Part shown: positions 1 to 59,827 of the stretch, one piece after another | Numbering within the stretch: position 1 is the first letter of the stretch | How the letters are laid out: every line of letters starts with the position of its first letter | DNA from: Kiritimatiellia bacterium | GTDB taxonomy: Bacteria > Verrucomicrobiota > Kiritimatiellia > RFP12 > JAAYLN01 | NCBI GenBank assembly: GCA_017962605.1 | Contig: JAGCUY010000176.1 | Location: forward strand, 1-59,827 | Length of the DNA: 59,827 nucleotides | Direction of reading: 5' to 3' | Notes under the pieces: model-generated | Seen by the model: the letters and a program-made list of their open reading frames with translations, nothing else | Told to the model about the DNA's origin: nothing | Databases searched by the model: none | Translations under genes and position numbers: made by a program

Positions 1-3
1 CCT

Positions 4-72
4 GACTCGGGCCCCGACTCGGGCCCCGACTCGGGCCCCTGACTCGGGCCCCGACTCGGGCCCCGACTCGGG
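4..72. repeat. 12-bp tandem repeat, about 6 copies
   Basis: Six head-to-tail copies of GACTCGGGCCCC, the third with one extra T, cover the left edge of the window. Each unit carries the palindrome GGGCCC, so either strand could fold. No coding function is visible. The array may continue outside the window. Confidence 0.9.
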
Positions 73-195
73 CTTCTTCGCCACTTGATGAACAATGAAG
101 ATTGAGGATTGCTGAACAGTTCACGATGCCTCTGGCGCTCCCGAACCGCGCCAGCGCTCTCCGCCTTCCCGCCTCTATGTGCTATACTTGTACGC

Positions 196-288
196 ATGGA
201 GAATCCCGCAAAAGAACTTACGGATGTTGGCACAATGGCAACATACAAGGATAAAGTTGTAGCAATTAAAGGGACAGGTAATTTGTAA
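196..288 (+). CDS. 30-aa ORF behind a leaderless-type promoter (possible truncated gene)
   Basis: A 30-codon ORF starts at the ATG at 196, 7 nt after a TATACT box (183-188). The same ATGTGCTATACTTG string precedes the CDF transporter at 9189. No Shine-Dalgarno sequence is present. The peptide (starts MENPAKELTDVG, ends AIKGTGNL) matches no family I recognise. Its last ten codons lie in the left inverted repeat of the RAYT element, so it may be the 5' end of a gene cut by that insertion. Translation is unproven. Confidence 0.3.
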   Translation: MENPAKELTDVGTMATYKDKVVAIKGTGNL

Positions 289-1356
289 TAATCATTCATT
301 CCTTTCTCCCTACGCATTTTGCATTTCACGCATTTCGCGGCTGCCTGGCGGCGCACAGCCTGATCCCGCACCATTCCTCGCACCTGCCGATTGGCCGCGC
401 GCCCTTCTTGCGCCCGGCGCCGAAGTGCCTGCGGTGCTTCTGGAACTCGCCCTCCACGAACTCCGCCGAACCCACGAACGTCCCGCGCAAAAACTGCTTC
501 ACCCTGCACCGCAGCAGCAGGGGCAGCGGCACCTTGCCCCTCTGCCTGACGACTTCCTTCACCTTTTCGGAGTCAATCGCGTTGCCGCCCTTGACGTACA
601 GGATCTCGCGGTACTGTCCCAGGTATTCCCCGGCGAAGTCCTTTTCAGTCGCGTCGGGCCTGAACACCTGCGCAAGCCCGCGCATGGCCACGCTGTCGCC
701 GTTTATCGCGGCGTGGTAGCCATTCCACCTGTAGTCCTTGGGGTCGTCCACGATGCCCGCGCGCACGGGGTTCAGGTCGATGTAGGCCGACACGGCCGAC
801 AGCGCCTTCGAGTCGCCCTGGACGATGACGCTCTTGAAGCGCCCCTCCCACAGCGTCCCCGCGAACATCCCGCAGTTGTGCCTGAACCAGACCGAGTAGC
901 GCTGCTTCAGGCACTTCATGAACGGCGAGATGTCGCCCATGCGCCGGGTGAACGCCTCCTGCTCCTCCTCGATGCGCTTCAGCATCTTCCTCTTGCGCAT
1001 GTCCTCCCAGCGGGTGCGCAGCTCCTCGGCATTGTCCGCGCCGTAGAGCGCCGCGACCCTCCGCAGGAGTTCCTCCTCGGTGATCTCCCCCTTCCTCCTC
1101 ACATGCACCAGCACGTGGAAGTGGTTTGACATCACGCAGTGGTTCAGGACGTCGATGCCCGAGAAGTAGGCGACCCTCCTCAGCATCGCGACGAACATGT
1201 CCTTCGCCTCGTCCGTGAACTTGAACTCCTGGAACGCCGTCCGGCTAACTATGTGGTACCAGCATTCCCCCTCATCCTTGATTCTTGCTTTTCGCATATA
1301 ACCTCCAACAAATATTATACCATATTCTTGCAAATTGTCTGTCCCTTTGTAGCTAC
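256..1356 (-). mobile_element. RAYT-type transposon unit with imperfect terminal inverted repeats
   Basis: The Y1 transposase gene at 326-1297 is bracketed by imperfect inverted repeats. The left copy is 256-285 and the right copy is 1331-1356 on the opposite strand. Both share the pattern GTAGC-N3/4-AAAGGGACAG-N2-AATTTG. This matches the arrangement of REP-associated tyrosine transposases beside their target repeats. No target-site duplication is obvious. Exact boundaries are inferred. Confidence 0.6.
326..1297 (-). CDS. REP-associated tyrosine transposase (Y1_Tnp, HUH family)
   Basis: The 323-aa protein belongs to the Y1 transposase/RAYT family, which nicks single-stranded DNA at palindromic repeats. 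The metal-binding HUH motif is visible as HFHVLVHV (His59 and His61). The likely catalytic tyrosine is Tyr172 in AYIDLNPVRAG. I chose the ATG at 1297 because GGAGG lies 4 nt upstream and a perfect TATAAT sits at 1314-1319; the longer reading frame has neither. At over 300 residues it is longer than minimal IS200 transposases, as usual for RAYTs. Inverted repeats flank the gene. No frameshift is seen, so it may be active. Confidence 0.88.
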   Translation of the reverse strand: MRKARIKDEGECWYHIVSRTAFQEFKFTDEAKDMFVAMLRRVAYFSGIDVLNHCVMSNHFHVLVHVRRKGEITEEELLRRVAALYGADNAEELRTRWEDMRKRKMLKRIEEEQEAFTRRMGDISPFMKCLKQRYSVWFRHNCGMFAGTLWEGRFKSVIVQGDSKALSAVSAYIDLNPVRAGIVDDPKDYRWNGYHAAINGDSVAMRGLAQVFRPDATEKDFAGEYLGQYREILYVKGGNAIDSEKVKEVVRQRGKVPLPLLLRCRVKQFLRGTFVGSAEFVEGEFQKHRRHFGAGRKKGARPIGRCEEWCGIRLCAARQPRNA

Positions 1357-1390
1357 GAACGCGGAGGGATCGGAGGGCCACGGAGGCGCG

Positions 1391-1502
1391 GAGATTATTG
1401 TGAGATTATGAGAATATGGGATTATGAAATTATGAGAATGCCTCGCCCAACAATTCCATAATCTCATAATGGCTCTTTCCATAATTCGCAATCTCATAAT
1501 GA
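1391..1502. repeat. 7/8-mer short tandem repeats of the ATTATGAG type, in both orientations
   Basis: Degenerate units such as GATTATGA, AATTATGA and GAATATGG run through 1391-1438. Units in the opposite orientation (CATAATCT, CATAATGG) follow at about 1455-1502. The two halves could therefore base-pair. The stretch fills the space between the MFS transporter stop and the RAYT element, and no gene is seen in it. Confidence 0.65.
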
Positions 1503-1509
1503 TTTTCCT

Positions 1510-2763
1510 CTACCCCTTGTCTCCGCCGCGCGCCGGCGCGGCCAGCAGGACGAGGGCGACCATGGTCAGGAACGAGAAGGGAATGAGGGCGAAGGAGTGG
1601 GCGAGGCCGAAGCGGTCTCCCGAGAAGCCCATGAGCCAGGTGAAGAAGCCGCACCCCGGCACGCCGGCGCAGGAGAGGACGATGAAAGCGAGGGTGGAGT
1701 CGAGCTGGGGCAATCGGTCGACGCAGAGGCTCTGGATGCTCGGCCAGAAGGGCGACGAGCCGATGCCGCAGAGGAAGAGCAGAAGGAAGAGCAACGGCCT
1801 CACAATGCCATGTGGGAGGGCGTCGCAGTGGAGCGAGAACGGGATGACGAGCGTGGAAATGGCCGCCCCGAAGACGCCGACGGAAACGATGAGTTGCTTG
1901 AGGTGGCGCTGTGCCACGTAGTTGCCGAAGCCGGTGCGCCCGATGAACATGCCGGCCGAAAAGGCGGCCGTGCCAAGGGCGCCGGCGAACGCGCTCGCCT
2001 GGAAGTGCAGGCGGACGAAACTCGTTGCCCAGAAGGTCAGGCAGTACTCGCCGCCGCCCGCGAAGAACATCGCGGCGAAATAAATCCAGAACCGCCGCGT
2101 GCGCAGGAGCTCGACAAGGCGCAACCACGTGCGGGACGGGGGATCGGGTTCGCCACGTTCCGGATACGGCGTCCGCGACGGCAGAAAGAGCATCGCCATC
2201 GGGACTAGCGCGAGAATGCCGACCGCCGCGAGTATGGCGCGCCAGCTGACATGCCAGACGAGCGCGGCGCCGGCGAGAAGGGCGAAGGCGAAGGTGCCCA
2301 GCGACCAGAAGCCGTGCGCGAAGTTCACGTAGCGGCCGGGGTCGTTCCCGTGCATGTCCTGGACGAATGGCGTGCCGAGTCCTTCGACGACCCCTTCGCC
2401 CAAACCGGCGACGAGCAGGACGGGAAGGACGAGCATGTAGGATGGCGCAAGCGAGCATAGGAGCAGGCCCAGCCCCATCGTGCCAATGGCGACGCCGAGT
2501 GGGCGGCGGTTGCCCCAGCGCGCTGCGGCGAAGCCGGCAAAGAGCATCGAAGCGCACATCGCCAGGCTGCGGACGACCTGAAAGGAGCCTCCAGTCGCCA
2601 TTCCGCCATCCTGGAGCGGGAAACGAAGATCTTCGGCCATGTCCACGAGAACAACGGGGATGGCAAGGGAGGAGGCGGCGTAAGCGGCAAAGGTTATAAA
2701 CGCGGCATAGTCGTACCGGCCGAAGCGCAGCCGCGCGCGCCCGGCGGAGGAAGCGGAACTCAT
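1510..2763 (-). CDS. Major facilitator superfamily transporter
   Basis: The 417-aa polytopic protein has about twelve hydrophobic segments arranged as two six-helix halves around a central basic loop near residue 210 (ERGEPDPPSRTWLRL). The N-terminal region carries an MFS-like loop (FAGFAAARWGNRRPLG, about residues 74-89). The substrate cannot be read from sequence. The next gene upstream on the strand is a secreted GH5 enzyme, so import of a released sugar or oligosaccharide is a reasonable inference. The ATG at 2763 lies 7 nt after a TATAGT box (2771-2776) with no Shine-Dalgarno, which suggests an own, nearly leaderless transcript rather than strict co-transcription with the GH5 gene. Confidence 0.85.
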   Translation of the reverse strand: MSSASSAGRARLRFGRYDYAAFITFAAYAASSLAIPVVLVDMAEDLRFPLQDGGMATGGSFQVVRSLAMCASMLFAGFAAARWGNRRPLGVAIGTMGLGLLLCSLAPSYMLVLPVLLVAGLGEGVVEGLGTPFVQDMHGNDPGRYVNFAHGFWSLGTFAFALLAGAALVWHVSWRAILAAVGILALVPMAMLFLPSRTPYPERGEPDPPSRTWLRLVELLRTRRFWIYFAAMFFAGGGEYCLTFWATSFVRLHFQASAFAGALGTAAFSAGMFIGRTGFGNYVAQRHLKQLIVSVGVFGAAISTLVIPFSLHCDALPHGIVRPLLFLLLFLCGIGSSPFWPSIQSLCVDRLPQLDSTLAFIVLSCAGVPGCGFFTWLMGFSGDRFGLAHSFALIPFSFLTMVALVLLAAPARGGDKG

Positions 2764-2770
2764 GCATATT

Positions 2771-2799
2771 ACTATAGCACTTTTCCCTGAAGGCGACAG
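2771..2799 (-). promoter_or_regulatory. Putative promoter of the MFS gene (weak -35, TATAGT -10)
   Basis: A TATAGT box at 2771-2776 is followed after 7 nt by the ATG. The hexamer 17 bp further upstream, CTGTCG, is a poor match to TTGACA. The short distance implies transcription starts at or next to the start codon. Confidence 0.45.
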
Positions 2800-2808
2800 G
2801 CCCGGCTC

Positions 2809-4419
2809 CTACTGCGACTCGCCGGGACAGCTCGCCTCGTTGTTCTTGCGGAGCGCTTCGAGCACCACGCGCTTGCGCGGGTTGTCGGCCGAGGGGCGGA
2901 CGGAGCGCGGCCCGTCCGGCTCGTGTTCGAGGCTCCAGGCGTCCCACTCGCGGAAGGCGTGGTAGGTCCAGTCCCAGCCATACTCCTCGAAGAGGTCGAT
3001 GCAGGCGCGCAGATACTCCTCCGCGCCCGGCGCCCAGGCGATTGCGCTGAACTCGCCCACGTAGATCTTCGCGTCGTGGCGCCGCTGGAAGTCGCGCACG
3101 GGGGCGAGCGTCGCGCGCAAGTCGGCTTGGTTCCAGCCCTTCGACTCGTCGGGCCACCTGATGCCGACAGGGCGGTTTCCCACGCCTTGGTGCGTGAACG
3201 AGTCCGGATGATACATGTGCACCTGATAGATGACGTTGTCGAGGGCTAGCGGCGAAAGGGTGCGGAAGCCGCCCGGCGTGTCCCAGTGGTTGGCCTCGAC
3301 GATGATCGTGGTTTCGGGGTCGATCTCGCGGATGGCCTCGGCGGCCATGCGCTGCAGCGTCCAGTAATCGACGGCGGCGCGGAATAGCTGCTCGGGCTCG
3401 TTCACCAGATCGTAGCCGTAGATTACGTCCTCGTTGCCGACGAAGCGGGCGGCGATGCGCCGCCAGTAATCAACGAAGAACTCCGCGTAGCGCGGCTCGT
3501 AGAAGAGCGGAAGCTCGCCGCCGGCGGCGCGGCCGCCGGGCGTCACGTGGAAGTCCACGACGACCTTCATGCCATGGCGCCGCGCGAGCGGCAGCACGAC
3601 GCCCTCCAAAACATCCAGGCGGCTGTCGAGCCACCGCGCGAACTCGTCGAGGTCGCTGTTCGAACCTGGCTTGCCCCAGTCGCGGACCATCTGGAAGCGG
3701 ACGATGTTGGCGCCCCATTCGGCGAGCGTCGCGAAATCGTCCTCGGTCGGGTTGCGGCCGGGAAGCATGAACCCGCGCCGCCGCACGTCCCGCGAGACGC
3801 GTTCAGGATAGGCGACGCGCTTGTCCCGGTTGAGCGGCCGGAAGAGGCCGAGACCCTTGCCGCCGCGTAGCGTCGCAAGGTCGAAGACGACGCGGCCGCT
3901 TGCGCCCTGGAGGCCGAGCTGGAGCGTCGCCTTGTCTGGACGCGCCCCATTGAACCAGGCGTCGTTGCGGAGAAGCCGTGGCTGGAATGTGCCTGAAACG
4001 TTCGGGATGTTCTCCCAGCCCTCCCTGCCAGTTGCGGACTCGATCCAATGCAGCTGGATCTTGAGCCCGTGCCAATTGCGCTTTCCGCGCACGATCTTCT
4101 CACACTCGGCCGAAACCTCCACGGAGAACCCTTCGGCGTCCTGGAGAAGCGCGGGGTCGAGTGCGGCCTCGGCGAGGGCGTCCGTGAGTCCGGCGTCTGC
4201 AGGGATGTCAATGACGAGCCGCCCATCCTCCAGCGTCGCGAACCGGGGCGGCAGACGCCACTCAAGGCCGTCCAGCGGGGCAATCGGCAGCGCGGGCGCC
4301 TGGGCGACCTGCCCGGCGGGCGGAGGCGGGGGCGCGGAGGAAGCCGCAGCTGGAAGCGCGGCGACGGCAATGGCAATGGTTGCGAAGAATGGGGCCTTGA
4401 AAATGAGCTGCTTTTTCAT
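2809..4419 (-). CDS. Secreted glycoside hydrolase family 5 (cellulase-type) enzyme
   Basis: The 536-aa protein starts with a signal peptide (MKKQLIFKAPFFATIAIAVA), then a proline-rich linker and an N-terminal beta-rich module (about residues 48-205). A (beta/alpha)8 GH5 domain follows (about 215-530). The acid/base glutamate is Glu341 in YGYDLVNEPEQL and the nucleophile is Glu456 in YVGEFSAIAW. I chose the ATG at 4419 because it begins the signal peptide; a start nine codons earlier is possible. A paralogue with the same two-module layout lies at 20104-21813. GH5 is polyspecific, so the substrate could be beta-glucan, mannan or xylan. The XylR regulator just upstream probably controls it. Confidence 0.9.
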   Translation of the reverse strand: MKKQLIFKAPFFATIAIAVAALPAAASSAPPPPPAGQVAQAPALPIAPLDGLEWRLPPRFATLEDGRLVIDIPADAGLTDALAEAALDPALLQDAEGFSVEVSAECEKIVRGKRNWHGLKIQLHWIESATGREGWENIPNVSGTFQPRLLRNDAWFNGARPDKATLQLGLQGASGRVVFDLATLRGGKGLGLFRPLNRDKRVAYPERVSRDVRRRGFMLPGRNPTEDDFATLAEWGANIVRFQMVRDWGKPGSNSDLDEFARWLDSRLDVLEGVVLPLARRHGMKVVVDFHVTPGGRAAGGELPLFYEPRYAEFFVDYWRRIAARFVGNEDVIYGYDLVNEPEQLFRAAVDYWTLQRMAAEAIREIDPETTIIVEANHWDTPGGFRTLSPLALDNVIYQVHMYHPDSFTHQGVGNRPVGIRWPDESKGWNQADLRATLAPVRDFQRRHDAKIYVGEFSAIAWAPGAEEYLRACIDLFEEYGWDWTYHAFREWDAWSLEHEPDGPRSVRPSADNPRKRVVLEALRKNNEASCPGESQ

Positions 4420-4591
4420 GGTTTCGTTCGTTTGACGTTCTGGCATCGGCAGGCGGCATCGTCGGGAGCGGCAAGCCCCGCAGAATCATGATACCATTCT
4501 AGCATGGAATGCAGGTGGCTCCAACCCTGCAAATGCGCAATTTTGGCGGCTGGCGGTATGCGCAACGCAACGGCACCCGCCGGAGCGATTT

Positions 4592-5818
4592 CTACCGTCC
4601 TTTCCGCGCCATGTTGCGGAAAGCGCCCATTGTGGCCCCGAAGCGCGCCTTGAAGAGCGGGTTGGCGTACTCTGCGGAGGAGAAGCCGCAGGAAGTGGCG
4701 ATGGCCTCGAGCGGCGCGGACGTCGCGAGCAGCAGTTTGCGGACGCGGTCGAGGCGGGCGTCCAGGATGGCGCCGTGGATGGTGCGGCCGGAAGCGGCGA
4801 ATGCGTATTCGGCGGCGCGGCGCGAGAGGAACATCGCACGCGCGACATCGGCGACCGAGATGCCCCGGCAGGCATTGCGCGTGATGAACTCAAGGCCGTG
4901 CTGGAGATAGGGATGCTCGTCCTGATGGACCACGCGGGTGCTGCCGCGTGAGGCGATGCCCAGGACGCCGTAGGTCTCATGGCGGTCAGGGCCGCGGCTG
5001 CGGCCGGCATCTGCATCGGCCATGCGGGCGTCCAGAAGCCGCGCGGCGATCCGCCCGGCGTTCTCGAAATCGACCATCACGCTCGAAAGCGACGGCAGGC
5101 AGCTCCCGCAAATAAGCTCGTCGTTGTCGACGCCGAGGATGGCGACATCCTGCGGCATGCGCAACGAGGCCAGACGCGCGGCCGAGAATACCGCCACGGC
5201 GACGACATCATTCGGCGCGAAGACGGCGCAGGGCTTGGGGAGCGACCGCAGCCAAGCGGCCAGACGTTGACGCTCGGCCAGGCGGTCGTCCTTGTCGCCG
5301 ATGCTCCAGACGAGCACATCCCGCCCGGCCGCCTCCACCGCCGATATGAACGACTCCTTCCTGGTTTCGAAGAAGTTCCAGTCGAGGGCCGGCGCGACGA
5401 AGGCAATTGAGGCGGGGTCGCGCTTCAGGAGTTCCTGCGCCGCCGTCACGCCGACGGCGCGCGAATCGCACATGACGGTGTCGATGCCGCAGTCGTCGCC
5501 GAACGAGCGGTCAACGCTGACAACCGGGCGTTGCAGCCTGAGCGGGTCGATGATGTGGTAGAGCGGCCAGAAGTCGATGACGAAGCCGTCGTAAATGTCG
5601 AGTTCGTCCAGCGACGTTATGCTCTGGCCGAGGGCGCCGATGTTGAAGACGGTCTCGACGTTCCATCCCGCCTTGGCGGCATAGTCGCAGAACCCCTGCA
5701 GCTTGCACCGGTGCGCCGGCGATTCCGGGACAAATGCGGCCAGGACAATGCGGCTCTTGCGCATGCCGCCGGAAGGGAGCCCCCGTTCTTTTGGGGTTTT
5801 GTCCAGCGGACTTCTCAT
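4592..5818 (-). CDS. XylR-type transcriptional regulator (LacI-like sensor + AraC HTH)
   Basis: The 408-aa protein combines an N-terminal periplasmic-binding-protein-like sugar sensor (about residues 20-285, with the core ILGVDNDELICGSCLPSLSSV) and a C-terminal AraC-family double helix-turn-helix (about 300-405, with ISVADVARAMFLSRRAAEYAF and LEAIATSCGFSSAEYANPLF). In this family sugar binding to the sensor switches DNA binding. It lies directly upstream of the GH5 gene on the same strand, so GH5 and possibly the MFS gene are likely targets. A TAGAAT box lies 13 nt before the first ATG. An internal ATG at 5764 (MRKSRIV) is an alternative start close to the first sensor strand. Confidence 0.88.
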   Translation of the reverse strand: MRSPLDKTPKERGLPSGGMRKSRIVLAAFVPESPAHRCKLQGFCDYAAKAGWNVETVFNIGALGQSITSLDELDIYDGFVIDFWPLYHIIDPLRLQRPVVSVDRSFGDDCGIDTVMCDSRAVGVTAAQELLKRDPASIAFVAPALDWNFFETRKESFISAVEAAGRDVLVWSIGDKDDRLAERQRLAAWLRSLPKPCAVFAPNDVVAVAVFSAARLASLRMPQDVAILGVDNDELICGSCLPSLSSVMVDFENAGRIAARLLDARMADADAGRSRGPDRHETYGVLGIASRGSTRVVHQDEHPYLQHGLEFITRNACRGISVADVARAMFLSRRAAEYAFAASGRTIHGAILDARLDRVRKLLLATSAPLEAIATSCGFSSAEYANPLFKARFGATMGAFRNMARKGR

Positions 5819-5853
5819 TTCCTTGCTGGTAATTCTAGCATTTCATCCGAACT

Positions 5854-6000
5854 TCAGCAGCCAATGGAGGCGCCAAGCCGCAGGTAGTCCTGGTAGAGCG
5901 GGGCGTAGAGAATCGTCACCGACGGGTCGGGCCGGTATTCGCGGTCCATCGCCGACGCGAGGCACCCCATGGCTTCGGGGACGCTCTTGAAAGTTCCTTG
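5854..6000 (-). pseudogene. C-terminal remnant of an L-ribulokinase-like FGGY kinase
   Basis: This open stretch ends in residues resembling the C-terminus of AraB-type ribulokinases: a VPEAMG segment, then a Y-x-P-x-P motif (YRPDPSVTILY) and LYQDYLRLG. Only about 48 residues remain, and the whole ATP- and sugar-binding body is missing. The remnant begins right after promoter repeat 1 (6002-6077). Family assignment rests on pattern recognition of a short piece and is moderate. Confidence 0.5.
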
Positions 6001-6001
6001 G

Positions 6002-6077
6002 TGGTTGATTCCGGCGCACCCGCGCCGGGGTAAAATTATCGAAGATAGTCTAGCAAAGGGTGGGGTGGGTGTCAAAT
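6002..6077 (-). repeat. 75-bp promoter-bearing repeat, copy 1
   Basis: Read on the minus strand, this element has TTGACA (6070-6075), a 17-bp spacer and TAGACT (6047-6052). A GATAATTTT-type segment and the hairpin GGCGC-GGGT-GCGCC follow. Closely related copies lie at 6676-6753 and 12059-12126. Here it joins the stop codon of a PIN-domain remnant to the ribulokinase remnant. Confidence 0.8.
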
Positions 6078-6242
6078 TCAGGCAAGAGGCAATGACGATG
6101 TAAAGGGATTCCTCACTAACACGCCGCCGTACCTTGCCCCATCGGTCATGTCTTCAGATAAAACGACATTGCAGTCACTCGCTTCAGCTCCAGCGATGAT
6201 TAACGCATCATAGAATTGAAGGGGAAACTTGCTTTTTAACTC
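6078..6242 (-). pseudogene. C-terminal remnant of a PIN-domain (VapC-like) protein
   Basis: Translated from 6242 down to the TGA at 6078, this gives a PIN-domain C-terminus: FYDALIIAGAEASDCNVVL, SEDMTDGARYGG and VLVRNPF. The family pattern, an aspartate in YDALI, a second acidic cluster in SEDM and a closing NPF, is intact. The N-terminal two thirds are absent. The segment continues in frame after the TAG of the preceding ORF and stops 2 nt before the TTGACA of promoter repeat 1. It cannot encode a working nuclease. Confidence 0.65.
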
Positions 6243-6695
6243 CTATCGCCTTGCATTTGCTTCTTCCCGATTAAAGACGAATCCTTCCTCGCGAGAGCCA
6301 TGTTGGGACATGAGAAAATCAAACATCTCTGCTGCCTCCTGTCCAAATTTCTGGGTGGCAGCGGAAAACTCCACTTTTTCCACATTTTGCTGACGAGGAA
6401 CCGCAACGGGGAGTGTCATGTCGTGGAAGCCGCTAAAGGGCATCATATCCAAGTCATTCCCTCCCTGCGACAGAAGAAAGCGAACAAACAGTCCAACCGC
6501 CCGCTGCTGCGCATCGGTTAGGCACTCATAGTCTTTCTCGACAAGCGCGTATGGCATTACCCAATCATCCTCCTCTGATTCAACTACAATGGGTCTAACA
6601 AACTTCCCAACATCTTGCAAAAGATGCAAAAGTCCAATTGTCAGTTCGTCAGTTCCGGGTTGTTCGGTTCTCCGTTGGTGGTTATTTCGGCGCAC
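6243..6695 (-). CDS. Hypothetical protein, probably 5'-truncated
   Basis: A 150-codon frame opens with GTG at 6695, inside the hairpin end of promoter repeat 2. The first 19 residues or so come from that repeat and adjoining AAC-rich short repeats. The rest (DDWVMPYALVEKDYECLT, then LTDAQQRAVGLFVRFLL) looks like a genuine globular protein and faintly recalls DUF6714-type hypothetical proteins, which I cannot confirm. Its TAG stop is followed in frame by the PIN remnant. I think a truncated gene has gained a promoter and start from the repeat. Confidence 0.45.
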   Translation of the reverse strand: MRRNNHQRRTEQPGTDELTIGLLHLLQDVGKFVRPIVVESEEDDWVMPYALVEKDYECLTDAQQRAVGLFVRFLLSQGGNDLDMMPFSGFHDMTLPVAVPRQQNVEKVEFSAATQKFGQEAAEMFDFLMSQHGSREEGFVFNREEANARR

Positions 6696-6753
6696 CCGCG
6701 CCGAGTGAAAATTATCGAAAATAGTCTAGCAAAGGGAAGGGTGGGTGTCAAAA
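6676..6753 (-). repeat. 75-bp promoter-bearing repeat, copy 2
   Basis: On the minus strand: TTGACA (6746-6751), 17-bp spacer, TAGACT (6723-6728), then the hairpin GGCGC-GGGT-GCGCC containing the GTG start of the downstream ORF. It is near-identical to copy 1 over the shared length. It cuts a FAD-oxidoreductase gene on its upstream side. Confidence 0.8.
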
Positions 6754-6865
6754 GGATGGTTATCCTAGGAACACACCCTGCCCCTTCAGCACCTACGGCG
6801 GCACTCGCGCCAGCTGGCCCGCCGCCGGTGCCAAGGACATCAAACGATTGGTCTATGGGATTCAT
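6754..6865 (-). pseudogene. 5' fragment of a second FAD-dependent oxidoreductase
   Basis: The ATG at 6865 overlaps the TGA of the preceding FAD oxidoreductase (ATGA), the normal sign of translational coupling. The first 26 codons give MNPIDQSFDVLGTGGGPAG followed by ASAAVGAEGAG, the Rossmann GxGxxG segment of a FAD-binding oxidoreductase. Homology then ends and the frame runs into promoter repeat 2. The catalytic body is gone. Confidence 0.6.
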
Positions 6866-8730
6866 TTTGTGGATTGTTTTACCTCTATGGCGTCCAGCGC
6901 GAAAACGTGCGCGGGCTGTCCGCGCCCGCCCCAGGTTTCCGCAACGACCAGGCGCATGGCTTCGGCGTCGGTTGGAGTGAACGTCACTTTGCGGAAGCGA
7001 AGGATGTTCAAGTCGTCCTGGAAAACCGTCCGCCATTCGCCGCCGGACCTCACGTCGATCCGGAACGACTTGGCGAGCATCTTCGGCATTTCCGCGCGTT
7101 CGGTCGTCGCCTCTAGCTTGCGCATCCGCTTGCCGGTGAAGGTCATGTCCGAGTCAAAGACGATTCTGGCGCCGGACAGTCGGCGCGGAGCCACCCAGGA
7201 ATAGACCATGCTTTCGCAGCCAGCATCAACCCACACGCCGTTGTCCTCGCCGCCGTAGCGGCGGTCGATGCCATTACGCAGGTTTTCCATTTCCGGCGCA
7301 ATCACGGCTTCCGCTGTGAGCGGCGACACCTTGCGCCAGCGGAACGGCAGCATGCAATCGTCGTCCTCCAGCGCGTCTTGGAGCTCCCCGATCCGCTCGC
7401 GCCGCAGCTGGGCGGGGTCAATCCCGTATTTGACGAGAAGCGCCGCCGCCGTTCCTACGGCTTGACCGAGCGCAGCGCACGTTCCCATGACGCGCGTCGA
7501 TGACATGCCGATATGGGTGCAGGAGATGTCGCGTCCCGCGAACATCAGGTTGGGGACGTTCACGGAGTAGAGGCAGTCGAAGGGGATGCCGAACGGGGAA
7601 GGGCAGGCGTGGTGGACGCTCTGGTGGCCGTGCTTCCAGAAGGCGTCGGGGTCGTGGTCGTCGAGCGACCAGCCGCCGTAGGCGACAACGTCATCGAAAC
7701 GGCCGCCGTCCATGACGTCGTGCTGGGTGAGGATGTGCGGGCCGATGAAGCGCGTCGATTCGCGCTTGCCGGGAAGGGAGCCGATCCAGTCGAGTTCGTA
7801 GTCCCTGCAGCGGCCGTCGGGATGGTTCTTCATGTAGGCCCAGACGCCATAGGCGATTTTTTTGAGTTCGAGCTGGATTTCGTTGGCGTCGCCGATCGTG
7901 TCGATGTTGCCGCCGAACTCAATCCACCAGAAGTTGTTGTTCTCGGGATCGAGGCGCTTGTAGGAGAAGTAGCGTCCCTTTTCGGCGGGCTGCGGGTCGT
8001 TGACGAAGTCGGCGTCGGTGAACTTGTAGGCCCAGGAGGGTGGAATGAACGGGTGGTGTTCATCGGTCTTGCGCAGTTGGAGCAAAATGGAATTGCCCAT
8101 CGTGCGGTGGTCGCCGCCCTTCTGCAAGAAGTCCTCCCCAAACTCCTCCGGGAACTCGCGCCCGTGGCGGAACTTCGCTCCGGAGAGGCGCAGGATTCCG
8201 TCGCCGCTGCAGTCGGCGAACCAGCGGCCGCGGATCGTCCAGCGCGTGCAGGCGTTGCCGTTCCACGCCTTGATGGCGGCGATGCGCCCGCCCTCCATCT
8301 CGACGCCCTCGACCGAGGTGTTGAGGAGCAGCGTGATGTTCTTCTCGCCGAGCACCGCCGAGAGCATCACATCGTCCCACATCGTGTAGCGCATGAGCGG
8401 GTTGTGGTGGAAGTTGCGGAGCTGGAGCTCCTCCAGGATGCCCGCCTCCTTGTTGTCGTCGCCGTGCGCCCCCATGATGCCCATGCGCATTTCGCTCGAG
8501 CAGTTGCCGCCGAGAACGGGGCGGTCCTGCACGAGGACGACAGAAGCCCCGCGGCGCGCGGCCGCGAGCGCCGCGCAGACGCCTGAGAGGCCGCCGCCGA
8601 CAACGACGAAATCGGCCGACGCCTCCTTCTCCAGCACGACGGGAGAGTTCGCCTCTGTGCGCATAGGCCTGTCTTCGCGCCCTGCGTCCGCAAGGTCGCT
8701 TTTTGCGATGTCAAAAGTATTGATGTCCAT
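6862..8730 (-). CDS. FAD-dependent oxidoreductase (FAD_oxidored family)
   Basis: The 622-aa protein has a FAD-binding dinucleotide fold near its N-terminus (ADFVVVGGGLSGVCAALAAA, GGGLSG at about residues 45-50) followed by the typical LGGNCSSEMRM segment. It has a late FAD-contacting block (NLMFAGRDISCTHIGMSSTR, then VMGTCAALGQAVGTAAAL) and a C-terminal beta-sandwich resembling a discoidin/F5-8 module (about residues 490-620). No signal peptide is seen. The substrate is unknown. I chose the ATG at 8730 because TTGCGT-N17-TAATAT ends 11 nt before it; a GTG 12 codons upstream would lie in the promoter. The stop overlaps the start of a truncated second oxidoreductase gene. Confidence 0.85.
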   Translation of the reverse strand: MDINTFDIAKSDLADAGREDRPMRTEANSPVVLEKEASADFVVVGGGLSGVCAALAAARRGASVVLVQDRPVLGGNCSSEMRMGIMGAHGDDNKEAGILEELQLRNFHHNPLMRYTMWDDVMLSAVLGEKNITLLLNTSVEGVEMEGGRIAAIKAWNGNACTRWTIRGRWFADCSGDGILRLSGAKFRHGREFPEEFGEDFLQKGGDHRTMGNSILLQLRKTDEHHPFIPPSWAYKFTDADFVNDPQPAEKGRYFSYKRLDPENNNFWWIEFGGNIDTIGDANEIQLELKKIAYGVWAYMKNHPDGRCRDYELDWIGSLPGKRESTRFIGPHILTQHDVMDGGRFDDVVAYGGWSLDDHDPDAFWKHGHQSVHHACPSPFGIPFDCLYSVNVPNLMFAGRDISCTHIGMSSTRVMGTCAALGQAVGTAAALLVKYGIDPAQLRRERIGELQDALEDDDCMLPFRWRKVSPLTAEAVIAPEMENLRNGIDRRYGGEDNGVWVDAGCESMVYSWVAPRRLSGARIVFDSDMTFTGKRMRKLEATTERAEMPKMLAKSFRIDVRSGGEWRTVFQDDLNILRFRKVTFTPTDAEAMRLVVAETWGGRGQPAHVFALDAIEVKQSTK

Positions 8731-8741
8731 GGTTGGTGATG

Positions 8742-8770
8742 ATATTAGTATTTTCCGGTGCGTCACGCAA
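8742..8770 (-). promoter_or_regulatory. Sigma-70-type promoter of the FAD oxidoreductase gene
   Basis: TTGCGT (8765-8770), a 17-bp spacer and TAATAT (8742-8747) lie immediately before the ATG at 8730. The predicted leader is only a few nucleotides. Confidence 0.6.
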
Positions 8771-8806
8771 GTGCCAACTCTGTGCCTTTCAACCTTTCAA
8801 CACGCT

Positions 8807-9110
8807 TTAGCGGAGGAATGCTCCTTGTGCCTTTAGGGAGGTGGCGAGCATGGCTGGATCGAGGTTGCGCGGGGCTGTCCCGCCCCTGGCGCACAGCGCG
8901 GCGGCCGTTCCGGCAGCCTCGCCCATTGCCATGCTTGGCGGCATCACGCGCACCGCCCCCGCCGCCTCGGCGTCGGCCGAGAGACACCGACCCGCGACGA
9001 GGAGGTTATCCACCTTGAGCGGGACTAGACTGCGGTACGGGACGCCATACCAGTTGCCGAACTGTGCGGCTTCTGCCACGCCTCCTACCTGGTGAATCTC
9101 TTCCGGCGCG
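8807..9110 (-). pseudogene. C-terminal remnant of a FAD-dependent oxidoreductase
   Basis: The frame ending at 8807 encodes the last 100 or so residues of a FAD oxidoreductase: YGVPYRSLVPLKVDNLLVAG, RCLSADAEAAGAVR and MAMGEAAGTAAALC are the conserved C-terminal FAD-binding elements. The N-terminal Rossmann fold is absent. The frame runs upstream into non-homologous sequence holding the CDF promoter. It may once have matched the truncated oxidoreductase at 6754-6865, the intact gene between them being a paralogue. Confidence 0.7.
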
Positions 9111-9171
9111 AAACCGGTTTGACGCCGCGCGAATGGGGCAGGGAAAGGATTTGATATGGCGGGACTCGCTG

Positions 9172-9200
9172 TTTGCCGATCAGCCCCCATGTGCTATACT
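9172..9200 (+). promoter_or_regulatory. Promoter of the CDF transporter gene
   Basis: TTGCCG (9173-9178) and TATACT (9195-9200), spaced 16 bp, precede the ATG at 9209 by 8 nt. The string around the -10 box also occurs at 178-191. Confidence 0.5.
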
Positions 9201-9208
9201 TGATTAGC

Positions 9209-10336
9209 ATGAAGCATCCCAAAACAGAACAAACCTCCGCCGCCGCGCGGGCGCGGCGCATTGTCCGCACCAGTTTTGTCGGCATAGCCGCGAATGTCCT
9301 TCTTGCCGCGTTCAAGGCCGCTGTGGGGCTTGTCGCCGGATCGGTGTCTGTCGTGATGGACGCGGTGAACAACCTCACCGACGCCCTCGGATCCATCCTG
9401 ACGCTCGTCGGGGTCAAGCTCGCGCGCCGCGCGCCGGACGCGAAGCATCCGTTCGGCTACGGGCGTATCGAGTATTTCAGCGCAGTCTCCATCGCGGCGC
9501 TTGTGCTGACGGCGGGCGCCGGGTCGCTCGTGGAGTCAGTCAAGAAAATCGTGCATCCTGCGGTGCCTGAATACGGGATGCTTTCACTCGTCGTCGTTGC
9601 GGTGGCGGTGGTGGCGAAACTGCTCCTCGGCCGCTATGTCTCGGCGCAGGGCCGCGCATGCAATTCCGATGCGCTCGTCGCATCCGGAGCGGACGCGAGC
9701 TTCGACGCCATTCTTTCCGCCTCCACCCTTGTCGGCGCGCTTCTCGTGAAGTTCGCCGGACTCAACCTCGACGGCTGGATCGGCGCGGGCATCTCGCTCT
9801 TCATCCTCAAGGCAGGCGCGGGGATGCTGATGGAGTCGGTAGGGAACATCATGGGGAGCCGCCCCGACGCGGAAGTCTCGAAGAGAATCCGCGAGACCGT
9901 CGAAGGCGTGCCTGGCGTCATCGGGGCCTACGACCTCGTGCTGCACAACTACGGGCCGGACACCGCAATCGGCTCGGTCCACGTAGAAATCGACGGCTCG
10001 CTTGATGCCGCCGCCATCCACCGCCTCACGCGCGCCGTGCAGCTCGCCGTCTTGGATAAGTTCCACGTCTTCCTTACCGTCGGCATATACGCCGTCGATC
10101 CTGCGCGGCGCGCCGACAGCGACGCCGTCGAGGCCGCGGCGAAGCGCCACCCCGGCGTCAAGGCCGTCCATGGTGTCTTTTTTGATGAAGAACGCGGTAC
10201 CCTCTCCTTTGATGTGCTCGTTGACTTCACCGTCCGCGACCGCGATGCCCTCCGCGCCGCCATTCTCGCCGAACTTCAAGGGCGCTTCCCGAATCGCTCC
10301 ATTGCAATCAACTTCGACACCGATTATTCCGATTGA
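9209..10336 (+). CDS. Cation diffusion facilitator (CDF) family transporter
   Basis: The 375-aa inner-membrane protein has the CDF layout. TM2 carries the DAVNNLTDALGS metal site and the loop HPFGYGRIEYFSA follows. A later helix carries SGADASFDAILSAS with the second aspartate pair. A cytoplasmic C-terminal domain (about residues 205-290) includes VPGVIGAYDLVLHNYGPDTA and SVHVEID. CDF proteins export divalent cations such as Zn, Fe, Mn or Co by proton antiport; the exact metal cannot be read. The C-terminus extends about 85 residues beyond the minimal domain (to INFDTDYSD). The ATG at 9209 has no Shine-Dalgarno and lies 8 nt after TATACT. It is one of few plus-strand genes here and unrelated to the glycan loci. 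Confidence 0.92.
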   Translation: MKHPKTEQTSAAARARRIVRTSFVGIAANVLLAAFKAAVGLVAGSVSVVMDAVNNLTDALGSILTLVGVKLARRAPDAKHPFGYGRIEYFSAVSIAALVLTAGAGSLVESVKKIVHPAVPEYGMLSLVVVAVAVVAKLLLGRYVSAQGRACNSDALVASGADASFDAILSASTLVGALLVKFAGLNLDGWIGAGISLFILKAGAGMLMESVGNIMGSRPDAEVSKRIRETVEGVPGVIGAYDLVLHNYGPDTAIGSVHVEIDGSLDAAAIHRLTRAVQLAVLDKFHVFLTVGIYAVDPARRADSDAVEAAAKRHPGVKAVHGVFFDEERGTLSFDVLVDFTVRDRDALRAAILAELQGRFPNRSIAINFDTDYSD

Positions 10337-10413
10337 GCGAAGTCCCCTACACGCCTTTCTCCGATGCCATTATGATGGACCACATTTTGTAATTTGAAGA
10401 ACGGCACAATGAC

Positions 10414-10878
10414 ATGAAACTTGCAGGAACATTAATTGCGGTCAAGGACATGGATAGGAGCAAGCGATTCTACCATGATGTGCTGGGACTGGATGTCATC
10501 ACTGACTTCGGTTCCAATGTCACATTGGATGGTGGGGTCGTGTTGCAGACGCTGGACACATGGGAGTCATTCATCAGGACGGACAATGTCGTCTTGCCGA
10601 ACAACGCGGGCGAACTCTATTTCGAGGAGGATGACATTGACGAATTCTGCAAGCATTTGGAATCCTTTGAAATCCGCTTTATTCACAAATTGTTCGAGCA
10701 TCCCTGGGGACAACGCGTCATTCGGTTCTACGATCCTGACGGGCATGTCATCGAAGTTGGGGAAAAGCTGGATTCCGTCATCCTGCGTTTCATGAAACAG
10801 GGATTGTCTGTGGAGGAAACGGCAATCCGGATGGATGTGCCGCTCGACTTTGTCCAATCGTGTTTGAACAAACAGTGA
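10414..10878 (+). CDS. VOC family (glyoxalase/bleomycin-resistance fold) protein
   Basis: The 154-aa protein has one glyoxalase-type beta-alpha-beta-beta-beta unit pair. It starts with KLAGTLIAVKDMDRSKRFYH and closes with RFYDPDGHVIEVGE. The last 35 residues (LRFMKQGLSVEETAIRMDVP) look like a small helix-turn-helix-like extension found on some VOC proteins. VOC enzymes use paired metal ligands for isomerisation, dioxygenation or resistance; the reaction here is unknown. It follows the CDF gene by 77 nt on the same strand. Confidence 0.85.
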   Translation: MKLAGTLIAVKDMDRSKRFYHDVLGLDVITDFGSNVTLDGGVVLQTLDTWESFIRTDNVVLPNNAGELYFEEDDIDEFCKHLESFEIRFIHKLFEHPWGQRVIRFYDPDGHVIEVGEKLDSVILRFMKQGLSVEETAIRMDVPLDFVQSCLNKQ

Positions 10879-11725
10879 CGGCCACGGCTGTTAGCGTTCA
10901 TCTGCGCCCATGAGTCGTCCGTCAGTCTCTTGCGGCTCTCGTCAATATAGAAGCACTCCTTTTTCGTTCCGCCCTCGTTAAAATCGTGAATCCAACCGAT
11001 TACGGCGTTTCATTTTCCACGAGATTACGGTGCGGAATTCTTTTTCGTTCTTCGCTTTATTAATCCAAACTACCGAACGTAATTGCGCCAAACTACCGAA
11101 TACAGTTGCAGTTCCAAGGACGATGTAATTGTCTGCCCGATTGTCCGCTTGAAACCATAGTCTTGGCATCATCGGCGGAGGACAGAGAATGGAAGAACGC
11201 AAATTTGTTTACACCGAACGACATTCGCAAATGGGGAATGCCGCGCTTTGTCGCGGCCGCCAATAAAAGAATTCCGCACCGTAGTCTTGCAATTTCGTTT
11301 TCCAGTTAGTATCTTGCACATTCTCACATTTCGCGAAATGTGCGTAAAAACACCTAGCGCTTTTGAAGGTCACAAAAAACTCACGTGGAGTTGTGGCGAG
11401 GCGGAGAAGGCATCGAATGGGAAATCAAATCAGGTCCTTGATTTCAAATGCGGGATTTCCGCCGCATCCATCCTTGTGAAGCCGAAGCACTTTTTGCGAA
11501 GCCCCATGCGAACAGTCGCCTCGGACAAATTGGATATCACAATTTGTGATTTCCATTTTTAGAATTCATCATCAGGCAACAGGAATAAGAATCTTTCAGA
11601 TTCCTCCCTCTTTTCTTCCGCCTTGCAGCGTCGGTTAAACTGTCCGTTAGTCTGTTCTAGGTTGTTCCGTTCTCCATTGGTTGTGGTTCGGCCTAGCCAA
11701 AATGAACGGGTGTAAATTTGTATAG
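10879..11725. other. Gene-poor stretch with an inverted repeat
   Basis: I see no convincing gene in this 850-bp stretch, which is AT-richer than its surroundings. Its reading frames are short, lack ribosome sites and match no family I know. It contains the inverted repeat at 11026-11283. Near its right end (about 11640-11690) are short AAC/GTT-type repeats similar to those at 6640-6690. Confidence 0.5.
11026..11283. repeat. 19-bp inverted repeat bracketing about 220 bp
   Basis: TACGGTGCGGAATTCTTTT at 11026-11044 recurs as an exact reverse complement at 11265-11283. Weaker similarity extends outward on both arms. The interior has no ORF of note. It resembles a small non-autonomous element or a remnant of one. 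Confidence 0.6.
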
Positions 11726-11944
11726 CTATGCCGTGGCGTTTTGACGCTTCGCTGCCGCAAAAGCCTTGATTTTCTCCCCAAGCTCACGAACGGTTTCCCC
11801 ATTGGCGAAATGCCGCTGATGCCACGAAGTATAGTCCTCAGGGGAACGGCTCATCATCACAACAAACCGTTCGGTATCAAGATACCCGAAATGGTCAATG
11901 AGCACGTTGAAACATTCAGTCCGAAGATGGCTGTCTGAAATCAT
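11726..11944 (-). CDS. Small 72-aa protein coupled to a PIN-domain remnant
   Basis: The 72-aa protein (MISDSHLRTECFNVLIDHFG, then LDTERFVVMM) looks like the small helical partners often encoded next to PIN or nucleotidyltransferase genes. Its ATG overlaps the stop of the PIN remnant (ATGA at 11941-11944), and the sequence ATGGAGGAC just upstream supplies a GGAG ribosome site. It may be the antitoxin or accessory protein of a now broken toxin pair. Transcription could come from promoter repeat 3. Function is inferred from context only. Confidence 0.5.
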   Translation of the reverse strand: MISDSHLRTECFNVLIDHFGYLDTERFVVMMSRSPEDYTSWHQRHFANGETVRELGEKIKAFAAAKRQNATA

Positions 11945-12084
11945 TGTCCGTCCTCCATTATGAAATCAATAGGATTTGCAATCCTCATATCGCCGAGTAT
12001 TTGCAGTTTCTTGGTTATGCCCTTGTCCGTCGTCAGAGACCAATCGCAGGAAGCTGTCTCGGCACACTCACGCCAAAGTGAAAT
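11941..12084 (-). pseudogene. C-terminal remnant of a second PIN-domain protein
   Basis: Read from 12084 to the TGA at 11941, the frame gives LWRECAETASCDWSLTTDKG, ITKKLQILG and MRIANPIDFI. This is the C-terminal PIN pattern of an acidic loop (TTDKG) and a closing NPIDFI. A stop codon (TAA, 12085-12087) lies directly upstream inside promoter repeat 3, so the N-terminal part is missing. It belongs to a different PIN subgroup from the remnant at 6078-6242. Confidence 0.6.
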
Positions 12085-12126
12085 TTATCGTGAATAGAAT
12101 AGCACAGGGTGGGGAGTGTGTCAAAT
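12059..12126 (-). repeat. 75-bp promoter-bearing repeat, copy 3 (divergent)
   Basis: TTGACA (12119-12124), a 17-bp spacer and TATTCT (12096-12101) are followed by GATAAATTTCACTT and the degenerate hairpin GGCGTGAGTGTGCC. It aligns with copies 1 and 2 along its full length at lower identity. The repeat overlaps the start of the second PIN remnant. Confidence 0.7.
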
Positions 12127-12313
12127 TGGACGAGTTACCTTGAACTCCATCAAGATACGCCCCGTCCGTTTCACCGGAAACGGGTTCATGACCCGCCCGT
12201 TTGCCCTCGGCGGCGAAGGCCTCGACCCTGCCGTCAAGTGCCGCTCCTGCTGACTGGCACTGCCCGCGCTGCAAGCGGCCCAAGACCGCCGTCGGCCGCG
12301 CGTAGGCTTGGCG
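12127..12313. other. Intergenic remnant, no assignable gene
   Basis: A short plus-strand frame ends at about 12256 and carries residues IKIRPVRFTGNGFM and TRPFALGGEGLDP. These look like a genuine protein C-terminus, but I cannot name the family. It has no start and abuts promoter repeat 3, so it is probably another truncated gene. Confidence 0.3.
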
Positions 12314-13720
12314 TCATCTACCTTCCCACGGCGTGCCGTCGAGGAGGAAGAGCGGGGTGTCGCGCAATGGAATGTGATTCAGCTTCAGCACGCCCGGGGC
12401 AAGGCGCTCTATGCACTTCTCCGGGAGCGGCTCCACCGTGCCTTCCAGCGGGTTGGCAATGAGCGGCGCCTTGTCAATGCCGCGCCAGACGAGCGTGGCC
12501 GTGCCGTCGTATTCGACGGTGTGCAGCGGCTCCGGCAGCCAATAGGCGAGTCCGCGCGCGCCGTTCGCGAGGTCGAACATGCCGAAGGGCAGTTCGCGCG
12601 CGCCCGGCTCGCGCATCCCCCAGCCGAGGTGCGGCGCCGCTTCGCGGCAGAACTGTACCGGCGCCGGAACGTGGCGTGGCGTCCCGCGCAGGATCGATGC
12701 GAGCGCTCCAAGCGCACGATACGACGGCTTGGGCGTGTATGTGCCGGTGGCGCGGCCGTCCGGGCCGAAGTCTGCCGCCAGCACCCCAAAGTAGCCGTAG
12801 TCGAGGATCGAGCCGATGTCGCCAGTCGTGCCGTTGAGCGCCTCCACCATGTCGAGGCAGGAGAAATACGACGAGAACTCCACATCGGCGATCAGGTCGG
12901 CGACGGCGTGGCGCAGGAGCTGGCGCGCCTGCTTGCGGGGCGTCCATGCCTGGTCGCGCAGCGCGCCGTGGCCGTCGGGGCGCGACTGCGACCCGCTTTC
13001 GCCCTGGATGATGCGGATGTCCTTGTTACGCGGGCGCAGCATGGCTTCGAGCATCTGCACCTTCTCTATGGAGCTGCGCTCGTCGTCGGCGTATTGGTGG
13101 TAGGTGAAGCCCCAGACGTCGTCCAGCGCCCCGGTGTCGATGAGTTCGTGGAACCAGGGCGTATCGGCCCAATGGCACATCGAGCCGGCGATGATCTTCG
13201 CCTCCTGGTCGGCCGCGCGGATGGCGGCGGCGGTCTCGATGACGAAGCGCCCGTATTCGGTGCCGCTCGGGCCGTGCTTCCAGCACCAGACGCCGTCCGG
13301 CTCGTTCCACACTTCCCACGCCGCGACGCGGCCCCGGAAATGGGCGACCGTCGCCGTGACGTAGGCGGCCCACGCGCGGCGCTGCTCCTCGGTGGCGATT
13401 GGCGGAACGCCAACGCCGCCAAAGACATTCTCCGCGCCGCCGCCGTAGAGGCCGTTGCCGTAGCAGAGGCACACCCACGGCTTTAGACCAAGGCCGACGA
13501 GGTCGTCGACGATGGCGTCAAGCCAGGCGAAATCGTAAACGCCCTTCTCGCGCTCGGTGCGCTGCCAGCCGCTCTGGAGGCGGATCCAGGAGACGCCCGT
13601 CGCGGGCAGGAATGGGTAGGCCTTCGTCGGGTCGAAGAGGTCGCGGTCGAGCTTTTCAAAGCCAAGGCCGAGGAATTCGGAACGGACGCCCGTTCGCGTG
13701 TCGATGGAAGGAATCGTCAT
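12314..13720 (-). CDS. GH39-like / clan GH-A glycosidase, cytoplasmic
   Basis: The 468-aa TIM-barrel enzyme has no signal peptide. The acid/base glutamate is Glu140 in WEVWNEPDG and the likely nucleophile is Glu241 in IIQGESGSQSRP. The opening block GVSWIRLQSGWQRTE and the spacing of the two glutamates resemble GH39 (beta-xylosidase/iduronidase), but other clan GH-A families remain possible. A beta-sandwich tail (about residues 370-468) follows. Being intracellular it would cleave imported oligosaccharides. It is last in the cluster, starting 10 nt after the triple-LamG gene, and has its own TTGCCA-N18-TAAAAT with the -10 box 6 nt before the ATG. Confidence 0.8.
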   Translation of the reverse strand: MTIPSIDTRTGVRSEFLGLGFEKLDRDLFDPTKAYPFLPATGVSWIRLQSGWQRTEREKGVYDFAWLDAIVDDLVGLGLKPWVCLCYGNGLYGGGAENVFGGVGVPPIATEEQRRAWAAYVTATVAHFRGRVAAWEVWNEPDGVWCWKHGPSGTEYGRFVIETAAAIRAADQEAKIIAGSMCHWADTPWFHELIDTGALDDVWGFTYHQYADDERSSIEKVQMLEAMLRPRNKDIRIIQGESGSQSRPDGHGALRDQAWTPRKQARQLLRHAVADLIADVEFSSYFSCLDMVEALNGTTGDIGSILDYGYFGVLAADFGPDGRATGTYTPKPSYRALGALASILRGTPRHVPAPVQFCREAAPHLGWGMREPGARELPFGMFDLANGARGLAYWLPEPLHTVEYDGTATLVWRGIDKAPLIANPLEGTVEPLPEKCIERLAPGVLKLNHIPLRDTPLFLLDGTPWEGR

Positions 13721-13726
13721 ATTTAT

Positions 13727-13756
13727 ATTTTACCTGACGACAAGGGTGAATGGCAA
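13727..13756 (-). promoter_or_regulatory. Putative internal promoter of the GH39-like gene
   Basis: TTGCCA (13751-13756), an 18-bp spacer and TAAAAT (13727-13732) lie just before the ATG at 13720. The element overlaps the last codons and stop of the upstream LamG gene, so it is an internal, leaderless-type promoter if used. Confidence 0.4.
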
Positions 13757-16132
13757 TTGTCCACGACGGAGGAACTCGGTCGGGGCGAGGATGCCGCGCG
13801 AGATGCGCAGTTCGTCGATCTGGCCGTTGAAGAAGGCCGTGGTGGAGGATGACGCGCCAATCCACACGGGCGCATAGCCCTCGCCGTAGCAAAGGCGTCC
13901 CGCCTTGGTCTTCGTCCATGCTGGCGTAGGGTTGTAGTCCTTATATATACTCGCCGTGACTTTGCCGTCCGATTGCGAGAGCGTAAGGGCAATGTGATGC
14001 CACTTGCCGTCGAATGCGACCACTCCCGTATCCTCGTTCATGCCAGTTTCCTCGAAATACGATGCGCCGACGAGCGCACAGCGGAAGCGAAGCACTCTGC
14101 TGTCATACTCGCCTCCTGAGAGCCCCCAGACGGGAATGGGTGCCGTATCGCGGTAAAGATTGCACCGCACGATACCGGCAAATTTTGCCTGAGGGTCTGC
14201 TTTTATGCGGAATTCTATCGTCTGGTCTTTGACTAGCGGCAAAAGCAGATTGTCGGCGTATTTCACCACGCCCGTGGAACAAGAGAGGACGGCGAGGTTT
14301 TCGCTTCGCAGGACGTTGTCGTTGCCGTCCACGACGCGCTCGCCAGCATCAAGAGCGACAAACGACGGGGGTGTGCCGCCGGCCGCAGCCGCCGTGGCGA
14401 CGCCGTTGGTGAGCGCGAAGGCCGGAGCGGAGGCGTCAAGGACGTTGTCGAACGTAGCCCAGGCAAGCGTCTTGCCGGAAAGAACGACGTGGTCGGGGCG
14501 CAGGAACTCGCCGACCGTCAGCGCCCTCATGGTGATGCGCACGTTGTCGATCAAGCCGTCGTAGGGCTTGTACGCGCCAGTGTTGTCGTAGCCGCCGCCG
14601 ATGTAGATCGGCGTGTTTGTCGGCGCTACCACACCTGTGTATGTAGGCGATGAAACCGGTTCGTAGTCGCGGAAGAGGGTCATCGTGCCGCGAGCGCGAT
14701 CAAAAACGACAGCCGCATGGTGCCATTGTCCGTCGTCGGTGCGAATCGTGTCGACGATCGAAACAGTGCTGCCCGCCGCCCCCGGCACCGTCGCCGCCGT
14801 GAGCTTGCCGACGTTTCCGCCGCCGCCGAATCCAATGTTGAACTGCACGTTGTAGCCGCCGAGACGACGCACAAGCGGCGTATATTCCGGCATCTGCTTT
14901 GCCGTCTTGTAGCAGCACTCAACCGTGAAAGACGAGTTCGAGAACACATCCTCCGGAGGTTGCCACGCAACGTAACGCTTAACGATCTCCCCGGTGGAGC
15001 GGTATCCTGTTGCATTCGTCAAGCAGTAGGCGCTTGTGCGGCCAGTCTCGTCCAGCAGCGAAGAGTAAACCGTCGAAAACGGTGTGGCGGCGGCAATGGT
15101 CTGCGGAATGGTCTGCGCACCCCAGTGGTGCACGGCTGGGCCGACAGCCGCGTCGTTGAAGAACCCCTGCGTTGTCGCAAGTCCTGTCGGCGGCTCGAAG
15201 TCGAGATGGAGCAGCACGTCGGAATCTTCGTCCGCCGCCCGTTCCGTGCGCGTGAAGTGAAGGAAGTCCGGTGGATCAAGCACTTCGTCGGAAATGCGGA
15301 AATGGGCTATGGAGCCGCCGAACGGCCCTGACGTCTGCGGCGTGTTGCCGATGAATAGGTCTTCGCCGGAGTTGTACCAGACGCTTTCATCAAGCGAACC
15401 CTCATTGGACAAGGCATAATCGAAGAATGTCTTGACCTTTTTGGTGTCGTCATTCACACTGAAGGCGACATGATGCCAGCGACCGTCATAGATTCCGGTC
15501 GTAAAAAAATCGACTGATTTGTTCGTGCCGGAGATGACCTCGCCGTTAATCGTGTAGCCCGACTTCGTGAAACGGACGGACATCTTGTTGTTTGCAATGA
15601 CGCGCAGTCCCCAGCTGTCGCAGTTCTTGATGGTGGTGCCTCCGTTCTTGAGCTGACCCGGCATGACGGCGACACAGTTCCAGTCGCCTTGGGCCGTCCC
15701 CTGCTGCATTCTGACGAAGCATTCGACGGTGAAGGTCTTGAGCCGCAAGGCCGCTGGGTCTGCAACGCGGAGCGCACCGGCGTTGCCGTTCAAATTGATC
15801 TTGTGGAAGTAGAGGCCCGTCGCCGCTGCGGCGTTGGTGCCGGAGACCGGATCATAGACGCCGTAGCCGGCCGGGAAGGCGTTGGTGCCTTGCGGACAGT
15901 AATCGCTGCCCGAAATCCACGATGCGCCGGAGCGCGACGACGGCACTGCGTCCAGCGTTCCACCATCACCTTGGTTGGCGAACACGGTTGCCGTCGTGGT
16001 GCGGACGCCGTTCTCGTAGGCCAGAGGCCAGTAAGCGACGGTGTTCGCCGCCGCGTTGGCCGCGGCGAATGCCACCGCTACTGTAGCGACGAGCGAGGAG
16101 TGACGAGTGACGAATTGAGGGGCTTTTTTCAT
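13730..16132 (-). CDS. Secreted protein with three LamG (concanavalin A-like) domains
   Basis: The 800-aa exported protein has three LamG domains. Each carries the signature block DGRWHH, DGQWHH or DGKWHH followed by a strand ending in a GxIDxxRI-type segment (GSIAHFRIS, DGLIDNVRIT, NGQIDELRIS). LamG folds bind glycans or proteins; no catalytic residues are seen. The ATG at 16132 has AAGGA 8 nt upstream and begins the signal peptide. Part of that peptide (FVTRHSSLVAT) is encoded by a TCGTCAC heptamer repeat. A GATAAT box at 16167-16172 may serve the gene. The protein ends LPFTLVVR-stop, one of the shared hydrophobic tails of this window. It lies between the AraC regulator and the GH39-like gene. 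Confidence 0.85.
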   Translation of the reverse strand: MKKAPQFVTRHSSLVATVAVAFAAANAAANTVAYWPLAYENGVRTTTATVFANQGDGGTLDAVPSSRSGASWISGSDYCPQGTNAFPAGYGVYDPVSGTNAAAATGLYFHKINLNGNAGALRVADPAALRLKTFTVECFVRMQQGTAQGDWNCVAVMPGQLKNGGTTIKNCDSWGLRVIANNKMSVRFTKSGYTINGEVISGTNKSVDFFTTGIYDGRWHHVAFSVNDDTKKVKTFFDYALSNEGSLDESVWYNSGEDLFIGNTPQTSGPFGGSIAHFRISDEVLDPPDFLHFTRTERAADEDSDVLLHLDFEPPTGLATTQGFFNDAAVGPAVHHWGAQTIPQTIAAATPFSTVYSSLLDETGRTSAYCLTNATGYRSTGEIVKRYVAWQPPEDVFSNSSFTVECCYKTAKQMPEYTPLVRRLGGYNVQFNIGFGGGGNVGKLTAATVPGAAGSTVSIVDTIRTDDGQWHHAAVVFDRARGTMTLFRDYEPVSSPTYTGVVAPTNTPIYIGGGYDNTGAYKPYDGLIDNVRITMRALTVGEFLRPDHVVLSGKTLAWATFDNVLDASAPAFALTNGVATAAAAGGTPPSFVALDAGERVVDGNDNVLRSENLAVLSCSTGVVKYADNLLLPLVKDQTIEFRIKADPQAKFAGIVRCNLYRDTAPIPVWGLSGGEYDSRVLRFRCALVGASYFEETGMNEDTGVVAFDGKWHHIALTLSQSDGKVTASIYKDYNPTPAWTKTKAGRLCYGEGYAPVWIGASSSTTAFFNGQIDELRISRGILAPTEFLRRGQLPFTLVVR

Positions 16133-16203
16133 CTTGACAGTCCTTGTTTGGGTTGAAGATGCGACTATTATCCCAAAAACGACTGTCTTGTGCGTCCCAA
16201 ATG

Positions 16204-17163
16204 CTATCCAGAAAATCCCGAACCACCGCCATCGCGCCATGCGCGCGGGGTCGTGCCGAAGCGGGCCTTGAAGGCCGCCGCGAAGTGCGATGGCGACTTG
16301 TCATGGATGGCGAAGGCGACCTGCTTTATCGATAGCGGGCTTTCGCGCAGCAGCCGCGCGGCAGCGTCAAGCCGCAGGTTCGCGAGGTGCTTCTCAGGAG
16401 GTTCGCCGACGAGAGCCGTGAAGCGTCTGTAAAAGACACTGCGCGAAAAGCCGAGAGCGCGCGCCTCGGCGGCGAAATCGACGGGTTTCATGCACCGCGC
16501 CTGAAGCGACATGGAGAAGGCGCGGATGCGGTCGTCGTCCGACGGGCGCGAAAACACCTTGCCCAGCCCCTTCTCAAGTGCCGCGGGTTTCGCCGGATGG
16601 TCGCGCAGCGCGACAAGGCGCGTCACCAGCGCCCAGCAGCGCGCGTCGAGTTCATCCGCCACTCCGGGTTCAAGGCGGCGCGGGAAGAGGGCGCGCATCT
16701 CGCGGATGGAGTCAAGCAAGTCGGGGGCGCCGCCGACCGGCCACATCGGCAGCGCCCCGTGGCCATCGTCCACACCGGCGCGCCGCAACGCCGCCTCCAT
16801 TCCGGGCGGATAGATGATGTAGAACGCCTCCCGCCAGCCCGAGGCCCGGTATTCGTGGCGCTCGCCGTGGCGTTTCATCATCACGTGTGGGAAGGAGCAT
16901 TCGTGCCGGACGCCATTCACGAAATCGACGGCGGTGGCATCGCATGAACGAAGGCGGACGCAGAACTCGGTGCCGAAACTGCGATGGGTGCCGCGGTAGT
17001 GCACCGCGCCGGTGATTATCCACCCAACCACCGTAACAGGGAACGGGAACCTCAGGCGGCGCGGAACGTCGCCCAGCGAACACCACTCAATTTCGTCGAT
17101 GCGCTGCTCCAGGATGTGCCGGGCAACATGGCCGCGAGCGGCGGTGGACCTTCCCTTCTTCAT
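16204..17163 (-). CDS. AraC-family transcriptional regulator
   Basis: The 319-aa protein has an N-terminal cupin-like sensor region (about residues 25-200) and a C-terminal AraC double helix-turn-helix (about 225-315), visible in DFAAEARALGFSRSVFYRRF and IKQVAFAIHDKSPSHFAAAF followed by KARFGTTPRAW. It differs from the window's XylR-type proteins in lacking a LacI-like sensor. The ATG at 17163 overlaps the TAA of the upstream GH50-like gene (TAATG), so translation is coupled. It probably controls this four-gene cluster. Confidence 0.88.
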   Translation of the reverse strand: MKKGRSTAARGHVARHILEQRIDEIEWCSLGDVPRRLRFPFPVTVVGWIITGAVHYRGTHRSFGTEFCVRLRSCDATAVDFVNGVRHECSFPHVMMKRHGERHEYRASGWREAFYIIYPPGMEAALRRAGVDDGHGALPMWPVGGAPDLLDSIREMRALFPRRLEPGVADELDARCWALVTRLVALRDHPAKPAALEKGLGKVFSRPSDDDRIRAFSMSLQARCMKPVDFAAEARALGFSRSVFYRRFTALVGEPPEKHLANLRLDAAARLLRESPLSIKQVAFAIHDKSPSHFAAAFKARFGTTPRAWRDGGGSGFSG

Positions 17164-19451
17164 TACGGGGTCTCCTGGCGGACAAGTGCGCCAATGGGGA
17201 GCGGCGGCTTGAAGACCGCGCCTGGGGCGAGCGTGAAGGGCGGGACGCCGAGGCAGCGCACGTCGGGGTGCTGCGTGCCGTCCTCCTTGCGAAACCACAT
17301 GGCTGCCGAGACGACGCCAGGGTCGCGCGAGGTCACGCCCCAGCGTGAGCCGTCCACCAGTTTCCACCAGCCCTCGACCGGTCCCTTCCAGAGATTCGGG
17401 ACGGAAGCCTCCCGGCTTGGCTTCGGCATCTCCTCGGCGGCGAGCGGCCTCAGGAATATGTACTCCACGTCGATTGGCGCGTCGCCGATGTTTTCGAGTT
17501 CCACAATCTCGGCGAGGATGTCTGCGGATCCGGGGGCGATCGAGAGGCGGTCGGTGATGGCGAAGGCGACGCCGGAGGCGGCGTGTGCAAGACCCTCGGC
17601 GCGGATGCTGACGGTGCCGATGCCGGAGGCCTCGTCTCGTGCGAAGGAGACATCGGTGACGCGGGAGACGCCAGTCCACTGCGTCGCGCCGTGGTCGTCC
17701 CACTGGAGCAGCGCGTTCCAGCGTCCCGCGGGCGCCGCGCCGCCGTATGCGATCCCGTCGGCCATGCGGCTGCCGCCGATGCGGCCGGAAACGCGAACGA
17801 AGGCGTTGGAGAGAATCCAGGAGCCGTCGGGCTCCTGCTGGAACCCGACGGAACCCACCGTTGGCACGGTGGGCGCACAGGACCCTTGGGAAAGGCCAGC
17901 CTCCGCGAAGAAGCGGTCGCGCTCGGACAGGGGAGGACCCGGCTCTGTCCGGGCCGCAGCGACTTGGCTTGCTCCTGCGGCCGCTACGGAGCGCGGCACT
18001 CCCTGCGAAAGGGCGCTTCCAGCCTCCGCATGCACCCGCGCGAACATGGCGGTGAGTTCGGGATACGGCTCGTCGTTGACGTTCACGAGGCCGTAGTTGC
18101 TGTTCTCGTGGAAGTCCTTGTTGAAGCCGAGCGCGGGGTCGTCCTGCCACATGAAGAAGTCGTCGCCGACGAAGAACGGCAGCGCCATGACGGTGCGCAG
18201 GAGCATCTCGGAGGCCAGGGCGCGTTCGGCCTGGGTTTGGAAGCGCTGGCCCGCGCCGTATGTGCATGGCAGCCCCGAGTCGAGCGCCGGGAAGCTCCAC
18301 TCAGTTAGCAGCAGCGGCTTGCCGCCGGCCTTCTCGTGGAAGGCCCAGAAGGCGTCGGCGAGCGGGACGCCGCCGCGCTTTTGAAGAACGACGCCGGTGT
18401 CGAGGTCGGCCCATGGATAGACGTTCACGGAGACGATGTCGCAGTGGCGTCCGCACGCGGAGAGGATTTCAGGCGCGAAGTCCATGCCGGCGAAGCGGTT
18501 GCCTAGAATGAGATGGTCGGGGTCGGCCTTGCGGATGGCGGCGCAAAGGGTCGAGAAGTATTTTTCCGCGATGAGCGCGACGAATGCTCGCTTGGTCGAG
18601 GCGGCAACCTCACCCGGAGCCATTGAGGACGCGGAGTCTTTTCCGACAGGATTAACGGAATTGACAAGATTTTTATTGGTGTTTGTGGACAAAGATTCTC
18701 TCTGCCCCTCAGCATCTCTGCGTTGAAAATCAATCACAAAGCGCTCTAGTGCCTGGCGGGCGCTGTGTTCCGGCGGGAGTGTGCGCACCAGATCGAAGAG
18801 GCCGGTTGCGGAGTCGCCGAGGCCCCACCAGCGCAGCTCGTTGTCGAGGAAGTAGCCGACGAGCCATGGATCGCCTAGGTGGGGCGCGCAGCGCTTGCGG
18901 GCGAGTTCGTCGCAGGTCTTTTCGAAGTCGGGGTGGAAGACGTTTGGGAATGCTGTTCCGGGCGCGTTGCGGTATGGGGAGATCCAGCGGTCGGGGTCGT
19001 CGCCGCGGCAGAGGTGTGTTGAGAAATAGAGCGAGTCGGCGCCATCGGCGTGGGCGAGGGTGCGGTAGCGCATCTGCGGGCCGGTGCCGACGGCCAGGAA
19101 GCAGAATCCCCAGGAGGAGAGGCGCGCGGCGGTGGCCTCGGCCCACTCGTCGCGCGAGGCGTATTTTTCCTTGACGGTTTTGCCGTATGGGGCGTAGCCA
19201 AGCGGCTCGCAGAACATACCCTGCGGCATGCACCAATCGACGCCGGCTAGATAGACGCCGCGCCCGACGGGATCGACCATCCAGTCCCGCCCGCCGATCT
19301 TCTCCACGTGGAAGAAGCCCGTAACCGCGCCCCGCACGCCGGTCTCCGGCCCCACTGGGCGATAGGGCGGCGGCGCCGCGGTGGCGCAGAGAGAGACAGC
19401 AATGAACAACGAAGCGGCAAAAGACAGGCGGCAGGAGACAGGAATTATCAT
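17163..19451 (-). CDS. Secreted GH50/agarase-like clan GH-A glycosidase
   Basis: The 762-aa protein starts with a signal peptide (MIIPVSCRLSFAASLFIAVS). The TIM barrel (about residues 40-500) has the acid/base pair Asn204-Glu205 in VGYFLDNELRWWG and the likely nucleophile Glu384 in LLLTEWSFPALDSG, the pattern of GH50 agarases and related barrels. A beta-sandwich domain follows (about 545-760). Two low-complexity stretches look inserted: residues 243-275, made of tandem-repeat DNA, and about 490-545. I chose the ATG at 19451 because it begins the signal peptide and lies 9 nt after TATACT. The IS4-type remnant ends just upstream. Agar, other galactans or a related beta-glycan are possible substrates. 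Confidence 0.75.
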   Translation of the reverse strand: MIIPVSCRLSFAASLFIAVSLCATAAPPPYRPVGPETGVRGAVTGFFHVEKIGGRDWMVDPVGRGVYLAGVDWCMPQGMFCEPLGYAPYGKTVKEKYASRDEWAEATAARLSSWGFCFLAVGTGPQMRYRTLAHADGADSLYFSTHLCRGDDPDRWISPYRNAPGTAFPNVFHPDFEKTCDELARKRCAPHLGDPWLVGYFLDNELRWWGLGDSATGLFDLVRTLPPEHSARQALERFVIDFQRRDAEGQRESLSTNTNKNLVNSVNPVGKDSASSMAPGEVAASTKRAFVALIAEKYFSTLCAAIRKADPDHLILGNRFAGMDFAPEILSACGRHCDIVSVNVYPWADLDTGVVLQKRGGVPLADAFWAFHEKAGGKPLLLTEWSFPALDSGLPCTYGAGQRFQTQAERALASEMLLRTVMALPFFVGDDFFMWQDDPALGFNKDFHENSNYGLVNVNDEPYPELTAMFARVHAEAGSALSQGVPRSVAAAGASQVAAARTEPGPPLSERDRFFAEAGLSQGSCAPTVPTVGSVGFQQEPDGSWILSNAFVRVSGRIGGSRMADGIAYGGAAPAGRWNALLQWDDHGATQWTGVSRVTDVSFARDEASGIGTVSIRAEGLAHAASGVAFAITDRLSIAPGSADILAEIVELENIGDAPIDVEYIFLRPLAAEEMPKPSREASVPNLWKGPVEGWWKLVDGSRWGVTSRDPGVVSAAMWFRKEDGTQHPDVRCLGVPPFTLAPGAVFKPPLPIGALVRQETP
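17850..18020. repeat. Hairpin-bearing GC-rich insertion inside the GH50-like gene
   Basis: This in-frame stretch has a hairpin (CCCACCGT-TGG-CACGGTGGG) and paired words such as GACCCGG...CCGGGCC. It encodes an Ala/Arg/Pro-rich segment between barrel and beta-sandwich with no family similarity I recognise. It looks like an inserted intergenic-type repeat kept open in the reading frame. Confidence 0.5.
18634..18735. repeat. Short-tandem-repeat insertion inside the GH50-like gene
   Basis: On the coding strand, words such as CAACGCAGAGATGCTGAGG, AATCTTGTCAATTCC and GTTAATCCTGTC form degenerate 7-9-nt repeats. They are related to those at 43690-43725 and 58430-58465. They encode the polar stretch RRDAEGQRES...NTNKNLVNSVNPVG between two barrel segments, an in-frame insertion. 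Confidence 0.6.
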
Positions 19452-19468
19452 CGCGAAATCAGTATATC

Positions 19469-20098
19469 CACTAGCATCCCATTCACTCATTGAATGAGGT
19501 GCAACGAAGACAGTTTACACGGTTTTGAAGCAGATTTCAAGGTGGGTTCCGCGCGGCATCGTGAAAGAGGCGGCGGAGAGCCACGGCATCCGCTACCGGA
19601 CGTTCGACCCGTGGAGCCACCTGGTGACGCTGCTGGTAGTCCAGTTGTCGCGGGAGGAGTCGCTCAACGGCATCTGCGACATCGCGCAGGCCATGTCCTA
19701 CGAGTGGGACAGGGCCGGCATGGAGATCCCGCGCCGCAACACGCTGTCGAACGCCAACGCGAAGCGGGACCCGGCCATATGCGGAGGATGATCTTCCTCA
19801 CGAACAACTTCGCATGGTCGGCGAAGACCATCGCGGAACTCTACAGGGCACGCTGGGAGGTCGAGACCATCTTCAAGGAACTCAAGCAGACCTGCCAGAT
19901 ACACGACTTCATAGGATACAGCGAAAACGCCGTCAAGTGGCAGGTCTGGGCCGGCCTCATCGCGCATCTCCTCCTGCGCTTCACCAGGCATCTCGCCAAG
20001 TGGAAGAACAGCTTATCGCGCCTCGCCGGCATCGTCCGGGGGTGCCTCTGGCTTAAGAAGGACTTGTTCTCCCTCCTCGACTCAATGGGATGCTAGTG
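19469..20098 (+). mobile_element. Decayed IS4-type insertion sequence
   Basis: Perfect 15-bp terminal inverted repeats (CACTAGCATCCCATT at 19469-19483, reverse complement at 20084-20098) delimit a 630-bp element. The interior encodes only the two ends of a DDE transposase. No target-site duplication is visible. At less than half the length of a full IS4 element it is non-autonomous. Confidence 0.75.
19500..20096 (+). pseudogene. IS4-family transposase, internally deleted and frameshifted
   Basis: Two frames carry the remains. The first (ISRWVPRGIVKEAAESHGIR, then FDPWSHLVTLL) is the N-terminal DUF4372-like part of IS4-group transposases. The second (MIFLTNNFAWSAKTIAELYR, RWEVETIFKELKQT) is the C-terminal part with the Y-x2-R-W-x-VE-x-F-K catalytic signature. 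The middle with the first catalytic aspartates is deleted and the frame changes at about 19780-19790. It cannot make active transposase but could be mobilised in trans. Confidence 0.8.
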
Positions 20099-20103
20099 AT
20101 TTC

Positions 20104-21813
20104 CTATTGTGCGAACCCGTCAAGCAGTGCCCGTTTGCGCGGGGTGTCCTCGGGGGCCGGTTCCATGGCCGGGATGGAGGGGCCGATTTTCTCGACGTCC
20201 CAGACGGGGCTTTCACGGAAGGCGTGGTAGGTCCAATCCCAGCCAAACTCGTTAAAAAGCGCGATGCAGTCGCGCAGGTAGTTCTCCGCCCCCGACGCCC
20301 ATGCGGCGGCGCTGAACTCGCCCACATAGATGCGACAGTTGTGGCGTTTCTGGAAATCCAGCACAGGCGTGAGTTTTTGGCGCAGGAACTCGCGGGTCCA
20401 TCCCTTGGCGGCATCCGGCCACGCGATGGGGTTCCCGTCCTCCTCCCGTGGGCGCTTTGCGACGCCCTGGTGCGTGAAGGCGTGCGGCGCATAGACGTGG
20501 ACCTGGTAGATCACGTTGTCCATCGCAAGCGGGGAGAGATAGGCGTATGCGTCGGGCGAATCCCAGTCGTTGGACTCGATGACAATGGGCGTCACGGGGT
20601 CGATTTCGCGAACGGCTTCGGCGGCGCGGCGCTGGAGTGTCCAGTAGTCGATAGGGGCGCGGCCGAGCTGCACCGGCTCGTTCACAAGATCGTAGCCGTA
20701 GATGACAGGTCCCATCTCTTGCACGATAGGCGCACAGCGCGCGGCGATATGCCGCCATGTCTCGACGAAGGCGTTGGCAAGGCGCTCGTCGCGGAACATC
20801 GCGTGCTCGCGCGAGGCGTTCCGTCCGCCAGGCGTCACATGCAGGTCGACGCAAATCTTCATGCCGCGCGCATCGGCCCAGCACAGGACATCTTCAAGGT
20901 TGTCGAGGCGCGAATCGATCCAGGCGGCGTATTCGGCGAGGTCGGCGTTGTCGCCGACGGCGCTCCAGCGCCGAGTCATCTGGAAGCGAGCCATCGTCGC
21001 GCCCCAGCGGTGCAGAGTCTCGATGTCGTCCTCCGTGGTGTCACGGCCAGGCAGCATGCATCCTTTGAGCGGCTGACGCCGCTGCGCGGATGCAGGGGCG
21101 GCGCTTTGCGCCGAAGCGGGGGACGCGCGACATGCGACACGCGACTCGCCTGGCGACTTTTCGACATTTCGACATGCGGCACCTCTGCTTGTCGCTTGTC
21201 GCTTGTCGCCTGTCCCGCCTTCTGCGGTATCCGGCTTGTCCGGATACCGCACAACCCAGTCTTGGTTCACGCGGCGGAAGAGGCCGGGCGTGGGGGCGGC
21301 GCGGAGCGTGGAGAGGTCGAACTCGACGCGGCCGGAGGTGCCTTGGAGCCCGAGCATGAGCGTGGCTGAATCGGGGTGCGCCCCGGAGAAGTCAGCTTCG
21401 TTCAGTATGGCCTTGCGCGGGAAGTCGCCAGTCTCGCCTGCACAATTTGGGTAGCCTTCATGACCGGAAGCGCTTTCCCGCCAATGCAGTTGGAACTTGA
21501 GGCCGAGATACGGACGCGTGGGCTTGGCAATGCGTTCGCCGGATGCCTCGATCTGCATTGCAAAACCTCCTGCCCCATTCAGGAGCGAGAGAGGCAACTC
21601 CGTCGTCGCGCAGGCGTCGGCGGGTCCGGCCTCCGCCGGGATATCGATGATCAGCCGGTTTCCGTCGAGCGTCGCAAACTTTGCAGGAAGCCGCCATTCC
21701 AGACCGGCAAGCGGTGCCAGCGGAGGCATCGGAACCTGCACCTCCTGCGCCTGCGCCCCTTTGGCAAATGCGGCAACAAGGAAGGCGGTCGCCAGAAAAC
21801 GGGAGCGGTTCAT
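20104..21813 (-). CDS. Secreted GH5 enzyme, paralogue of the 2809-4419 gene
   Basis: The 569-aa protein repeats the layout of the other GH5: signal peptide (MNRSRFLATAFLVAAFAKGA), beta-rich module opening with LAGLEWRLPAKFATLDGNRL, and a GH5 barrel. The acid/base is Glu379 in YGYDLVNEPVQL and the nucleophile Glu499 in YVGEFSAAAW. Between module and barrel, residues 194-248 are an extra Ala/Arg/Ser-rich segment absent from the paralogue; its DNA is made of heptamer repeats. The gene begins immediately after the stop of the DUF2341-LamG gene, so the two form an operon headed by the XylR regulator at 24171-25343. Confidence 0.9.
   Translation of the reverse strand: MNRSRFLATAFLVAAFAKGAQAQEVQVPMPPLAPLAGLEWRLPAKFATLDGNRLIIDIPAEAGPADACATTELPLSLLNGAGGFAMQIEASGERIAKPTRPYLGLKFQLHWRESASGHEGYPNCAGETGDFPRKAILNEADFSGAHPDSATLMLGLQGTSGRVEFDLSTLRAAPTPGLFRRVNQDWVVRYPDKPDTAEGGTGDKRQATSRGAACRNVEKSPGESRVACRASPASAQSAAPASAQRRQPLKGCMLPGRDTTEDDIETLHRWGATMARFQMTRRWSAVGDNADLAEYAAWIDSRLDNLEDVLCWADARGMKICVDLHVTPGGRNASREHAMFRDERLANAFVETWRHIAARCAPIVQEMGPVIYGYDLVNEPVQLGRAPIDYWTLQRRAAEAVREIDPVTPIVIESNDWDSPDAYAYLSPLAMDNVIYQVHVYAPHAFTHQGVAKRPREEDGNPIAWPDAAKGWTREFLRQKLTPVLDFQKRHNCRIYVGEFSAAAWASGAENYLRDCIALFNEFGWDWTYHAFRESPVWDVEKIGPSIPAMEPAPEDTPRKRALLDGFAQ
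21070..21235. repeat. Heptamer tandem repeats inside the GH5 gene
   Basis: On the plus strand GCGACAT, GCGACAC and GCGACTC run near 21128-21150, and TTGTCGC occurs three times with a variant near 21188-21216. The units are 7 nt long and the insertion keeps the reading frame. It encodes residues 194-248 of the GH5 enzyme, a stretch missing from its paralogue. Confidence 0.75.
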
Positions 21814-24066
21814 CTACCTGACGACGATGACGAAGGTGTCGTTGTTACCACGTGTTGCGGAATACCTCGCGAATGTGCCGTCCGCCACCGTGTCGTAAGC
21901 CGCCTTCACCCAGGCGGCGGATCGCGCCACGCGGGAAATGCGCACCTCGTCGATCAGGCCGTTGTAGCAGTTGCTCGCGTTGAAGGTCGCCCTGTTGCCG
22001 AGCAAGAGCGGCGCGTCGCCGGAGTAAAGCGCCCCGGTGGCGACTTGCTCCTGTGTCCTCTTCAATGCGCCGTTCACGTAGCCGTAACCGCAGCCGGAGG
22101 AAACGTCGCGGATGTATGCCTGGTGGTACCAGTCGCCGTAGCCCAGCACCGTTCCGTCGGTTTTCCCCTCGACCACGTAGAACCCGCCTTTGTCGGCGCC
22201 GATGGTGGCGACGCCGTTCGTGGTGGCGGAGCAGACGCCGATGTTGCTGGAGCCGGTTTGGAACACCTCGAAGGAGTATGTGCCTGAGCCGTTGTTGCGC
22301 GAGAGAACGAACCGGTTGCCGCTCGCGCCCTGCGCCCGCTTCGTCCAGCACTCCACTGTGAAACTGCCGAGGCCGCCCAGATCGGCGTCGCTCGCGGCCT
22401 GGAGATAGGGACGGATGTTGTTGGTGGCCGTGAAGTCAACGGCGCCGCCGGCGGCGCCCGCCGCCCCAAAGGCCCCGTCGGCGAGGTGCTGCTGCGCGCT
22501 GAACGGCGTGCTGACGCCCGTCGATTCGGCGAGCGGCAACGCGCTTTCGCCGAGGTGCCAGACGCCCACGTAGTCGCCATCCCAGACCTTGGAGCCGTCG
22601 ACCGCCGGCGCGTCACCCCAGCCATAGTAGGCGGCAATGCGGGTGTTTGCGGCAAGCGACGGCACCTTGACCCAGACAAGCGATTCGCCGCGCTCGTTCC
22701 ATGTGTCCACCTCTGAGGGAAGCAGGTTGCCGTTGGCGTCGGCGAAGCGAAGGTCGCCGCCATTCGCCCGGAGGCAGTCGGCGTAGGAGAAGCCGGAGGG
22801 AGACCCTTCGGACAGGCGCACAAGCACGGGGAAGTCCTGCAAGGCCGTCTCTGGAGCGCCGGGGAACGAAACCGAGAACTTGTGGGCGTAGCGACCCCAG
22901 TCGTTGGCTGTCTGTGGGGCGGAGGTCGTGTAGGTTGCGAATGACGCATTCTCGACGCAGTCGTGCGACGCCTTGATCCAATTGGCGGAGCGCGCCACGC
23001 GCGAGATGCGCAACTCATCAATCTTGCCCTGGCAGCGGTTGTTGCCGGCGGCGTAGTTGTCGCCGAGGTAGAAGGCTCCTGCGCAGTTGGTGACGGACGC
23101 GCTGTTCATCGGCGCGGCCGGCGAATTCGTCTTGGTGCATTCGCCCGCCAGATACGAGTAGCCCTTTGTGGTCGTTGTGTCGCGCACAAAGGCCACATGG
23201 TTCCAGTCGTTGAACGACGGCAGAACCGTGACAATCGATTTTGCGCTGGCGGTGCTCGTATTGCCATCGGCGCTGGCGGTGAGGTTCATCGCGCTTTCCC
23301 CTTTGTTCTGGTATATCCACCACGCGCCGGTATTTGCATCGTCGCGCTTGCCCATGTACATCTGCTGTGACGAGGAGTCGGTAACGGCGTATGTCCAGAA
23401 CTCGACCGTGAAGTCGCCAAAGCCATCGAGCTTGTCCATGTCGGCGGCCGAGACCCATGACTGGAATTTGCCTGCATCGTTCGCCACGCCCTGCGAGAAA
23501 TCGACCGCGCCGCCGAGTTTCCCAGTCGCGGCGAACGCCGTGGCTGAGAGGCTGTTGGAGGACGAGAACGGTGCCGGATCGGCGGCGGAGTCCGCGAGCG
23601 GAAGCGCGCTTTCACCGAGGTGCCAGACGGCGGCGTAGCCGTTGGACCAGACATCCGAGGCGCTTCCCGGCGCGGCGCCGGCGAAGCCGTAGAGGCAGGT
23701 GATCGTGGTGGAGGCCGTGAGCGACGGCACCTTGACCCAGACGAGCGATTCGCCGCCGGGGTTCCAGGTGTCGATTTCGCGGGAGAGGATGTTGCCTGAG
23801 GCGTCGATGAAGCGGATGTCGGAGCCATCGGCGCGGCAGCGCGAGTAGTCGAAGCCGTTCAGAGTCGGCGAGAGCCGGACGAGGACCGGGAAGTCCGCAA
23901 GCGTCTCGGAGCCGGAGTAACCGGAAAACGTGATGTCGAAGGATTGAACCATTCCGGCCCCTGACAGGTCGGTGATTTCGGCATGGATGGTTGGCGTCAT
24001 GGCCAAGAGCGCCGTGATCGACAGCGCCGTTGCGAGTACTGCGGAATGTGCCCCTGTTGTGTTCAT
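21814..24066 (-). CDS. Secreted protein with two DUF2341-LamG units
   Basis: The 750-aa protein has a signal peptide and two tandem units. Each has a DUF2341 domain (FPVLVRLSPTLNGFDYSRC and FPVLVRLSEGSPSGFSYADC, each followed by EIDTWNPGGESLVWVKVPSL or a near copy) and a LamG domain entered through a VWHLGESALPLA linker and closing in IDELRISRVARSANW or IDEVRISRVARSAAW. DUF2341 often accompanies surface-exposed binding modules. No catalytic site is seen. A strong AAAGGAG lies upstream of the ATG, and a TAGAAT box is preceded by the palindrome CCGCA-TC-TGCGG. The last residues are NDTFVIVVR-stop. A role in holding polysaccharide or anchoring enzymes is inference. Confidence 0.87.
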   Translation of the reverse strand: MNTTGAHSAVLATALSITALLAMTPTIHAEITDLSGAGMVQSFDITFSGYSGSETLADFPVLVRLSPTLNGFDYSRCRADGSDIRFIDASGNILSREIDTWNPGGESLVWVKVPSLTASTTITCLYGFAGAAPGSASDVWSNGYAAVWHLGESALPLADSAADPAPFSSSNSLSATAFAATGKLGGAVDFSQGVANDAGKFQSWVSAADMDKLDGFGDFTVEFWTYAVTDSSSQQMYMGKRDDANTGAWWIYQNKGESAMNLTASADGNTSTASAKSIVTVLPSFNDWNHVAFVRDTTTTKGYSYLAGECTKTNSPAAPMNSASVTNCAGAFYLGDNYAAGNNRCQGKIDELRISRVARSANWIKASHDCVENASFATYTTSAPQTANDWGRYAHKFSVSFPGAPETALQDFPVLVRLSEGSPSGFSYADCLRANGGDLRFADANGNLLPSEVDTWNERGESLVWVKVPSLAANTRIAAYYGWGDAPAVDGSKVWDGDYVGVWHLGESALPLAESTGVSTPFSAQQHLADGAFGAAGAAGGAVDFTATNNIRPYLQAASDADLGGLGSFTVECWTKRAQGASGNRFVLSRNNGSGTYSFEVFQTGSSNIGVCSATTNGVATIGADKGGFYVVEGKTDGTVLGYGDWYHQAYIRDVSSGCGYGYVNGALKRTQEQVATGALYSGDAPLLLGNRATFNASNCYNGLIDEVRISRVARSAAWVKAAYDTVADGTFARYSATRGNNDTFVIVVR

Positions 24067-24170
24067 GGTTTTTCTCCTTTTGTTTATGGAAGCGGAATTG
24101 CCACGCCTACAATTCTACACCACCGCAGATGCGGCAACGATGGTTTTGGGCAAAGTTTTTTGACAGGCCG

Positions 24171-25343
24171 TCAGCGATGGCGGGCGCGCCACTCTGTCAT
24201 GGACATTTTTGTTTTTGCCTTGAACACCTGTCGAAGTTCGACAGCGGAACCGAAGCCGCACATGTCGGCGATGGCGCCGACGGGAGTGTCGGTGTCGGCG
24301 AGGAGCGCGAACACGCTTTCGAGGCGCACCTGTATGATTTCGTCATGAACGGAATGCCCCATAGCCTCGCGGAAACGAAGGTTGAAAAGCCGCTTCGAGA
24401 CCGGATAGTTGTTGATCAGCGCGGCGGCGGTCAGTCCGTCGCATGCCTTGCGGCGGATGGCCTCCACGGCGTCAAGGATCCAAGGCTCGCGCCGGCCGCG
24501 TCCGCGCGTGCGCGTCGATTTCCGCCGCTCAACGAGAAGGGGGCCGAATGAGGGTGGCGCCTTAAGCCGGTTTGGCTGCTCTGTCAGGCTTTTTGCGGCG
24601 AGAAAGCCGGAGAGTTCAAAGTCTATCCTGACCGACGAAACATCCGCCGCGATTGCGCTGTCGCCGGGGACTTCGACGGCATCTACGCCGACAAGGGTTG
24701 CCGTGCGGGGCAGGGAGCGTCCTGCGGCGACAAACGCGCGTGCAATATCTTCCTGCACGGCGTAGTCGCTTACCGCGAAGACGGCGCAATGAAGCGGCAG
24801 GGCCGCGACCCAGGCCGCAAGCCGCGCGGCGCGCGCGGCGACATCCTCCTCGCGCCGTTCAGGGAAGACCAGGCAGGGCTTGCCTTCGGCGCGGCACAGG
24901 GCGCGGAAGGCTTTCACGCGCGAACGGGCCCAGGGCGTGCCCCGCGCCGGCCAGTGGGATATGACCGCGTATGCCGGTGGCAAGCCGGAAGAGAGTTCGC
25001 AGAAAGCGGCTTTGGCGACGGCGGCTTCGTCGCAGACAACCGCCGCTCCGCGCCAGGTGACACCGGCGGGTGGGTCGATGCAGACGGCAGGGATAGGCGC
25101 GAAAAAGCGTGGCGTCAGTGGACGTCGGGCACGGGGGCCCTCCCTGATGACTCCAACAGGGTCAAGCCGCGCAAGCGTCTCGCGAAGGTGTTCCGGGTCC
25201 TTCTCCACGTCTGGATCCAAGGGGATGACTTCCCAGCCGCGTGTTCTGGCAAAACGGCAAATGCCGTCAAACCTACGGCATCTCAACGACACGCCTTTGC
25301 GGTATCCAATATAGACGATTCTCCGCATCTCCACCCGTTGCAT
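24171..25343 (-). CDS. XylR-type transcriptional regulator
   Basis: The 390-aa protein has a LacI-like sugar-sensing region (about residues 6-275, opening RRIVYIGYRKGVSLRCRRFD and including TLVGVDAVEVPGDSAIAADV) and a C-terminal AraC helix-turn-helix (about 285-390, with DGLTAAALINNYPVSKRLFN and PVGAIADMCGFGSAVELRQV). It precedes the DUF2341-LamG/GH5 pair by 104 nt on the same strand and likely regulates them. An ATG five codons in (25328) is an equally plausible start. Confidence 0.87.
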   Translation of the reverse strand: MQRVEMRRIVYIGYRKGVSLRCRRFDGICRFARTRGWEVIPLDPDVEKDPEHLRETLARLDPVGVIREGPRARRPLTPRFFAPIPAVCIDPPAGVTWRGAAVVCDEAAVAKAAFCELSSGLPPAYAVISHWPARGTPWARSRVKAFRALCRAEGKPCLVFPERREEDVAARAARLAAWVAALPLHCAVFAVSDYAVQEDIARAFVAAGRSLPRTATLVGVDAVEVPGDSAIAADVSSVRIDFELSGFLAAKSLTEQPNRLKAPPSFGPLLVERRKSTRTRGRGRREPWILDAVEAIRRKACDGLTAAALINNYPVSKRLFNLRFREAMGHSVHDEIIQVRLESVFALLADTDTPVGAIADMCGFGSAVELRQVFKAKTKMSMTEWRARHR

Positions 25344-25364
25344 AAGGGAACAGACAATTTATGG

Positions 25365-25688
25365 TCATTTGCGCGAGAGGATCTGGTCGCCTTCCCGCAG
25401 CGTGTCGAGCGCAAGGTAGTCGTGGGCGAGGAAGGTGTCACCGTTCCACCAGCGCAAGTCCTCCTCCGTCAGCCCCTCGAACAGCGGGTCTGACGCAACG
25501 CAGATGTCGGCGCGGTCCGTGTGCTTCACGAGGTTCATCGCCCAGCGCGACCATTGCGGTAGGGTGATCGGTTCCGCAACGGACGCCCCAGGCGGGGTGA
25601 AGCTCCAGTCCTCGTCGAACGGCTCCATCGCCGAATCGAAGAAAAGTCCGTCCATGTCTTTGCAGGAATTGTCTTTCATGTAGTTCAT
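25365..25688 (-). CDS. Small hypothetical protein, possibly a glycosidase remnant
   Basis: The 107-aa frame starting MNYMKDNSCKDMDG contains DPLFEGLTEEDLRWWNGDTF and AHDYLAL. This recalls the 'x-GL-x-x-x-DLR-x-W-x-GD' block seen in C-terminal parts of some large secreted beta-glycosidases. It has no signal peptide and no catalytic motif, so it may be what is left of such a gene. It ends 21 nt before the XylR start. An ATG at 25679 is an alternative start. Confidence 0.35.
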   Translation of the reverse strand: MNYMKDNSCKDMDGLFFDSAMEPFDEDWSFTPPGASVAEPITLPQWSRWAMNLVKHTDRADICVASDPLFEGLTEEDLRWWNGDTFLAHDYLALDTLREGDQILSRK

Positions 25689-25754
25689 TCTCACACAAAA
25701 CGACGAATAATGCAAGGCTCTTGGGCACACATCCGGGCGAATGCGCAGAGAGGG

Positions 25755-25806
25755 TTGACTTTTCGCCAAAGTTTGGATAAAATTATATCCAATTTTAACC
25801 AAAATT
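25755..25806 (+). promoter_or_regulatory. Promoter and palindromic operators of the DUF4143 ATPase gene
   Basis: TTGACT (25755-25760), a 17-bp spacer and TAAAAT (25778-25783) form a good sigma-70 promoter. A perfect palindrome, TTGGATA-N6-TATCCAA (25773-25792), covers the -10 box. A second, AATTTT-AACC-AAAATT (25791-25806), follows directly. Repressor binding here would block transcription; autoregulation is a guess. Confidence 0.65.
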
Positions 25807-25828
25807 AGGCAAAAGGAGCATCCAAATT

Positions 25829-27205
25829 ATGAGACGAGAGGCAATGTCGGCGCTTCTGCGCTGGAAGGACAACAAAAGACGCAAGCCCCTTATGCTGCGC
25901 GGTGCACGGCAGGTGGGGAAGACATGGCTTGTCCGCGAATTCGCCCGTGAACGTTTCGACCACCTTCTTGAAATCAACTTTGAGCGGGCACCCGAACGGG
26001 CCTCGCTTTTCCGCTCGAACGACCCCAATGCGATTTGCCGGCTCCTGACGGCCCGCACCGGAGTTCCGCTCATTCCGGGACGCACCCTTCTCTTCCTAGA
26101 CGAGATTCAGGAGACGCCGGAGGTGCTGACTTGTCTCCGTTATTTCAAGGAGGAGATGCCGGGGCTGCATGTCGTGGTCGCGGGGTCGCTTCTTGAACTC
26201 GCCCTTGAGCGCGTCCGCATCCCGATGCCTGTCGGCCGCGTCCAGTTCCTCTTTCTGGAACCGCTTTCCTTTCCGGAGTTCTTGGAGGCACGCGGTCGCG
26301 GGGCGCTTGCCTCATGGCTTGCCTCCTGGCGCATAGGCGACGATGTGCCTGACGACCTGCACACGGATCTCATGGGACTGATCGGCGAATACACCGTCGT
26401 CGGCGGACTTCCAGAATCGGTTGACGCTTTTTGCGCGGGGGGCGGGGACTGGGCCGCCTCCGCAGCCGCCGTGCGGAGCGTCCTTGAAACATATTCCCTT
26501 GACTTCGGAAAATATGCCGGCGTCGGCGTCTCCATTGACGCTTTGAGGCGTATCTACGCATCCGTCCCGCGACAGGCCGGGCGCAAGTTCAAGTATTCTG
26601 TGGCAGACCGCGACATGCGTTCACGCGAACTCTCGGTTGCGCTTGACCGACTTTGCAAGGCGCGTGTCGTGACGAAAATACGCCAATGCGCCGGAAATGG
26701 ACTGCCCATGGGGGCCGAGGCTGACGACCGGGCTTTCAAGGCTGCTTTTATCGATGTTGGAATGCTGTGCGCGGCATGCGGCCTCGACATGGCGCGGCTG
26801 GCCGATGCGGGAGATTTGCTCCTCGTGAATTCCGGAGCAGTCGCCGAACAACTCGCGGGGCAGATGATGCTGGCCGCCGAACCGGCAGACGCACCGCGCG
26901 AGCTCTTCTACTGGACCCGGGAGTCCCCCCAGTCGAACGCCGAGGTTGATTTCCTTGCCGCCGTTGGAGGGCGGATCGTGCCGATTGAAATCAAGGCGGG
27001 AGCCACCGGTTCCCTTCGCTCCATGCACCGCTTTCTCTCGGAGAAACATCAGGATTTCGGCATTCGGTTCAATGGCGCAAAGCCGTCATGGGTGGAGACG
27101 CTCTTCACAGACATCGACGGGACGAAAAAACCGTTTCGGCTTCTCTCCCTGCCACACTACCTTGCGCCGCATTGGCGTCATCTTGCGGAAAGCGTCATAG
27201 GATAA
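25829..27205 (+). CDS. AAA ATPase with DUF4143 domain
   Basis: The 458-aa protein has an N-terminal AAA domain with Walker A in GARQVGKTW (about residues 25-33) and Walker B in LLFLDEIQE (about 88-96). The C-terminal DUF4143 domain ends in the PD-(D/E)XK-like block NAEVDFLAAVGGRIVPIEIK. These proteins are widespread in anaerobes; their role is unsettled, with defence or mobile-element links proposed. AAAGGAG lies 11 nt before the ATG. It stands alone on the plus strand behind a promoter with two palindromes and has no connection with the neighbouring glycan genes. Confidence 0.88.
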   Translation: MRREAMSALLRWKDNKRRKPLMLRGARQVGKTWLVREFARERFDHLLEINFERAPERASLFRSNDPNAICRLLTARTGVPLIPGRTLLFLDEIQETPEVLTCLRYFKEEMPGLHVVVAGSLLELALERVRIPMPVGRVQFLFLEPLSFPEFLEARGRGALASWLASWRIGDDVPDDLHTDLMGLIGEYTVVGGLPESVDAFCAGGGDWAASAAAVRSVLETYSLDFGKYAGVGVSIDALRRIYASVPRQAGRKFKYSVADRDMRSRELSVALDRLCKARVVTKIRQCAGNGLPMGAEADDRAFKAAFIDVGMLCAACGLDMARLADAGDLLLVNSGAVAEQLAGQMMLAAEPADAPRELFYWTRESPQSNAEVDFLAAVGGRIVPIEIKAGATGSLRSMHRFLSEKHQDFGIRFNGAKPSWVETLFTDIDGTKKPFRLLSLPHYLAPHWRHLAESVIG

Positions 27206-27480
27206 CCAAACTCCCCATTTGTGGTATAAGAATTGCCGTGGGTGTGCATGGGGCCATCCGCGAAACAACAAGGAAGGCCCGGCGGATTCTGGTTGCGCAG
27301 CGGGTGTTGCGCGAGGCTGGCGGAGGCCGGGATAGGCGGGGCCGCCGGCGGCGACGTAGCCGCGCGACTCGCCCTGCGCCGATGGCGAGACCCAGAAGGA
27401 GTAGAGCGTGGCGCAGTGGAGGAGGAAGCGGAAGCGCACCGGCCGCCCCGCCAGCGCCGAGAGGTCGCCGCCCACGACGC
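27206..27480 (-). pseudogene. C-terminal remnant of a secreted glycosidase-like protein
   Basis: One frame reads LSALAGRPVRFRFLLHCATL, YSFWVSPSAQGESRGYVAAG and GPAYPGL, the last strands of a concanavalin-like beta-sandwich typical of the ends of GH32-like or related hydrolases. No catalytic part remains. It adjoins a regulator fragment with a frame change between them, so this interval is gene debris. Confidence 0.45.
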
Positions 27481-27581
27481 GCAGTGGCGGCGTAGCGGCG
27501 AATCCCGGCCAGCCGCACCCGCCCCATGCCGCTCCAGGGCACGCAATCGACGTAGAGAATCGTCGGTGCGGCTTTTCGCAT
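27480..27581 (-). pseudogene. N-terminal fragment of a XylR-type regulator
   Basis: From the ATG at 27581 (GGGAG 7 nt upstream) the frame reads MRKAAPTILYVDCVPWSGMG then RVRLAGIRRYAAT. This is the first strand and helix of the LacI-like sensor in XylR-type regulators. The rest of the regulator, including the DNA-binding domain, is absent. The intact start site suggests a recent deletion. Confidence 0.5.
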
Positions 27582-27644
27582 CACGTTCTCCCTCGCTCTT
27601 GCCCGCAGTTCCATTTGCGGACAAATGCGGCTGTAACCCGCCGC

Positions 27645-30254
27645 CTATCGGAAAATGAGGCAGAACCCGCCGGCCGACTTGAGTTCCAGGCTCTTGCCGT
27701 CGTCTGCGACAGCCGTTGTGTAGAGGATGTCGCCAAGGGTCAGAGACAATGCGCTCGGGCGACCCGTGACGCCAGCCGTGGAAGAGGCTATGGTGTAGAT
27801 CGCCGGCTGGCCTTCGACGGTCGTCGGCAGTTCGACATCCTGGTCAAGCGCGAAAATCGAACCCGACGCAAATGTCAGGGCGTTTGTAGCGGTCAGCACA
27901 TTGCCGTTGGCGATGTCGCTCGCCTTTGCGCCGAGCATGCCGGTAATCGTCGCCGTGACCTTAGAGTCGATGGTCAGCGGCCCCGAAACGTCCTTCAACG
28001 TGACGGCGATGTTCGGGTTGTCGGCGTTGATGCGCCCGGACGTGCCGGTACTCGCCGCAATGCATTCAATCGAAGCGATTCCGCTGTAGAAGCTTGCGCG
28101 ATAGGGAGCAAGCGTGCCGCCGCGTTGAAGCACGACCTTCAGCGTGTCCGCAGGCGAAATCGCAATGTCGTTGTCGGTCGTCGAGAGCTTCGCGCGGTCG
28201 AGGACGATCGTCCCCGCGTTCTGGATCGAGCGGCCAAGACGGAACCGGTAGTTCGCCTGTTTGTCGGTGTCGCACGTGAGAGTCAGGGTGTGCGACTTCA
28301 TGTTCAGCGTCGCGTAGGAGAAAAGGCCATGCTGGCTGGCGGTTCCTCTCGAGGAAATCACGGTGTCGTCTTCAAGAGCGATCGAGCAGTCGTACAGGAC
28401 CTGCCAGCTCCACAAAGTATCGAAAGCCAGCGCTCCGGGAATCGCGAGTCCGTGGTAGCCCGCACCCTCGAGTTGAATCGTGCGCTTGTTGAGGATGATC
28501 GTATTGTCCGCTTCCGGCGTAAGCAGAAGCGATGCGCCGCTGTGGACGTAGATGCGGTTGGCGGAGTCCGAATCCTTGCCGAGGTCGCCGTTTCTCGACG
28601 CCTGCATCACGCCCTCGTAGATCTGGAAGGAGCCGACGAGATCGCGGATGGTGTCGGACGCGACAAGCGTGCCGCTGCCGCGTTTTTCGAGGCTCGCGCC
28701 TGTCGGCCATGTGTCAAACGACGCGGCGGCAATCGCGTCATCGAGCGTGGCAGTCGCGCCGTACTCGACGCGGATGATGACGTTGGTGGGATCCACGGCT
28801 GGATCCGTCGTCACGCTCACGCCACCGTTGGAATAGTGAAGCTTCGCGAGCCCCGCTTCGAGTTCGATCGTGACCTTGTCCTCGTCCGGCATCGTGACGG
28901 GCGCGTCAAAATACCAGTCGCCGACTGGGAACCAGAGGGTCGAACCCTCAGCGAGATTCGCGACGCCCGCGTTGAATTTTGCGGCGTTCCCGCTCTGGTT
29001 CGCCTCGCCGGGTTCGATGTCCCAGTCGGTCACGGAAATGACGCCCTCCGGCTTGTTCGCAGACCATTTCAGGAGCAGCTTGTCCGTGTCGCTCGTCTTG
29101 TCCAGCGACCAGTGCGATGCGTAAACATCCGTGTTGGTGATGGAGAGTGTTCCCGCGTAGGCAATTCCCTTCCCGGTCGCGGCGCTCGCCGCCGTATAGA
29201 CCGTCGAGCCGCCCACAAGCTTCGACCAGTCATCGACCTCGAAGACGACCGCCGACGAAGACGTGTTGCCGAATTTCAGTCCGGCGGACGAACTGTTGAA
29301 GCAATGCCCGGCCAGCAAATCGTCGGCATGGGCGGTGTATGTCTTGTTGACCTGCAAAACTGCGGAGGCGCCCGTTCCGACCGTCGGCGACCCGCCGACC
29401 CCTGTAACACCCAGACCCCAGTTTGGTATCGTGATGGTGGCGCCATAATCCGCAATATAGTTAGAGAAGCATCCGAGGAACATACCGTCCGCCGTTCCAG
29501 ATGTAAACTTTGATTTTGCATCCATCTTCAGATACGGCACGGTCGGATTGCAGGTATGGGTCTCGTCCTTATTGCTTACGGTCTTTGCCGTCGATGTGAG
29601 AGAGATATTCTTTAGCTCGAACCCTGCCGCATTGTTGATCGTGGCCTTGTATCGGAACCTGAACTCTGGCGTCCCGCTCGCAACATCACCGACAAGCGTC
29701 AGGACATGGTTGTTCATGTTGAACGTCGTGTTGCTGAAGGGGCCCCATTGTCCCGTCACCGTTGCCGCGATCGCCGCGTCTGACGGAAGGTTGAAGGTAA
29801 TGTAGTTAAACACCTGATAACTCTTCTGCCCCGCGAGGACGATCGCTCCCTTGTAGCCTTCCGCACCCGTGCCGGACAACTTGATCGTCCGGCTCTTGAG
29901 CATGACAGGATCGCCTGTCGTTGACACGGTCACGAGAAGCGTCGCTCCGTCCTCCACGGTGATTTGATTCGTAAACCCGAGCTGCCCTGGAGCCGTGATC
30001 TCCAAAACGCCTTCCTTGATCGTTACCGCAAGCTTGAATCCATCTGCGAAGACCTGATCGGAAGTCAGCTTGCCCAGGCCTTTCTTGACGAGCGTGTCGC
30101 CATCAGAAAGGGTTTGGCCAGTTGCCACCAGCGCTGCTGAAAGCGTCGTATCGGTATCAACCGTCAACTCCACCGTTGCGGCTAAGAGCGCGGACGGGGC
30201 GAAAATGGCGGCAGTCGCGGCGAGCGCGGCCAGTAGGATGGATGTCTTCTTCAT
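27645..30254 (-). CDS. Large secreted beta-solenoid/autotransporter-like protein
   Basis: The 869-aa protein has a signal peptide (MKKTSILLAALAATAAIFAP) and long beta-strand-rich repeats like autotransporter-associated passenger regions. It is an internal duplication: SRTIKLSGTGAEGYKGAIVL...NNHVLTLVGD in the first half matches KRTIQLEGAGYHGLAIPGAL...KSHTLTLTCD in the second. No catalytic residues or autotransporter barrel are seen. It ends GGFCLIFR-stop, matching the shared hydrophobic tail. The promoter carries direct repeats shared with the operon at 58.3 kb. A cell-surface adhesion or scaffold role is inference. Confidence 0.75.
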   Translation of the reverse strand: MKKTSILLAALAATAAIFAPSALLAATVELTVDTDTTLSAALVATGQTLSDGDTLVKKGLGKLTSDQVFADGFKLAVTIKEGVLEITAPGQLGFTNQITVEDGATLLVTVSTTGDPVMLKSRTIKLSGTGAEGYKGAIVLAGQKSYQVFNYITFNLPSDAAIAATVTGQWGPFSNTTFNMNNHVLTLVGDVASGTPEFRFRYKATINNAAGFELKNISLTSTAKTVSNKDETHTCNPTVPYLKMDAKSKFTSGTADGMFLGCFSNYIADYGATITIPNWGLGVTGVGGSPTVGTGASAVLQVNKTYTAHADDLLAGHCFNSSSAGLKFGNTSSSAVVFEVDDWSKLVGGSTVYTAASAATGKGIAYAGTLSITNTDVYASHWSLDKTSDTDKLLLKWSANKPEGVISVTDWDIEPGEANQSGNAAKFNAGVANLAEGSTLWFPVGDWYFDAPVTMPDEDKVTIELEAGLAKLHYSNGGVSVTTDPAVDPTNVIIRVEYGATATLDDAIAAASFDTWPTGASLEKRGSGTLVASDTIRDLVGSFQIYEGVMQASRNGDLGKDSDSANRIYVHSGASLLLTPEADNTIILNKRTIQLEGAGYHGLAIPGALAFDTLWSWQVLYDCSIALEDDTVISSRGTASQHGLFSYATLNMKSHTLTLTCDTDKQANYRFRLGRSIQNAGTIVLDRAKLSTTDNDIAISPADTLKVVLQRGGTLAPYRASFYSGIASIECIAASTGTSGRINADNPNIAVTLKDVSGPLTIDSKVTATITGMLGAKASDIANGNVLTATNALTFASGSIFALDQDVELPTTVEGQPAIYTIASSTAGVTGRPSALSLTLGDILYTTAVADDGKSLELKSAGGFCLIFR

Positions 30255-30334
30255 GGCGGGTTGTTGCTGTGTCGATGTTCAGGGCCGCTTCCGGCACGAC
30301 GCCGCGCCGCAGAAGGCAGTTTCCCCAATTGATT

Positions 30335-30399
30335 ATTATCTCAAATCACCCAATTGTGCGCAACTCCTTTTTTGCGACTTCTTATTAATGTTTTGCGAC
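30335..30399 (-). promoter_or_regulatory. Promoter with upstream direct repeats (operator), shared with 58.3 kb
   Basis: TTGCGC (30358-30363), a 17-bp spacer and GATAAT (30335-30340) are preceded by two direct repeats, GTCGCAAAAA (30369-30378) and GTCGCAAAAC (30390-30399), 21 bp apart. Two same-orientation half-sites one or two helical turns above the -35 box are the usual AraC/XylR activator layout. The same design occurs at 58319-58384. Confidence 0.7.
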
Positions 30400-30430
30400 A
30401 CCATGGCGCGAAGAATGAAAACATCGCCTT

Positions 30431-33400
30431 TTATTGGTGTCCGGGTTGCTCTTCAATCCTGAACCGCCGCATGACGAGATTGGCACGCCTGGCAGGCAGC
30501 AACTTGAACTGCACATGGATGGCGGCAAGCGCGGCTGCGTCTTCACCGAGCAGCCGCCGGAGGGGGATGCGGACGGTCTGCCATGTCGCCGGGTCGCCGT
30601 CGGCTCCGCCACCTTCGATTTCAGGCGTGATGTATTTCCCGCGCCTTTCCGTTCCGTCGGCCGCGACGAATGTCATGGCCACCTGGAATGGCGGCGGTGG
30701 TGTGTCGTAGGTGCCGAGCCCTGTGCGGCCGCCATTGATCTCAAACGCGAATTCCGCCTCCCCTCCGCCTCCGTCCAGCGGCAGTGGCGCCGGCAGTGCA
30801 AGACGGACGCCGGCCCAGTCCTTCGTGGCGTCGTCCGCAGCCAGCGAGAGGCCGCCGTCTGCAAGGATGGCCTTTGCGCCGCCGTGCGCCTTTGCCGACA
30901 TCCGCCATGCGGCGAGCGGCGACTCGTCGGGAAGTTCGGCGGTAATCGCCGCGACAATCGGCACGGCTGGGCCGCTCGAGCCAACGATGTCGATGCTGGA
31001 GATTGTTTTTTCGGGATGCGGGTTGTCCCAGCGAAGGACATGGAATCCACGCGATTCCGAGTTCTTCCATCCCGGACGGCAACGCGCCGTTGCCGCCGGC
31101 TTTTTGCGGACATCGAACCACCAGTCGCCAATGTCGCGCCCGGCCAGAATCGGAACAGCTTCGGAGGAGCCGTCTGCGTAGTGGACTACATACCGGAATA
31201 CTTCCCCATTGACGCCCGACATCCATGCTCCGGCATGGAGGAAATAAAGCGCCTCGGCACGCTGGCCGACGCCGATGCCGCAAACGGCCTCCGGGAGTTC
31301 GAGTTGCGGTAGGCTTGAGGAGCGCAGCATGACGCAGGCGCGGCCGTCGTTCTGGTCGGGGCGGATGAAGTCGAACGTAACGCCATTGCAGTCGGTCGGC
31401 CCCCACGGAACATTGCGCAGGCAGTTTTCCCCTTGGTCGGTCCAGCCGCCCTCTCCGTCTCCGGCGACGCTGTCGGTGAAGCCACGGTTGGCTGCGGCCC
31501 GGAGATCGACGAACCGACTTCGCGCGGGGTCGGCTGAGAAGAACTTGCCCGCCGGCTTCGGCCGCCGCGCCGCCAGCCATCCGGGCGCGGTAGCCGCGAC
31601 ATCGGAATAGGGCACGGGATGAAGTGCCGCGCCGGCGGGCAGAGGCGCGTTGCCCGCGCCGTTCCCGCCGCGCAGGACAACCGGCATTTCCGGCTCCATC
31701 AGCAGCAGGGCGGCGCCTGCGCCGTCGCGTCCGAGGATTGCGCCGTCGCCGACGTTCACCAGGGTTTCGGCACCGAAGCCGTTTCCGGGGGTGAATCGCA
31801 CGGCGCGTGGCGCCAGGCCGTGCAGGATGAGGATGAAGGCGCTTTCGGCTCCGCGTCTGGCCGCATGGACTTCAAGGTCGGCAACCTCTTCGCCCGTCTC
31901 GAAGTCGGTTGCGTGGCAATTGGGTGAAATTCCGGCCTTGATCGCAAGATGCGCAAGCAGTCGCGCCTCCTCCCCCGCAGCAAGCCGCGCGGCGATGAAA
32001 AGCACCCTCCCCTTGCCGATGCGCAGTTCCAAAATGGCCGGCGTTCCGTCCGGCAGCGCGGCGACGGTTTCCCAGCCGTCGGCCTTCACCGTCGCCCGAT
32101 AGGGCGCGGCCGTGTAGCGGGCGCCCGCAAACGCGAAGGGAACGGCATCGCCCGTCGCCGGTTCGCCAAGGACCAGCCCCCAGGTAGCGTCCGCCGCGCG
32201 CGGGCGCGACCACTCGTCCAGCGTCATCGCCTCTTGTTCAAGGACGAGCGTCCCGCCGCCGGAAACCCATTCGCGCAGCAAGCCAACAGTTGCCGGATAT
32301 GTGGCGTCAATGCCGGCCGCCACGAGAAAACGGTAGTCGTCGAGGCGTCTCTCCGCAAGCTGCTCCTCGAAAATCGCGGCGGCGGGGATGTGCGCCGCCA
32401 CCAGGGCCTCCGCCGCCGACTTGGTGAAGTTGTGGTTGCCGTGGCCGGCGGCGACACCAAGGCGCTCCGTCGGGAGCGACACCAGAAACGCCGCGCGTTC
32501 TTTGCGGCCAATGCCGCGCTCGCGCGGCGCAAAGATGTCGTGGACCGCCGCGATTTCGGATTTGGCGTCAAGCATCCCGGCAAAAGCCGAAGCCGGTGTC
32601 GCCGCCGGATTGAGCGCCATGTAGGGGAATCGCTCGGCCTTGCGCTCGTCGCCGCCGGGGCCGGCGAAATCGGGGTCGTTCAACCGCCTGTCCCACTTGA
32701 AGTAGTAGGAGGCGTTGAAAGCGCGCGCATACTGGAGAAGCACCTTGGCGCGGTGGCTTGAGCGCGTGTGGCCGAAGTAGGTTTCGCCGTCGATGATAGG
32801 CTTCCCGTCGGCTATCGCCCGCAGCAGAAGCGCCTCGAACGCGCCGCCGCCACCCGTCTGGCTCATCACCACGCCGCACGGCCTGTTGGCCTCCAGCATG
32901 TTCACATGGCCAAACGACGCCCCGACAGGCTGGAAGCATACACGTGCGTCTGGCACGACTTCGCGGATTGTCTCCGCACCTAGGACGATTCCCGATTTGA
33001 ACACCCGCTCCCTGAACTTCAGCCACTCGACTCCCAGCCCCGCACATTCATTTGGATGCCTGAAGCCCGCCGCCGCGTCGAACGACCCGTATGAAGACCC
33101 CCATGCGGCATCCATGGCGGAGGCATCGCCTTTGAAGATTTCAGCGAGATCACGCGCGAATGCGGCACGCGACGCCGGGGTGAGTTCGTCGTAGGTGGGC
33201 TCGTTGAAGAGTTCGTATGCGTATGGCGCGGCCCCATGCTCCTTGAGTTCCTTCGCCCCTGCGCGCCACATTCTCGCGTAGAGCGCGCGGCCTTCGTCTG
33301 TCACGAGACTGTAGGGCATGAAGTGGCCGCAGTCCTTTTCGGGTATAGCATTCGGCGACGGCGGCCGCCCTTCAATCGCCCGCATCGAGCCGTGCGACCA

Positions 33401-33805
33401 GCGCGCGCAAGTGAAATCGACGATTGTCGGCAGCCCGCTGTTCCACCAGTTTGTGGCCAGATCCCAGTCAAGCGCCTTGTGTGCCTGCCAGAAGATCCTC
33501 TCCGGACGGAATTCCTCCTGCCATGTTTGCGAGACTTCGCCGCCGACGCTGTCGAACCCCAGCCGCTCGAGATATGCCCTGTCCAGCGGCGTCTCGTATA
33601 TCCAGGCATCCTCCAGGGAATACCCGCCAGTTCTGCGAAAGTCGTTCGTGGTGGGCTGGTGGTATATAATCGTGCCCAAGAGATAGCGCGGCTTCCCGTC
33701 GATGAGGAAGTTCCCGTCCGGCGCGATGGAGAATGTCGTCGCCAAGGCCGTTGCGGCCAGTGTTGACGCGACTGCGAAGGTTTTGGCAAGAGGCAGGGGC
33801 TTCAT
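30431..33805 (-). CDS. Large secreted GH42-like (clan GH-A) beta-glycosidase
   Basis: The 1124-aa protein has a signal peptide, then a TIM barrel (about residues 30-420) with acid/base Glu202 in YAYELFNEPTYDEL and nucleophile Glu341 in PIIDGETYFGHTRSS. A class-I-amidotransferase-like fold typical of GH42 enzymes follows (about 445-600, with VSLPTERLGVAAGHGNHNF). Two or more beta-sandwich modules, probably carbohydrate-binding, complete the chain. Beta-galactosidase activity is the usual GH42 role, but a different beta-glycosidase is possible given the divergence. The ATG follows the stop of the 33846 gene's alternative tail by 9 nt. It is the last gene before the promoter of the 27645 gene. 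Confidence 0.8.
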   Translation of the reverse strand: MKPLPLAKTFAVASTLAATALATTFSIAPDGNFLIDGKPRYLLGTIIYHQPTTNDFRRTGGYSLEDAWIYETPLDRAYLERLGFDSVGGEVSQTWQEEFRPERIFWQAHKALDWDLATNWWNSGLPTIVDFTCARWSHGSMRAIEGRPPSPNAIPEKDCGHFMPYSLVTDEGRALYARMWRAGAKELKEHGAAPYAYELFNEPTYDELTPASRAAFARDLAEIFKGDASAMDAAWGSSYGSFDAAAGFRHPNECAGLGVEWLKFRERVFKSGIVLGAETIREVVPDARVCFQPVGASFGHVNMLEANRPCGVVMSQTGGGGAFEALLLRAIADGKPIIDGETYFGHTRSSHRAKVLLQYARAFNASYYFKWDRRLNDPDFAGPGGDERKAERFPYMALNPAATPASAFAGMLDAKSEIAAVHDIFAPRERGIGRKERAAFLVSLPTERLGVAAGHGNHNFTKSAAEALVAAHIPAAAIFEEQLAERRLDDYRFLVAAGIDATYPATVGLLREWVSGGGTLVLEQEAMTLDEWSRPRAADATWGLVLGEPATGDAVPFAFAGARYTAAPYRATVKADGWETVAALPDGTPAILELRIGKGRVLFIAARLAAGEEARLLAHLAIKAGISPNCHATDFETGEEVADLEVHAARRGAESAFILILHGLAPRAVRFTPGNGFGAETLVNVGDGAILGRDGAGAALLLMEPEMPVVLRGGNGAGNAPLPAGAALHPVPYSDVAATAPGWLAARRPKPAGKFFSADPARSRFVDLRAAANRGFTDSVAGDGEGGWTDQGENCLRNVPWGPTDCNGVTFDFIRPDQNDGRACVMLRSSSLPQLELPEAVCGIGVGQRAEALYFLHAGAWMSGVNGEVFRYVVHYADGSSEAVPILAGRDIGDWWFDVRKKPAATARCRPGWKNSESRGFHVLRWDNPHPEKTISSIDIVGSSGPAVPIVAAITAELPDESPLAAWRMSAKAHGGAKAILADGGLSLAADDATKDWAGVRLALPAPLPLDGGGGEAEFAFEINGGRTGLGTYDTPPPPFQVAMTFVAADGTERRGKYITPEIEGGGADGDPATWQTVRIPLRRLLGEDAAALAAIHVQFKLLPARRANLVMRRFRIEEQPGHQ

Positions 33806-33812
33806 GGATGTG

Positions 33813-33853
33813 CGCTACTGCATGAAGAAGAGAACCCCGTTGAAGTCATTGTT
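33813..33853 (-). repeat. C-terminal tail cassette, divergent copy, out of frame
   Basis: On the minus strand this segment reads NNDFNGVLFFMQ-stop, similar in DNA and peptide to the tails ending the genes at 40341 and 49595. It lies just past the stop of the coiled-coil gene in the next frame. Removing one base of the GGGG run at 33860-33863 would join the two. Confidence 0.6.
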
Positions 33854-34649
33854 GGCGTTGGGGTGGTGGCGGAATCGGGCCAAAGCCTCCGGGGCCGCCA
33901 GGGGTCACGCCGGAGCGGTATATGGCGTCAAAAAGCGGGCTCATGGAATCGGGCGAGATGCCGAACATCATGTTATATCCCTCCCCTCGCTCCCGCCAGT
34001 CTTCGGGCAAGACTTCGTCGAATCCGGCGTATGCATCCAATGTGGCCCCGCTGAACGCGTGGAGCATCTGCAGTTGCAGCTCGAAGTCGAGGGGGACCCC
34101 GTCGTCGATCGCGGCCGCAAACTCCTCCGCGATTTCACGGACACGCCCGTTGAGCGCGTCCAGTTCAACTTCGAGGGAGGCGCATTGCGCGTCATCCAAG
34201 CCTGTCTTCTCGACAAAATCGGCCAGCTGGGCGGCGAAATGCTCCTTTATGCGCGCCCGGAATTCCTTGCGGCGCTCCTCGCGCTCCTCCTCGCTGGCGT
34301 TTTCCCATTCACGGCGGCGGGCCTCGTGCTCCTCGCGGCGTTCTCGGTCGATGGCGTCGGCGCGGGCCTTTGCGCGCTCCTCAATGGTCTTCTCCAGTTC
34401 GTCGGGGTCGACGGCCTGCCCCTGCGCGGACGGTTCCTGCGCCGGTGCGGCCTGCCGAATGACTGCCGGTGCCGGCCGCCGTGCCCTTGGTGGCGGCGGC
34501 GCGGCCTTGGCCTTGGCAAGTTCCGCGTCGGCGCGAACGAGCTTCTCCCGCAGGGCGCGGTTGTCAATGGCCAATGTTACGGCCGCTGCGGCGGCGATGA
34601 CGGCGACGCATGCAAAAATCCACACCGCTGGAGTCTTCAGTGTTTTCAT
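33846..34649 (-). CDS. Membrane-anchored coiled-coil protein with a frameshifted C-terminal tail
   Basis: The 267-aa protein has one N-terminal membrane segment (VWIFACVAVIAAAAAVTLAI), a Pro/Ala/Arg linker and a highly charged coiled coil (about residues 75-150, rich in ERREEHEARRREWENASEEE). A helical C-terminal domain follows, and the frame ends in a Pro-rich segment (GFGPIPPPPQRQQ). One base fewer in the C4/G4 run at 33860-33863 would change the end to PPPNANNDFNGVLFFMQ, the shared tail. I take the ATG at 34649; another lies ten codons upstream. The gene is 63 nt after the acetylxylan esterase gene. Function unknown; a periplasmic spacer or anchor is a guess. Confidence 0.6.
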   Translation of the reverse strand: MKTLKTPAVWIFACVAVIAAAAAVTLAIDNRALREKLVRADAELAKAKAAPPPPRARRPAPAVIRQAAPAQEPSAQGQAVDPDELEKTIEERAKARADAIDRERREEHEARRREWENASEEEREERRKEFRARIKEHFAAQLADFVEKTGLDDAQCASLEVELDALNGRVREIAEEFAAAIDDGVPLDFELQLQMLHAFSGATLDAYAGFDEVLPEDWRERGEGYNMMFGISPDSMSPLFDAIYRSGVTPGGPGGFGPIPPPPQRQQ

Positions 34650-34712
34650 GTTTCCAGATTTCCCAATTGATTTGTCCATTTAGGCGTTGCGACGCGCTTT
34701 ACGCAGGGGCAA

Positions 34713-37031
34713 CTAATTGACCATGAAAAGCGTCCCCGAGAAGGGCACGACGCCGTTGGAGAGTTCCCCATGCAGACCGCCGATTTCAATCGCCCCGCTC
34801 GTGGCGACCTTGCCGAGGACGCGTTTGCCTGCATCAGTCGGGACGAGCCATTTGTCGCCGGTGGCGGCGTCCGATAGCGTCGCGAAGGTTGCGCCGCCGT
34901 CGTCGCTGACGGAAAGGCGGACGCGCGCCACGGGGGAGGTGAAGTCGCTTTCCATGCGAATGGTGTAGGTCGTCCCCGGCGCGGGGGCCATGCCGCCGGA
35001 AAGCGTCTTCCAGGCGCCGCCTACGTAGGCCATCCACACCGAGGGACCATCCATGATGGCGTTAGTCACGGCGGCGACGGCGGCAATGGATTCCGTAAAC
35101 GAGGCGGTCGGGGGCGGCGGAAGGTCGATGTTGAGCTGCGGGTAGGTCACGACGGCCTCCGCGCGGACGAACTTGTTGCTGCCCTCTTCAAGGGCGCTGT
35201 CGGAGAGGGAGAAGGCCATGTCGTCGCCGGTCGAGACGAAGGCCGTCGCGTTTGTCGCGGGGGGCGTCGTCGTCCAGGCGCCGTTCACCTCAATGGCGCC
35301 GCCTTGCCCGTCGGGCGCCGTGCGGAACCAGGAGCCGTCGGCGTTCCAGCCGCCCGCGAAGAATTTCCCCGAGCCAATCACGTCCCCGCCCTCCGTCACG
35401 ACGTATGAGTAGTTCATGCCAGGGGTTGTCGCGACAGTAATGACGGCCACGCCCTGCGCGTCGGCCGTTCCCGTCTCCGTGACGCCCAGCGGCGTGCCGT
35501 CCACCGACGCAAGGGAAAGCGAGACCTCCGTTCCCGCCGGGAGACCGGTCACGGTGACAAGATGGTTTGTCCATTTTTGTCCAGGCGCGTCAAAGACATC
35601 GACGTTAGAGAAGTTGCCTGCGCCCGCCGCCTTGGAAATGCGGTAAGTCTGGTTGGGGTCTGGCGGGACGTAGCCGTGCGTGGAGCCCTGCACGAGCTTC
35701 GCCGTGGCCTGGCACCTCATGAGGTAGAAGCTCAGCAGCACCCCGCGCGCCGGGCAGGTCGTGTCGCCCAGTCCCAGTCGTGTCAGGCTGGCCTTGCATG
35801 TTTCGGGGAGGCGCCGCGCGTGAAGCGCCGCGTCAAAGTAGTAGGCCCCTGGCACGTTGGGGATGCCCCATGTGTTGGAGAGGAACGGACCTGTCGTGTT
35901 GTGGTAGTTGCCGATGTCGCAGCCCCAGGTGGCCGAGGGCTTGATTTGGGAAATGCCCTCGACGAGGCCGCCCGCCCACATCGTCTGAAGCCCGCCCTGG
36001 CTGCCGCCTTCCGCGATGACGTTCTTGCCGTCCCACTCATTGCGCGACTTGAGGTACTCGAATGCGCGCATGACGCGCATCGCCATGAAGTAGAAATAGG
36101 TGTTCGTCGGGTTGTCGTAGTCCGATGGCGCGAGGCCGTAGCCGTAGCGCGTCGGTGTGGTGTAGTTTGGGTCGATGGGGCGATCCGTCTTGTTGATGGA
36201 ATCGTTGAAGTCCTTGTAATACTGGTTGCCCTGTCCGACCAGATCGTAGCCGTGCGCGTTGACTGCGAAGCGAATCTGCCCGGAAACGCCCCATGTCGGA
36301 GCCTTTGGCGCAGCCGTGATGCACCCATAGCCGTCGAAGTTCGCCTGGACGGGAAGACCGCCCGCTGGCACGCTCTTGGGAATCATGAGCCAGCCGGTGA
36401 CGGGCTGCGGCCCATAGCATGGGATCTTGGCGGCGTAGATGGTGAAGTCGTTTTTGGTTCCGTTTGGCGTGACGTCCACCAGTTCCACGTTCGAGTCGTC
36501 GAACGGGACTGTGGCGAGCTTCGCCTTCGCCTCGGCCCAGAAGGCATCGAAGTCGGCCGGCTCGACGGTCGAGAGGCGCATCTTGCGCGTATCGGCTCCG
36601 GCGCCGCCCTCGAAGGTGATGTTGGCGGCTTTGCCGTCACTGCCTGTATAGGAAAACTTCCCGTAGTTTGATTTGGCAAGATAAGCCTCGACGCGCACGA
36701 AGCCGGGAACCGCGAGGCTGGTTTCCATTGAGAATCCCTGCGCCAGGGAGATGTCGTTCGTGCCCATGGTCTTGACGCCATCGTCGCCCGTGCGCGTCCA
36801 GATGACGTGGAGCTGCTGCTCGTTCGCCACCTCCGCTGGAAGTTCCGTCACGCCGTCGAGGCGGAAGTCGAAGCGGATGGTTTCGCCGACCTCGTAGTCG
36901 ATGGGGTTTTCCTTGTCCGTGCTGGCCTTGAGCGTGAGATTGGTAATGTTGTCGCCTAGCGCCGCTGAGGCTGCGAAAGCCGCGAGCGCGATGACGGACA
37001 GCGAGATGGATTTGAATCGTGCTGTATTCAT
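34713..37031 (-). CDS. Secreted acetylxylan esterase (AXE1-type) with C-terminal accessory modules
   Basis: The 772-aa protein has a signal peptide, an N-terminal beta-sandwich (about residues 28-145) and an alpha/beta-hydrolase domain (about 150-465). The triad is Ser344 in EGGSQGGLQT, Asp423 in LGLGDTTCPARG and His452 in VQGSTHGYVPP, as in AXE1/cephalosporin-C deacetylases. The C-terminal 300 residues hold accessory modules also recognisable at the end of the GH74-like protein at 40341-43652. The protein ends FSGTLFMVN-stop. I chose the ATG at 37031 because AGGGAA precedes it and it begins the signal peptide; an upstream TTG is less likely. It would remove acetyl groups from xylan or xyloglucan. 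Confidence 0.85.
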   Translation of the reverse strand: MNTARFKSISLSVIALAAFAASAALGDNITNLTLKASTDKENPIDYEVGETIRFDFRLDGVTELPAEVANEQQLHVIWTRTGDDGVKTMGTNDISLAQGFSMETSLAVPGFVRVEAYLAKSNYGKFSYTGSDGKAANITFEGGAGADTRKMRLSTVEPADFDAFWAEAKAKLATVPFDDSNVELVDVTPNGTKNDFTIYAAKIPCYGPQPVTGWLMIPKSVPAGGLPVQANFDGYGCITAAPKAPTWGVSGQIRFAVNAHGYDLVGQGNQYYKDFNDSINKTDRPIDPNYTTPTRYGYGLAPSDYDNPTNTYFYFMAMRVMRAFEYLKSRNEWDGKNVIAEGGSQGGLQTMWAGGLVEGISQIKPSATWGCDIGNYHNTTGPFLSNTWGIPNVPGAYYFDAALHARRLPETCKASLTRLGLGDTTCPARGVLLSFYLMRCQATAKLVQGSTHGYVPPDPNQTYRISKAAGAGNFSNVDVFDAPGQKWTNHLVTVTGLPAGTEVSLSLASVDGTPLGVTETGTADAQGVAVITVATTPGMNYSYVVTEGGDVIGSGKFFAGGWNADGSWFRTAPDGQGGAIEVNGAWTTTPPATNATAFVSTGDDMAFSLSDSALEEGSNKFVRAEAVVTYPQLNIDLPPPPTASFTESIAAVAAVTNAIMDGPSVWMAYVGGAWKTLSGGMAPAPGTTYTIRMESDFTSPVARVRLSVSDDGGATFATLSDAATGDKWLVPTDAGKRVLGKVATSGAIEIGGLHGELSNGVVPFSGTLFMVN

Positions 37032-37052
37032 GGGTTCCCTAAAGGGTTTCAA

Positions 37053-39242
37053 CTAACGAAGGGTTCGCATCCAGACGCCACTGCCGCGCGTCAGGCCGAA
37101 GAGGCGGCCCCGGTCCAGGACGACGCAGCGCCTGACTCCCGTCGGGTAGGCAAGGCCGCCTTTAAGCGGCTTCCAGGTCGTGCCGCCGTCGCCGGAAATG
37201 ATGATGCCGTCGTGCCCGGCCCCGGCGACAAGCCCCGGCACGTGCGGATCAAAGGCGACGCTCCAGCCGTGCTGCCAGCCTTCAGCCGGGGCGTTGAACC
37301 ACGTGCGGCCGCCGTCATCGGACTCCATGAGCGTCTTCCCAATCGCGGCGAGGAAGCGTCCCGGCCGGAACGGGTCGGCCGCGATGGTGCGGGAGCACGA
37401 CGGGTTTTCGATGGTGGTGGGGACCCAGCGCAGCCCGCCGTCGCGCTCCAGCGTGTAGCAGCGCCCGTTGTAGGTTGAAAGGACGGCCGAGCCATTGGGC
37501 GAAAAGACGAGTTGCGGCGTCCAGCCAGCCTCGCCGCCGCCGTCGAACTCCCACGACTTGAAGAGGTTCCGCCCCTCCGGCAGCCCGTTGGAAACGCGCT
37601 CGAAGGTCTCGCCCTGGTCGTGGGAGCGCCAGACCCCGCCGCCGTCAGGCCCGCTCGGCCCGGAGACGCAGAGAAATACGTCGTCGGTTACGGGGTCGAC
37701 GGCGACGGTGTAGGCGGCGAACTCCTTCTCCGCGTCGCCTTGCATTCCCTTGCGGAATTGCGGCAATCCATCCCCGCGCGGCTTGACCCAGGTGTGGCCG
37801 CCGTCGCGCGTGCTGATGAACTGGACGCCGAACTTGCCGCCGACGCAGTAGGCAAGGCCTTTTGTGTTGCGGCTCCAGTCGATGGAATTTGCGCCGGATG
37901 TCGGGGCGTCGCCGTGGAAGGTCGCGCCGCCGTCGTGCGAGATGCTCAGGCCGAGGTCGGCCATGCCGTAGAGGATGTTGTCGGGGGTGAAGGGGTCGCA
38001 GGCGATGGTGAAGGCTACAAGCTGGCTCATGCCGATGACATGGCTCGTCCACGTCCGGCCCGCGTCGCTCGTCTCCCAGATGTGGAACCAGTCGGTCGCG
38101 AGCCAGTGCGCCGGGTCGAGCGGGTCGATGATGAGGGTGGAGAGCGACCAGAACTCGCCCTGCGCGGCGCGCTGCCTGTGGTGGTGCTCGGCGACGGGGT
38201 CGCCCAGTTTCGCGGAGACGCGCGTGACGGGCTGCCAGGCGCCGTCGGCCATGCCGCGCCGGAAGATTGCGCCGCGCGTGTTGCCGACGAGCCAGAAGTC
38301 CGGTCCCGTCGCAAGCGCCTGGAAGTTGCCGTCATCTACATACACAAGCTTCACGCCGTCGGGGCGCACGGGCAGCCCCTCCTCGAAGGGGCGCCATGTC
38401 GCGCCGCCGTCGTCGGAGCAAAGGACGTGGCGGCCTTCAAACAGGCCGAGGAGGCGCGGCTGGCCGGTGATCTGCACCGTCTCGCTCGGAATGGCCTCTG
38501 TGGGGGAGCGCTGCCATGTCTCGCCGCCGTCGTCGGAGCGGAAGAAGCCCGTCTCCCGCTCCCTCGGGTCGCCGGGGCGGATTTGCCGGCTCATGGGCAG
38601 CTTGGGGGCGCAGACGTAGAGCGTGTCCGGGTAGTCGGGGTCGATGCGGATGTCGGTGATCCAGGTCCGCTCGAGGCCCATTTTGCGCCATGTCTCGCCA
38701 CCGTCGTCTGAACGGAAGATTCCGTCCCAGTCCTCGCCGCAGAAGAGGATGTTGGGATTCCGGGGGTTGCGGGCCATGCACTGCCCCATCCAGCGGCGGT
38801 TGCCGTCGCCGTAGAAGCGCGCGGTGAGGGTCTGACGGAAGGTTCGGCCGCCGTCGCGCGTGATGTAAACTCCGGCGGGCTTCGCGAAACGGTCGCCGGC
38901 TGCTATCACGAAGGTGTCGGCATTTCGTGGGTCAACCGACAGCGCGCGAACGTGATCTGCCCAGACGTCGCGCATTTCCGGCGGCATTGCGGCGTGGATG
39001 GGCTTCCACGAGCGGCCGCCGTCGTCGGAGCGGTAGGGGCCGCCGACATCGACGTAGGTGTACCAGCGCGAGGGGTTCGACGGCGCCACGACGACATTCT
39101 GCACATAGCCGCCGCCGAAGACCGGCAGGACACGCCAGGATGAGGCAGATGCAATTTGGCGGGGCGCGACCTCCGGAAGCGCCGCAACAGTGCCTGCTAC
39201 GGCAAAAAGGGCCACCATGCAATCGGATTTCCTGTAAAACAT
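37053..39242 (-). CDS. Secreted GH74-like beta-propeller protein
   Basis: The 729-aa protein has an N-terminal hydrophobic segment and a chain of Asp-box (BNR) motifs: RSDDGGRSW, ITRDGGRTF, RSDDGGETW (twice), SDDGGATW, SHDGGATF, TRDGGHTW and SDDGGRTW. The even spacing fits the two seven-bladed propellers of GH74 xyloglucanases. Catalytic aspartates cannot be placed by eye, so GH74 rather than another sialidase-like propeller is inference. It parallels the 40341-43652 protein from WSVLPVFGGGYVQNV to the propeller end (GSGVWMRTLR) but lacks its C-terminal extension and tail. It is 22 nt upstream of the esterase gene. Confidence 0.78.
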   Translation of the reverse strand: MFYRKSDCMVALFAVAGTVAALPEVAPRQIASASSWRVLPVFGGGYVQNVVVAPSNPSRWYTYVDVGGPYRSDDGGRSWKPIHAAMPPEMRDVWADHVRALSVDPRNADTFVIAAGDRFAKPAGVYITRDGGRTFRQTLTARFYGDGNRRWMGQCMARNPRNPNILFCGEDWDGIFRSDDGGETWRKMGLERTWITDIRIDPDYPDTLYVCAPKLPMSRQIRPGDPRERETGFFRSDDGGETWQRSPTEAIPSETVQITGQPRLLGLFEGRHVLCSDDGGATWRPFEEGLPVRPDGVKLVYVDDGNFQALATGPDFWLVGNTRGAIFRRGMADGAWQPVTRVSAKLGDPVAEHHHRQRAAQGEFWSLSTLIIDPLDPAHWLATDWFHIWETSDAGRTWTSHVIGMSQLVAFTIACDPFTPDNILYGMADLGLSISHDGGATFHGDAPTSGANSIDWSRNTKGLAYCVGGKFGVQFISTRDGGHTWVKPRGDGLPQFRKGMQGDAEKEFAAYTVAVDPVTDDVFLCVSGPSGPDGGGVWRSHDQGETFERVSNGLPEGRNLFKSWEFDGGGEAGWTPQLVFSPNGSAVLSTYNGRCYTLERDGGLRWVPTTIENPSCSRTIAADPFRPGRFLAAIGKTLMESDDGGRTWFNAPAEGWQHGWSVAFDPHVPGLVAGAGHDGIIISGDGGTTWKPLKGGLAYPTGVRRCVVLDRGRLFGLTRGSGVWMRTLR

Positions 39243-39267
39243 TGGATGCTGTCCTTTCCTTTCACGG

Positions 39268-40287
39268 CTACTGGCGCGGGAGGGGCGCCGCGCGCCGGTA
39301 GTGCCTCACCCAGTCAACCTTCATCACCATCGGGAACTTGGCGGCGGGGATGATCGTGCCGTCTTCAATCACGGTGTCTTCGTCGAAAACGTAGTTGCGC
39401 TTGGCGGAGCCGCCGCCCTCGAGCGCGATGTTCATGATGGCGAAGAAGGGCTCGCGGAAGGAGTTCCTTCCATCCGGCCTGTTCGCCACCGAGAGATCGA
39501 CAGTGCCGAAGAGGATGCCGTCGTAGAACATGTATATCCGGTCCTCGTACCAGTCGAGGGTGTAGGTGTGGAACCCGTTCCACGGCTCCTGCCCCGGTTG
39601 GCAGTGGATGGACTGCTCGCCGCCGGCGACGAGATGGAATTTGCGCGGCGTAAAGTCCACCTCGCCGGGTTCGGGGCCGCGGCGGGCGGTGTGGAGGCTT
39701 GTCTGCACGATTTCCGGGTCATGGCCCCAGACTTCGACAAGGTCAATCTCGCCGCAGAGCGGCCACCGGAGGTATTCCGGGTCGTCCTTGGGCTTGCGCC
39801 ACGTCTCGCCGAGGAACCAGAGGGCGGGCCAGGAGCCCTGGCCGCTGGGCATCTGCGCGCGGAACTCGATGCGGCCGTAGAGGAACGACCGGCGAGACTC
39901 CACGGAGGCCGACGTGTATTTCGCTTCCTTGCGTTCGCGGCTCCAGGCGAGGCTGGCGGGGTTGCCAAAGTCGGCGTTAGGCCAGGTCTCCTTCCGCACG
40001 GTAAAAACAAGGCTGCCATCCTCCACGCGCAGGTTCTCGACGCGGTTCGTGGTATAGTATTGAAGCTCCTTGTTGCGGAGGAATCCAACCTCCTGAATCC
40101 AGTTCTCCTGGTAGCCCAGCGGGTCAGAGCCATCAAACTCGTCGTTCCAGACAAGTTCCCAGCCATTCGTGGAATAAACCCCGCGCGGGTCTGCGCCCGG
40201 ATTCTTCCCGACATCCGCCGTGCCCGAAATGGCGGCCGCCATGATGGAAAAGGCGATGATGGAGGGCAGTTTCTTGGTGGTCTTCAT
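39268..40287 (-). CDS. Secreted GH16-type glycosidase
   Basis: The 339-aa protein has a signal peptide (MKTTKKLPSIIAFSIMAAAI) and a GH16 jelly-roll. The catalytic motif is GEIDLVEVWG with nucleophile Glu180, Asp182 and acid/base Glu185, and WELVWNDEFDGSDP opens the domain. The wide insertions (ETWRKPKDDPEYLR) resemble GH16 galactanases and laminarinases rather than lichenases. The ATG at 40287 is chosen because it begins the signal peptide. It lies between the two GH74-like genes, 53 nt from the upstream one, so all three are probably co-transcribed. Confidence 0.88.
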   Translation of the reverse strand: MKTTKKLPSIIAFSIMAAAISGTADVGKNPGADPRGVYSTNGWELVWNDEFDGSDPLGYQENWIQEVGFLRNKELQYYTTNRVENLRVEDGSLVFTVRKETWPNADFGNPASLAWSRERKEAKYTSASVESRRSFLYGRIEFRAQMPSGQGSWPALWFLGETWRKPKDDPEYLRWPLCGEIDLVEVWGHDPEIVQTSLHTARRGPEPGEVDFTPRKFHLVAGGEQSIHCQPGQEPWNGFHTYTLDWYEDRIYMFYDGILFGTVDLSVANRPDGRNSFREPFFAIMNIALEGGGSAKRNYVFDEDTVIEDGTIIPAAKFPMVMKVDWVRHYRRAAPLPRQ

Positions 40288-40340
40288 GTTTTTCGGTCGC
40301 TTTCGTCCCAGTTGTCCCGGATGTCCCGGCAAGCGCGGAA

Positions 40341-43300
40341 CTATTGGATGTAGAACAGGGTTCCGTGCCAGTCGTTGTAGGTTACGAAGATGTGACCGTT
40401 GTTGACGATGGTGCGCCCGGCGGTGAGCGTGGCGGGGGCGACGACGTTGGTGAGGAGCGTCACCGTGCCTCCGCGCCCGGCGGCGCGTAGGGCGTCCGCG
40501 ATGGAGTCGTAGCGGACGCCGTTCACCTCGGCGACGGCCTTGTCGATGGTGTATCCGGCGAAGCCGCCGACCCGCTTGCCCTGGAAATCAACCCGGCCCG
40601 CGATCCTGGCGCCGGAGCCTGGCGCCGCGAACCATTCGCGGCCCGTGGCGTCGTGCAGGCGCGTCCATTCGCCGTCGCGGAAGACGAGGTAGGAGACGAG
40701 CGGTTGTGCGGCTGTCGTGTCCAGTTCAAGGGCGGCCTGGACGAAGTCGCCCTCGAAGGGGAGTGTCACGCGGTCTTCAAGGGGTTTCCAGACCGTGGCC
40801 CCGCTCTCGTCCACCAGTCCGTGCAGGATGACGTCGAAGCCGCCGGCGGCCACCGCCGCTAGCCCCGCGCGGCTGCCGTTCGCGATGGCGTATTGGAGAT
40901 TCGTCGCCAGCGCGTTCGTGCTGGCGTATCCGCTCCCGTAGAGCATGATTTCAGCGCGGGCGAGGGAGCCGGTGCAGTCCTGGAGCGCGGCGAAGGCCGC
41001 GCCTCCCTCCCCGAGGTCATAAAGTCCCGCCTTGGCGGCGGGAGCCGTCCCGCCGACCCAGGCGCCGCCGGAGACGGCGCCAGTCGCGGGGTCGGCGCTG
41101 AACCAGTCCGCCGCGCTCCCCAGACGCAGGGGTGACGGCAACGGCCCGCCCACAATCTCCACTCCGTTCGTGTCGAAGAGAGAGAATGAAAGGGTGTAGT
41201 CGATTCCGCCGCCCAGGACGGCGTCGGGCACCGTCGTCGTCGTGTCAAACGAGTATTCTCCCGACCCGGCCCAGTCCTGCTCCGCCGTGCCGAGAACGGC
41301 GCCGTCGGCGCCGAGGACCGTCATGCGGATCTTCGCCCCGGCCGGTATGACGTTCGCCGGCGCGACGCTGGTGATCGCGACGGTGGCCGTGCCGTTCGTC
41401 CAGGCGAAACCGTGGGTGAAGGCTCCGGACATCGCCAGCGACGGCTCCAGCTGGCGCATCCAGACGCCGCTCCCGCGCGTGAGGGCGAAGAGGCGGCCGC
41501 GGTCCACCGCAACGCAGCGCTTGACGCCAGACGGGTAGTCGAGGCCGCCCTCCAGGTCGGAGAATGTCCGGCCGCCGTCGCGCGAGACGATGATGGCGTT
41601 CTTGTTAGCCGCGACGGCAAGCCCCGGCACATGCGCGTCGAACGCGACGCAGACGCTGCTTCGCCAGCCCGTGCTGGGCGCGTTGGTGGTGATTAGGGTG
41701 TGCCAATTACGGCCGCCGTCGGTCGATTCCAGGAGCCTGTCGCCATACGCGGCGAGGAAACGTCCCGGCGCAAACGGGTCGGCGGCGATGGTGCGATAGC
41801 ATGTTGCGTTTGTGATGGAGGTCGTGGGAACCCAGCCGGGGGTCTCGCCGCCTCGTTCCAGCGTGTAGCATGTGCCGCCGTAGGTCGAGAGGACGGCCGA
41901 GCCGTCGGGCGAGAAGACCAGCTGCGGTCCCCAACCCGCCTCGCCGCCACCTGCGAACTCCGATGGCTTGAAGAGATTCGTACCGTCGGATGGGAGACCA
42001 TCGGAAGCGCGCGTAAAGCTTTCGCCCTGGTCGGCGGAGACCCACACGCCGCCGCCATCCGGTCCGCTTGGGCCGGCGACGCAGAGATACACCTCGTCGT
42101 TCGTCGGATCGACGGCGACGGTGTAGGCCGAGATTTCCTGCTCGGGATAGGTGCCCGGGGAGCCTTCGCGGAAGGCGGGCAGCCCCGCTTTCGCTGGCAC
42201 CTCCCATGTGCGGCCGCCGTCGCGCGTCCGCAGGAACTTGATGCCGGATTTCCCGCCGATGCAATAGGCAAGATTGGTTGTCTGGGCGCTCCAGGAAATC
42301 GAATTGGCGTAGGCGGAATATTTGGTGTAAATGGAATGGAATGACTTGCCCCCGTCGTGTGAGGCGCTGAGCCCGAGGTCGGCGTAGCCGTAGAGGATGT
42401 TGGTGCTGGAATGGGGGTCGCAGGCGACCATGAAGGGCACGAGCTGGCTTATGCCGTTCACGCGGCTTGTCCAGGTCTTGCCTGCGTCCAGCGTCTCCCA
42501 GATCTCGAACCAGTCGGTCGCCAGCCAGTGGTTGCGGTCGCGCGGGTCGATGTTGATCGTGCCAAGCGCCCAGAACTCGCCGTTCTTGGCGCGCGGCGCG
42601 AGATGGTGCTCGGCGACGGGGTCGCCGAGCGAGACTGATACGCGCGTCACCTTGCTCCACGTCGTATCATTTTTGCCGCGCCTGAAGATTTCTCCTTTCG
42701 CGTTGCCGACGAGCCAGAAGTTCGGCCCCGCCGCAAGCGCCTGGTAGCGCTTGGCGTCGGTGTATCCCGGCTCGGAGGCGCTGTCCGACGCGATGGACAG
42801 CCCCGATTCGAAAGCGTACCACGTCGCGCCGTAGTCATCGGAGGCGCGGACATGGCGGTTGGCGAACAGCCCGACGATGCGCGACGAGCCGGCGATTTGG
42901 GCCGTCTCCGTCGGCGACTCGGTGCTGGAGAGCGTCGTCCACGTCGTGCCTCCGTTGTCGGAGCGGAAGAAGCCCTTCCCGCGCTCATGCGATGTGGCGT
43001 TCTGGTCCTGCCGCCCCGGTTTCATCAGTCCGGGGGCGCAGACGTAGATTCGCGACGGGTTGGATGGGTCGATGCGGATGTCGGTGATCAGCATTTGGGT
43101 CAGGCCGAGGTTGGTCCACGTCTTGCCGTTGTCGTTGGAACGGAAGACGCCATCCCAGTCCTCGCCGCAGTAAATGATGTCGGGGTTGGTGGGGTGCCGC
43201 GCCATGCACTGCCCCATCCAGCGGGTGTTGCCGTCGCCGTAGAATTTTGCGGTGAGGGTCCGCCGGAAAGTCCGGCCGCCGTCGGTTGTCACATACACCC

Positions 43301-43652
43301 CGGCGGGCTTGTCGAAGCTGTCGCCGGCCGCAATGAGAAAGGTGTTGGCGTCGCGCGGGTCAACTGAAAGGGCTCGCACGTGGTCGGCCCAGCGGGCGCG
43401 TTGGTCAATCGGCATCAGCGCGTGGAGCGGCGTCCACGAGCGGCCGCCGTCGTCAGAGCGGTAGGGGCCGCCGACATCGACGTAGGCGTACCAGCGCGAG
43501 GGGTTCGAAGGCGCGATGGCGACGTTCTGGACATACCCGCCGCCGAAGACCGGCAGGACGCTCCAGGACTCGTCGGCGCAAGCGGTCGCGGCGAACAGCG
43601 CCAGCGCGAGAGCCGCGATGCGGCGGGATTTGACGTTAGGGGAAATATTCAT
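40341..43652 (-). CDS. Secreted GH74-like propeller protein with accessory modules and C-terminal tail
   Basis: The 1103-aa protein has a signal peptide and the same double-propeller Asp-box array as its paralogue (about residues 28-735, opening WSVLPVFGGGYVQNVAIAPS). About 365 extra residues follow. These include a module also present in the acetylxylan esterase (about 870-1040) and a 'VNGVRYDSIADAL...GGTVTLLTN' repeat module (about 1043-1080). The chain ends NDWHGTLFYIQ-stop. The DNA of the tail is identical over 59 nt to that of the gene at 49595. Xyloglucan is the usual GH74 substrate; that activity is inferred. The gene follows the AAA/PD-(D/E)XK gene. Confidence 0.8.
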   Translation of the reverse strand: MNISPNVKSRRIAALALALFAATACADESWSVLPVFGGGYVQNVAIAPSNPSRWYAYVDVGGPYRSDDGGRSWTPLHALMPIDQRARWADHVRALSVDPRDANTFLIAAGDSFDKPAGVYVTTDGGRTFRRTLTAKFYGDGNTRWMGQCMARHPTNPDIIYCGEDWDGVFRSNDNGKTWTNLGLTQMLITDIRIDPSNPSRIYVCAPGLMKPGRQDQNATSHERGKGFFRSDNGGTTWTTLSSTESPTETAQIAGSSRIVGLFANRHVRASDDYGATWYAFESGLSIASDSASEPGYTDAKRYQALAAGPNFWLVGNAKGEIFRRGKNDTTWSKVTRVSVSLGDPVAEHHLAPRAKNGEFWALGTINIDPRDRNHWLATDWFEIWETLDAGKTWTSRVNGISQLVPFMVACDPHSSTNILYGYADLGLSASHDGGKSFHSIYTKYSAYANSISWSAQTTNLAYCIGGKSGIKFLRTRDGGRTWEVPAKAGLPAFREGSPGTYPEQEISAYTVAVDPTNDEVYLCVAGPSGPDGGGVWVSADQGESFTRASDGLPSDGTNLFKPSEFAGGGEAGWGPQLVFSPDGSAVLSTYGGTCYTLERGGETPGWVPTTSITNATCYRTIAADPFAPGRFLAAYGDRLLESTDGGRNWHTLITTNAPSTGWRSSVCVAFDAHVPGLAVAANKNAIIVSRDGGRTFSDLEGGLDYPSGVKRCVAVDRGRLFALTRGSGVWMRQLEPSLAMSGAFTHGFAWTNGTATVAITSVAPANVIPAGAKIRMTVLGADGAVLGTAEQDWAGSGEYSFDTTTTVPDAVLGGGIDYTLSFSLFDTNGVEIVGGPLPSPLRLGSAADWFSADPATGAVSGGAWVGGTAPAAKAGLYDLGEGGAAFAALQDCTGSLARAEIMLYGSGYASTNALATNLQYAIANGSRAGLAAVAAGGFDVILHGLVDESGATVWKPLEDRVTLPFEGDFVQAALELDTTAAQPLVSYLVFRDGEWTRLHDATGREWFAAPGSGARIAGRVDFQGKRVGGFAGYTIDKAVAEVNGVRYDSIADALRAAGRGGTVTLLTNVVAPATLTAGRTIVNNGHIFVTYNDWHGTLFYIQ
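40352..40410 (-). repeat. C-terminal tail cassette, copy A (59 nt identical to copy B)
   Basis: This block encodes the last residues of the GH74-like protein. It is identical base for base to 49606-49664, which ends the broken esterase gene 9.2 kb away. Identity falls off sharply on the upstream (5') side. Confidence 0.9.
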
Positions 43653-43710
43653 TGTTCACAAATCCTCATTGTCCATCAACATCTATGTCAACAAGTTGTT
43701 TTGACAGGAT

Positions 43711-45471
43711 TCACAGGATTATCTGCTCCTCGGCGATTTGCTCACAGCGGAAGAGTTCGCCGCCTTTGAATTGGAATACAATCTGGTGAAGCGTCGTGCC
43801 ACGGGCGAGGGACGGGAGGGACTTGTCGGCGCGGTAGCGCGCGAGCTGTTGCAGCGCCTCCTGATACTGTGCATCAAGCCGCTCCTGCGGCGCATCGGCC
43901 TTGTCGTATTTGAGTTCGATCAGGTAGCTGTGCCTCACGTCGCCGAAGTGGTGGCGCTCCGGGAAAAGGCAGAAGTCGCAGAAGCCGCGAGAGAGCTCCA
44001 TCTCCGGCTCCATGAGGTAGAAGTCCAGATGGCCGAACTCGCACTGCATGTAGCCCTGAATGCGGGATTCGCCCTGGATGCCGCCGCGAACCGGGGTCGT
44101 CTCGGCGAAGTCCGCAGCCAGTCGCGCCAGGAAAGGCCTCCACTCGCCACGGTAGGCAAAGCCAGAGGCGAGCGTCCCCAGTTCCGTCCAATCTGGGACG
44201 CGGGTGCGGACGTAGTGCTCGCGCAGGTAATCAAAGACCTGCTCCCTCACGCAGACGTTCGGGATGCGGAACCAGTCGAGCCCTTCGCGGCGCCCCTTCA
44301 TCGAGATGATGCCGTAATAGTAGAAAAGCGACTTGAAGTTCTCAGGATTCGGGATGCTGTCGGCCGGGAAGGATGGCTTCAAATCGAACCAGATTTCGCC
44401 GTCGGCGGCCAGCCGTTCTGTGACGGGCAGGGAGTCCTGGACGTTCTGCGGGTCGATGCGGCGCTGGATGTCGGCGATGACCCTGAGCTTGGCGTAGTCC
44501 GTGGCAATGTTGGTGTCCACCCAGTTTCGAGGGGCCTTCCCTGTCTTGACAAGCGCATTGAGGAAGTAGAGCGCCATGTCGCTGTTGAAGACGCTTTCCT
44601 CGCCGCGCTTGTCCTCGGCGAAGCAGTAGCCGTCGTACCATGGCTTGATGGCCGCGACCCACTCCGCCGGTTCGCCGGTCTGGTATTTGCCCACGCCTTT
44701 GAAATCGGTGTAGAGGCGGAGGCATTCCTCCTCGGAGAAGCCCAGCATCGCGTTGAAGTCCGCGTCCTGCGAGATGTTCAAGGCGATGTTGAAGCCGCTT
44801 GTGAGGTCGTCCATCGTCACGGGCGAGACGCCCGTCATGTAGATGCGGTCGAAGCTGCCCTTGAACATCTTGAACCAGGCCCGGTAAAAGCCCTGCCCGT
44901 GCGTGATGTCGCGGTAGCTGTTGTTTTCCTCCGCCTGGAGCATCGTGTTGGTGAAGTTGTCGTATTCGTCCAGCATCAGGTAGAGGTGGAGGTCCAGACG
45001 CTGGGCCGCCGAGACGATCTTCGTCAGCTTTTCAGAGGCGGTGTCGGCCCTGGCGAATTGCGCGACTAGGTCCTTGCCGTAGGCGTCGCCGTATTTTATA
45101 ATGAAGTCGTCCAGGCAAGCGCCGATATAGCTTTCAAAACGCTGCTGAAGCGTCTGTTTGGCGCTCGTTCCGACCTTCGAGAAGTCCATGTAGAGTACTT
45201 GGAAGCGGTTCCTGTTCTCCGTTGGGTTTCTGGCGATTTTAAGACCGCCGAAGAGCGCGTCGAAATTATTCTTCTCCGCGATGTCATAGTAGCAGCGGAG
45301 CAGGCTGGCCATGAGCGACTTGCCGAAGCGCCGCGGCCGAACGAATAAAAGGAAGGACCCGGCGCGCTCCAAAAGCGGGATGTAGCCGGTCTTGTCAATG
45401 TAGTAATAGCCTTCGCGCCGGATGCGCTTGAAGTCGCAGACACCGTATGGAATTTTGAGATTGCCACTCAT
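43711..45471 (-). CDS. AAA-ATPase-like protein with PD-(D/E)XK C-terminus
   Basis: The 586-aa protein matches the predicted AAA-ATPase family with a DUF1703/PD-(D/E)XK_9 tail. The start is LKIPYGVCDFKRIRREGYYY, the Walker A-like block is RPRRFGKSL (about residues 45-53), and LYLMLDEYDNF resembles Walker B. The nuclease-like segment near the C-terminus includes FGDVRHSYLIELKYDKAD. These genes are common and often multicopy in gut and sediment anaerobes; function unknown. I chose the ATG at 45471 as the conserved family start. A TATGCT box and a small hairpin lie upstream. The last codons (IIL-stop) come from a tandem repeat. It interrupts an otherwise continuous glycan locus. Confidence 0.88.
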   Translation of the reverse strand: MSGNLKIPYGVCDFKRIRREGYYYIDKTGYIPLLERAGSFLLFVRPRRFGKSLMASLLRCYYDIAEKNNFDALFGGLKIARNPTENRNRFQVLYMDFSKVGTSAKQTLQQRFESYIGACLDDFIIKYGDAYGKDLVAQFARADTASEKLTKIVSAAQRLDLHLYLMLDEYDNFTNTMLQAEENNSYRDITHGQGFYRAWFKMFKGSFDRIYMTGVSPVTMDDLTSGFNIALNISQDADFNAMLGFSEEECLRLYTDFKGVGKYQTGEPAEWVAAIKPWYDGYCFAEDKRGEESVFNSDMALYFLNALVKTGKAPRNWVDTNIATDYAKLRVIADIQRRIDPQNVQDSLPVTERLAADGEIWFDLKPSFPADSIPNPENFKSLFYYYGIISMKGRREGLDWFRIPNVCVREQVFDYLREHYVRTRVPDWTELGTLASGFAYRGEWRPFLARLAADFAETTPVRGGIQGESRIQGYMQCEFGHLDFYLMEPEMELSRGFCDFCLFPERHHFGDVRHSYLIELKYDKADAPQERLDAQYQEALQQLARYRADKSLPSLARGTTLHQIVFQFKGGELFRCEQIAEEQIIL

Positions 45472-45552
45472 ACTGGCCTCTTGTCGTTTGTGACGACAAG
45501 CATACCACATCGCCGCGCAGGGCGCAAGCCACAAAAAACTTTTTCAAAAGCT

Positions 45553-45582
45553 GGCGCGGGAGTTCACAAAAACTCCCGCGCC
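45553..45582 (-). terminator. Rho-independent terminator after the 45593 DUF2341-LamG gene
   Basis: An 11-bp perfect stem (GGCGCGGGAGT / ACTCCCGCGCC) with an 8-nt loop lies 10 nt past the stop codon. On the minus strand T-rich tracts (CTTTTGAAAAAGTTTTTT) follow. It would separate the LamG gene from the AAA gene. Confidence 0.75.
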
Positions 45583-45592
45583 ATGTCTGCGG

Positions 45593-47821
45593 CTACTGGA
45601 AGAAGATGACTGAGCCGGTGACGTTGTCACCGACGGTGCCGTAGCGTGTGAACGTAGCGTTGGCCGCGATGGTGTCGTAGGTCGCCTTCACCCAAGCATC
45701 CGAACGCGCCACCTTCGAGATACGGACTTCGTCGATCTTGCCGGGGAAGACCGTGCTTTTGCTGTAGTGTTCGTTTCCGATGGTCAGTGGCGCACTCGCA
45801 TTGTGAAGGCCGACACCCGTGACGTTACTGCCGGAAGACTTCTCGACAACGGATGTGCCATTAATAAATCCAGTTCGAATCCCCGTGCTGCCGTCCCAGC
45901 GGAAACTCTGGTGCGCCCACTCGTTCAGCTGGGGGTTTGCACCGGACCCTGGCCATACATCGCAATACCCATTTGCAGAAGTATATAAGACGCCGGTGAG
46001 TTGTCCACTAGTTTTCCGCTGATACAACTCGTAGGGAACCGACCAAGGACTCGGGGCCATTTTACTTATTAGGAAGGCATTGGCAGATGGATAGTCGGTT
46101 TGGAATGTCCAAGCTTCAAGGGTGATGCCTGGAAAGCCGTCATGGATGGTGCCGCCATCTGCGGCTTGGAAGCAACCGGTCATAACGCCGTCGCGTCCCA
46201 GCTCGGCTGCGGTGCCAACGATGCCATCAACGCCGCACAAGATGCCGTCGCGATAGGACGAAGGGGCGGTGACGTTCTTGCCGGTTGCGGTGGAGTCCTT
46301 CTGTGTGAAGGTTCCTTCGGCGGCGTTCATGTGCCACACGCCAACGTAGTTTGCGTCCCACACCTCTGTGGGATCGACTGCCGGCGCGAGGTTCCAGCCG
46401 TAGTAGCCCCTGATTCGAGTGTCCTTCGTGAGCGTTGGAATCTTGACCCAAATCAGTGATTCGCCATCCGGGTTCCAGACCTCGACTTCGCAGGGAAGGA
46501 GGGTGCCGTTCGCGTCGGCGAAGCGAAGGTCGGCGCCCCCCTCCTTCACGCAGTCGGCGTAGTGGAAGCCTGGGATGCCCGCTTCGGAGACCTTCACCAG
46601 CACGGGGAAGTCATCCAGCGTAGCGCCCTCTTCGACGCCGGGGAATGCGACCGAGAACTTGTGTGCGTATTTCGTCCAGTCATTCGGCACTTCAGAAACG
46701 GCGAAATCGTCGTTCGCGATGGTGTCGTGCGTCGCCGCAACCCAGTCATCGGAGCGGGCGACGTTGGAGACGCGGACTTCATCGATTTTGCCGGGGAACA
46801 CCATTTGTTGGTTTTGGAAAAAGTTCCCGACATAGAGAGATCCTCCAACAACAATGCCCGTTCCCTTATAATTGTTGTGAGCCACTAGTTCATGGACATT
46901 GTCTCCGTTTAAAAAGCCAGTTGTAAGTCCTGTGTCGCCGCGCCAGCGGAAAACCTGGTGTGTCCACTCGTTAAGTTGGACACCAGCGTGGGAGCTTCCT
47001 TGCCAAAAGCCAACAGCTGCCTGGGTGCCCACGCTGTTGGTTTTATAGATGTATGCGGCCATTTTCCCATTGGTGTCTTTCAGTTGCTGGAAATAATAGG
47101 CAGACTGGTTCACATTCGGGTCCTGTTTGTTGAAGATATAGCGATGTTCGGAAACATAGGCGGTTTGGTATGTCCACGTCTCCAGCGTTATGGCGCTTAA
47201 ACCGTCAAGGATACCTTTGGTGTCTGGCACGGAGTACCCTCCGGTCTTGACTCCTCCTTGTCCCAACTCGACAGCATAGCCAACCGCACCTTCTACCCTG
47301 CACTCCATGCCGTTCCGATACGAGGAGCTCGTAGAAAGATTGTGGCCGTTTATGGTGGAGTCTATTTGCCCATACGTAAGCGCGGACGCGTTCATGTGCC
47401 ATACGGCGAGATAGCCGTTGGTCCAGACATCGGTGGGTGTCACTTCGGGGGCGGCGGCGTTGCCGTAGCGGACGGTGATGGTCGTGTGATTGTTGAGCTC
47501 TGGGACGCTGACCCAGACGAGGGACTCGCCGTCGGGGTTCCAGGTGTCGACCTCGCTGGGGAGGAGGTTGCCGCCGGCGTCGAAGAAGCGCACGTCGCCG
47601 CCGCCCGTGAGTTCGCACTTGGAGTAGTCGAAGTTGTTGCGCGCCTTTGAGAGGCGGATGAGGGCGGGGAAGTTCGTCAGCGTCGTCGAGCCTTGGTAGC
47701 CGGCGAACTTGACGTTGAACTCCTTCGCGTATGACGGCTCGCCGTCGGCGAAGGTGGCGCGCGGGGCGCAGAGGATGGCCGCGGCGATTGCCGAGGCGAG
47801 GATGAACGTACGTTTTCTCAT
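45593..47821 (-). CDS. Secreted protein with two DUF2341-LamG units
   Basis: The 742-aa protein is built like that at 21814-24066: signal peptide (MRKRTFILASAIAAAILCAP), then two DUF2341 (FPALIRLSKARNNFDYSKCE; FPVLVKVSEAGIPGFHYADC) plus LamG units that end in IDEVRVSNVARSDDW and IDEVRISKVARSDAW. The linker AVWHMNASALTYG/GVWHMNAAEGTFT replaces the VWHLGE form. No catalytic residues are seen. It ends VTGSVIFFQ-stop. AAGGAGA lies 5 nt before the ATG, and a TTGACA-N17-AATAAT promoter drives it. A terminator follows, so it is largely its own unit. Glycan binding or display at the surface is inference. Confidence 0.87.
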   Translation of the reverse strand: MRKRTFILASAIAAAILCAPRATFADGEPSYAKEFNVKFAGYQGSTTLTNFPALIRLSKARNNFDYSKCELTGGGDVRFFDAGGNLLPSEVDTWNPDGESLVWVSVPELNNHTTITVRYGNAAAPEVTPTDVWTNGYLAVWHMNASALTYGQIDSTINGHNLSTSSSYRNGMECRVEGAVGYAVELGQGGVKTGGYSVPDTKGILDGLSAITLETWTYQTAYVSEHRYIFNKQDPNVNQSAYYFQQLKDTNGKMAAYIYKTNSVGTQAAVGFWQGSSHAGVQLNEWTHQVFRWRGDTGLTTGFLNGDNVHELVAHNNYKGTGIVVGGSLYVGNFFQNQQMVFPGKIDEVRVSNVARSDDWVAATHDTIANDDFAVSEVPNDWTKYAHKFSVAFPGVEEGATLDDFPVLVKVSEAGIPGFHYADCVKEGGADLRFADANGTLLPCEVEVWNPDGESLIWVKIPTLTKDTRIRGYYGWNLAPAVDPTEVWDANYVGVWHMNAAEGTFTQKDSTATGKNVTAPSSYRDGILCGVDGIVGTAAELGRDGVMTGCFQAADGGTIHDGFPGITLEAWTFQTDYPSANAFLISKMAPSPWSVPYELYQRKTSGQLTGVLYTSANGYCDVWPGSGANPQLNEWAHQSFRWDGSTGIRTGFINGTSVVEKSSGSNVTGVGLHNASAPLTIGNEHYSKSTVFPGKIDEVRISKVARSDAWVKATYDTIAANATFTRYGTVGDNVTGSVIFFQ

Positions 47822-47856
47822 TGATGTCTCCTTAGAAGGGTTTATAACAATGCTAA

Positions 47857-47885
47857 ATTATTCCAAAACTTTTCAGTCTTGTCAA
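47857..47885 (-). promoter_or_regulatory. Promoter of the 45593 gene, proximal copy
   Basis: TTGACA (47880-47885), a 17-bp spacer and AATAAT (47857-47862) make the best sigma-70 match in the window. A near-identical 66-bp copy lies just upstream (47940-48005). Confidence 0.75.
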
Positions 47886-48063
47886 GAACAGGAGGGAACA
47901 GGGAACAGGGAACAGGGAACAGGGAACAGGGAACAGGGAACGGGTTTATAACAATGCTAAATTGTGCCAAAACTTTTCAGACTTGTCAAGAACTGGAGGG
48001 AACAGGAAGAATGTGAAAATGTGAAAGTGTTGCCAATCCCAATGTTGCCAATGACCAATGCGG
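47886..48063. repeat. GGGAACA heptamer array with a duplicated promoter segment
   Basis: GGGAACA repeats six times at about 47896-47941. A second copy of the promoter segment (TTGACA at 47984-47989, with CACAAT in place of AATAAT) follows. After it come AATGTGA units, TTGCCAATG-type units and GGGGCTA/GGGACTA units. Nearly every unit is 7 nt. No gene is present. Confidence 0.85.
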
Positions 48064-48118
48064 GAATGGGGGCTAGGGACTAGGGGCTAGGGTTGGACTC
48101 CGTTCCGGCCGCCGCGCC

Positions 48119-48323
48119 TAACGCAAGTCGCTTCGCGACACGCAAGGGTTACGCTCGCATCGATGTGGCTACGACGGGCTACGCCCTACGCCACAATCGA
48201 TTCTCGCGTGGAGGTTGAAGGAACTTGCGGCAAAAGCGATTGTGGCGTAGCCGCCACGGGCGGCGTCGTAGCCACATCGGTTTTGACGCAGCTTTTGCGT
48301 CCGGCCACAGGCCGGTTGCGTTA
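48119..48323. repeat. Nested inverted repeat, about 200 bp
   Basis: The arm 48161-48199 (CGATGTGGCTACGAC...) pairs with 48237-48279 (...GTCGTAGCCACATCG). An outer pair TAACGCAA/TTGCGTTA lies at 48119-48126 and 48316-48323. No ORF fits it. Heptamer arrays flank both sides. It could be a miniature element or fold into a long RNA hairpin. Confidence 0.8.
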
Positions 48324-48325
48324 AT

Positions 48326-48445
48326 GGGGGAACAGGGAACAGGGAGCAGGGAACGTGGAACGGGGAATGGGAAATGTGAAAATGTGAAAATGTGGAAACA
48401 GCCAATGCCAATGAAGGGGCTAGGGACTAGGGGCTAGGGCCGGAC
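48326..48445. repeat. Drifting heptamer array (GGGAACA to AAATGTG to GGGGCTA)
   Basis: Units change stepwise: GGGAACA, GGGAGCA, GGGAACG, TGGAACG, GGGAATG, GGAAATG, TGAAAATG. GGGGCTA/GGGACTA units then end near the esterase stop. The closing words GGGGCTAGGGACTAGGGG are the same as those at 48069-48086 left of the inverted repeat. Confidence 0.8.
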
Positions 48446-49591
48446 TCCGATCCGGCCGCATCGCTCCTTGAATCTGGCGAGCGCTTCGACAATCCAGGTG
48501 CCGCTGCCGCCTTCCTCAAAATGCCCTGTGATTTCGCCGTGGTTCGTTTGCATGAAAAGCCGTGCCTCGTTCGGAACTCCCGCCCTTACGAGGCGATCAA
48601 CGAGGTCCGTAAAGTCCGCCACTGGGATGATGCCGTCGGAAGAGTTCCTGCGCGACTTTGGATCTGTGCAGGCGTAGGCGAGAATCGCCGGGCAGGACTC
48701 TGAATTCACGAGATGCACCGGCATCCATTTGCGGATGGCCGCCGCCGCCTTCCTCCGGCCCATTCGCGTCAAATCCTCGCCCACCAGCCAGGAAAGAAGC
48801 CTCTTCATCCGCCGCAACGACGGTATAAACCAGGCCGCCGGGGAAAAAACGACGCGGAAGAGCCGTCCCTTGGTGAGGTCTGACGGTCCCACGATGGAGA
48901 CCACGCACCTGACGCGCAGGTCATGGCGGAGCGCGACATCGGGAATCCTTGCGCCGTCCTGGTCCCATGCGTAGCACATCGCAAGGTGTCCGCCCGCCGA
49001 TTCCCCTCCGATGACGATCCTGTCTGCGGGCAGTCCGAGCCTTGGGAGTTCGGCCTTGAGGTAGGTGACCATGTCGTCGATGTCCGCGAGCATTCCGGCA
49101 AAAGTCGCACCTTCGCGCGGCGAGGCGTCCGGATGCGCGAAGATGTCATTCTGAAGCTGGTAGTCCATGGAGATGGTGAAATAGCCCGTGGCGGCAATGC
49201 GCCGGAGGAGTTCGTGGCTGGAGACATCCTTGTCAAATGGTTGTGACCAGCTCCCGCCGTGCAGGTACACGAACGTCGGCATTTCCGCGCGCGCCTCGGC
49301 GGAGGCGAAGAGCTCCTTGTCGAAGCGGAGGTCGAAGAACGTGCCGGAACGGTGCCGGCCGTATCCGCTCCCTGTGTATCCCTCACCTTCGTCTGGCGCG
49401 TCGCCGCGCGTTGAATAGGAGAGGTCGCGGTAGAAACAGATGTTTTTCCCGAGCGCGGACTCGGTCACGCCGCAGGGGAGCGACAGTTGGGCGGCAAGAT
49501 CAGTTGGACAGGGCGCTGGCGGCGCCGCGGCGGCTTTTACCGCCGCGACGGCAAGGGCGGTGAGCATAAGAATGCGAGAGCCAATTCCCAT
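48434..49591 (-). CDS. Secreted alpha/beta hydrolase (esterase/lipase, BD-FAE-like)
   Basis: The 385-aa protein has an N-terminal signal peptide (IGSRILMLTALAVAAVKAAA) and a serine-hydrolase fold. The oxyanion-hole motif is VYLHGGSWSQ (about residues 108-117) and the nucleophile is Ser198 in IGGESAGGHLA. The aspartate is probably in IIPVADFTDLVDRL and the histidine in QTNHGEITGH. This resembles carbohydrate or feruloyl/acetyl esterases of the BD-FAE group. It starts 3 nt after the stop of the broken acetylxylan esterase, last in the operon. De-esterification of hemicellulose is the likely role. Confidence 0.82.
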   Translation of the reverse strand: MGIGSRILMLTALAVAAVKAAAAPPAPCPTDLAAQLSLPCGVTESALGKNICFYRDLSYSTRGDAPDEGEGYTGSGYGRHRSGTFFDLRFDKELFASAEARAEMPTFVYLHGGSWSQPFDKDVSSHELLRRIAATGYFTISMDYQLQNDIFAHPDASPREGATFAGMLADIDDMVTYLKAELPRLGLPADRIVIGGESAGGHLAMCYAWDQDGARIPDVALRHDLRVRCVVSIVGPSDLTKGRLFRVVFSPAAWFIPSLRRMKRLLSWLVGEDLTRMGRRKAAAAIRKWMPVHLVNSESCPAILAYACTDPKSRRNSSDGIIPVADFTDLVDRLVRAGVPNEARLFMQTNHGEITGHFEEGGSGTWIVEALARFKERCGRIGVRP

Positions 49592-49594
49592 TGC

Positions 49595-51060
49595 CTATTG
49601 CATGAAGAACAGGGTTCCGTGCCAGTCGTTGTAGGTTACGAAGATGTGACCGTTGTTGACGATGCCCGTGCCATCGGACGCCGTGAAATCCCGCGAGACG
49701 TTGCTCGAGTCCTTCAGCGGCAATGCGCCCTCGCCAAGGTGCCAGACACCCGCGTAGTTCTCGTCCCAGACGCTCTCCAGCGCGTTCCAGAAAGCGGCGA
49801 TGCCGCGCGGCGGGCAGGTGTAGTCGCCGAGGCCCGCCCGTGAGATGGTGACGCGGCAGTTCGCCGGAATGCGCTTTGCGAGAAACGCGCACTCGTAGTA
49901 GCCGAGCGACTCGGTCCAGGGGACATACCAGTTGTTGGTGGGGAACTTGCCTTCAAGACGCGCCTTGTCGGAAAACCAGTCGCAGCCCCAGGGGATGTCC
50001 GCCCAGGCGTCGGTGACGCCCTCGCCGCATGCCGCCGCCCAGATTGTCTGCATGCCGCCTTGGCTGCCGCCGCTCGCGATCAGGTCCTTGCCGTTCCACC
50101 CTTCCAGCGTCTTGAGATACTGCAGTGCGCGCTTGACACGCAGGAACATGCCGTTGAAGTAGGCGACTTCCGGATCCTCGTTCTGCTTCGCATTGAAGGC
50201 GTAGGTGGCGCCGTGCGAGCTGATCTCCCACTTCAGCGCCTTCCAGTCGGCCTCCGTGGCGCCAAACTCGCGCAGCTTCATCCCGTGGGCGTTGATGTTC
50301 AGGACGATTTCATTGTCCCGCGCCGCCGATGGCGGCCCCTGCATGGACACACCGTAGCCAGCCGTCTCAAGTCGGGCGGGGAAGCGCTTTCCTTCGTCGA
50401 CGGCCTTGGGAACGGTTAGGTAGCCCGTGACGGGGCGGAGTCCGGCGCAGTCGATGCGCACGGCCCAGCGGCGCGTCGTGTCGGGACGCGGGCTCTCGAT
50501 TTCAACGAGGTCGGCCTTGACCGGCACCAGGTCGAGGCGCTTGAATTGCCTATCCCAGAACTCGTCGAAGTCGGCTGGCTTTTCAGGAAGTGTCCTGATT
50601 TGATCGATGTCCACGCCCGCCCCGCCGTCGAAAAAGACCTTCTTGTTGGACTTCTCGTATTTGTTCATCGCCTTGCGGCCTTCGGGCGTGGTGGCGTCGC
50701 CGACAAAGGTCTTCTCGAAGCGCTCTCCGTCCGGACCGAGGACGTAAACCTCCAGGCGGACAAATCCCGGCTGGTCGAGGCTTGTCCTGTAAACGAACGG
50801 CTTTTCGGTGAATGTCGGAGTTCCTTGTCGGACTTCCCGCCCTCGTCAGAGTAACGCCACTCCAGCTGGTAGGTGTCGGGCGGGATTGGGCCGTCGAGGT
50901 CCATGGGCGTCACCGTGAAGACGATTTCCTCGCCGGCGTGGTAGGAGACAGGGTCTTTGTCCGTGACGCCCCGAAGCCAGGCGTTGTCCAAGACCCCTGC
51001 CGTGGCAGACGAAATGGAAAAAGCAAGGAAAATCGCGGTGATGAACTTTGGTTTTGGCAT
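49595..51060 (-). pseudogene. Acetylxylan esterase, frameshifted and fused to a LamG-type tail
   Basis: The gene starts at the ATG at 51060 (MPKPKFITAIFLAFSISSAT, signal peptide). The first 80 or so codons are in one frame and the rest in another; a one-base deletion near 50815-50825 breaks it. The hydrolase part has the nucleophile motif IASGGSQGGMQT and the aspartate motif AGLGDYTCPPRG. It stops before the catalytic histidine and continues as VWDENYAGVWHLGEGALPLK, a DUF2341/LamG linker, then NDWHGTLFFMQ-stop. So the 3' end is a graft, and even with the frame repaired the triad would be incomplete. Upstream DNA around the start consists of short repeats. Confidence 0.75.
49606..49664 (-). 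repeat. C-terminal tail cassette, copy B
   Basis: Identical over 59 nt to 40352-40410. Upstream of the block the two genes have nothing in common, so this is a moved or converted segment rather than a paralogous gene end. Confidence 0.9.
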
Positions 51061-51087
51061 TGGCAACACTTTCACATTGGCAACAAT

Positions 51088-53169
51088 TTAATAAGCTGCC
51101 GGATTCAAGACCTTCACGAGCGAGAGGTTCTTGAACCGGAGTTCGTCGGTGGGAACGCCGGACTTGAAGTGCAGGGCCACCAAATCGGTCACGGCGGGGT
51201 CGAAGTCGAGGACAAGTTCCGCCTGGTAGCGGCGCCACTGCCCGTCGGCCGGAAGGGTGAACGGCGCCGTGAAATTCTTCTCGTTGGAGAGGACGACGGC
51301 GTTGAGCGGAACAGGTTCGCAGGCCTTTGCCGCGGCGTCGAATGTGAGCCGGTATGTGCCGGGACCATGCTGCAGGAATTGCTCGGTGATGACGTTGAGC
51401 ATGCCGGCGCCCTTTTCGCTCTGGATGAGGCGGTAGATGCGCGCGCCTTTCTCATTGGTCTCCATCGCCTCCAGCTTCGCCATCCACGATGGGCAGCGCT
51501 GCCAGACGCTGCGCGTGGCGGGCCGGTCTTCAAGCAGGTTCTCGTCGGGCGGCGGGGGCGGGAGCCTCTGTTCGCCGGATTGTGGGTTCGCCACCCTCCA
51601 GTCGCGCAGGAGCGCGTTGCCGACGTATGCCTTCCACGTGCAAACCCAGTTTACCTCGCGCCGGTCCGGTTGCACGGGAACCGCCGGCGGGAGGCTGTCG
51701 TTCGTGACGGTGATTGACGCAAGCTTGCCGTTTCTCACCGTTTCGGGGGCGAAGCCGCTTGCCCTTTTCCCTCCAATCCAGAGGTTCGTTATGGACAGCG
51801 TGTAGTTGTCCGTGATAAGCCACTTTGCCGGATCGTCATAGATTGTGATCGCGATGCCGTCGGTTTTGCCGATTTTGCGCCAATGGGTCTCGCCGGTGCT
51901 GTAGGGGATGGAAAGGTTCTCGAAGGCGAAAGTCTTGGGAAGCGTCCCCATGTTGCCGCCTACGAAGAAACGCGAGAAGAGGAGGCAATCGATGGCGCAG
52001 AGGTTGCGGATTTTGAACGACTGAATGCGTGGCGTGAGGTCCTGCGGCCCGCGCTCCCACTCCGCCTCCGTGACGTCCAGCTCCTTCCACTTCACGCGGC
52101 GGCGCAGGACGCCGTTGTAGGTGTTCTTCACAAGCCCCTCGTCGGCGCGGAAGACATTAATGTCCTCCATGAGGACGTTCTCGTTGGCGTGCTGCGGGAA
52201 GATGGCGTTGCAGGACGTGCCAATGGCGACATCGCGGTAGGTGGCGTTCTTCACGCTGCTGATGACAAGCCCGTTGTCGCCTACATAGAGCCACGCGCCC
52301 TCGACGCGTAGCCCTTCGCTGCCGCTGGTGATGCCGTCGGTGCACATCATGGAGGAGAGCGCCTTGATATTGCGGAAGGTGACGCGCGGAGCCCAGCTGC
52401 CGAAGTTGAAGGTGCGGGCATCGACGATCTTGATGTCCTCCACCACTGCGTCTGCGGCGGAGACGTTCACCGCGACGCGCTTGGTGTTGTTCAGCTGATT
52501 GAAGCGGAAGATGTCGGAGAAGGGATCAAGGACCATGCCGCGCCCGTGGACGAAGGCGCCGGGGGTTTTTATGAGGAGGCGCGAGTTCAGCACGGCGCCG
52601 GGGGCGATGTAAACTTCGCGGATAGGCGGTTCGACCACGATCACGCCCTCTTCAGTCGGCGGGTCGAGCCAGCCATCTACGTAGAGGACGCCTGGGTCGT
52701 CCTTGGCGGGGATTTTGGCCGGGTCTTCCGGGGTGTCGGCGAAGACGGAGAGGATTGTCTTGTCGAAGTCGTTGAGGCGGATGCCGAAGTTCGTCGGCTT
52801 TTCCAGCAAGACCGATATAACGCCGTCCTTGAAGCTGTGGCGCAACCCCAGCCGCGTCGGGAAGACCGAATATGAGCGCACGTCCTCGCAGACGGCGATA
52901 TCAACGCGCACCGGCTCGCCGGAGAACGCGAATTCGCAGAAGCGGCGGTTTACGTCGCCGCCGCGCGTCCGGTCTTGGAGGGCTGACTTCTCGCAGTGGT
53001 TGTAAACGGGGATTTCGCGCGTGTCGCCGCCGCGCTGCGAGACCGTCACGCGGTAGGCGTAGTCGCGCTCGATCTGCGGTGGGTATTCGGGGTAGATGAC
53101 AAGGCTCGACTCCGCCGAGGCGGCGGCGAAAAGGGCGAGTATGGTCGCTGTGGCGGTGGTGGTTTTCAT
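51088..53169 (-). CDS. Secreted right-handed beta-helix polysaccharidase (GH28/GH49-like)
   Basis: The 693-aa protein has a short signal peptide (MKTTTATATILALFAAASAE), an N-terminal beta-sandwich (to about residue 165) and a parallel beta-helix (about 170-520). The helix shows GRGMVLDPFSDIFRFNQLNN, FNFGSWAPRVTFRNIKALSS and CTDGITSGSEGLRVEGAW. A lectin-like C-terminal domain follows (about 560-690). Aspartates in the TDGIT and GDNGLV turns fit GH28/GH49-type active sites, but the family is not certain. Its ATG overlaps the stop of the preceding beta-helix gene (ATGA). Pectin, dextran-like or sulfated glycans are conceivable substrates. Confidence 0.7.
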   Translation of the reverse strand: MKTTTATATILALFAAASAESSLVIYPEYPPQIERDYAYRVTVSQRGGDTREIPVYNHCEKSALQDRTRGGDVNRRFCEFAFSGEPVRVDIAVCEDVRSYSVFPTRLGLRHSFKDGVISVLLEKPTNFGIRLNDFDKTILSVFADTPEDPAKIPAKDDPGVLYVDGWLDPPTEEGVIVVEPPIREVYIAPGAVLNSRLLIKTPGAFVHGRGMVLDPFSDIFRFNQLNNTKRVAVNVSAADAVVEDIKIVDARTFNFGSWAPRVTFRNIKALSSMMCTDGITSGSEGLRVEGAWLYVGDNGLVISSVKNATYRDVAIGTSCNAIFPQHANENVLMEDINVFRADEGLVKNTYNGVLRRRVKWKELDVTEAEWERGPQDLTPRIQSFKIRNLCAIDCLLFSRFFVGGNMGTLPKTFAFENLSIPYSTGETHWRKIGKTDGIAITIYDDPAKWLITDNYTLSITNLWIGGKRASGFAPETVRNGKLASITVTNDSLPPAVPVQPDRREVNWVCTWKAYVGNALLRDWRVANPQSGEQRLPPPPPDENLLEDRPATRSVWQRCPSWMAKLEAMETNEKGARIYRLIQSEKGAGMLNVITEQFLQHGPGTYRLTFDAAAKACEPVPLNAVVLSNEKNFTAPFTLPADGQWRRYQAELVLDFDPAVTDLVALHFKSGVPTDELRFKNLSLVKVLNPAAY

Positions 53170-54176
53170 GGTTGCGCTTCTTTCCTGTTTTCTATGTTTC
53201 TTGGGCTCTGCTTTTCCTTTCCGGCGTCTGGCAGTAGTTCGTAGGGCGTGTGTCCGTCGAACTCCACCCTATTGTCGCGGAAGACGATGTTGTCGCCGTT
53301 TTCCGCGTAGAGCGTCTGGCCGCGTGGGTTGATGAAGACATTGCCCTCAATAATTATATCGGAAATGATGTCGCGGCATGCCGGAATGACATCGGCCGCC
53401 GGCCCCCTTGCCAGGCGCTCTTCGACTTCGGCTTTCAACTGGGCGTCGCGGGTTGGAACGACGTTCTTCTCCGGCCAGCCCTTTGAGGACGGGATGCGGA
53501 CGCCGCAGTAGATCTGGGCGCTGACGCCGTTCACGAGGTTGCGGGCCGCGCAGTTCTCAAAGGTGCAGCCCCGGACGACGACGTTTGTGCAGCCCGTTCC
53601 CTCGCACCAGACGTTGTCGGCCTCGTCGATGTGCTTGTCCACGCAAACGCCCAGAAAGCCCAGCGGGGCAACGCCCCAGTCCCAGTCCATCGTCAGGTTC
53701 TCGACTCGGACGCGGCGGCAACGGTTGAGGAAGAGGTTCACGCCTTCCCCGACGGGGCCGCCGTCCTTGGCGTCCCAGTCCTTCGGGTGCTTGCGCCAGA
53801 AGACCAGCAGGGCGCCCTTGCCGTCGAGCGTGAGGTCCTCGCAGCCGTCAAGGACAATTCCGTCAGAGCCGTGGCAGCGGTAGGTTCCGGGGGTGAGTTC
53901 CAGACGGCTTGCGCCGTCGCGGCGGCAAGCCTCGATGGCGCGGTTGATTGCGGCGGCGTTGTCCTCATTCGTGGTTGAGAAGCCAAAGTCCTCGGCGCGG
54001 ATAATCCCGCCATGCGGGCGCGGCTGCTCGACCTCGAAATCCGCGCAGCCGACATTCGCGCCAGAGGCCAGGCCAACGGCAAGGGCGTGTGTGGCGAGCA
54101 GGGACAGAAGGATGCGACACGCGACGCGCGACACGCAACATGCGACAGACCATGCGCGACATTCGACAATCGACAT
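53166..54176 (-). CDS. Secreted right-handed beta-helix (pectate-lyase-like) protein
   Basis: The 336-aa protein has a beta-helix core with repeated strand turns (GTYRCHGSDGIVLDGCEDLT, NLFLNRCRRVRVENLTMDWD, TNVVVRGCTFENCAARNLVN, ISDIIIEGNVFINPRGQTLY). The opening motif ARxFGxSTTxEDNAAAINRAIEAC is the pectate-lyase-3/GH28 superfamily entry. Catalytic residues are not certain. The signal peptide (MSIVECRAWSVACCVSRVAC) is encoded by GCGACAC-type heptamer repeats. I take the ATG at 54176, with AAAAGG 5 nt upstream. It overlaps the next gene by 4 nt and follows the SSS symporter by 18 nt. Confidence 0.72.
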   Translation of the reverse strand: MSIVECRAWSVACCVSRVACRILLSLLATHALAVGLASGANVGCADFEVEQPRPHGGIIRAEDFGFSTTNEDNAAAINRAIEACRRDGASRLELTPGTYRCHGSDGIVLDGCEDLTLDGKGALLVFWRKHPKDWDAKDGGPVGEGVNLFLNRCRRVRVENLTMDWDWGVAPLGFLGVCVDKHIDEADNVWCEGTGCTNVVVRGCTFENCAARNLVNGVSAQIYCGVRIPSSKGWPEKNVVPTRDAQLKAEVEERLARGPAADVIPACRDIISDIIIEGNVFINPRGQTLYAENGDNIVFRDNRVEFDGHTPYELLPDAGKEKQSPRNIENRKEAQP

Positions 54177-54194
54177 CCTCACCTTTTCACCCCT

Positions 54195-56531
54195 TCACCT
54201 TTTCAACTTTTCAACCTGGGTTTCACCTTCCGGTGAAACCATCCCGTTGTCGCGGTCATCGCGGACGCGCGTTTCAAGATCGCGGAAGAGACGCCGGATA
54301 TCTCGTGTTGTGCCCCATGTGAACCAGATGGTCGTGACGATGCCGAAGACTAGCGGAACAACCAGAGCCGTGACGAAGGTCTTGACCACCCAGGCATGGA
54401 TTGACCAGTGGAAGACCTTGGCGCAGATCGCCACGAGGACGAAGGTGCCGAGGAACCCGTAGACGATGTTGTAGCCGAAGACCGCCCACGCCAAAACCCG
54501 ATCTTCTCGCGTGTATTCGGCATTGATGCCCACGAGGTGGTCGAGGAGGCGACGGAAGAAGCCGCCCGTGCGCGTGGTCGCGGTGGTTCGTCCTGCCGCG
54601 AGGGCGAGCGGAGAGGCCGCCGCACTCGTGGAATCCGCCCACTGGCCGCGATGCAGCATCTTTTCGAGATTAAAAGGCTTTCTGCAGGTGATTAGTGAGA
54701 CGATTATGTAGAGGCTCGTGGCAAATAGCGTGGCGATAAAGCTCAACTCCACCGAGTTCACGGGGAACTTGACGGCCCATTCGGCGTCGGTCACGGCCCA
54801 GCGGATCCAGGGGTCGAATGGCGCGGAGGCGACTTCGAGGAAGTGGCGGACGCCTGCCTCCAGGCCGTGCGCCGTCAGCCAGGGCAGGACGGTGTCGGCC
54901 CAGCCGCGCTGGATGAGGATGCCGCACAGCGAGAGTGTCGCGGCGGAGATCAGTGAGGCGTAGGCGCCGGCCGTGGTGCCGCGACGCCAGTAGAGGCCGA
55001 GCGTCACGATGGCCCCTGCGCCGGTGAACCACATCGAGCAGCCGATGGTGATGAACATCCTGATGTAGTCTAGCTGCGAGAAAATGCAGGAGCCTATCCA
55101 GAAGCATGCGCCGATGACCAGCACCACGGACTTGAACATCGCCAGGTGGAGGCGCGGCGACGGCGCCTTCTTGAAGAACGGCAGGATGAAGTCCTGCGTC
55201 CAGCACATCGAAATGTCGAAGATGCGCGTGTCGTCGGTGGAGACGACCAGAAGTATGCAGAGCATCAGCAGGAGGGCCGTGAGCCACTTCGGGAAGATGT
55301 TGCGGACGGCCACCGGCATCATTTGCTGCATGTAGGTCGTGCGGTAGCCCTGGTAGAGCTTGTTGGCGGCGGCTTCGTCGTCCATGTTCGCCAGAAGTGT
55401 CTCGCGGACGGCGTCCAGGGTTGGCGTGTCGAGATTCTGGGCACGGGAGAGCGGCGGATCGACGCCTATCTCGTGCACCTGCGCCGGAACGGCCGCCGCC
55501 GCCGCGCCGACTGCTGCGGCTACTTTCTCGTCCTGGACGAGTTCCTCGGCCACGCGCACCGAGAGCTCCTGGCGGATTTCATGCGCCTTGTCGGCGTAGT
55601 TGCGGTGGTTCATCGTGGCGATGATGCCGATTACTATGAAGAAGGGCAGCAGCCACGCCATGCCCGCGCCGAACGAGGATAGCAGGCTGGACATCTTCCC
55701 CTCGTGCGCCGACTTCGCCACGGTGCCGTAGCCGTTGCCGACCCACTCGCCGCCCATGATCCGCCGGTAGAAGGCCACCACGAGGGCGAAGAGGTTGAAG
55801 TCCCGGAGTTGCGAGATGTCGTATGGGTTCAGGAAGCTCTCGCCGGGAACGCGGTCCGTCATCACGGGGGCGATTTCGTCCCACCATGAGAAGCTGCACA
55901 GCACATAGACGATCAGCACCACGAAGAGCGGGTAGGAGACAAGCCCCTGGGCGGCGTCGGTGACGAGGAGGGAGATGCGGCCGCCGGCCATGATCATCAG
56001 GATCGCCAGCGCGATGCATGCCGACAGCAGGACGGGGAAGGTCCTGAACTGCTCGCCGAAAATCGTGAACCGGTGCGGTATGCCGAGGAGGTAGATGAAG
56101 AATCGCACGGCGACGGCCGGCCCAATGCAGTTGCCTAGCATGTCGGCGCTGCCGCGCAGCACCGCCGCGAGACGGCGCAGCCCCTTGCTGTAGCGCATCT
56201 CGAAGAACTGCCCCGCGCTCATGGCGCGCGTCTCCCTGAAGCGGTAGGTGATCCAGCCATAGAGGGCTAGCATGATGCCAAGTGGCGTCAGCAGCGCGTT
56301 CCAGAACTCGAAGGCGAAGCCGTTGTTGTAGTGGACTTCGGCGCTCGCGATGAGGATTGTCACGGCCAGGTTCCCCATCATGCTGCCGGAGATGAGGACG
56401 TAGCGACCGGCGCAGCGTCCGGCGACCAGGAAGTCGGAGACGCTCCGCACATAGCGGCGGCAGTGGACCGCCAGCGTGCAGACGGCCAGGACGGGAATTG
56501 CGACGATTAGCCAGTGGTACCAGGAGAACAT
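54195..56531 (-). CDS. Sodium:solute symporter family (SSS) transporter
   Basis: The 778-aa polytopic protein has the SSS core: SVSDFLVAGRCAGRYVLISG in the early helices and the loop RAMSAGQFFEMRYSKGLRRL. It is longer than the usual 500-600 residues because of a soluble insert at about 330-400 (KAHEIRQELSVRVAEELVQD...) and a C-terminal stretch with two further membrane segments. These symporters import sugars, sialic acids or uronates with Na+; the substrate is inferred from the operon to be a glycan breakdown product. The gene lies 5 nt after the GH16 gene and is co-transcribed. Confidence 0.87.
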   Translation of the reverse strand: MFSWYHWLIVAIPVLAVCTLAVHCRRYVRSVSDFLVAGRCAGRYVLISGSMMGNLAVTILIASAEVHYNNGFAFEFWNALLTPLGIMLALYGWITYRFRETRAMSAGQFFEMRYSKGLRRLAAVLRGSADMLGNCIGPAVAVRFFIYLLGIPHRFTIFGEQFRTFPVLLSACIALAILMIMAGGRISLLVTDAAQGLVSYPLFVVLIVYVLCSFSWWDEIAPVMTDRVPGESFLNPYDISQLRDFNLFALVVAFYRRIMGGEWVGNGYGTVAKSAHEGKMSSLLSSFGAGMAWLLPFFIVIGIIATMNHRNYADKAHEIRQELSVRVAEELVQDEKVAAAVGAAAAAVPAQVHEIGVDPPLSRAQNLDTPTLDAVRETLLANMDDEAAANKLYQGYRTTYMQQMMPVAVRNIFPKWLTALLLMLCILLVVSTDDTRIFDISMCWTQDFILPFFKKAPSPRLHLAMFKSVVLVIGACFWIGSCIFSQLDYIRMFITIGCSMWFTGAGAIVTLGLYWRRGTTAGAYASLISAATLSLCGILIQRGWADTVLPWLTAHGLEAGVRHFLEVASAPFDPWIRWAVTDAEWAVKFPVNSVELSFIATLFATSLYIIVSLITCRKPFNLEKMLHRGQWADSTSAAASPLALAAGRTTATTRTGGFFRRLLDHLVGINAEYTREDRVLAWAVFGYNIVYGFLGTFVLVAICAKVFHWSIHAWVVKTFVTALVVPLVFGIVTTIWFTWGTTRDIRRLFRDLETRVRDDRDNGMVSPEGETQVEKLKR

Positions 56532-56536
56532 GGCTG

Positions 56537-57460
56537 CTATTCCTCCGGATCGAAGACGCGGACGTAATCGACGAGGAAGTCGTCGCCGGCGGCGAGGGCC
56601 GCCTCAAGCCCGGGCGCGGCGGGGCCGGTCATCATGTTCTGCCGGAAGTCCTTGGCCTCGGCGGAGATCAGGATGAACTCCGGAACGTGTGAGACGGCCT
56701 CGCCGGGGCCGCTGCCGGCCTTGTCGCCGTGTTGCGCGCCGTCGATGTAGAAGGTGTAGCCGTCCGGCTCCCAGAGCATCCCGAAGGTGTGGAAGATGGT
56801 CTTGTCGAGGTGGACGGCACCGACCTTGTTCCATTCGTGTCCAGACATCCCCGCCGGCTGCGGCGGCACGGTGAAGCAGAGGTGGTCCGCGCCGTAGCCG
56901 TTCGCGTGGAAGGCGTGCGGGATGATCTGGCCGGGGCGGAACGACTCCATGATGTCATGTTCGACGCCGGCGTGGGCGGGGTCGAGCGAACAGCCCTGCG
57001 TCGGCGACTGCATCCAGAAGGCCGTCCACCAGTCGGGCATCTGTTGGAGACGGCAGCGGCATTCGTAGTAGCCATAGCGGTGGACGAACTTCGCCGGCTG
57101 CCGCTTCGGGAGGGGCCAGAATTCCTTGCGGCCCTCGACGTGCGGCGTGTCCCATACCATTTCGCCCGTCTGGAGCTGGGGCGTGACGAACTGGCCGTCG
57201 GGGCGCTTCGTCAGCTTCAGGCGGCAGAGCGAGTCGCGCACCTCTACGGCGCCGTCTTCGGGCGTCGCGAACCAGTGGGCGCGGCGACCCCAGAAACAGG
57301 TGCGGTAGCCCCATTTCGTGTCGTCGAGGCGGTCGCCGTCGAACTCGTCGTGCCAGACGAGCCGCCAGCGGCCAGGGGGAAGAAGGCTTGGCGCATGGCC
57401 GGAGACGGGGGTCGCTTCAATGCAGGAGGTCTTTTCAGTTGTTTTCATGTCGAATGCCAT
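56537..57460 (-). CDS. GH16-type glycosidase, no clear signal peptide
   Basis: The 307-aa protein has the GH16 catalytic motif AGVEHDIMESF (nucleophile Glu167, Asp169, acid/base Glu172), with Val-Glu-His-Asp in place of the usual Glu-[Ile/Leu]-Asp start. The domain opens WRLVWHDEFDGDRL, and WWTAFWMQSPTQGCS lines the cleft. No hydrophobic N-terminal segment is seen from the ATG at 57460 or from 57448, so it may be cytoplasmic or exported another way. Beta-agarase, porphyranase or laminarinase-type activity is possible. It follows the broken DUF2341::GH16 gene by 20 nt and precedes the symporter. Confidence 0.85.
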   Translation of the reverse strand: MAFDMKTTEKTSCIEATPVSGHAPSLLPPGRWRLVWHDEFDGDRLDDTKWGYRTCFWGRRAHWFATPEDGAVEVRDSLCRLKLTKRPDGQFVTPQLQTGEMVWDTPHVEGRKEFWPLPKRQPAKFVHRYGYYECRCRLQQMPDWWTAFWMQSPTQGCSLDPAHAGVEHDIMESFRPGQIIPHAFHANGYGADHLCFTVPPQPAGMSGHEWNKVGAVHLDKTIFHTFGMLWEPDGYTFYIDGAQHGDKAGSGPGEAVSHVPEFILISAEAKDFRQNMMTGPAAPGLEAALAAGDDFLVDYVRVFDPEE

Positions 57461-57480
57461 TTCGAGACTGTATGCGGTAA

Positions 57481-58309
57481 TTAGGGGTGAGGTGGTGGCG
57501 GGGGCGCAGAACCGTCGACCGACTCCAACGGCTTGTCGAACAGGACCGTCGCCTGGAGCGCTCCGGGGCGATGGGTCTTGCCGTGATGTCCATCCGCTTG
57601 AAAATGTGGTCATCGACATACCAGATTAGCTCCCTGTCGGTGACAATCGCGCCGATGCGGTGGAAACCGTCGCGGAACCTCACGCCGTCCTCGGGGGCGG
57701 CATGGTTGCTGCTCATGATGCTCCCGTTGCTGCCGACATGCAGGGTGCCGCCGATCCAGTCGCTGCCGCTCAGCTGCTCGAAGACGTCGATCTCGTTGTA
57801 GCTCGACCAGCCCGAGTTCATCGTCCAGAAGGAGGGCCACATCCCCCGCGCGTAGTTCAACTTGGCGCGAATTTCAATGCGGCCCTTGTAAAATGTCACT
57901 TTGCCCGCCGTTGTAATTTCGCCGGACGTGAAATGGTAGTTGCCCGACTGCTCGCGCTTGCACCGGAGCTTGAGAAGGCCGTCCTCGACGACGATTCGCC
58001 TCCGTTGTTCCAAGTGTCAATCTCGTGCGAAAGGAGGTTGCCCTCGGCATCGGAGAAGCGGAGATCATAGCCATTCACGGCGCACTTGGAGTAGTCGAAT
58101 TTGTTGCGCGTGGCTGACAGGCGCACGAGGACAGGGAAATCCGTCAGCGTCGTTGCGCCCTTGTAGCTGGGGAACGTGATGTCGAATGACTTGGCGTAGG
58201 TTGTCCAATCGACGTCTGCGAGAAGCGCGCACGGTGCAAGCAGAAGCGCAGTGGCAAGTAGGATTGAGTTTTTCATGGTGATGTTTTTCTTAGTGGTGGT
58301 GGTTTTCAT
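57481..58309 (-). pseudogene. Broken fusion of a DUF2341 N-terminus and a GH16 enzyme
   Basis: The first frame gives a signal peptide (MKNSILLATALLLAPCALLA) and a DUF2341 domain up to EIDTWNNGGE. The next frame carries a GH16 middle (IVVEDGLLKLRCKREQSG; YNEIDVFEQLSGSDW with the catalytic Glu-Ile-Asp). A third frame carries its C-terminus (KTHRPGALQATVLFDKPLES). The DUF2341/GH16 switch lies at the shared word CGAATCG near 58000, as if two genes joined by deletion. A second one-base loss disrupts the GH16 part at about 57580. It is the first gene of the operon and no longer translatable as one protein. Confidence 0.8.
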
Positions 58310-58318
58310 GGTGACAAG

Positions 58319-58384
58319 ATAATACTAAATTCATAAGAGGTGCGCAATTCCATTTTTGCGACAGCGATATTAACGTTTTGCGAC
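58319..58384 (-). promoter_or_regulatory. Operon promoter with upstream direct repeats (operator)
   Basis: TTGCGC (58342-58347), a 17-bp spacer and TATTAT (58319-58324) lie 9 nt before the ATG at 58309. Upstream are direct repeats GTCGCAAAAA (58353-58362) and GTCGCAAAAC (58375-58384), 22 bp apart. The design matches 30335-30399 almost base for base around the repeats. The XylR regulator transcribed divergently from 58531 is the obvious candidate ligand. Confidence 0.75.
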
Positions 58385-58429
58385 ACCGTGACGCAAAGGA
58401 TTATTGACTGCGTTATTCCCACCAGGACA

Positions 58430-58465
58430 CAAATCTTGTAAGTCTTGTAAATCCTGTCTAAAGAT
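58430..58465. repeat. Short repeats of the AATCTTGT/AATCCTGT type
   Basis: Units such as AATCTTGT, AGTCTTGT and AATCCTGT stand in a row between the two divergent promoters. The same words occur at about 43690-43725 and inside the GH50-like gene. Confidence 0.6.
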
Positions 58466-58495
58466 AATTGTCTCTCCATAATAAGTCGACCGCAG

Positions 58496-58524
58496 TTGCG
58501 TCAGCCGGGAAGTCATGCTAGAAT
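58496..58524 (+). promoter_or_regulatory. Promoter of the divergent XylR gene
   Basis: TTGCGT (58496-58501), a 17-bp spacer and TAGAAT (58519-58524) end 6 nt before the ATG at 58531. The mRNA would begin at the start codon. Only about 110 bp separate it from the operator repeats of the opposite operon. Confidence 0.65.
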
Positions 58525-58530
58525 GGTTGC

Positions 58531-59721
58531 ATGACTGGTAAAGACAAGGCGAAGAAGCTCGTCGTGGCCATAGTCTCCACCTCAACCGGGGTCGGGAGGG
58601 CTGTGCTGCGCGGCATCACCGCCGCCGCAGGGAAGTTCGGCTGGACGCTGGAAACCATTGACCCCGACTTGACAGGCAATGATTTCCTATTGTTCGCGAA
58701 TATGCTCGGCAAAGCCGATGGTGTTATTGTCCGCCTCAAGGAAATCTGCCAGGCTATTCGCCCCTACCTGCGTGCCGACACGCCAATGATTGGGATTGAC
58801 ATCAGGACATTCCCCGACTCCGGACTATGGGCCACCCTCATTCCCGACAACGCCAAAATTGGAGCCGTGGCGGCAGAGGAACTGCTGTCAAAGGGGCTTA
58901 AATGCTACGCGCTGGTGCCAACGCGCCCGAAACGGTATTGGGGGGAAGAGCGCGACAGGGGTTTTCGCGAACGTATCTGCGCCGTCGGCGGTGATGTGCG
59001 TATCTACGAGCCGCACGAAGCATGGAGGGCCTCTGCGGAGAATGAAGCCCTCTCTAACTGGCTTGCAACTCTGCCGCGCCCTTTCGGACTCTTTGCCCGC
59101 AACGATGTCCTGGCAAGGTTTGCCCTTAGCGCCTGTAAGAGCGCCGGAATCGGCGTCCCCGATGAAGCAATGATTGTCGGGGCAGACAACGACGAAGGTC
59201 TTTGCCTTTTCTGCTCGCCATCGCTCACAAGCGTCCAAATTGACCACGAGGGGGCTGGTCGCCGCGCTGCCGAGGCGTTGCAGGGATATTTCGGCAGCAA
59301 GACAAAGCCGCCCCGCATGGTGACGATGCGTTTTGGTCCCTGCGGCGTGGCGCGACGCGCCAGCACAAATGTGGATGCGCCCGAAGGAGACCAGCGCCTC
59401 TCCGCCGGCCTCGGTTTCATCGCCAGTCATTCGGACAACCCCTTCATAGGCGTTGGGGATGTCGCGGCGGCGATGGGGCTGGGCCGCCGTCAGGCCGAGC
59501 GACTTTTCCGCGCCGAAGGCACCTCAATCCGCCGCAAACTTGAGGAGACGCGATTGGCGCATGTCAAGTCGCTCCTCGCCACGACAAGTCTGCCCTTGCG
59601 GAGCATAGCTGCCGAATGTGGCTTTTACTCTGTCATCTACCTTTTCGGACTCTTCCGCAAACGCTTCGGCATTTCCCCCGGAGCCTGGCGCCGCACCCAT
59701 GGCGATCCCCAACCATCATAA
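58531..59721 (+). CDS. XylR-type transcriptional regulator, divergent to the 58.3-kb operon
   Basis: The 396-aa protein has a LacI-like sugar sensor (about residues 8-285: LVVAIVSTSTGVGRAVLRGI at the start, VGADNDEGLCLFCSPSLTSV late) and an AraC double helix-turn-helix (about 295-390: GVGDVAAAMGLGRRQAERLF, LRSIAAECGFYSVIYLFGLF). It is the only regulator next to the symporter/GH16 operon and is transcribed away from it. The shared direct repeats suggest it controls both that operon and the gene at 27645-30254. The start codon follows TAGAAT by 6 nt without a ribosome site. Confidence 0.9.
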   Translation: MTGKDKAKKLVVAIVSTSTGVGRAVLRGITAAAGKFGWTLETIDPDLTGNDFLLFANMLGKADGVIVRLKEICQAIRPYLRADTPMIGIDIRTFPDSGLWATLIPDNAKIGAVAAEELLSKGLKCYALVPTRPKRYWGEERDRGFRERICAVGGDVRIYEPHEAWRASAENEALSNWLATLPRPFGLFARNDVLARFALSACKSAGIGVPDEAMIVGADNDEGLCLFCSPSLTSVQIDHEGAGRRAAEALQGYFGSKTKPPRMVTMRFGPCGVARRASTNVDAPEGDQRLSAGLGFIASHSDNPFIGVGDVAAAMGLGRRQAERLFRAEGTSIRRKLEETRLAHVKSLLATTSLPLRSIAAECGFYSVIYLFGLFRKRFGISPGAWRRTHGDPQPS

Positions 59722-59734
59722 TTGGTTTTCGCAA

Positions 59735-59827
59735 TCCCCATTTATCCCATAATCTTCAAATCTTATATCGATCTCTCAAATCTCTCAATCTCTCTATCCT
59801 GAAATCTCAAATCTTAAATCTCAAATC
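59735..59827. repeat. AAATCTC-type heptamer repeats at the right edge
   Basis: Units AAATCTC and AAATCTT (7 nt) and related words (ATCTCTCA) continue to the window end after the XylR stop. No gene is seen. Confidence 0.75.

Follow-up and report, generated by a model that had tools for sequence, protein, structure and literature searches.

Our data indicated that the 59 nucleotides shared by the ends of two unrelated genes are, by themselves, a minor recombination scar, and that the block comes from the 3' end of the C-terminal module of a GH74-like gene, where it encodes a tag that probably acts as a C-terminal recognition strand for exported proteins, the second copy being a scar on an esterase gene. 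As far as the sequences tell, the DNA copy is a single event on a pseudogene, and what recurs is a short peptide kept at the protein level on unrelated exported proteins. The window (contig C88, the whole stretch of 59,827 nt that was analyzed) belongs to a genome of 231 contigs and 4.18 Mb, apparently metagenome-assembled, which is referred to here as G000.

The tag is a hexapeptide of alternating hydrophobic residues with R, K, Q, or N in the last position, and it ends long exported proteins of G000 (e.g., TTIIMR, TTVIMR, TVMTMR, FVIVVR, FTLVVR, FCLIFR, SVIFFQ, TLFMVN, and TLFYIQ). In the 0.59 Mb sampled, 25 of 283 long open reading frames (ORFs) ended in the motif, whereas 0.68 were expected from the internal motif frequency of the same proteins; the motif is short and was partly defined by eye on these very data, but was fixed there before being applied to other genomes. 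In that fixed form, it was found at 18 of 208 ends in G022, a genome from another family of the same order (0.34 expected), at 3 of 130 in the sister genome G001 (0.26 expected), and at 1 of 74 in G012 (0.12 expected), and at none in the outgroup genomes G008 (0/84) and G117 (0/49). The DNA pattern for TT[IV]IMR followed by a stop codon occurred eight times in G000 and always closed, in frame, an ORF of 507 aa or more; the reversed-pattern control gave no hit, and none of 288 other genomes of the phylum had more than one occurrence. A second pattern, F[TVIAM][ILV][IV][IV]R before a stop codon, occurred eight times in G000 and seven times in G022, and stood at control level in most other genomes of the class. 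Signal-peptide-like N-termini went together with the tag (23/142 versus 4/159, P = 3e-5), linking it to exported proteins. Beyond G000, GTLFLLQ or GTLFLIQ was found at protein ends as well: one further protein bears it in G018, G022, and G050, and the bearer in G098 is a different protein. The tag is separable from the domains around it, since the AXE1 esterase beginning at 34713 carries TLFMVN right after its beta-domains and has no NGVRY repeat. Conservation is at the level of protein: the codons of tags spelling TTIIMR differ between genes, and when the last 69 nt of 33 tag-ending genes were compared in all pairs, the pair of the shared block reached 97%, while every other pair remained at or below 57%, against a maximum of 62% in untagged control ends. 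No description of the tag was found in the literature on Kiritimatiellae and Verrucomicrobiota, although this covers open-licence papers only and is weak evidence of novelty.

From this distribution, we infer that the tag is a putative C-terminal strand for export or sorting. Once the protein has been exported by Sec, this beta-strand would be recognized by a component of the outer membrane that sorts or anchors proteins, or by a processing protease, and such recognition may allow enzymes to reach or stay on the cell surface. AlphaFold2 models of the C-terminal module (four sequences) were of low confidence, with a mean pLDDT of 51 and about 34 for the tail, and gave the strand no structural support. 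A close parallel is the type IX secretion CTD of Bacteroidota, likewise carried at the C-terminus of many exported enzymes and adhesins that are unrelated to one another. Its information is held in the final strands: the last 22 residues are enough, and the loss of the last few leaves the cargo stranded in the periplasm (PMC4804311). Unlike that signal, only about six residues recur here, with no conserved beta-sandwich domain. The type IX CTD was rejected by its domain criterion, a shared Ig-like domain of 70-100 aa, because no NCBIfam sorting-domain match was obtained in the 10 proteins scanned and the tag stands behind unrelated domains. SprA (TIGR04189) was detected in 0 of 21 genomes, yet the 14 control genomes were silent too. 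PEP-CTERM/exosortase is similar in that a short C-terminal sorting signal is placed on many proteins, and an exosortase (PF09721) was present in 25 of 25 genomes (G000 and 24 relatives), with two in G000 on contigs C25 and C177. Despite this exosortase, the tag was not assigned to PEP-CTERM, as it has no PEP motif, transmembrane helix, or basic cluster. Canonical PEP-CTERM ends were seen on other genes of G000 (L047:972-1679 and 1725-2327), and only there in about 0.63 Mb sampled. The beta-signal of BAM shares with the tag a terminal strand of alternating hydrophobics; it was rejected because the tag ends in R, K, Q, or N rather than in an aromatic residue, and its hosts are enzyme, LamG, or beta-repeat proteins in which Pfam scans found no barrel domain.

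At their N-terminus, several tagged ORFs encode regions 2 and 4 of an ECF sigma factor, then a conserved membrane helix (KPGGKAVILALLLCGLTALGA) and a long exported part. All 10 of the fusion ORFs whose ends lie within the data carry the tag, two of them (L172 and L232) being near-identical orthologues. Tagged genomes have many members of this fusion family, with 19 matches in G000, 14 in G022, and 11 in each of G001 and G018; G037 likewise has a large number, and no match was found in G008 or G012. In five of five such ORFs of G000, an internal Shine-Dalgarno sequence (AAGGAGAA) and ATG stand before a new signal peptide, an arrangement from which the exported part may also be translated by itself; no internal start was seen in the fusion ORFs of G001, G018, and G022. 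The in-frame linkers of the fusion ORFs, and also L192:4609-5793, contain NLSTFQPFNFST-type phrases, which look like translated repetitive intergenic DNA. The arrangement resembles that of ECF sigma factors with membrane and exported extensions at the C-terminus (IutY and the ECF48, ECF52, and ECF53 groups), in which the sigma factor is joined to a membrane helix and an exported sensor part (PMC8999054). Unlike in these groups, the exported part here is large and adhesin- or enzyme-like and bears the C-terminal tag, and the family has up to 19 matches per genome.

Since none of the sigma-factor fusions examined lacks the tag, surface export and gene regulation may be linked. It is conceivable, as a tentative extension of the recognition-strand reading, that some Kiritimatiellae families sort proteins by a hitherto undescribed C-terminal strand of six residues, with R, K, Q, or N in the last position, which is read at the outer membrane, and that the same tag caps fusions of ECF sigma factor, membrane helix, and surface protein, such that its arrival or engagement at the surface could report to transcription. 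In this gut lineage of polysaccharide degraders, which has been little studied, a large share of the exported proteins bear the tag; should the tag prove to be a sorting signal, a surface-display route would be defined, the surface proteome would become predictable from sequence, and the receptor could be sought by phylogenetic profiling. Among the other explanations, an unlikely one is that periplasmic proteases of the tail-specific (Prc-like) or PDZ type recognize the tag, whose role would then be regulated cleavage of exported and sigma-fusion proteins, not sorting. Two points would suit such a role: in 10 of 10 ORFs that begin with an ECF sigma factor and a membrane helix, the tag stands at the exported end, and the ECF IutY, which has a fused membrane extension, is set free by Prc and RseP (PMC8999054). 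Against it, the majority of tagged proteins have no sigma domain and are simply secreted enzymes or adhesin-like proteins. Prc, moreover, prefers non-polar tails, from which a terminal R, K, Q, or N differs.

The shared block itself is observed on the minus strand at 40352-40410 and 49606-49664, where 59 nt are identical, and the homology runs beyond these to 70 nt (40341-40410 versus 49595-49664; 68/70 matching), including the stop codons (Table 1). The earlier note had described this identity between two unrelated genes, with nothing shared upstream of it, and both points held when the flanks were compared directly, with no similarity between the two genes on either side of the 70-nt block, be it upstream or past the stop codon. 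The two mismatches, Y/F and I/M, fall in the last codons, within 11 nt of the stop; both are non-synonymous, and there are no silent differences. The genome-wide DNA search for the block that the same note had called for returned two copies only (E values of 1.7e-30 and 8.8e-28), and the 19-nt core, with up to 3 mismatches allowed, occurred twice in the window against 0.01 expected by chance. Among 368 sampled gene ends of G000, this pair showed the strongest sharing and was the sole strong one between non-homologous genes. The claim that the 3' end alone was copied recently is likewise supported, as the two non-homologous genes are 97% identical in DNA across the 70 nt, whereas the neighboring GH74-like paralogues reach only about 70-85%. 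These paralogues stand in tandem (37053-39242 and 40341-43652), and the module and tag are present in the second only.

Table 1. Coordinates of the shared block, of tagged genes in the window, and of tagged sigma-factor fusion ORFs elsewhere in the data
Feature	Position	Strand	Remarks
70-nt block, copy 1	40341..40410	-	Codes IVNNGHIFVTYNDWHGTLFYIQ and stop; 59 nt exact at 40352-40410; end of GH74-like gene
70-nt block, copy 2	49595..49664	-	Codes IVNNGHIFVTYNDWHGTLFFMQ and stop; 59 nt exact at 49606-49664; end of broken esterase gene
GH74-like (sortilin/BNR beta-propeller) secreted protein, 1103 aa	40341..43652	-	Two beta-domains, NGVRY-type repeat, tag TLFYIQ
AXE1-type acetyl xylan esterase body	49776..50668	-	Stops at residue ~298, before conserved WVQGSxHGY segment
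LamG-domain start remnant, ~36 codons	49665..49775	-	VWDENYAGVWHLGEG...SDGTG; between esterase and tail
AXE1 esterase with both GH74-like-type beta-domains, without NGVRY repeat	34713..37052	-	Tag TLFMVN directly after domains
Orphan tail FNGVLFFMQ and stop	33815..33904	-	Out of frame with end of gene 33846-34679
DUF2341/LamG secreted protein	45593..47821	-	Tag SVIFFQ
Secreted beta-rich protein	27645..30254	-	Tag FCLIFR
DUF2341/LamG secreted protein	21814..24066	-	Tag FVIVVR
LamG secreted protein	13730..16240	-	Tag FTLVVR
Sigma factor-membrane helix-exported fusion ORFs, tagged	L051:5978-9790; L053:153-2402; L055:5095-9090 and 14726-17701; L188:11667-14486		
Further fusion ORFs of the same type, tagged	L079, L172, L220, L232, L233		

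The direction of the copying was indicated by the surroundings of the two copies. In the GH74-like protein, the C-terminal region consists of two beta-domains, an NGVRYxSxADALRAAGRGGTVTLL repeat, and then the tail. Alignment with the GH74-like protein revealed the full region also on a GH5 cellulase and an NAGPA-type phosphodiester glycosidase in G022, which end in TLFLLQ and TCVILQ, respectively. Because these two proteins carry the whole module and the esterase gene only its last 22 codons, the block is, on sequence grounds, native to the GH74-like gene as the 3' end of its C-terminal module, and the esterase copy is derived. In named genomes, the nearest relatives of the GH74-like protein belong to Verrucomicrobia and Kiritimatiellae that have not been cultured (one from a sheep omasum), which suggests that the window comes from an organism of the Kiritimatiellae type, probably living in the gut.

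The esterase gene (49595-50668) had been called broken in the earlier note, and this description was confirmed. In 68 of 115 relatives, the homology with it reaches residue ~298 and no further; the relatives go on with WVQGSxHGYVPP, whereas the gene in the window passes into a LamG fragment of about 36 residues and then the tail. The histidine of the lost WVQGSxHGY segment is presumably the catalytic one of AXE1 esterases. A second lesion lies at the other end of the gene, as the signal-peptide part (MPKPKFITAIFLAFSISSATAG...; 50668-51075) is in another frame than the body. The truncation, the LamG remnant, the frame-shifted signal peptide, and the retention of only the last 22 codons of the module together mark the esterase copy as derived and as lying on a pseudogene, where it looks like a recombination scar. 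No source of the LamG fragment was found in the genome, the closest DNA being 82% identical over just 56 nt (22532-22587). Recent ectopic copying, or duplication and deletion, would have left the last 22 codons behind the LamG fragment in an esterase gene that was decaying. As the upstream junction lacks homology, gene conversion of the ordinary kind is unlikely, and we infer a recombination route of duplication then deletion, or of template switching, as a better fit than gene conversion. That the three segments of the broken esterase share one reading frame, for which the chance is 1/9, hints weakly at present or past expression of the hybrid.

The second copy and the hybrid esterase might instead have arisen during assembly, as a chimeric metagenome join across a repeat of about 59 nt, a length near common assembler k-mers. 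This is quite improbable, even though the genome is of metagenome type with its 231 contigs, the esterase, LamG fragment, and tail fall within one ORF, and there is one frameshift in the esterase gene and another behind 33846-34679. The two copies differ at two positions and have different flanks on both sides, and a simple cross-over could swap flanks but would not make a second copy.

Returning to the tag as a recognition strand, one objection is that the hexapeptides are no signal at all and just form the final strand in various beta-domains. Many hosts are indeed beta-rich (LamG, beta-repeat), and the alternation of residues is strand-like; nevertheless, the excess at termini over expectation in both G000 (25 against 0.68) and G022 (18 against 0.34), its complete lack in G008 and G117, and the position of the tag after unrelated domains, at times directly behind a linker, leave this objection little credence. 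Hardly any remains for the claim of the earlier note that the tail behaves as a movable cassette, that is, DNA actively inserted at gene ends by gene conversion or site-specific recombination: although the 97% identity over 70 nt ends exactly at the stop codon of otherwise non-homologous genes and several Q/N-type tails cluster in the window, there is a single such unrelated-gene pair in 368 sampled gene ends, the other tagged ends are unrelated in DNA across the 33 genes compared, the block forms no stable attC-type hairpin (z-scores of -0.32 to 0.30), and none of the 20 window ORFs scanned has a recombinase, transposase, or reverse transcriptase domain. An integron gene cassette (59-base element, attC) was rejected for want of an inverted-repeat hairpin and because the block is coding sequence. 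Regarding the features of diversity-generating retroelements, the copies show two differences only, one of them at an A, and the same scan of 20 ORFs detected no reverse transcriptase domain.

A more diverged third version of the tail had also been reported for the window. It spans 33815-33857 and is real as a tail, with NDFNGVLFFMQ matching NDWHGTLFFMQ at 8 of 11 residues (about 26/36 nt when read directly), but the gene that precedes it, at 33846-34679, is in another frame. This gene encodes a 277-aa protein with a membrane-type N-terminus and the end PPPPQRQQ, just behind which FNGVLFFMQ and a stop codon follow in another frame, suggesting that a frameshift near the C-rich run separates the gene and the tag. 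Elsewhere in the window, an AAA-ATPase-like/PDDEXK_9 gene (43711-45534) is located amid the polysaccharide-degradation genes, and the intergenic stretch from the LamG gene to the next gene (47838-48464) contains GGGAACA heptamer arrays, duplicated 65-nt units, and a 37-nt inverted repeat.

Follow-up and report, generated by a model that had tools for sequence, protein, structure and literature searches.

Arrays of 7- and 8-base words are scattered through the genome of a Kiritimatiellia bacterium, and the best reading, to which we give a probability of about 0.55, is that they are spreading, slippage-prone and largely neutral simple-sequence arrays filtered by their context. The window analyzed was a stretch of 59,827 nucleotides; it is an entire contig, and its right edge is therefore the contig end. 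A preliminary description of the window had reported heptamer arrays with gradually changing units and likened them to STRRs, the short tandem heptamer repeats of filamentous cyanobacteria. Heptamer over-representation in bacteria has long been noted, and we know of no accepted cause. With dozens of carriers in one order, known words, putative in-frame insertions, and a start rule, the origin, spread, and fitness cost of such arrays become testable. Furthermore, simple repeats as candidate leaders of conserved genes (ispF and rbfA) bear on translation initiation without a Shine-Dalgarno (SD) sequence.

Period enrichment and organization of the site at 47838-48439

The quantitative analysis used 528 kb of the genome, namely 40 contig starts, none of them among the contigs with listed matches to the whole window. 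Exact runs of period 7 numbered 103 in this sample versus 3.3 expected from fifth-order Markov sequences, and runs of period 8 (53 versus 3.5) and period 14 (18 versus 0.2) were likewise in excess. Runs with at least three exact copies occurred 20, 8, and 1 times at periods 7, 8, and 14, respectively, each versus 0.0 expected. Most periods besides 7 and 8 were near chance, with a mild excess at period 6 (17 versus 4.7) and period 9 (16 versus 4.2); these runs were mostly genic (14/18 and 18/19), and codon-multiple repeats would behave likewise. An additional 234 kb of the genome contained 23 period-7 and 20 period-8 runs. In the window, five period-7 runs covered 87 matching bases, where simulated third-order Markov sequences gave 14 on average and 42 at most, and eight period-8 runs were found, where the simulations gave at most 4. 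Tandem Repeats Finder (TRF) confirmed the arrays at the sites named earlier and returned 134 period-7 arrays per Mb for this genome, compared with 20, 80, and 33 for relatives and 12 for genomes of other orders (n = 4). The arrays are thus real, and period 7 is enriched genome-wide, which the preliminary description had left to be checked.

Two of the heptamers named in that description, GGGAACA and GGGGCTA, were recovered, whereas "AATGTGA" turned out to be an 8-base unit, AATGTGAA (48010-48030 and 48372-48398). Arrays were also present at the other sites it had listed (21122-21149, 21187-21214, 54114-54147, 54157-54175, and 59774-59827 at the right edge). The idea of single-base steps between units held for the size of the steps, with a mean difference of 0.90 bases between adjacent units in 245 arrays, but not as a steady drift, the difference at six units' distance being only 1.23. 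Changes between units in these arrays were mainly transitions (426 versus 147) and were concentrated at fixed positions, with 58% at the hottest position versus 39% if uniform. Words can also grade within one array, from GCCCCTA through TTCCCTA and TTCCCTG to TTCCCCG (L046, 280-340). At the left contig end of the window, a 12-base array, GACTCGGGCCCC, occupies positions 4-73.

Table 1. Positions of arrays and associated elements in the window
Feature	Position	Strand	Remarks
GACGAGT-type array	16088..16113	-	pyrimidine-rich sense; 9 nt upstream of called start of 13730-16075
TGTCGCN/CGACA arrays with hairpins	21083..21214	-	in frame within GH5 gene 20104-21813
Promoter-bearing segment, copy 1	47838..47902	-	TTGACA-17-AATAAT at 47885-47857, sigma-70-like; upstream of LamG/DUF2341 gene
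AGGGAAC x7 heptamer array, perfect	47893..47941	+	TRF: 7.0 copies, 100% match; between both promoter-segment copies
Promoter-bearing segment, copy 2	47942..48006	-	94% identical to copy 1; TTGACA-17-CACAAT at 47989-47961
Module M, copy 1	48000..48092	+	ordered GGGAACA, AATGTGAA (8), GTTGCCAAT, GGGRCTA
Quasi-palindromic MITE-like core	48119..48323	+	ends TAACGCAA...TTGCGTTA
Module M, copy 2	48328..48439	+	GGGAACA, AAATGTGA, GGGGCTA; overlaps 3' end of esterase-like gene 48434-49591
GCGACAC and octamer TCACCTTT arrays	54114..54215	+	between genes called at 53166-54134 and 54195-56531
AAATCTC array	59774..59827	+	contig end; TRF

The site at 47838-48439 is flanked by the LamG/DUF2341 gene (45593-47821) and the esterase-like gene, both on the minus strand. 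It consists, in order, of a 65-base promoter segment, AGGGAAC x7, the segment copy, module M, the quasi-palindromic core, and a second module M (Table 1). Within the modules, TRF reported GGGGCTA x3.4 at 48069-48092, GGGAACA x5.7 at 48328-48367, and AGGGGCT x3.6 at 48415-48439. Module M had 21 matches at 17 places (1-kb bins) in the 528-kb sample, where the core was absent, and the reversed-sequence control had 0. A single genome holding so many different words of 7 and 8 bases is new, as is the ordered, dispersed module that the words of this site form. When the window was searched against its own genome, 80 matches at E <= 0.01 were obtained, of which about 30 were strong and many lay at contig ends. 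No match to the flanking esterase was found in five relatives, so these offer no empty version of the site.

The core is 205 bp long and adjoins module M in some copies. Among 76 genomes searched, it was found in one, its own, where it is dispersed; the 528-kb sample is conservative for it because contigs with listed matches to the window are absent from that sample. Ten copies could be aligned, with 90% mean column identity and inverted ends, and the consensus folds at -115 kcal/mol. Being short, non-coding, multi-copy, and bounded by inverted ends, the core is MITE-like. None of 90 pairs had changed on both sides, which is evidence neither for nor against a conserved RNA fold, and the best match in an Rfam search had an E value of 0.72, far below the cut-off.

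Vocabulary of the arrays across genomes

Word families, picked by eye, were counted by place in 1.13 Mb of the host genome, among them TTCCCYR at 56, CAACYYYY at 46, CACAYYYY at 41, CGACANN at 37, CCCTAGY at 25, CTARCSA at 21, CAAATYY at 16, and CGACYTT at 11. Three copies of GGGAACR were present in 39 of 191 genomes and three copies of CAACYTTT in 49 of 191, all inside the order of the host, and neither was found in 30 genomes of the same class from other orders (0/30). This recurrence of two words across one order, with none in the 30 genomes outside it, is new. The two words occurred together in 25 of 161 genomes, one word alone in 14 and 24, and neither in 98 (Fisher p = 5e-7, uncorrected for kinship). 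GGGRCTA x3 is much narrower: with 99 matches in its own genome and two matches in one other genome, it was found in 2 of 191 genomes overall and in 2 of 16 genomes chosen for GGGAACA, one of these two also having one match to the reversed pattern.

The 49-base AGGGAAC x7 tract was found in at least 118 stretches of public named genomes, a lower bound that may omit the host genome itself. These were mostly cyanobacteria, and the matches listed also included Clostridia, Acidobacteria, Gemmatimonadetes, Victivallales, Phycisphaeraceae, and Proteobacteria. Besides AGGGAAC, 5 of 58 heptamer classes were common to the host and cyanobacterial contigs. Carriage by phages was considered, with 64 matching stretches among viral contigs. 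In three contigs of one relative (G068: C6, C8, and C10), CAACYTTT arrays form facing inverted pairs about 60-80 bases apart. A genome of the same genus (G001) has words of its own, CACAGAGAACACAAAGG and CTTTGTGAACTCTGTGG, located within and downstream of a gene homologous to one that bears arrays (L261, 6600-7400).

Arrays beside start codons and inside genes

Gene calls (748 across all samples) came from a home-made caller based on codon scores, and start positions are therefore approximate. Intergenic positions held 76 of 108 period-7 runs and 47 of 58 period-8 runs, with 13% of the sample called non-coding; the order of genes flanking 93 islands was close to background. Of 74 arrays lying closer to a start, 62 had a pyrimidine-rich sense strand, as did 32 of 39 for words without GGG or CCC, whereas only 36 of 61 arrays closer to a stop fitted the mirror-image rule (p = 0.2). 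The lean increased with proximity: it was 48/61 when the array ended no more than 60 nt from a start and 32/35 when it ended no more than 23 nt away. There was no bias within 60 nt after a stop (22/50). On core-bearing contigs together with the window, the nearest-flank rule was weak (30/49, p = 0.15).

Among genes with pyrimidine-rich arrays, 1 of 45 had an SD core, compared with 4 of 13 where the array was purine-rich and 132 of 656 where there was none, genes too near a contig end being omitted; the depletion relative to array-less genes was significant for the pyrimidine-rich set (Fisher p = 0.0012). Leaders with pyrimidine-rich arrays within 25 nt (n = 29) had a G content of 5% versus 26% in the others (n = 661) and a median folding energy of -2.4 versus -11.6 kcal/mol, a low degree of structure that follows from base composition. 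That start-adjacent arrays are pyrimidine-rich, nearly G-free, and without SD is a new observation.

The caller could conceal purine-rich arrays within extended ORFs. Inside called genes, one such array was seen in the first 90 nt and five at 90-300 nt, too few to offset the excess of 58 versus 17 over the 80 nt upstream of starts. When an in-frame stop ruled out an upstream start, the ratio was only 10 to 6, in a small subset that favors purine-rich arrays because the commonest pyrimidine-rich words are stop-free. Pfam families were identified in 16 of 20 submitted proteins downstream of such arrays. Behind such arrays, the domain starts at residue 1 in IspF, 5 in RbfA, and 8 in the LUD protein, which supports those called starts. 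These sequence data suggest that the arrays form SD-less leaders of some conserved genes, ispF and rbfA among them.

In 61 cyanobacterial contigs, chosen for carrying AGGGAAC x7, arrays were pyrimidine-rich on the sense strand upstream of starts (25/33) and purine-rich after stops (56/77), in agreement with the orientation at ORFs given in PMC4692102; SD cores (1/25 versus 38/262) did not differ significantly there (p = 0.22). The start rule was not replicated in three relatives (531 kb), where 3 of 11 arrays were pyrimidine-rich and arrays were few. Between co-directional genes, C exceeded G on the sense strand in 48 arrays versus 24, a bias that was absent on core-bearing contigs (9 to 9) and stood at 7 to 3 in a third sample. 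Rho-utilization sites, considered for this C lean, were set aside because arrays right after stops are unbiased. Neighboring arrays of opposite orientation were arranged purine-then-pyrimidine in 17 cases versus 1, for which a start-codon filter suffices. Telomerase-like end growth, or 3'-end extension at breaks, was rejected because the nearest-flank rule is strong at starts and not at stops.

In the host genome, 34 arrays measuring 20 nt or more were located 90 nt or deeper inside called ORFs. The GH5 island at 21.1 kb is common to two other paralogues and corresponds to a gap in two more. The gene at L057 11976-13106 carries AAAGTCG and GCGACAT arrays at the position of two CAACTTTT-type units in a homologue from the same genus, the two proteins being 72% identical over 286 residues. 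A UmuD-like homologue without the array showed a clear gap in the alignment, and a fourth pair (L063/L061) aligned poorly. Twenty further loci (L109-L128), 19 from relatives and one from the host genome, were not a random draw; among the 19, a GGGAACR array fell within a called ORF in 16. The array-bearing genes in relatives included those for ValRS, a DEAD-box helicase, and, in two families, UmuC-like polymerases whose arrays fell in the same loop. Alignment to solved structures placed the ValRS and DEAD-box arrays in loops of variable length, and because such loops vary these two cases alone are not proof of insertion. GGGAACR-type arrays in ORFs were read in the sense orientation 18 to 1 in a manual count, to which L116 adds one opposite case, and this reading encodes hydrophilic GNGERGT-like loops. 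Arrays that appear to run in frame within genes, some homologues of which lack the array or have another word, are new.

Three related ORFs (L039 8542-11058, L049 15069-17696, and L337 3383-6322) run stop-free through several arrays. They continue into a segment resembling a new start (MN...), and may represent two fused genes or a miscalled start.

Origin of the arrays and comparison with known systems

Under the spreading reading, new sites would start from copied words already in the genome, which could travel singly, as module M, or together with the palindromic core, and not solely from slippage of the sequence at the site. Slippage or unequal exchange would then set array length and higher-order patterns, point transitions would accumulate between units, and selection would filter the result. 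After stops, both orientations would be tolerated; before starts, the pyrimidine-rich, nearly G-free, unstructured strand would stay on the sense side; inside genes, frame-keeping arrays would survive, with GGGAACR mostly as GNGERGT. Several observations weigh against spreading: single sites may be compatible with local slippage, the start rule did not show in the small samples of three relatives, and the in-frame-stop subset is only 10 to 6. In addition, few words are common with cyanobacteria, GGGRCTA occurs in only 2/191 genomes, and the nearest-flank rule is weak on core-bearing contigs. In the data examined, no donor-to-target copying event, copying enzyme, or target-site duplication was seen. 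A loss of mismatch repair is not needed as a cause, since 23 of 24 genomes, some rich and some poor in arrays, had MutL. A more far-reaching and rather doubtful proposal is that words of 7-8 bases are extended and re-seeded by some copying activity, possibly that of a DNA polymerase or reverse transcriptase. The lexicon spread in this way would endure across the order while its positions turn over, and SD-less leaders and in-frame loops would be written into essential genes.

Replication slippage that acts only locally, in steps of 7-8 nt and arising afresh at each site, would account for the unit-length preference irrespective of sequence, the transitions between units, and the multi-unit blocks, and PMC4692102 cites an explanation of heptamers by the footprint of the polymerase. 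It does not easily explain why a few words recur at many unrelated places and across genera, the reversed pattern giving no or few matches (a weak control for CAAC words, as CAAC is identical read backwards), why module M keeps its order at 17 places, or why homologues lack the array at the same site. On these grounds, spreading is favored and slippage alone seems unlikely. Positive selection for translation leaders, in which the arrays would be unstructured, SD-independent landing tracts for ribosomes (through S1 or a similar protein), is suggested by the sense orientation, SD depletion, and low structure beside starts, by the conserved genes downstream, and by the same orientation bias in cyanobacterial contigs. 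As a general explanation we regard it as rather improbable: many arrays lie away from starts, those after stops are unbiased, arrays inside genes go unexplained, the low structure is a consequence of composition, and relatives show 3/11. Arrays that adjoin starts may act as leaders, which leaves the remaining arrays unexplained.

The palindromic core with its inverted ends beside module M, together with 15 Y1_Tnp matches in the host genome, would fit arrays that are passengers of MITE- or REP-like palindromes mobilized by IS200-type (Y1, RAYT-like) transposases. Most arrays, however, lack the core, which had 0 matches in the 528-kb sample drawn from outside the contigs with listed matches to the window, and no core was seen in the flanks of ten Y1 loci. 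Y1 numbers do not track arrays either: two genomes with 21 and 14 matches (G177 and G171) had no match to GGGAACR, CAACYTTT, or GGGRCTA, and G068, with one, had the most CAACYTTT matches among the genomes listed. Y1 transposases are thus unsupported as drivers, and the passenger reading is very improbable. G-quadruplex regulatory elements, as for GGGNATC-type repeats, are hardly credible here; GGGAACR and GGGRCTA arrays of at least four units fit the usual G3 N1-7 motif, but four G3 runs on either strand were found in only 50 of 245 arrays, and the start rule holds for words without GGG or CCC. As separate observations, the window encodes a Y1_Tnp (IS200/RAYT-like) protein at 326-1381 on the minus strand, and several of the ten inspected Y1 loci were bordered by short palindromes, such as AAGGGTGACACCCTT, unlike the core.

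Heptamer arrays are known in cyanobacteria, Xanthomonas, and Beggiatoaceae (PMC4692102 and PMC4679880), and the latter paper also mentions heptamer assemblages in certain Cyanobacteria and Bacteroidetes. A limited literature search of partial coverage returned no paper describing such arrays in the host lineage. The likeness to cyanobacterial STRRs, including the Nostoc GGGGA(C/T)T repeats (PMC4692102), holds for the period of 7, the intergenic position, the many arrays per genome, the common AGGGAAC x7 tract, and the pyrimidine-rich sense strand before starts. It is incomplete, since the host is also rich in octamers, has a composite ordered module, a palindromic core, and in-frame arrays, is unbiased after stops where cyanobacteria are purine-rich, and has only those five other heptamer classes in common with them.

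The TAACTGA repeats of Beggiatoaceae, proposed as translation leaders, resemble the host arrays in their closeness to start codons and in the scarcity of SD sequences, which occur in about 10% of the regions that bear TAACTGA repeats and in 1/45 of the host genes, whereas one word dominates there and many occur here; in-frame interruption of conserved genes, frequent in the host, is not the theme of that paper in the part available (PMC4679880). The Xanthomonas GGGAATC repeats are likewise G-rich heptamers with an orientation tied to the nearest ORF end, and are read as G-quadruplex-forming in PMC4692102, whereas four in five host arrays lack the motif. Rickettsia palindromic elements also lie in frame within unrelated conserved genes, but are palindromes of about 150 bp according to the review PMC10969869, in contrast to the simple 7-base arrays of the host. 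Finally, 125 bases at positions 13-137 of a host contig (L058) were 92% identical to positions 13-137 of a contig of G001 (L255), at an equal offset from the contig ends in two species.
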